From contig JAFGPY010000322.1 of NCBI GenBank assembly GCA_016935955.1, forward strand, positions 1 to 17,168: a stretch of DNA of 17,168 nucleotides, in the 5' to 3' direction. The translations under genes were made by a program, and so were the position numbers. Positions 1 through 17,168 of the stretch are shown piece after piece. Position 1 is the stretch's first letter. The number at the start of each line of letters is the position of its first letter. The DNA is from Planctomycetota bacterium. Lineage in GTDB: Bacteria; Planctomycetota; Phycisphaerae; FEN-1346; JAACEH01. The notes under the pieces were generated by a model. The model had not been told where the DNA came from and searched no databases. It saw nothing but the letters and a program-made list of their open reading frames with translations.

Positions 1-1431
1 CACGCAAAGAGTTGCGTCGTCCACAGTGCGGTTCAAACTCACCGCTTCGATGATCTCCCGCCTGCGGGCTTTGTTTGAACCGCGCCACTCTTCGGCGGCC
101 TTCTGGCTGAAGTCGAACGTCCTGAGCACACGCTCGGCCTCCGCCGGATCGAAGGTGCCTGCGGCCGCCGCCGACTCTCGGACTTCCGCTTCGAGGCACT
201 TGAGCTCCGCCGACTTCGTCTGGAACACCGCCTCGTCAATGATGCCGCTCAGGTAGCCGTTCAACAACCGGTCCTGCTGGCCCTTGAGATCGGCCCGCCG
301 CTTCTCGACGGCCTGCATCTGGCGGCGATGGTATTCGGTCACGTCGGCGAAGGCCTTGACGAGGGCCTCGCGGAACCAGTCGCGGAGTTCCTCCGTCGGC
401 AGCCGCAGCTTGTCGAGCTCGGCCAGCACGTCTTCTTCCAGCTTCTCGACCCGCCAGCGAACCGGTGGATGGTCCGGGCCGCGATGGTTGTTGGCACAGC
501 GATAGTACGTGTGCTCCCGCACGTTGCCTCCCCGAAGTCGCCGCCGGATGCGCTCACCCGTCAGGGACTGGCCGCAGTAGGCGCAGCGGAAGAGGCCGCC
601 CGCGTAGGAGTGGTTGGCCTGGCGATAGCGGCGGTTCTTGCCCGCGAGGATGGTCTGGCACTGCTCGAACGTCTCGCGGGAGACCAGGTGCTGGTGCTTG
701 CCGGGATAGCTCTTGCCGCGCCAGACGATCTCGCCGATGTAGAAGCGGTTGTTGAGAATGCGCGACAGGATCGAGCGATAGAACCGCGGCGTGGCCCGCT
801 GGTAGGTGTGGCCTTCGGCGGCTAACTGCGCAGCCAAGGCTTTGAAGGTCGTGTCCCCCTTGGCGTAAAGCTCGAAGATGCGGGCCACGGCCCGGGCCTG
901 AACGGGATCGGGCTGGATGGGCTGCTCACGGTCGCCGGTCACGTTGCGGTAGCCGAAGGGGGCGGCTGCTGGGAGCCAGCCTTGCCTCACCTTCTCGTCC
1001 ATGCCTTTGACGACCTCGCTCTGGAGGTTGTCGGAGTAGTATTGGGCGACGGCGGCCATGACGTTGAATGACAGTGCCCCCGCCGCACCTGGCCCGAACT
1101 GGTTGTCGACGAAGGCCAGCTTCACACCGCAGGCATCTTCGAGTTCCTGCAGCCGCACGGCGTCCCGCATGTTGCGGCAGACGCGATCCAGCTTGTGGCT
1201 GAGGATAGCCTTGATGCCCTCACGCCGGGCATTCCTGCGAACCCACTTGAGCATCTCGTTGAAGGCCTGCCGCTCGGCCCCGCGCTTGGCCGACTCGGCC
1301 ACGGCGAACTCGCGGACCACCTTCCAGCCCTCGCGGGTGGCCCGGTCGCGGGTGACCCGGAGCTGCGCGTCGATGCTGTAGCCTTCCCTCTGTTCCCGCG
1401 ACGAGACCCGTGCCCAGATGATCACGTTCAT
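1..1431 (-). CDS. Large serine recombinase (site-specific integrase), C-terminus cut by window edge
   Basis: This enzyme would integrate or excise element 1 by serine-mediated strand exchange. 477 codons are open to the window edge with no stop, so about 40 C-terminal residues are missing compared with the paralogue at 10758-12314. The N-terminal resolvase domain (about 1-145) starts MNVIIWARVSSREQ, with R8 and the presumed nucleophile S10. The recombinase domain covers about 155-265. A zinc ribbon follows, with C283, C286 and C312, then a coiled-coil-like, charged segment. By eye the first 64 residues are 75% identical to the second recombinase (48/64). The start ATG lies just behind a GGAG and at the expected end of the small upstream gene, which suggests translational coupling. 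The family is clear; target site and activity are not visible here. Confidence 0.93.
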   Translation of the reverse strand, partial: MNVIIWARVSSREQREGYSIDAQLRVTRDRATREGWKVVREFAVAESAKRGAERQAFNEMLKWVRRNARREGIKAILSHKLDRVCRNMRDAVRLQELEDACGVKLAFVDNQFGPGAAGALSFNVMAAVAQYYSDNLQSEVVKGMDEKVRQGWLPAAAPFGYRNVTGDREQPIQPDPVQARAVARIFELYAKGDTTFKALAAQLAAEGHTYQRATPRFYRSILSRILNNRFYIGEIVWRGKSYPGKHQHLVSRETFEQCQTILAGKNRRYRQANHSYAGGLFRCAYCGQSLTGERIRRRLRGGNVREHTYYRCANNHRGPDHPPVRWRVEKLEEDVLAELDKLRLPTEELRDWFREALVKAFADVTEYHRRQMQAVEKRRADLKGQQDRLLNGYLSGIIDEAVFQTKSAELKCLEAEVRESAAAAGTFDPAEAERVLRTFDFSQKAAEEWRGSNKARRREIIEAVSLNRTVDDATLCV

Positions 1432-1726
1432 GACTTGGCTTTCTCCACTGGGGCCCCAGAAGCACTTCCGCCAGCCGCTTGACGTTCACCAGAATCTCGA
1501 TGGCCTCGCTCTCGGAGATGTCCCGCCGGTATTCTTTCGACCAGACCTGGCGGGTTCTCTGGAGCAACTCCTCATCGATCCAAGCGACGTCGAGTGGCCT
1601 GTTCGGGACCGCCCCGAACTGGTGACATGGGGCCACCTTCTGCGGCCCGAGTCCAGTCAAATCCGGGGCGGTCTCCGCAGCGTCTTGATCGGCGTCATTC
1701 ACATTATGGGGGGCAAAGGCAACCAT
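1220..1726 (-). CDS. Recombinase-associated small protein, probably frameshifted near its 3' end
   Basis: I do not recognise a named family. Residues about 44-90 match the small protein encoded at 12311-12601: a W-I/S-x-E-L segment, then ISESEAIEILVNVKRLAEVLL against ISEDEAVEILMNVKRMGELLL. Both copies sit directly upstream of a serine recombinase. In this copy the open frame runs on for 70 codons over the recombinase gene in another frame. Adding one base in the GGGGCCCC tract at 1450-1457 would end the protein in LLGAPVEKAKS with a TGA overlapping the recombinase ATG, exactly the arrangement of the other copy. The real gene is therefore probably about 1428-1726, with an indel or a sequencing error. 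GGAGAG precedes the ATG at 1726. A role as partner or directionality factor of the recombinase is only inferred. Confidence 0.6.
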   Translation of the reverse strand: MVAFAPHNVNDADQDAAETAPDLTGLGPQKVAPCHQFGAVPNRPLDVAWIDEELLQRTRQVWSKEYRRDISESEAIEILVNVKRLAEVLLGPQWRKPSHERDHLGTGLVAGTEGRLQHRRAAPGHPRPGHPRGLEGGPRVRRGRVGQARGRAAGLQRDAQVGSQECPA

Positions 1727-1782
1727 GCGTGTCGCTCTCCATTCTCTTCAGACGTGGGCCAACGTGGTGCGACGTGGCGCGT

Positions 1783-1803
1783 CACTGGCGGAATCTGCCA
1801 GTG
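1783..1803. repeat. 21-bp palindrome, copy A
   Basis: Interrupted palindrome with arms CACTGGC and GCCAGTG around GGAATCT. It lies between the zinc-finger gene and the small recombinase-associated gene. It has the same length and a similar pattern (ACTG..CGGA.T....CAGT) to the palindromes at 3445-3465 and 4107-4127; 15 of 21 bases match the latter. It could be an operator, a dispersed palindromic repeat, or a weak transcription stop. Confidence 0.6.
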
Positions 1804-1826
1804 AGCCCACCGGGCAGTCGCCCATG

Positions 1827-2066
1827 TTATCGCAACGCGATAGTATGCCGGTGGCCGACGCTGATCGACCGGTCCGCTCCGCGCCGCTCCCGTAGTCGCC
1901 GGCGGTATGCCCGCTGGCGGCATGCGGCACGGCAATAGCGGGCCTCCGGCCGACCGGCATAGAACGCTCGGCCGCAGACAAGACACGTGCGACGGTAGCA
2001 GCCGCGACAATCGCCACAGCGTCGCCACGTGGCCGCCAGGATGGCCTCGCGCGTCAGAATGAACAT
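1827..2066 (-). CDS. Small zinc-finger protein
   Basis: A 79-residue basic protein. Residues about 15-45 hold paired cysteines: CGDCRGC, then CLVCGRAFYAGRPEARYC, then the C of CRQRAYRRR. This C-x2-C ... C-x3-C spacing with the RYC-x3-CRQRAYRR ending is a common treble-clef or zinc-ribbon pattern in small mobile-element proteins. It suggests nucleic-acid binding, but the exact family is not identified. The start at 2066 is chosen because GGAGGG lies 9 nt upstream; a longer reading frame reaches back to 2204 but has no such site and runs into the repeat block. It lies between the candidate origin and the recombinase module, all on the same strand, so it may belong to the replication or regulation functions of element 1. 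Confidence 0.65.
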   Translation of the reverse strand: MFILTREAILAATWRRCGDCRGCYRRTCLVCGRAFYAGRPEARYCRAACRQRAYRRRLRERRGADRSISVGHRHTIALR

Positions 2067-2199
2067 GGTGGCCACCCTCCGGCCGGTGGGCGTTACGGCA
2101 GAATCTACACCCTCTGCAACCAACTCTCTCATGGACTGCGACTGGTTCCCGTGGCCTCGGAAAGAGCCCCGTTTGGCGAAGGAACCGTGCCGCCAGAGC

Positions 2200-2413
2200 G
2201 TCACTTATCTAATGCACGCAATGTGTCACGTTTGCCCCGTCACGCTGTCACGTTCGCCGTCACGCATCGAGCGTGACGGTGCCATAAGTCCTTCTGCCGC
2301 AAGCCGTTGAGTTTGTCACGCATGTTCGTCACGCTGTCACATCACACATCCCGCCCCGTCACGTCACGTTTTGCCCCCCTAAGAGGGGGGCAAACGTGAC
2401 GGGTGAACGTGAC
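2200..2413. repeat. GTCACG repeat block, candidate replication origin or operator array of element 1
   Basis: A gene-free stretch (2067-2415) is dense in the hexamer GTCACG. Forward copies start at 2225, 2239, 2247, 2259, 2315, 2328, 2358 and 2363. Reverse copies (CGTGAC) start at 2272, 2395 and 2408. Near copies are at 2200 and 2336. The pair GTCACGCTGTCAC occurs twice (2239 and 2328). An exact inverted repeat, CCGTCACGC/GCGTGACGG, sits at 2257-2265/2271-2279. Short clustered repeats plus inverted repeats next to a RepA-type ATPase gene resemble iteron origins of plasmids and phages. Function is inferred, and an operator array for a regulator encoded on the element is the main alternative. 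Confidence 0.55.
2363..2400. repeat. Long G6/C6 hairpin at the end of the repA-like gene
   Basis: Left arm GTCACGTTTTGCCCCCCT (2363-2380), loop AAG, right arm AGGGGGGCAAACGTGAC (2384-2400). All 17 bases of the right arm pair, and one extra T bulges from the left arm. It lies 15 bp past the stop of the repA-like gene. There is no T tract on either strand, so it is not a typical intrinsic terminator. Both arms carry the GTCACG hexamer of the surrounding repeat block. A replication-origin cruciform or single-strand initiation hairpin, or a dimeric protein site, would fit. Confidence 0.6.
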
Positions 2414-2415
2414 GG

Positions 2416-4053
2416 TCAGGGGGTTGGAAGGCTTATTATCTCCCCGCTGACGATCACCTCGCCCTGCCTGGCCAGAGATTGGAGTACGCGGTGTTGGTTC
2501 TGACGAACCATCCCCGCCGCCTCGCACTTCTCTCGCCAGGTGTCGATGGCCGCGGCTCCATCGTCGCTGCCCGCGACGAGTTGCCGCGCGACGGCCAGGC
2601 CGACCTCCTGCCACTTGCCGCGCGCGCCGGGCTTGGCGGCCACGACCTTCGAGACGATCGCGCCGGTGTCGGCGTCGAGCACTTCGATGGCGGCCGAAGT
2701 GACCGGGTTGCCGTACTCGTCCACGAGGCCGGGCAGTTCCACCGTGGCCAGCTTCATGGCCAGTGGGGGTGGCATCTCGGCCTCCTTCATCTTCGTGGCC
2801 GTCAAAAGCAACCCGCCGTTGTTGCTGAGGCGGTACTCGGCGTCGAGGGCGGCCTTGAGGGCGATGGCCCCGCGGGCGCGGGTCTTGTCGGCGTGGCCGG
2901 TGTGGTGCACCACGAGCACGGTGCAACCCCATCGCTGCCGGATGGCGTCGCAGGCCGAGACGAAGCGCGACATGTCCTGGGTGCTGTTCTCATCGCCGCC
3001 GCCGAAGCAGCGGGCCAATGTGTCGATCACCACCAGCACAGGCTCCTTGGCCAGCGATGCCGCCTCGACGGACTGCACCAGCTCGAGCAGTTGGGCGGCG
3101 TCAGGCAGGGCCAGCGCGGGGGCGATGAAGAGCGGGACGCCGTCCATGCTCACGCCGTTGAACTCCTGCCAGGCCCGCACCCGCCGCCCGAAGCCCTGGC
3201 GGCCTTCCCCGGCGACATAGACCACCGGGCCGGCACGAACGCTGTGGCCGCGCCACGGCGTACCCGTGGCCACCCGGCAGGCCCAGTCGATGCCCAGGAA
3301 ACTCTTGCCGCCGGCGGGATCGCCGAAGAGGAGAGCCAGGGTGTCGCGCTCCAGCACGCCGCGGAGCAGCCAGTCGGGCGGGCGCATCTCGATCATGTCG
3401 GCGCGGACGACGCGCAGACGGGGCGACGATGCGTCCGGCGGGCATACTGCGGAATTTCCGCAGTACGGCTCGGCTCCGGTCCCGCTCGGAGGTTCATCAA
3501 GGGGCACCCTCTCTGCCGCCTCGGCCAGGTAGGGCTCGGTCTCCTCGATCTCGATGGGCTTGGGCGGCGGCTTGATCCTGTCCGGGTGGATCGGGCCAGC
3601 GGCCCACTGCTCGATGGCCGTGAGCCAGGCGGGCAGGATGAGCCGCTCGTACATCCTCGAACTGGCCGTCTCGTCCCACGACTGGAGCACGTAGGCCATG
3701 GCGTGATGACGGCCCCGCAGCCGCGCCGCGAGCACCTCATGGCCCGGGCGGAAGCCCCGGTGGTGCGTCTTGGGTCCCTCGCCGCCGGGGGCATAGACGC
3801 TGTAGCGCTCGCGCAGCCGCTGGCGCAGTTTCCACGCAGCTTCGGCCTCTTCCTCCTGGAGGCGAATCTGATCATCGTGGCCCGGCCAATCCCGCACCAC
3901 GCGCCGGGCCTCTTCAACGAAGCCCCTGCGGTAGGCCTGCTCCTTCGCGGGCGTGGCATTGGGCCAGCCCGGCCCGTCATCGTAGTCGCGGAGGAGCGCC
4001 GGCTCGGCGGCCGGGGCAACGGCTTCCGTGATGCCACTGGGGAGGGCAACCAT
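2416..4053 (-). CDS. RepA-like AAA ATPase (hexameric replicative helicase family)
   Basis: 545 residues. The C-terminal half matches RepA/AAA_25-type RecA-fold ATPases: Walker A GDPAGGKS at 244-251, a conserved VVYVAGEG strand at 277-284, Walker B VLVVID at 339-344 and the VVHHTGH motif at 381-387. The N-terminal 190 residues are charged, helical and unrecognised. A Pro/Gly/Ser-rich linker (about 185-212) joins the halves. In phages and plasmids such proteins unwind or load at the origin, and the repeat block just downstream fits that role. The ATG at 4053 is preferred because GGAG lies 8 nt upstream; reading further back overlaps the capsid gene in another frame. It is separated from the capsid gene by 146 bp, so it may have its own promoter. 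Seven linker codons are an exact palindrome. Confidence 0.88.
   Translation of the reverse strand: MVALPSGITEAVAPAAEPALLRDYDDGPGWPNATPAKEQAYRRGFVEEARRVVRDWPGHDDQIRLQEEEAEAAWKLRQRLRERYSVYAPGGEGPKTHHRGFRPGHEVLAARLRGRHHAMAYVLQSWDETASSRMYERLILPAWLTAIEQWAAGPIHPDRIKPPPKPIEIEETEPYLAEAAERVPLDEPPSGTGAEPYCGNSAVCPPDASSPRLRVVRADMIEMRPPDWLLRGVLERDTLALLFGDPAGGKSFLGIDWACRVATGTPWRGHSVRAGPVVYVAGEGRQGFGRRVRAWQEFNGVSMDGVPLFIAPALALPDAAQLLELVQSVEAASLAKEPVLVVIDTLARCFGGGDENSTQDMSRFVSACDAIRQRWGCTVLVVHHTGHADKTRARGAIALKAALDAEYRLSNNGGLLLTATKMKEAEMPPPLAMKLATVELPGLVDEYGNPVTSAAIEVLDADTGAIVSKVVAAKPGARGKWQEVGLAVARQLVAGSDDGAAAIDTWREKCEAAGMVRQNQHRVLQSLARQGEVIVSGEIISLPTP
3445..3465. repeat. 21-bp perfect palindrome inside the repA-like gene, copy B
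   Basis: Arms TACTGCGGAA and TTCCGCAGTA around a single central T, ten perfect pairs. It occupies exactly seven codons of the linker in the RepA-like protein (residues 197-203, YCGNSAV). It is related to the palindromes at 1783-1803 and 4107-4127. Its placement in a low-complexity linker is what an inserted mobile palindrome would look like. Confidence 0.7.
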
Positions 4054-4106
4054 GTGACTCTCCAAAGCATGAAGCGGTTGAGTGGAAAGAAGGGGAGGCG
4101 GAGCCA

Positions 4107-4127
4107 TACTGCCGGATTCCGACAGTA
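4107..4127. repeat. 21-bp palindrome upstream of the repA-like gene, copy C
   Basis: Arms TACTGCCGG and CCGACAGTA around ATT, with one mismatched pair. It lies in the 146-bp gap between the capsid stop and the repA-like start, 54 bp upstream of the repA-like ATG, where an operator could act. 16 of 21 bases match copy B at 3445-3465. Confidence 0.65.
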
Positions 4128-4199
4128 TGACTCGCCTCGGATAAAGGAGCGGAGGGACGCGGGGCCCGTCAAACCCGCGCGCCCCTCCCGTGGAAGAGC

Positions 4200-6089
4200 C
4201 TATGCCTGGCCCTTGCTCATCACCGCCGCCCGCGGATCGCAGAGGGCCGCACCGTAGTCGAAAAACACCCGCCACGACACCGCGAGGCGCTCCACCGTCT
4301 GCTCCAGGCCGAAGAACTCGGTCGTCGGCGTCTGGATGCCGTTGAGGAAGGCCACCACCAGCGCGGCGAAGGCCGGGTTGGTGAACAAGAACCACTCCTT
4401 GCCGCTGGCCGCCGCGCCGAACTTGGCGGTGTTCGACAAGCGCGGCTCGATCTCCAGTGTCACCGCCTGCCGCAGCGAGTTGCCGGTGGGCTGCCCGACG
4501 GTCTGCTGGATGTACTCGCTCTGCAAGAGCGCCCGGGCCGTCGATTCCAGGCCCGGCCCCACCAGCAGCACTGCCGGCCGCAGGTCGAGGTCGTTGTGCT
4601 CGTCGTCGCGCTGCGAGCGCATGAGCAGAATCGCCGCCGCCAGGGCGTCGAACCCGAGAGCGCTGTCGGCCCCGTCCTGGTAGTTGCCGTTGCCCTCGCT
4701 GAAGAAGCCCGAGGCGTTCGCCAGCAGGACGGCGTAGACCAGGTCGTTCAGGCTCCGCATCGCGGCCCGCCCGTGGGCCGAAGCGGCGTCCTGGAAGAGG
4801 CCCATATCATCATTGATGATGTCCCGGCGGTCCACCGAGAGCAGTTTCCCATAAGTATCCACGCTGAACGTCGTCGTGGACTCGGCCACCGAGCCATGCT
4901 TCAACTCGCCGCCTGGGGCCACCGGCTGGAGCGCCCCGGTGAAGCTGGGCCGGATCGCCGTGTTGGTCTTGAAGTCCGAGACGCTACGCACCGCGCAGAA
5001 CGAACGCCACGTCGCGGGCGTCTCGTTGTAGCTGTCCAGCAGCAGCTTGTTGGCCACGGCACCCAAGGCCGTCGGCAGCGACATCGTCGAGAGGGCCGCC
5101 CGCACCATGTCCAGCCGCCCGTGCGGCACGTCGCGGTGCTCCGACAAGAGCGCCGCCCGGCAGATGTCCATCAGGTGCGCCGCCCCGAGCCGCTCGCCCG
5201 CCTCCATCGCCGGGGCGCCGAGCACCTTCTCGCCGAGGCCGCCCTTGCCCATCCTCATCAAAATGGCCGCCTCCAGCGAGGCCGAGGTCGGCACGTGCTG
5301 ATCGGGGATGTAGGCCGCAGGCACCTTCGGCCGGGAGGCCCGTAGCACCTCCAGCTCCACCCGGTTGGTGTCCCACTGCTCGGCCACCGCCCGCTCCTCG
5401 ATCTCGGGGAACCGGCCCGCACAGATTTTCCGGATGGCCTCCACCCGCCCGGCCTCCAGGGTTGCCGTCTCGGTCTCCCGCGTCTGCTGCTCCACAACGT
5501 CCTGCTCCACCGTCGCCGTCGTCACCATTACTCCCTCCGTTCTCTTCTGTGCCGCAATCGACACGCTGGTGCCGCCATCGCAGCCCAGTGCCACAATCGA
5601 GACCTCACGCAACCGCCCGCGGGACACCAGCGTGAAGCCGTTCGCCAGCGCCCGGATCGTCCTGCCGTTGACAGCCACCACCTCGCCCGCCGCCACCCGC
5701 CGCCGCTCGTGGACTTCAAGGCCGACGCTGGCCTCCCACGCGAAGCCGTTGCGGGCCGACTCCACGATCTCCCTGGCCGCCGCCGTCGTGGCCGAGATGG
5801 TGCCCGCCACGGTCAGCCTGCCGCCTGCCACCTCGGCCCGCCCGTGCCCCACCACACCCCGGCGGGTGCTGTCGTGGTCACTCAGAAGTGCCACGCTCCC
5901 GGTGACATCTAGGCCCGCCAGGTCGATCACGATGTCGCCCCAGCCTGGCACGGTCATCACCCCGCCGCCGTAGGCGACGATCTGCACCGCCGGGAGCTTG
6001 TCCTTGCTCCCGGCGGCGCTGAGGGCGACGTCGGCCACCAGGTTCAGCGTCTCCGGCGGGGCCGCCACTGCCGTCGTCTCGATGGTCAT
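4200..6089 (-). CDS. Prohead protease/major capsid protein fusion
   Basis: 629 residues. The N-terminal part (about 1-185) looks like a phage prohead protease: SDHDS with H72, then GHGRAEVAGGRLTVAGTI and FAWEASVGLEV with S121 as candidate nucleophile. Residues about 188-270 are charged and could be scaffold. Residues about 270-629 resemble a Mu gpT or HK97-fold major capsid protein, for example YNETPATWRSFCAVRSVSDF and EWFLFTNPAFAALVVAFLNG. In phages the protease processes the scaffold during head maturation, and fused versions are known. AGGAGG sits 7 nt before the ATG, which overlaps the previous stop as ATGA. A second strong ribosome site at 5526-5538 could start a shorter product at residue 188. 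No portal, terminase or tail gene is next to it. An encapsulin is unlikely because of the protease. Confidence 0.85.
   Translation of the reverse strand: MTIETTAVAAPPETLNLVADVALSAAGSKDKLPAVQIVAYGGGVMTVPGWGDIVIDLAGLDVTGSVALLSDHDSTRRGVVGHGRAEVAGGRLTVAGTISATTAAAREIVESARNGFAWEASVGLEVHERRRVAAGEVVAVNGRTIRALANGFTLVSRGRLREVSIVALGCDGGTSVSIAAQKRTEGVMVTTATVEQDVVEQQTRETETATLEAGRVEAIRKICAGRFPEIEERAVAEQWDTNRVELEVLRASRPKVPAAYIPDQHVPTSASLEAAILMRMGKGGLGEKVLGAPAMEAGERLGAAHLMDICRAALLSEHRDVPHGRLDMVRAALSTMSLPTALGAVANKLLLDSYNETPATWRSFCAVRSVSDFKTNTAIRPSFTGALQPVAPGGELKHGSVAESTTTFSVDTYGKLLSVDRRDIINDDMGLFQDAASAHGRAAMRSLNDLVYAVLLANASGFFSEGNGNYQDGADSALGFDALAAAILLMRSQRDDEHNDLDLRPAVLLVGPGLESTARALLQSEYIQQTVGQPTGNSLRQAVTLEIEPRLSNTAKFGAAASGKEWFLFTNPAFAALVVAFLNGIQTPTTEFFGLEQTVERLAVSWRVFFDYGAALCDPRAAVMSKGQA
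5526..5538 (-). promoter_or_regulatory. Internal ribosome binding site and start inside the protease-capsid gene
   Basis: Reading the minus strand, GGAGGGAGTA immediately precedes an in-frame ATG at codon 188. This is at least as good as the site of the full gene. It falls at the join between the protease domain and the scaffold/capsid part, so a separate 442-residue scaffold-capsid polypeptide could be made from the same frame. Lambda genes C and Nu3 use the same nested-start logic. Use of this site is inferred. Confidence 0.5.
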
Positions 6090-6646
6090 TCCGACGCCTC
6101 CTGCGGCCCGAGCTTCGTGCCCATGGGGAAGAACCGGATGCGGGCGTAGTCCGCGCACTCCGGTGACGGCTCAATCACCGTCACCAGGCCCGGCACGTCG
6201 AAGCTCAGGGCGAAGCCCAGCCCGTACTTCACGCAGGCCACCCGGTGGGCCTTCACCGCCTGGCCGAACCGCAGGTTTGAAACCCAACAGAAATGCGTCC
6301 AACTGTCCCAGTGCTCGTTCTCGTAGAGCCACTCGGCCGCCGCGTCGATGTCGCCGCGATCCCAGAGGTGAATTCCCTTCGAGCCGGCCATCAGCTTCGG
6401 GCTGACGATGCCCTCTTCCACCAGCTTCACCAGCAGTTCGCCGTCGCACGTCAGGCCCCGCAGCTTCAGTTCCGCCACCGCGCCCGCGGTGTGCTTAGGA
6501 TACACCAGCGAGCACGACGCCAGGGCGTCGCCGCCGGTGGGCACGTCGATGTTCGGAATGACCCCCATCAGTTCCTCGAAGTCCTCCCGAAGGAAGTAGT
6601 GCCCCCGCGCCTTCCGTTCCGCCACCTTGTTCCCGTTCTCCGTCAT
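6086..6646 (-). CDS. Unknown protein with winged-helix/MerR-like middle segment
   Basis: 186 residues, family not recognised. Residues about 57-107 (AELKLRGLTCDGELLVKLVEEGIVSP, then IHLWDRGDIDAAAEWLYEN) have the layout of an excisionase or MerR-type winged helix: a short helix, a variable wing with a basic residue, then an aspartate-led helix. The rest is mixed alpha/beta with several Cys and Trp. The start ATG overlaps the stop of the sigma-like gene (TAATG) with AAGGAG 9 nt upstream, and its own stop overlaps the capsid start (ATGA). All three are therefore very probably co-translated. A regulator or a small virion/assembly protein would both fit. The DNA-binding reading rests on pattern only. 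Confidence 0.7.
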   Translation of the reverse strand: MTENGNKVAERKARGHYFLREDFEELMGVIPNIDVPTGGDALASCSLVYPKHTAGAVAELKLRGLTCDGELLVKLVEEGIVSPKLMAGSKGIHLWDRGDIDAAAEWLYENEHWDSWTHFCWVSNLRFGQAVKAHRVACVKYGLGFALSFDVPGLVTVIEPSPECADYARIRFFPMGTKLGPQEASE

Positions 6647-7206
6647 TACTGCAGCTCCTTTCGCATGCCCCTGAGTTTCCGCTGAACCGTCGATCGGCTC
6701 AGGCCCGTTGTCTCCACTGTCTCCTCGGCCGTCATCTCCGCCGCCCGGCACTCCGCAATCTTCCGCTCGTCCTCCGGCAGCCCCTCCAGGTACTCCCGCA
6801 CCACCATGTTCTCCAGCGGACTCGTTCGTACCTCCGGCCCCACGCTGATCCGCCGGTAGCCCGGCTCGGCCCACTCGGCGTCGTACCGCTCGTGCGAGTC
6901 GGCCGTGCTGCTCTGGCCCGTCGGCCCCGCGGGTGGCCCCGTGTCGCTCAACGTCTGCCAGCGGCCGAGCTCCCGCACCAGCTTGTTGAGCTCGTTCTTC
7001 GCCCGGCTGCCCATCCGGGCGTGAGCCAGGCCCTCGTCGCCCGTGTCCTTCCACACCTGCCAGCCCGCCAGGAGCAGCGACTGGGCAATGTCGTCCCGCC
7101 GGAAATCGTCCTTCCCCTTGTCCACCTTCAAGAGCACCTTCCGCGCCACCGCCTTGGCGTACTTCTCCAGCCTTTCGACAACCTGCGCCTCCGTCTCTTC
7201 CACCAT
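6646..7206 (-). CDS. Sigma-70-family-like protein, first gene of the capsid operon
   Basis: 186 residues. The C-terminus (about 128-186) looks like sigma region 4: SPLENMVVREYLEGLPEDERKIAECRAAE followed by a helix-turn-helix, MTAEETVETTGLSRSTVQRKLRGMRKEL. The N-terminal part (about 15-80) resembles region 2 only loosely. Such proteins on mobile elements usually steer host RNA polymerase to the element's own promoters or act as HTH regulators. The start at 7206 is chosen over an upstream ATG at 7254 because AAGGAG lies 9 nt before it. It leads a tightly coupled operon (HTH-like protein, capsid). The other element has a similar small sigma-like gene (12598-13098) heading its recombinase operon, but the two proteins are not close in sequence. 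Confidence 0.72.
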   Translation of the reverse strand: MVEETEAQVVERLEKYAKAVARKVLLKVDKGKDDFRRDDIAQSLLLAGWQVWKDTGDEGLAHARMGSRAKNELNKLVRELGRWQTLSDTGPPAGPTGQSSTADSHERYDAEWAEPGYRRISVGPEVRTSPLENMVVREYLEGLPEDERKIAECRAAEMTAEETVETTGLSRSTVQRKLRGMRKELQ

Positions 7207-7236
7207 GCACACCCTCTCCTTTCCCACGAGGTGATT

Positions 7237-7254
7237 CCCTATTCCCTTATCCAC
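7237..7254. repeat. Direct repeat, copy 1 (18 bp)
   Basis: CCCTATTCCCTTATCCAC, 31 bp upstream of the sigma-like start. It is repeated with one mismatch and one extra base at 7384-7402. The two copies bracket the non-coding stretch between the minus-strand element operon and the plus-strand transglutaminase gene. They may be regulator sites or an element border. Confidence 0.5.
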
Positions 7255-7383
7255 TCACCGAGGCGACTTGGTGTCAGACAAAATCAGAAAATGTCGCCGC
7301 CGGCGCACGATCCGCCCGCAAGTCCTTGCCAGGCACTGCTTTCGCTGCCTGCCGCAGTTCTCCTTTCCGCCAAATACGTGGCC

Positions 7384-7402
7384 CACTATTCACCTTATCC
7401 AC
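7384..7402. repeat. Direct repeat, copy 2 (19 bp)
   Basis: CACTATTCACCTTATCCAC, same orientation as 7237-7254 and about 147 bp away. The gap 7207-7515 holds this repeat pair and a possible promoter at 7455-7484; I see nothing else in it that I can support. Confidence 0.5.
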
Positions 7403-7454
7403 CCGCCGCGGCTGTTTCCCGCCAGGAATCTGGAAGAGCACGGGAAGAATGTCA

Positions 7455-7484
7455 TTGACAGCCACCCCTGCCGCCTGTGAGAAT
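7455..7484 (+). promoter_or_regulatory. Possible sigma-70-type promoter for the transglutaminase gene
   Basis: A perfect -35 hexamer TTGACA (7455-7460) is followed after 18 bp by GAGAAT (7479-7484), four of six matches to a -10 box. Transcription would begin near 7491, before the preferred GTG start at 7516. The local drop in GC supports it; the -10 match is weak. Confidence 0.3.
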
Positions 7485-7515
7485 AAACACTATCATATCC
7501 GTTGGGGGCAGAACC

Positions 7516-8793
7516 GTGGGCCGAAAGAAGCGAAATCGCTCGACTGCCGCCGCGTCGCCGGAGAAACGTCCCTCCTGGCTCCGCCGCCACGCCTTCTGGA
7601 TCGGTATCGCTGCCTTCGCCGTGGCTGCCATCACCGCCGCCCATTATCTGCCCGGCGGTGGCACCGGACAGACGCCCACGGCGACAGTGCCGACGACGCC
7701 CGCCCCCGAACCCATCCCGCCCACCGCCCAGAAGGCCTTCACCCTCGACAAGCTTCTTGCCATGCCGGTGGAGCAACTGGCCGACGTGGACATCGCCGAG
7801 ATGAATCTCCTCTGCGCCAAGGGCCTTCCTGGTGCCGAGGACCTCGACGTCGCACAGGCCATGGCCACGCTCGATCAGTGGGCCACGCGCGTCAAGTACG
7901 AAACCGAGCGGCACCTCTACCGGGTCACCGATCCTCGCTATGCCGAGCACTACCGCCACAGCGAAGCTTACCTGCGGGCCGAGATGCTGGTGCAGGTGCT
8001 CTGTGAAGACCTCGGCGTCAAGTATGACCTGAGCGCCAAGGATACGTTCGCCTACAATGACTCGCGAGTCGCGTTCATCCATGGCATGATTCCAACCAAG
8101 GGCCAGACCATTGCCGAGACGCCTGGCGGCACCTGCGCCTCGATGCCCGTGCTTTACGTCGCGGTGGGACGCCGCCTCGGCTACCCGCTCAAACTCGTGA
8201 CAACCCGAGGCCATGTCTTCGTCCGCTGGGACGGCAAGGACCACCTCAACCCTGCCTGGCGTGAGCGGATCAACATGGAAGGCACCCACGGGTTCTCATC
8301 CTACCCGGATGACTACTACAAGACCTGGCCGGCGAAGGTGACCGAGGCCGAAATCAAGATCAACGGCTACTTCGTCTCGCTCACCCCATCGGAAGAGCTG
8401 GCCGAGTTCCTGGCCTCGCGCGGCCACTGCGGTACGGATAACGGTCAGCTTGCCTTCGCCGCCCGCTGCTTCGAGAACGCCTACCGCTACGACACCCAGC
8501 GGCGGTGCTACCGCGAGTGGTTCCTTGACGCTGCCAGGAAGTCTGGCTACCGCCCTGTGACCCCCGCTCTGGCCAGTCTGCTCCAGCAGCGGATGAGGCC
8601 CGGAAGCGACCCCGAGTTCATCATCGGCCAGCAGCAGGCCGCCGCCCGGCGAGAGTGGCTGCGCAGCCAAGGCGCTGGCACAGGGGCTCCGGCATTGCCG
8701 AACGGCATGCCCGTCGGCGGCCTGCAGCCGCCGCAACCCGGCATTCCGCAGCCCTACCAGCCGCCAACACCGGGGCAGCCGCCTGGACAATAG
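7516..8793 (+). CDS. Membrane-anchored transglutaminase-like (SirB1-type) protein
   Basis: 425 residues with a basic N-terminus, one membrane segment (about 25-43, FWIGIAAFAVAAITAA), a Pro/Thr-rich stalk (50-70) and a Pro/Gln-rich tail (about 385-425). The core has the transglutaminase-like pattern: GGTCASMPVLYVAVGRRLGYPL with C207, then GHVFVRWDG with H233 and D239, a plausible Cys-His-Asp triad. SirB1-like members are widespread and mostly uncharacterised; a protease or cross-linking role on the periplasmic face is possible. I chose GTG 7516, which has GGGGG about 9 nt upstream and a positively charged start before the membrane helix. An in-frame GTG at 7477 would add 13 residues but overlaps the possible promoter. 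The gene is probably chromosomal and heads a plus-strand group with the RHS-like gene. Confidence 0.82.
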   Translation: MGRKKRNRSTAAASPEKRPSWLRRHAFWIGIAAFAVAAITAAHYLPGGGTGQTPTATVPTTPAPEPIPPTAQKAFTLDKLLAMPVEQLADVDIAEMNLLCAKGLPGAEDLDVAQAMATLDQWATRVKYETERHLYRVTDPRYAEHYRHSEAYLRAEMLVQVLCEDLGVKYDLSAKDTFAYNDSRVAFIHGMIPTKGQTIAETPGGTCASMPVLYVAVGRRLGYPLKLVTTRGHVFVRWDGKDHLNPAWRERINMEGTHGFSSYPDDYYKTWPAKVTEAEIKINGYFVSLTPSEELAEFLASRGHCGTDNGQLAFAARCFENAYRYDTQRRCYREWFLDAARKSGYRPVTPALASLLQQRMRPGSDPEFIIGQQQAAARREWLRSQGAGTGAPALPNGMPVGGLQPPQPGIPQPYQPPTPGQPPGQ

Positions 8794-8806
8794 TGAAGAT
8801 GCAAGA

Positions 8807-8823
8807 TCGGGACTTGAACCCGA
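8807..8823 (-). other. tRNA T-arm-like hairpin, possible tRNA 3' remnant
   Basis: Read on the minus strand: stem TCGGG, loop TTCAAGT, stem CCCGA, the exact 5-7-5 form of a tRNA T-arm with canonical TTC and A58. It is followed by TCTTGCA where acceptor bases 66-72 would be. No matching 5' acceptor is found nearby, so at best it is a fragment such as integrated elements leave at tRNA targets. Chance or a simple hairpin between two genes cannot be excluded. Confidence 0.3.
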
Positions 8824-8858
8824 AGTATCCGAGAACGTCGCTCGAAAGGGGACACGCA

Positions 8859-9860
8859 ATGAAGACCTCCCGTCTGGCCGCCGTCGTGGTTGCCGTCGCC
8901 ACAGTCGCTCTCTTCGCCTCCAACGCCTCGGCCATGTACAACCCATCGCTCGGCTGCTGGATGCAGCGCGACCCGGGGCCGGGAGGGCCGGTCGCCACTA
9001 CTCCGCGCGTGGGCGGCGGCCCGGTTGCCGGCGGAGCGTTTCTGCCGCGCGATCCGGCGGGCAACGGGCAGTATGCGGACGGGATGAACCTCTATCAGTA
9101 CGGACGCAGCAATCCCGTGAATGGCCTTGACCCTGACGGCTGCGTTGTGGTCGTCATTAGTGGACTTGCTGAGCACCACAATGAGGGAAGGCCACTGGCA
9201 GATAAGATCGCGTCCGGCATCATTGGCGAAATCGGCGCCGGCGGCTTGGATGGAGACCGGGTTGTCCAAGTCATGATGGTCATGGGTGGATGGGGTGGGC
9301 CTGTTGGAGAGGCAACCCTCCGCAAGGAGTTCGAGTCATTCGTCAAGAGGAAGAAAGCCAACCCATGTAGTCTGGAGCAGTTCGTGGCGGTCGGACACAG
9401 TGACGGCGCGACCGCAATCCTCCATCTGCTGCAGGACGGCACCTTCAACAAGAAGCCCACCCCGGCCTATCTTGGCTTCATCGACCTGGTTCGCGTCAGC
9501 TACCTGGCGGGTGGAAACACTGACGCAAGTACGTCCGAGACCATAGCCAAGCCAGACGGCACGAAGGTTGAGAACTTCCGGCAGACATATGGCGAGCCCT
9601 GGGGATGGAGAGGCCGGGTTGTTAGCGGAGCGGATGTCAACATCGACGTTAACAGGGACTGGGGCTTCTATGCTGTCGAGAATGGCCGCGCCACCAACAA
9701 ACAGGTCTTCTTGAATCACTTCACGATCTTCACTGAGCCCGGCATTCAGCGTGAGATTGCCAAACGGCCGGCGTGGGCGTATGCAGATCGGGTCATGGCA
9801 GAGGTAAGGGCACACCCAGACTACAAGCCCTGGCATAGGAAGGCCGGCGAGTACTGGTAA
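8859..9860 (+). CDS. Secreted RHS-core protein with alpha/beta-hydrolase (lipase-like) domain
   Basis: 333 residues. A signal peptide (1-25) ends SNASA, so the mature protein starts MYNPSLGCWMQRDPG, the opening of the RHS-associated core. The core continues with YADGMNLYQYGRSNPVNGLDPDG (73-94), after an inserted Gly/Pro-rich stretch. The remaining 240 residues resemble a lipase: GHSDG nucleophile elbow with S181, then D209 and H287 as possible triad members. Full RHS proteins exceed 1000 residues and deliver such C-terminal toxins; here only the core tip and the hydrolase remain, behind a signal of their own. AAAGGGGA precedes the ATG. A lipoprotein gene follows after 10 nt. It could be a secreted lipase, a detached RHS toxin, or an orphan RHS tail. 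Enzyme activity is inferred from motif only. Confidence 0.78.
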   Translation: MKTSRLAAVVVAVATVALFASNASAMYNPSLGCWMQRDPGPGGPVATTPRVGGGPVAGGAFLPRDPAGNGQYADGMNLYQYGRSNPVNGLDPDGCVVVVISGLAEHHNEGRPLADKIASGIIGEIGAGGLDGDRVVQVMMVMGGWGGPVGEATLRKEFESFVKRKKANPCSLEQFVAVGHSDGATAILHLLQDGTFNKKPTPAYLGFIDLVRVSYLAGGNTDASTSETIAKPDGTKVENFRQTYGEPWGWRGRVVSGADVNIDVNRDWGFYAVENGRATNKQVFLNHFTIFTEPGIQREIAKRPAWAYADRVMAEVRAHPDYKPWHRKAGEYW

Positions 9861-9870
9861 GGGAGTAATA

Positions 9871-10602
9871 ATGCAGAAACGATTGTCGCCAGCTTGCGAC
9901 GCGCGGCTAGTTGTCGTTGTCAGCTTGGCAGTGGTCTGCCTGCTTGCATGTGGCTTCGCCGGGTGCGCCCCAGCGGGCTCTGCGATTGCCACGATCGGCG
10001 TCGCCGAGGTGAGTTCTCCGAGAGCGACACTGGTTGGTTTTGACGACGCGATTCGGCGGCGGGATTTTGACCGGGCGGTCCAGTTCATCGTGCCGGAGAG
10101 ACGCCGAACGTATCGGGAGTACTATGTGCATACCGGACGGTATCTGGCAGCCTTGGACGAATTGAAGAACAGCATTCGCGAGAAGATCGGCCCGGAGGCA
10201 AGCAGACAGTGTGAACTGGCGATTGCGGCTACGGTAATCCTGAGTCCGCTCGAGGCGGCGCGGATCAATGGTGAGGTGTCATGGGAGAAGGTCAGCGTCA
10301 CGCTGAAAGATGACTCTACGGCAATGGTCTTCATAGGCGCAGCAGATCCCCAAGCGACCCTTCGTCGTATTCAGGGCAGTTGGTTTCTGGGGTCCTTCTG
10401 CGGTGGTGCGCCTGACGCCGGCAGCATGGGTGCCCTTAAGAGGGTGGTGACAGCCCTGGTGCGGATTGTACGTGACGCCGATGCCGAGGTGCGTTCGGGG
10501 CGCGTTACCGCTGAGAGCTTCCCGGCGTTCATGCGTGAGCGGTTTGAGTGGACTGTCACCTCCCCCGAGCAGTCGCAGGCCCAACCGGCCCCAAGAGACT
10601 GA
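9871..10602 (+). CDS. Lipoprotein, candidate immunity partner of the RHS hydrolase
   Basis: 243 residues. A hydrophobic N-terminal segment (13-31, LVVVVSLAVVCLLACGFAGC) contains C27 (LLAC) and C32 (FAGC), either of which could be the lipidated cysteine. The rest is soluble. Residues 49-75 (PRATLVGFDDAIRRRDFDRAVQFIVPE) have the look of an NTF2/DUF4878-like N-terminal region. No named family is recognised. GGGAG lies 6 nt before the ATG and the gap to the hydrolase gene is only 10 nt, so the pair is co-transcribed. Immunity proteins to periplasm-acting lipase toxins are often lipoproteins, which fits, but a plain envelope lipoprotein is equally possible from sequence alone. The following 155 bp hold no gene that I can see, only short scattered inverted repeats. 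Confidence 0.75.
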   Translation: MQKRLSPACDARLVVVVSLAVVCLLACGFAGCAPAGSAIATIGVAEVSSPRATLVGFDDAIRRRDFDRAVQFIVPERRRTYREYYVHTGRYLAALDELKNSIREKIGPEASRQCELAIAATVILSPLEAARINGEVSWEKVSVTLKDDSTAMVFIGAADPQATLRRIQGSWFLGSFCGGAPDAGSMGALKRVVTALVRIVRDADAEVRSGRVTAESFPAFMRERFEWTVTSPEQSQAQPAPRD

Positions 10603-10757
10603 CAAGGCAGCCTTGGGGTCAACTGGATCCTGTTTCCTACGGGCTCTCGTGGGCCAGAGGGCATAGGGGGCTGCTGAATTCCTTGCGGACCTCTACGCGT
10701 CTACGACAGCGTCAGGCTGCCACACAAACCCCAAGACGAGCCCCCTGCGGGTGTGGT

Positions 10758-12314
10758 TTACCCCGGTCGGCTGTCACCACCACATGCCTCAATGAACTCG
10801 ACGACCGCCGGTTCAAACTGCGGCGCGGATACCCGACTTTTCTTAAGAAAAGGCCGTTCGACGAGATAGTCGAACGGCCTTCTTTTTTCTAGGACGAGAG
10901 TTACGTCGCTTACCTTACGGTTTGAACTGACCACCTCCAGCAGCTCCCGTTTACCCGCCGAGTTCGAACCGCGCCACCGTTCGACCAGATTCTGGCTGAA
11001 TTCGAACGTCGCCAGTGCCGCCTCGCCGCAGGCGGGATCAAACTTGTCGGCCTCGTCGAGCTGGCGTTCTACCTCTTCGAGCTGAGTCTTCAGGTCGAGC
11101 GACTTGATCTGGAAGGCCTGCTCTTCGATGGAGCCGGCCAGGTAGCCGTTGAGCAGCCGGTCCTGCATGTTGACCAACTCGGTGCGGCGCTTGGCCAGGA
11201 TTCGCCTCTGCTCTGCCTGGACGGTGCCGACTTCGCTGAAGGTGGCCTCCAGCGCGTTGCGGAACCACCGGGCGTGGCGGTCCGGCAATCTCACCGTGTC
11301 CAGTTCCTTCTCGATGGCGTCGTTGATCTCCACCCAGCGCCAGCGGACCTTCGGATGCCCTTCGTCGGGGTGGTTGTTGCCGCACTTGTAGTAGGCGTGC
11401 TCGTTGCAGCCGCCATCTTTGAGCTTGCGACGGATCAGTTCGCCCGTCATGGCGAAGTTGCAGCAGGCGCAGCGGAGGATACCGCCGGACAAGACGATAT
11501 CCGGGTTGCCCGTCCGCCGGTTGCGGCCGTGAAGGATGTCCTGGCAGATGCTGAACATCTTGCGGTCGATCAGGAGGCGGTAGCGGCCCTCGAAGGTCTG
11601 GCCATTGCGCTGCAGTTCGCCGATGTAAAAACGGTTGTTGAGGATGTACGACAATGCCGTGCGATGGAATCGCGGCTGGCTGGGCTGGTAGATGTGGCCC
11701 TCGGCGGCGAGCTTGTCGGCCAGGCTCTTGAAGGTGAACCGCCCGCTGGCGTAGAGCTCGAAGATGCGGATGACCGTCTTGGACTTCACCGGGTGCGGCA
11801 CGACCGGCTCATTGCGGTCGTCCACGTTCATGTACCCATACGGCGCGAGTCCCGTTGGCCAGCCCTGCCGCACCTTCTCGTCCATGCCTTTGATGACCTC
11901 GGTGCGGAGGTTGTCCGAGTAGTACTGCGCCACCGCCGCCATCACGTTGAACGACAGCGCGCCCGCCGCGCCTGGGCCGAACTGGTTCTCGACGAAGGTC
12001 AGCTGCACGCCGCAGGTGTCTTCCAGTTCCTGCAGCCGGACCGCGTCTCGCATGTTGCGGCAGACGCGGTCGAGCTTGTGGGCGAAGATGGCGTTGATCT
12101 TCTCGCGTTTGGCGTTGGACTTGACCCACTTGAACATCTGGTTGAACGCGATGCGATCGGCACCGCGCTTGGCCGACTCGGCAACGGCGAACTCGCGGAT
12201 GATCGTCCAGCCCGCCTTCGCCGCCTTGTCGCGCATCGCACGGATCTGCGCGTCGATGGAATAGCCCTCGCGCTGTTCGCGGGACGACACTCGTGCCCAG
12301 GCCACTACGTTCAT
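10758..12314 (-). CDS. Large serine recombinase (integrase) of element 2
   Basis: 518 residues, complete. The resolvase domain (1-145) starts MNVVAWARVSSREQREGYSIDAQ with S10 as presumed nucleophile. The recombinase domain covers about 155-265. The zinc ribbon reads LRCACCNFAMTGE ... YYKCGNNH, followed by a helical region and a C-terminal tail. It is paralogous to the recombinase at the left window edge with hardly any gaps, so both elements share an integration machinery. GGGAGGGAGG lies directly upstream and the ATG overlaps the preceding stop (ATGA). The last 50 codons contain a perfect 13-bp hairpin (10850-10881) that also works as a terminator for the opposite strand. The gene lies at the left end of element 2, so an attachment site is expected between about 10603 and 10850, but I could not define it. 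Confidence 0.94.
   Translation of the reverse strand: MNVVAWARVSSREQREGYSIDAQIRAMRDKAAKAGWTIIREFAVAESAKRGADRIAFNQMFKWVKSNAKREKINAIFAHKLDRVCRNMRDAVRLQELEDTCGVQLTFVENQFGPGAAGALSFNVMAAVAQYYSDNLRTEVIKGMDEKVRQGWPTGLAPYGYMNVDDRNEPVVPHPVKSKTVIRIFELYASGRFTFKSLADKLAAEGHIYQPSQPRFHRTALSYILNNRFYIGELQRNGQTFEGRYRLLIDRKMFSICQDILHGRNRRTGNPDIVLSGGILRCACCNFAMTGELIRRKLKDGGCNEHAYYKCGNNHPDEGHPKVRWRWVEINDAIEKELDTVRLPDRHARWFRNALEATFSEVGTVQAEQRRILAKRRTELVNMQDRLLNGYLAGSIEEQAFQIKSLDLKTQLEEVERQLDEADKFDPACGEAALATFEFSQNLVERWRGSNSAGKRELLEVVSSNRKVSDVTLVLEKRRPFDYLVERPFLKKSRVSAPQFEPAVVEFIEACGGDSRPG
10850..10888 (+). terminator. Intrinsic terminator for the plus-strand genes, embedded in the recombinase 3' end
   Basis: Stem AAGGCCGTTCGAC (10850-10862) and GTCGAACGGCCTT (10869-10881), 13 perfect pairs, loop GAGATA, then CTTTTTT (10882-10888). 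It is ideally placed to stop transcripts from the hydrolase-lipoprotein pair. The same bases encode part of the recombinase tail (EKRRPFDYLVERPFLKK). Read the other way, the stem is followed by TTCTTAAG, a weaker signal. The adjacent CTTTTCTTAAGAAAAG (10837-10852) is also a palindrome. Confidence 0.8.
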
Positions 12315-12601
12315 TCGTCGCCTCCCTCCCTTCGCAATCTCAGCAGCAACTCGCCCATTCGTTTCACGTTCATGAGAATCTCCACGGCCTCGTCTTCGCT
12401 GATCGGTCGGCCATACGACTCCGACCAGAGCTCGATGGTCTCGGCCATCAGTTCGTCCGAAATCCATGCCAGCGACAGCGGCCGCTGGCGTCGTTCAAGG
12501 CCGGGGACAGCTTGCTCATCCGGGGCACTTAATCCAGTCGATTCAGGGGGAATCTTGGCCGGCGGATCGAGCGTGCATGTGCATGATTCGCGGTCATTCA
12601 T
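12311..12601 (-). CDS. Recombinase-associated small protein, intact copy
   Basis: 96 residues, family unknown to me. The N-terminal half (1-45) is Pro-rich and Cys-containing. The conserved half (about 40-87) reads RPLSLAWISDELMAETIELW, then ISEDEAVEILMNVKRMGELLL, and is shared with the protein at 1220-1726. The ATG overlaps the stop of the sigma-like gene (ATGA at 12598-12601), and its stop overlaps the recombinase start (ATGA at 12311-12314), so three proteins are translationally coupled. Pairing with a recombinase in two diverged loci argues for a functional link, for example a directionality factor or accessory subunit, but nothing in the sequence proves it. Confidence 0.75.
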   Translation of the reverse strand: MNDRESCTCTLDPPAKIPPESTGLSAPDEQAVPGLERRQRPLSLAWISDELMAETIELWSESYGRPISEDEAVEILMNVKRMGELLLRLRREGGDE

Positions 12602-13098
12602 TCCTGCACCCACCCCTCCAGTCCGAGCTCCTCGAAGCGCTGGCGCAGGCGGCGAATGATGCGGTCGACGGTGTGCCAGCCGCAGCCCATCCACTTGGCC
12701 ATCTGGGCGACGGACAGCCCATCGGCCAGCCCGCGACAGACCTGCTGCTCACGCGGCGACAGGTCGGCGACGGCGCTGGCGACGTCCACCACACGCGGGT
12801 CGACTTCCTCGGTACTGAACTCGTTGGCCTGCAGGCCGAAGCGCTCGACATGCATGCGATAGCGGGCGGCGGCGCGTTTCATCTTCCGCAGGCGGTTGTC
12901 GATGACCGTGGTCAGCGCCGTGCGCTCGGTCGCCCCGTTGGCGTGGTCGGGGTCGTACTCGAACTCGAGCACGACCAGCACCGCTTCTTGCAGTGCGTCG
13001 GGAATCTCATGCGGCCTGAATCCGCAGCGCTTGGCGCGATGGATGATGAGGTTGACCTTCCACTTCTCGATGATCCCGTCGTAGTTCGGCATTTCCAT
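12598..13098 (-). CDS. Sigma-70-family-like protein heading the recombinase operon
   Basis: 166 residues. The N-terminus resembles sigma region 2 (LIIHRAKRCGFRPHEIPDALQEAVLVVLEFEYDP, about 18-51). The C-terminus has a region 4-like helix-turn-helix (LSPREQQVCRGLADGLSVAQMAKWMGCGWHTVDRIIRRLRQRFEELG, about 110-156). Length and layout fit an ECF-like or phage late-regulator protein. ATG 13098 is chosen with AAAGG 9 nt upstream; a second ATG two codons on is possible. It heads an operon with the small protein and the recombinase, so it may set expression of integration genes. Its leader holds a 49-bp nested hairpin next to the ribosome site. Confidence 0.75.
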   Translation of the reverse strand: MEMPNYDGIIEKWKVNLIIHRAKRCGFRPHEIPDALQEAVLVVLEFEYDPDHANGATERTALTTVIDNRLRKMKRAAARYRMHVERFGLQANEFSTEEVDPRVVDVASAVADLSPREQQVCRGLADGLSVAQMAKWMGCGWHTVDRIIRRLRQRFEELGLEGWVQE

Positions 13099-13111
13099 GT
13101 TGGCAGCCTTT

Positions 13112-13160
13112 CGTTCGTGACTTTGTTTGCTGCGCCGAGCCGGTCTCGGCGTCACGAACG
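13112..13160 (-). promoter_or_regulatory. Nested hairpin in the leader of the sigma-like gene
   Basis: Outer arms CGTTCGTGAC (13112-13121) and GTCACGAACG (13151-13160) pair perfectly. Just inside one of them is a second stem, CGCCGAG (13133-13139) with CTCGGCG (13145-13151). The inner stem overlaps the outer one by a single base. In the minus-strand transcript it would end a few bases before the AAAGG site of the gene at 13098, so it could affect translation. As DNA it could be a dimeric operator. It also contains the GTCACG hexamer seen around 2200-2413. Confidence 0.5.
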
Positions 13161-13217
13161 CAGAATCCGCCAACCATCTGGGTCACATCTCCAAGGCCGA
13201 AGATGGCGCGTGAAACA

Positions 13218-13303
13218 CATATGGGTCGCTACATGGGAGCTTCGCGCGAGCGATATGTGACCCCCTAACCCATTTTGCGACCCATATGGATTTAGGGGGT
13301 CAC
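13218..13303. promoter_or_regulatory. Interleaved inverted repeats in the divergent control region of element 2
   Basis: Two perfect 12-bp inverted repeats interlock: CATATGGGTCGC (13218-13229) with GCGACCCATATG (13277-13288), and GTGACCCCCTAA (13257-13268) with TTAGGGGGTCAC (13292-13303). Extra part-copies are present nearby (GGGTCACAT at about 13181, and the ATATGTGACCCCC run). They lie midway between the divergent recombinase operon and the exonuclease operon, the expected place for a phage-like switch or an origin. The binding protein is unknown. Confidence 0.6.
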
Positions 13304-13386
13304 GGCGAGATTTGCGGCCGAGCGGGTAATCACTCTGCGGCGGGCGATGACGACGAACGCATCGCTCCAAGCATGGGAGTCCGACA

Positions 13387-14211
13387 ATGCCGCAGACCGC
13401 GAACGACAACCTGGTGATCGACCTCGGCGTGCTGAGCGCCGAGCCGGCGCACGAGTACCACGCCAAGGCGGGCGAGTATCTGTCGAGCCATCAGTTGCTC
13501 GACTTCATGGCTTGCCCCTGGCTGTACCGCAAGAAGCAGCTGGGCCTGATCGTCGACACAGACAGCCCGGCGCTGCTGATCGGCCGCGCCACCCACGTCC
13601 GCATCCTCGAAGGCCGCGATGCCTACGAGACCCAGTTCGCCATCGGCGGTCCCATCAATCCCCGCACCGGTAAGCCCTTCGGCTCGACCACCAAGGCCTT
13701 TGCCGAATGGGCAGAGGCCCAAGGCAAGCCGGTCCTCTCCCACGACAACGTCGAACTGATCGAGCAGATGGCCAGCGGCGTGGCCATGAACGACGAAGCC
13801 GTCGACCTTCTTCTCTATGGCCGGTCCGAAGGCGTAATCCGCACCACCTACTGCGACACGCCGTGCCAGGCGCGATTCGATTGGATTCATCCTCATCGTG
13901 GCGTAGTCGACCTCAAGACCACGGCCGACCTGACCTGGTTCGAGAACGATGCGAAGCGCCGGCGCTACCACAACCAGATGGCCTTCTATCAGGCCATCCT
14001 GGGCCAGGTGATCGACGAGCTGGTCCCGGTCTACCTCATCGGCATCGAGAAGGCCGAACCGTTCCGCTGCGGGGTCTGGCGTCTGGGCGACAACACCCTC
14101 GCCATCGCCCGGCAGGAGAACGAGGAGGCAATCCGTCGCCTGCGCCGGGCCTGGGAGATCGATGCCTTTCCGACCGGCTACGAGGTCATCCGCATTCTCG
14201 ATTTCCCCTGA
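13387..14211 (+). CDS. RecE-like PD-(D/E)XK exonuclease
   Basis: 274 residues. Motifs of the phage RecE/YqaJ-type nuclease fold are visible in order: ATHVRILEG with H70, RFDWI with D165, VVDLKTT with D175 and K177, and YHNQMAFYQ (194-202). In phage recombination such exonucleases resect double-strand ends to leave 3' single strands for an annealing protein. GGGAG lies 9 nt before the ATG. It is the first gene of the plus-strand operon, followed by the RNA cluster and then the ATPase, DUF669 and RusA genes, a standard recombination set. Fold assignment is confident; biochemical polarity is inferred. Confidence 0.85.
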   Translation: MPQTANDNLVIDLGVLSAEPAHEYHAKAGEYLSSHQLLDFMACPWLYRKKQLGLIVDTDSPALLIGRATHVRILEGRDAYETQFAIGGPINPRTGKPFGSTTKAFAEWAEAQGKPVLSHDNVELIEQMASGVAMNDEAVDLLLYGRSEGVIRTTYCDTPCQARFDWIHPHRGVVDLKTTADLTWFENDAKRRRYHNQMAFYQAILGQVIDELVPVYLIGIEKAEPFRCGVWRLGDNTLAIARQENEEAIRRLRRAWEIDAFPTGYEVIRILDFP

Positions 14212-14221
14212 TCCATCTCTC

Positions 14222-14308
14222 GCGCCCGGGCGGGACGGCGTGCCGTGCGGCATGGATGCCATCACGGAGGAACGCGGCCGGACTCCCTACGCCCGCCCGG
14301 GCGCTTTT
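14222..14308 (+). ncRNA. Structured RNA candidate with a 13-bp closing stem
   Basis: GCGCCCGGGCGGG (14222-14234) pairs perfectly with CCCGCCCGGGCGC (14292-14304), followed by TTTT. The 57 nt between can form three more hairpins: ACGGCGTGCCGT, GGCATGGATGCC, and GGAG with CTCC (about 14266-14287). This gives a four-way, cloverleaf-like shape. It begins 10 bp after the exonuclease stop. It may be an elaborate terminator or a free RNA, and it does not match a family I can name. Confidence 0.45.
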
Positions 14309-14309
14309 C

Positions 14310-14373
14310 GGCAGGGCCGGGCTACCTAGGCCTCATAAGCCTCGGGACGCGGGTTCGACTCCCGCACCTGCCA
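14310..14373 (+). tRNA. tRNA-Met(CAT)-like gene lacking a normal D-arm
   Basis: Acceptor GGCAGGG pairs with ACCTGCC in six of seven positions, discriminator A at 14373. Anticodon stem AGGC/GCCT carries the loop CTCATAA (14332-14338), with T33 and anticodon CAT, as in methionine tRNAs. The variable loop is 5 nt, and the T-arm GCGGG-TTCGACT-CCCGC is perfect. Only 10 nt lie between acceptor and anticodon stem where about 19 are usual, so the D-arm is reduced to at most two pairs. Total length 64 nt. It is either a degenerate phage tRNA, a D-armless tRNA, or a tRNA-like mimic. No CCA is encoded. Confidence 0.55.
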
Positions 14374-14378
14374 TTACT

Positions 14379-14493
14379 GCGACGGTAGCTCCTGCCGGAA
14401 GGAGCGTGAATCACGGCCATGAACTCCACCCGCCACGTTGGGCTGCCTGCCGTGAGCTGAAGGCCCGCCCGGGTTCGATCCCCGGCCGTCGCA
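14379..14493 (+). tRNA. tRNA-like RNA with an enlarged, non-standard anticodon region
   Basis: Acceptor GCGACGG/CCGTCGC (7 perfect pairs), TA at positions 8-9, D-arm GCTC/GAGC with a GG-containing loop, and T-arm CCGGG-TTCGATC-CCCGG are all canonical. The 62 nt between D- and T-arm (14407-14468) do not form an anticodon arm. They contain CGTG-AAT-CACG (14405-14415, borrowing one D-stem base) and TCACGGC/GCCGTGA (14411-14417/14449-14455) instead. No anticodon could be assigned. A 14-bp palindrome (14495-14508, TCGCTGGCCAGCGA) follows. It may be a tRNA with an insertion or a tRNA mimic. Confidence 0.45.
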
Positions 14494-14548
14494 TTCGCTG
14501 GCCAGCGAGACAGAACATGAACAGACCAACAGACAACCGGAGAACGAC

Positions 14549-14851
14549 ATGAACCAGAACTACCGCAACACAGACCCGCCCACGTCGGCGCTGGCCGGGC
14601 GGGAGGCCGAAGCCAACGGCTCGGCCCGACAACATCGGGCGATGTGCTTCCAGACCGTGATGCAGACGCCCGGGCTGACCGCCCGCGAGATCGAGGACCG
14701 CCTCGGCATCAAGGCGCACAAGCGTCTGCCGGAACTGCGCCGCGCCGGCATGGTCCGCAACGGCAAGAGTCGCACCTGCACCGTCAGCGGCAAGCAGGCG
14801 CTGACCTGGCACCCCAACGTCGGCAACCACTGCGCAGGAGAACTGGCATGA
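14549..14851 (+). CDS. Phage-type winged-helix protein
   Basis: 100 residues. Residues about 37-75 (MQTPGLTAREIEDRLGIKAHKRLPELRRAGMVRNG) form a winged-helix pattern of the kind used by small phage DNA-binding proteins, with basic wing residues after it. The N-terminus (NTDPPTSALAGREAE) resembles the start of many phage proteins of unknown function in recombination clusters. GGAG lies 7 nt before the ATG, and the stop overlaps the ATPase start (ATGA). A regulator or a replication accessory role is likely; the exact job is not visible. Confidence 0.8.
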   Translation: MNQNYRNTDPPTSALAGREAEANGSARQHRAMCFQTVMQTPGLTAREIEDRLGIKAHKRLPELRRAGMVRNGKSRTCTVSGKQALTWHPNVGNHCAGELA

Positions 14852-15585
14852 CCCTGATGAACTCACTGATCAAGAGCACCACGCCCGCGCCGCCCAAGAT
14901 GATCGTCTACGGCCAGCCGGGCGTCGGGAAGACGACCTTCGCCGCGTCGGCTAACGCGGTCCTGCTGGACTGCGAGAACGGTGCGGGGGCCGTATCTGGC
15001 CTGACCCGCACGCCGTACCTGCAGTCCTGGCCGCAGATGCGCAAGTGGCTGGTCGAACTGGCAGACGTGGACAAGGCCGACGCACCCCAGGCCCTGGCCA
15101 TCGACACCATCGACTGGATGGTCCAGCGGATCGTCGAGCACGTCGTGCACGACCTCGACCCCAAGGCCGGTGCCGATCTGACCAGCACATTGGGCACCGC
15201 CCACGGGGGGTACTTCAAGGCCCGCGAGATCGTTCAGAACATCGTCTACCGCGACCTGCTGCCGATGCTCAACGCCGTGGCCGAAACCGGCGCTGCCATC
15301 ATCCTGCTGGCCCATGCGGCCAACACCAAGATGACCACGCCCGAAGGCTACGACCAGCGACTGGCCTCGCCTGACCTGCCGCACTGGATCGCGCCGCCCT
15401 TCATCGAGTGGGCCGACTGCGTGCTGTATGCCCACCGGCGCGACGATCAGCGTCTGCTGCTGACCGAGGGCACCAACGTGATCCTGGCGAAGAACCGCTA
15501 CGGCCTGCCGGCCGAGCTTGAACTTTCCTGGCCTGCGCTGATGCAGGCCATGACCCCCAACACCACCCACAGCAAGGAGAGCTGA
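14848..15585 (+). CDS. Sak4-like RecA-fold ATPase (AAA_24 phage protein)
   Basis: 245 residues. It opens with a compact nucleotide-binding domain: Walker A GQPGVGKTT at 22-30, DCENG at 41-45, and Walker B ALAIDT at 82-87. The later IILLAHA strand fits sensor 1 of RecA-like cores. Phage proteins of this family (Sak4 type) help strand annealing together with an SSB-like partner, which matches the DUF669 gene that follows after 3 nt. AGGAG lies 8 nt before the ATG at 14848; an in-frame ATG three codons later is possible. The assignment to the ATPase family is strong, to Sak4 function moderate. Confidence 0.85.
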   Translation: MTLMNSLIKSTTPAPPKMIVYGQPGVGKTTFAASANAVLLDCENGAGAVSGLTRTPYLQSWPQMRKWLVELADVDKADAPQALAIDTIDWMVQRIVEHVVHDLDPKAGADLTSTLGTAHGGYFKAREIVQNIVYRDLLPMLNAVAETGAAIILLAHAANTKMTTPEGYDQRLASPDLPHWIAPPFIEWADCVLYAHRRDDQRLLLTEGTNVILAKNRYGLPAELELSWPALMQAMTPNTTHSKES

Positions 15586-15588
15586 TCC

Positions 15589-16047
15589 ATGGCAAACCTG
15601 AACGGATTCAACGCGAACGAGGTCGAACCGACCACCACATTCGAGCCGCTGCCCGCCGGCAAATACCTCGTGGCGATCACCGCCAGCGAGATGAAGGCGA
15701 CGAAGAAGGGTGACGGCAGCTACCTGCAGCTCGAGTTCACCGTCTTCGAGGGCGACTGCAAGGGCCGCAAGACCTGGGACCGGTTGTGCATCAACCACCC
15801 CAACGAGCTGACGCAGAAGATCGCTCGGGGCAACCTCTCGGCCATCTGCCGGGCCGTCGGCGTACTGCAGCCGCGCGACTCGGTCGAGCTGCACAACATC
15901 CCGCTGGTGATCTCGGTCAAGTGCAAGAAGCGCGAGGACACCGGCGAGATCACCAACGAGGTCAAGGGCTACGAGGCTAAGGCGGCTGCGGCCGGTCGCC
16001 CGCAGCAGGCCCCGACCACCGACACCACGCCGCCGTGGAAGCGATGA
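15589..16047 (+). CDS. DUF669-family protein, probable single-strand-binding partner
   Basis: 152 residues. The start NLNGFNANEVEPTTTFEPLPAGKY, the strand pattern YLQLEFTVFEGDCKGRKTWDRLCI and the basic V-x-VKCKKREDTGEITNEVKGYE segment are typical of DUF669 phage proteins. An acid/Pro-rich tail ends in PPWKR, a placement reminiscent of SSB tails. Members sit beside AAA_24/Sak4 ATPases in phage recombination clusters and are thought to bind single-stranded DNA. AAGGAGAG lies 8 nt before the ATG, and 3 nt separate it from the ATPase gene. DNA binding is taken from the family context. Confidence 0.83.
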   Translation: MANLNGFNANEVEPTTTFEPLPAGKYLVAITASEMKATKKGDGSYLQLEFTVFEGDCKGRKTWDRLCINHPNELTQKIARGNLSAICRAVGVLQPRDSVELHNIPLVISVKCKKREDTGEITNEVKGYEAKAAAAGRPQQAPTTDTTPPWKR

Positions 16048-16057
16048 GAGGTGCCCC

Positions 16058-16234
16058 ATGATCCTGTGCAAGTACTGCAAATACTTCGAGGAACACGACG
16101 ACGAGTTTGCGCTCTGCCGACGGTACGCACCCCGGCCGGTACTGGTCGCGGAAGATGAGGCATGCCAGATGGTCATCATGTGGCCAGAGGTGCGTCCAGG
16201 CGATAGTTGCGGCGAGGGGGAGGCGGTGGGATGA
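16058..16234 (+). CDS. Small cysteine-rich (zinc-binding) phage-type protein
   Basis: 58 residues. Cysteines at 4, 7, 20, 36 and 51 (CKYCKYF, then ALCRRYAP, then DSCGEG) follow the small C-x2-C ... C pattern common in phage early regions, suggesting one bound zinc. The start at 16058 has GAGAGG about 6 nt upstream. The stop overlaps the RusA start (ATGA, 16231-16234), so the two are coupled. It is 10 nt behind the DUF669 gene. Function unknown. Confidence 0.7.
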   Translation: MILCKYCKYFEEHDDEFALCRRYAPRPVLVAEDEACQMVIMWPEVRPGDSCGEGEAVG

Positions 16235-16656
16235 ACCTGACACTGCCCTATCCCCCGAGCGTGAACCACTACTACCGCCGTGTCGGGCCACGCACGTTGA
16301 TCAGTCGCGAGGGCCGGGAGTACCGCAGAGCGATCTGCGGACTCCTGGCCCCGGGCGGCGGGAGCGGCATCCGCAAGCCACCTGCGGGCGGACGTATCGC
16401 CCTGGCGATGGATGCCTTCCCGCCTGATCGACGGCGGCGCGACCTGGACAACCTCCTGAAATGCACCCAGGACTCGCTCGCCCATGCGGGCGTGTTCGAG
16501 GACGACAGCCAGATCGACCTACTGGCCGTGCGGCGATGCGAGGTAGTTCCCAGCGGGACGGTCGTGATTCGAATCGCCGAGATGCCCCTGCGTCGCTGCC
16601 CGCTGTGCGGGGGCAGGTATTCCCAGACAGAAAGTGAGCGCCACCATGACAACTGA
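16231..16656 (+). CDS. RusA-type Holliday junction resolvase
   Basis: 141 residues. It begins with the family signature LPYPPSVNHYYRR. The catalytic segment PPDRRRRDLDNLLKCTQDSL (64-83) carries D71, D73 and K77, and EDDSQID (90-96) the third acid, with the usual spacing. RusA cleaves four-way junctions as a dimer; on a phage it resolves the recombination intermediates made by the upstream exonuclease and ATPase. The C-terminus has an extra CPLCGG segment beyond the usual domain. It overlaps the Cys-rich gene at its start and the ParB-like gene by 11 nt at its end. Confidence 0.9.
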   Translation: MNLTLPYPPSVNHYYRRVGPRTLISREGREYRRAICGLLAPGGGSGIRKPPAGGRIALAMDAFPPDRRRRDLDNLLKCTQDSLAHAGVFEDDSQIDLLAVRRCEVVPSGTVVIRIAEMPLRRCPLCGGRYSQTESERHHDN

Positions 16657-17146
16657 AAAACAAACACTCAAGCTCGACCAAATCCGCATCGACGGCGGCA
16701 CGCAACCCCGTGTGGCCATCGACGAACAGGTCGTGGCCGACTACGCCGAGCAGTACAGCAACGGCGTCGATCTGAAGCCGGTGGTCGTGTTCTTCGACGG
16801 CGCGACGTACTGGCTGGCCGACGGCTTCCATCGCTACTGGGCGAACCGGAAGATCGAGAGCGACTACATCTTCGCCTTCGTCCACCAGGGCACGCAGCGC
16901 GACGCCATCCTCTACTCCGTCGGGGCCAACGCCACCCACGGCCTTCGCCGCACGAACGCCGACAAGCGTAAGGCCGTGCTGACCCTGCTGGAAGATGACA
17001 AGTGGAGCAAGTGGTCGGACAGCGATATCGCCCGCCAGTGCTGCGTCAATCAATCGACCGTGACGAGACACCGAACCTCACTTATCCGACATTTCCCATA
17101 TGGCTTTGCCCGGCTACGCAACCGGGCTCTTCAGATACCAATATGA
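16646..17146 (+). CDS. ParB-like nuclease-domain protein
   Basis: 166 residues. A ParB N-terminal domain is visible: LDQIRIDGGTQPR (10-22), LKPVVVFFDGATYWLADGFHRYWA (43-66, the G-x-HR-type box), then a helix-turn-helix, SDSDIARQCCVNQSTVTRHR (124-143). The last 20 residues (RHFPYGFARLRNRALQIPI) do not look like the usual end of this family. On phages such proteins are often DNA-binding or nuclease-like rather than partition factors. The ATG at 16646 lies inside the RusA 3' end; a GTG 12 nt upstream is possible. The 22 bp left at the window edge hold nothing recognisable. Confidence 0.8.
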   Translation: MTTEKQTLKLDQIRIDGGTQPRVAIDEQVVADYAEQYSNGVDLKPVVVFFDGATYWLADGFHRYWANRKIESDYIFAFVHQGTQRDAILYSVGANATHGLRRTNADKRKAVLTLLEDDKWSKWSDSDIARQCCVNQSTVTRHRTSLIRHFPYGFARLRNRALQIPI

Positions 17147-17168
17147 CGCCGTCCCACAGGAAAAGCAA

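Follow-up and report, generated by a model that had tools for sequence, protein, structure and literature searches.

What is an integrative element that encodes a major capsid protein and none of the other recognisable proteins of a virion? This question is raised by a stretch of 17,168 nucleotides from a Planctomycetota bacterium (hereafter the window), in which a protease-capsid fusion operon leads into a RepA-type ATPase, then a repeat block, an ORF of zinc-finger type and, last, a large serine recombinase. This gene set had been predicted by a sequence-only reading and is borne out by profile matches to the sigma-like protein, the capsid fusion, the ATPase and the recombinase (Table 1). 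Three explanations had been offered with it: a satellite making its own head, a plasmid-like element packaging itself and a decayed prophage. Of these, the satellite has strong support; decay is contradicted by intact ORFs and dN/dS values, and an element that lacks portal and terminase is unlikely to package itself. We estimate at about 0.75 the probability that the locus belongs to a family of capsid-carrying phage satellites that would bring along their own head protein and borrow the remaining particle parts from a helper; that the satellite DNA travels inside the satellite capsid is what we infer from sequence.

Table 1. Features of the window (dot, no strand assigned)
Feature	Positions	Strand	Evidence
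Large serine recombinase, truncated at window start	1..1431	-	PF00239 1e-19, PF07508 3e-16, PF13408; phrog_95 integrase 2e-77
Small conserved ORF directly upstream of recombinase	1432..1726	-	tblastn
Zinc-finger-like ORF, 79 aa	1827..2066	-	phrog_6975 4e-7
Iteron-like repeat block adjoining RepA	2069..2415	.	CGTCACG x8 in 347 bases, both orientations counted
RepA-type replication ATPase (AAA_25)	2416..4053	-	PF13481 7.5e-43; phrog_2850 2e-57; phrog_906 DNA polymerase/primase 7e-50
Prohead protease/major capsid protein fusion (Mu gpT-type)	4200..6089	-	PF25209 7e-40; PF10124 2e-11; NF045541 7.7e-83; phrog_4523 6e-67
HTH-like protein	6086..6646	-	No family; homologue ahead of capsid in relatives
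Sigma-70-like protein	6646..7206	-	TIGR02937 3.5e-9; phrog_1740 7e-8
Transglutaminase-like cargo gene, divergent	7516..8793	+	PF13369 4.7e-6
RHS-core-type protein, cargo	8859..9860	+	TIGR03696 4e-8, 33.6 bits, cut-off 32.5
Hypothetical protein, probable lipoprotein (by eye), cargo	9871..10602	+	ORF only
Recombinase of second, tandem element on right	10758..12314	-	PF00239 1e-19
Attachment core common to left (capsid) and right (tandem) elements	10832..10844	.	Identical 13 bases 3' of both ZRK34 recombinases
Tandem-element genes: HTH/sigma-like, DUF3799 PDDEXK, AAA_24, DUF669, RusA, ParB-like	12598..17146	.	

The capsid gene product matches PF25209 with 138 bits (cut-off 27) and NF045541 ("prohead protease/major capsid protein fusion") with 279 bits, below the 525-bit cut-off of the latter, and the match runs across the fusion, as is characteristic of this protein family. 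Since its AlphaFold model is poor (mean pLDDT 58.8) and retrieved no structural match below E 0.001 (best rows: a herpesvirus assembly protease, E 0.06; the procapsid of phage JBD30, ranked fourth, E 0.39), the fold assignment rests on profiles and not on the model. The stop/start overlaps reported to join the three genes of the operon are real, with TAATG at the sigma/HTH junction and ATGA at the HTH/capsid junction. The sigma-like protein reaches 36.5 bits against TIGR02937, below the cut-off of 42.9. The HTH-like protein belongs to no family in Pfam, PHROG or NCBI-type profile scans and has no structural match below E 0.07; its predicted fold (model pLDDT 72.7) is weakly winged-HTH/MerR-like. 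When this gene was used as query, a capsid match stood alongside in 9 of the 10 genomes with a match. Pfam and PHROG profile scans of the ten left-part window proteins recognised no terminase, portal or tail family, in agreement with the earlier statement on the first 7 kb; no small terminase was recognised, nor was the AlpA family found in the window element.

At the other end of the module, the window start truncates the recombinase, and the recombinase-side end of the element lies beyond it. The same recombinase subfamily is present in seven relatives, every one with a tRNA-Pro at the 3' end of the gene. The small ORF next to it has tblastn matches of 44-73% identity ahead of the recombinase in six loci (L064, L068, L075, L080, L122, L128) and a counterpart, identified by eye, in the tandem element. 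The zinc-finger-like ORF matches no Pfam family above its cut-off and recurs at the equivalent position in eight loci (L064-L067, L071, L075, L082, L102; 46-72% identity). At the position corresponding to the repeat block, five loci (L064, L065, L071, L075, L082) display a different repeated 7-mer in 5-10 copies.

The element had been thought to span positions 1-7254, which proved too short. In ZRK34, the 13-base core follows both recombinases (L075 positions 5450 and 15675), and in the window the sequence past the core resembles the mapped left end of L064 (score 59 versus 44 for the best of 60 shuffles). These observations place the 5' end of the element near 10,832-10,844, for a length of about 11 kb. 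Because the 5' end lies at this core, the genes between 7516 and 10602 fall inside the element, and their interpretation as host genes was rejected. Since the left-end motif search reached 13 of 74 loci, most element ends in the family are unmapped. The cargo zone on the 5' side is interchangeable and, among relatives, frequently contains restriction-modification genes. Transglutaminase-like homologues lie between left end and operon in five loci (L075, L097, L149, L150, L153), and the gene is not exclusive to satellites, since the full-phage locus L172 matches too. The hypothetical ORF that follows the RHS-core gene has no match in Pfam or PHROG. Beyond the core, the tandem-element recombinase is 59% identical to the left one. 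The sequence-only reading had anticipated neither the cargo zone nor the tandem element at 10.8 kb, nor the location of some relatives within phage genes.

The element is part of a satellite-type family of 81 loci, window included, with planctomycete titles in 59 of 66 genome loci. The list was cut at a score of 560; seven loci were entered by name, of which L128 and L131 score below. Integrases are serine recombinases, with tyrosine integrases in subsets, and replication proteins are of the RepA-type AAA_25 or DUF3987 kind. A single-linkage cluster (c0) that lumped recombinases, terminases and methyltransferases was split. Gene content was compared in the 52 elements with a recognised recombinase in view, a set that excludes L095, L104, L105 and L110 with a second tyrosine integrase type (cluster c30). 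As expected of a phage satellite, the window combines an integrase with its own replication gene (serine recombinase and AAA_25), a layout shared by its relatives, and its set of virion genes is incomplete: the capsid is the sole late gene in the 52 cores, and no other was seen in the window. The terminase, portal and tail genes of a complete prophage were recognised in neither. When the 279 core ORFs besides the capsid (cargo zones left out) were compared with 134 late proteins of eight related full phages, the matches were confined to eight recombinase ORFs, which continue into a split phage gene. Besides, a 3.2-kb HTH-sigma-capsid cassette with 87-90% identity is common to otherwise unrelated backbones in all four such pairs compared.

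Links with full phages are recurrent in the family. A gene of full-phage type is broken by the element in 18 of 81 loci (TerL in seven, a ParB-MTase in nine, tail tube in two), with both halves visible in seven loci and one half in eleven. Six of the seven TerL insertions are located at Walker B (LVLID|DPQTDE), the seventh (L113) about 60 codons beyond. Recent movement is indicated by the pair L151/L154, whose cores are largely 99-100% identical while the TerL flanks share 77% and the cargo is unrelated. Full-phage capsids co-occur in 5 of 10 satellite genomes versus 49 of 382 (Fisher p 0.006), and ZRK34 and H1_PLA1 carry both capsid types on one chromosome. However, not every satellite shares its genome with a helper, since 18 of 40 satellite-bearing genomes are without GpA-type terminase and 5 of 10 without full-phage capsid. 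A search of the 19 kb upstream of the ZRK34 element detected a tape-measure-like fragment only, without terminase or portal; a GpA-type terminase and a full-phage capsid are encoded next to each other elsewhere in this genome. For the window element itself, whose left end lies beyond the window, insertion in a phage gene was not observed. Full planctomycete phages with a group-2 capsid (e.g. L133-L142) encode a homologous protease-capsid fusion (35-39% identical) and share with satellites a cluster c4 (HARE-HTH) gene, but they own a GpA-type terminase, gpW, a portal and a tape measure. Since genes of full phages host some of its relatives, the capsid-carrying element most likely spreads as a parasite of these phages.

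The capsid gene appears to be under strong constraint. Its ORF is intact in 68 of the 74 loci not truncated by a contig end, dN/dS ranges from 0.025 to 0.19 in 15 of 15 pairs, and H72, S121 and E162, which we take to be the protease triad, occur unchanged in all 67 satellite-type capsids compared. The earlier argument that intact frames speak against decay thus holds, and the frequent capsid inactivation in relatives that would have undermined it was not found. In a tree restricted to proteins of 560-760 aa, with full-phage rows subsampled and near-copies (L146, L155, L156) and refetched loci omitted, a branch of SH-aLRT 100 sets the satellite-type capsids, along with three deeply divergent other rows, apart from the rest. 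Nevertheless, the retained capsid need not be the head for satellite DNA, because the lone capsid gene of Gram-negative PICIs is described as dispensable for transfer (PMC10111431). The capsid could instead act as a weapon or decoy, its subunits or protease entering the helper procapsid to spoil or resize it, with satellite DNA packed in helper or mixed heads. The homology between satellite and full-phage capsids would allow for this explanation, which we consider rather unlikely: a mere poison would need neither an intact triad nor such strong selection on the whole protein, and a long-separate branch better fits a shell of its own than co-assembly.

It is improbable that the family consists of plasmid-like defence islands riding in prophages, whose capsid would form a cell-internal, encapsulin-like compartment or be a passenger. 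The RepA-type ATPase, the iteron-like repeats and the restriction-modification cargo of relatives are in line with such islands, but phage biology is indicated by the recurrence of insertions, at four gene sites, in genes belonging to a single phage type, and by capsid-cassette exchange among backbones. Encapsulins are HK97-fold shells without maturation protease or phage partners, and are not known to feature such a protease, whereas the capsid fusion contains a maturation protease domain with conserved H/S/E. Less probable still is a self-sufficient particle-former or gene-transfer agent packaging itself through an unrecognised terminase and portal. The operons do encode proteins, roughly 60-200 aa long, that match no known family, but the satellite-type loci track full phages, and a separate TerL or portal of normal size would not fit: apart from the ATPase, the capsid and the recombinase, no protein encoded on the window's operon strand is longer than about 200 aa. 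Finally, a decayed prophage remnant, the least probable of all and already largely refuted, would suit a single remaining structural gene and the six capsid genes that are not intact, but hardly a shared compact gene set in 52 elements, mostly intact capsids, dN/dS below 0.2 and near-identical cores in two phages.

Returning to the capsid-carrying satellite, we propose the following way of life for the window element, an integrative phage satellite most likely of a planctomycete. The large serine recombinase would integrate and excise it, at a site that in relatives is the tRNA-Pro gene. After excision, the RepA-type ATPase may act at the repeat block to replicate the element, and the HTH-like and sigma-like proteins may turn on the late operon once a helper phage is active. 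Because the element has its own protease-capsid fusion but no recognisable terminase, portal, connectors or tail, we propose that the procapsid is most likely self-built, then filled and tailed by helper proteins. Related full phages of planctomycetes are the probable helpers; in them, other family members interrupt the terminase, methyltransferase and tail-tube genes. The divergent zone would provide exchangeable cargo, and restriction-modification systems of relatives would shield the host from rival phages. At even odds, we are dealing with a new planctomycete satellite lineage with its own procapsid, in which some members break Walker B of the helper terminase and thereby hold up helper packaging until the satellite excises, the recombinase frame continues into the second half of the helper gene, and satellites whose integrases and replication genes are unrelated exchange the HTH-sigma-capsid cassette.

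Phage satellites have mainly been described from bacterial groups other than planctomycetes (PMC11389934). If true, a planctomycete family with serine recombinases implies that capsid carriage and helper nesting arose more than once. A capsid without portal or terminase also offers an uncluttered setting in which to ask what purpose a lone satellite capsid serves. In addition, the family explains where some of the "Mu-like gpT" genes and restriction-modification islands of planctomycete genomes come from. ZRK34 and Roseimaritima sediminicola JC651 (complete-chromosome or named-strain records) could render it testable.

Compared with known systems, the closest likeness is to the HE-PICIs of Enterobacteria (Tommasini et al. 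2023, PMC10111431). These are small satellites within genes of the helper prophage, terminase being one site; excision is required to restore the helper gene, and the first HE-PICI has its own capsid gene. In our family, insertion in a late gene concerns 9 of 81 loci, and nine further loci break the ParB-MTase; neither was observed for the window element. HE-PICIs differ by a single integrase clade (11capE) with AlpA and primase, whereas the window has a serine recombinase and an AAA_25 Rep without AlpA, and its family uses serine recombinases or, in subsets, tyrosine integrases. AAA_25 or DUF3987 replication proteins, the Mu gpT-type fusion, planctomycete hosts and a recombinase ORF in frame into the interrupted gene are the family's own. 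Gram-negative PICIs with a lone capsid resemble it by a small genome, a variable zone and a capsid that is frequent among their late genes (in 21 of the 29 reference PICIs of PMC10111431), but the planctomycete family is without the int-alpA-primase layout, and its capsid comes with a protease fused to it and with HTH(-sigma) as a partner. The cfPICIs also encode a major capsid protein and a maturation protease but, according to PMC10690885 and PMC11389934, portal, connectors and both terminase subunits as well, none of which was recognised in the window or the 52 cores. The Streptomyces satellites Mulch and Flayer encode their capsid too; they have terminase, portal and scaffold, while an obvious replicase is missing (PMC10690885). 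The planctomycete family is the reverse. Lone-capsid and helper-embedded satellites are thus already known in Enterobacteria, and the planctomycete family differs from them in gene set and integrases.

The left element of the window belongs to a real and widespread family of satellites, and it is longer than first proposed. The stop/start overlaps that join its sigma-like, HTH-like and capsid genes (TAATG, then ATGA) are as the sequence-only reading had described them, and family profile scans of the left-element proteins likewise gave no match to terminase, portal or tail families. The extent of 1..7254 assigned at that stage proved too short. In the complete genome of Planctomycetales bacterium ZRK34 (locus L075; L-numbers denote relative loci with a homologous protease-capsid fusion), two recombinases lie in tandem with an identical 23 bases after each, the second being adjoined by a tRNA-Pro gene, and the 13-base core of this stretch is present in the window at 10832-10844. 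The window sequence behind the core aligns with L064:5414-5475 (score 59, against 44 at most among 60 shuffles), while the flank, compared with eight further loci, matched none of them clearly better than one shuffle each; L064 itself has GGTCGGG at both element ends. The core and the L064 match together set the limits of the element slightly left of position 1 and at about 10.84 kb. The genes of 7516-10602 thus lie inside it as cargo, the exchangeable genes between left end and operon. By coordinate subtraction, length is about 10.2-11.2 kb, despite differing cargo, in the eight elements with both ends placeable (L064, L075, L117, L146/L147, L149, L151, L153, L154). All seven relatives with the same recombinase type have a tRNA-Pro gene, its anticodon being one of three, at the recombinase 3' end.

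Genes and other features of the left element
Feature	Position	Strand	Remark
Sigma-like gene	6646-7206	(-)	
HTH-like gene	6086-6646	(-)	
Protease-capsid fusion	4200-6089	(-)	
AAA_25 ATPase	2416-4053	(-)	
Repeat block			between AAA_25 ATPase and zinc-finger-like ORF
Zinc-finger-like ORF	1827-2066	(-)	
Small ORF		(-)	between zinc-finger-like ORF and serine recombinase
Serine recombinase	1-1431	(-)	incomplete at window start

The right part of the window (10758-17146) is a second element in tandem, whose recombinase is of the same family as the left one (59% identity) and whose far end lies beyond the window. Its genes are of recombination type (DUF3799 nuclease, AAA_24, DUF669, RusA, ParB-like), and it may be a phage with late genes past the window end. 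It also contains a tRNA-Met gene (14300-14373) and, by eye, apparently a second tRNA-like stretch near 14380-14495. A strong hairpin followed by T's was likewise seen by eye at 10851-10890, within the 3' end of the second recombinase gene and beside the attachment core; similar words occur in ZRK34.

The satellite nature of the family is well supported, first by the positions of its members. The large terminase gene (TerL) is split in seven loci: six of them (L114, L117, L149, L151, L154, L155) have the break in Walker B, at codon 283, and L113 has it at about codon 345. Nine loci interrupt a ParB-methyltransferase gene near codon 331, and two interrupt a tail tube gene near codon 82. Both halves of the split gene are visible in L117, L146, L147, L149, L151, L153 and L154, and the other 11 loci show a single half ending at, or beginning from, the break point. 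Since near-copies occur among them (L149/L155, L146/L147, L097/L150), independent insertions number fewer than 18. In all 12 loci with a readable recombinase end, the recombinase frame, as derived by subtraction, runs on into the interrupted gene. Furthermore, L084/L156 and L145 sit between full-phage genes. The strongest sign of recent movement from phage to phage is the near-identity of L151 and L154, whose cores are 99-100% identical except for a capsid patch and one 400-base block at 93.5%, whereas at the TerL junction identity drops to 77%, and the cargo is unrelated. The patch (L151:7900-8700, 76-86% identity) lies within the capsid gene and looks as if capsid segments had been exchanged. 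As a separate observation, a single chromosomal site flanked by gene clusters c6 and c19 holds elements with different cargo in several genomes (L069, L086, L090, L094, L096, L103, L112).

Of 7995 candidate proteins scored, 1468 are relatives of the window capsid, 120 of them listed; 80 of 236 confirmed loci were kept from the species-genome scan and 80 of 501 from the viral-contig scan. Capsid scores are bimodal. Of the 80 kept viral-contig capsids, 13 are 52-57% identical, and after a gap the next stand at 39% and lower. Satellite-type capsids mark 81 loci, made up of the window itself, 66 loci in genomes, 13 viral contigs and a further genome. The full-phage-type viral loci (n = 129, many partial) encode portal (114), gpW (82), TerL (74) and tape measure (46). 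A branch with SH-aLRT 100 parts the two capsid types; as the satellite side also takes in L129, L132 and L135, three rows of deep divergence, the grouping takes two changes rather than one, in a tree whose quick method and long branches make its details unsure. Planctomycetes are named in 59 of the 66 satellite genome titles, and mis-binning may lie behind the other seven, which bear another or no phylum name. Elements or phages also occur on contigs titled Verrucomicrobiota, Chloroflexota, Acidobacteria, Leptolyngbya or Nevskiales (L068, L074, L077, L102, L121, L133, L141), through either mis-binning or transfer. Among 392 genomes of the ZRK34 phylum, 59 carry any such capsid and 10 a satellite-type one at a cut of about 700 bits, genome G205 being ambiguous. 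As for possible helpers, a GpA-type terminase, the kind of full phages, is present in 22 of 40 satellite genomes and absent in 18, and a full-phage capsid occurs in 5 of the 10 satellite genomes versus 49 of 382 others (p 0.006, uncorrected for kinship and assembly quality, the 49 including weak hits and G205).

Gene content agrees in that, at E 1e-4, the 279 core ORFs (capsid excluded) of the 52 of 81 satellite loci with a recognised recombinase in view had no match to 134 late proteins of eight full phages, save eight recombinases running into split TerL (6) or tail tube (2) genes; the core extends from no more than three genes ahead of the capsid through to the recombinase, cargo zones lying outside the comparison. 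In L150 and L152, phage genes (a second, partial capsid in the former, tail genes in the latter) come shortly after a satellite-type capsid and no recombinase is in view; both are possible satellite/phage hybrids. Backbones vary in replication protein (AAA_25, primase-AAA_25, DUF3987) and in integrase, which is mostly serine and tyrosine in six loci, four of these at tmRNA; a second tyrosine type (PF00589) replaces the recombinase in four more (L095, L104, L105, L110). Differing backbones share a 3.2-kb HTH-sigma-capsid block at 87-90% identity in all four pairs compared (L086/L124, L090/L093, L092/L086, L096/L098), outside which nothing is notably alike, L092/L086 having one extra 75-base match. 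Relatives of the window's transglutaminase-like cargo gene recur between left end and operon at three kinds of site (L075, L097, L149, L150, L153). Of ten cargo proteins submitted to PADLOC, nine matched (eight methyltransferases, one Old/AriA-like ATPase); the ten had been picked for their resemblance to genes of these kinds. Seven more searched against Pfam included a SacI-type endonuclease, a DNA methylase and a trypsin-like protein; the other four had no Pfam name, one of them being also the unmatched PADLOC protein.

The capsid is retained. The initial argument from intact frames extends to the relatives, with an intact gene in 68 of the 74 loci not ended by a contig end; the exceptions are L067, L070, L114, L116, L127 and L128, of which L127 may be fused rather than stopped, since the genome search gave an 820-aa open frame. 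All 15 pairs compared, many from one clade, have a capsid dN/dS of 0.025-0.19, mostly the lowest among the compared element genes (the HTH gene is lower in L094/L103). H72, S121 and E162, which by analogy we take to be the protease triad, are kept in all 67 satellite rows; among the 38 full-phage rows they are kept in 33 (the other five being gaps), 38 and 37, respectively. A search of those 392 genomes that started from the HTH gene, to limit the bias of capsid-based searching, gave 10 hits, nine adjoining a capsid hit (partial in G180, of intermediate score in G064); G356 had no capsid hit beside its match, and the search missed three of the 10 satellite genomes (G001, G010, G029).

PMC10111431 describes capsid genes as common in Gram-negative PICIs, yet dispensable for transfer, and reports satellites of Enterobacteria that are nested within helper late genes, with one site in a terminase cognate; satellites with full head gene sets are described in PMC10690885 and PMC11389934. 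No planctomycete phage satellite was found in the literature searched, judged mainly by title and abstract start, with subscription journals and preprints mostly outside its scope. As far as these searches show, the lineage is new, while the kind of element is already known.
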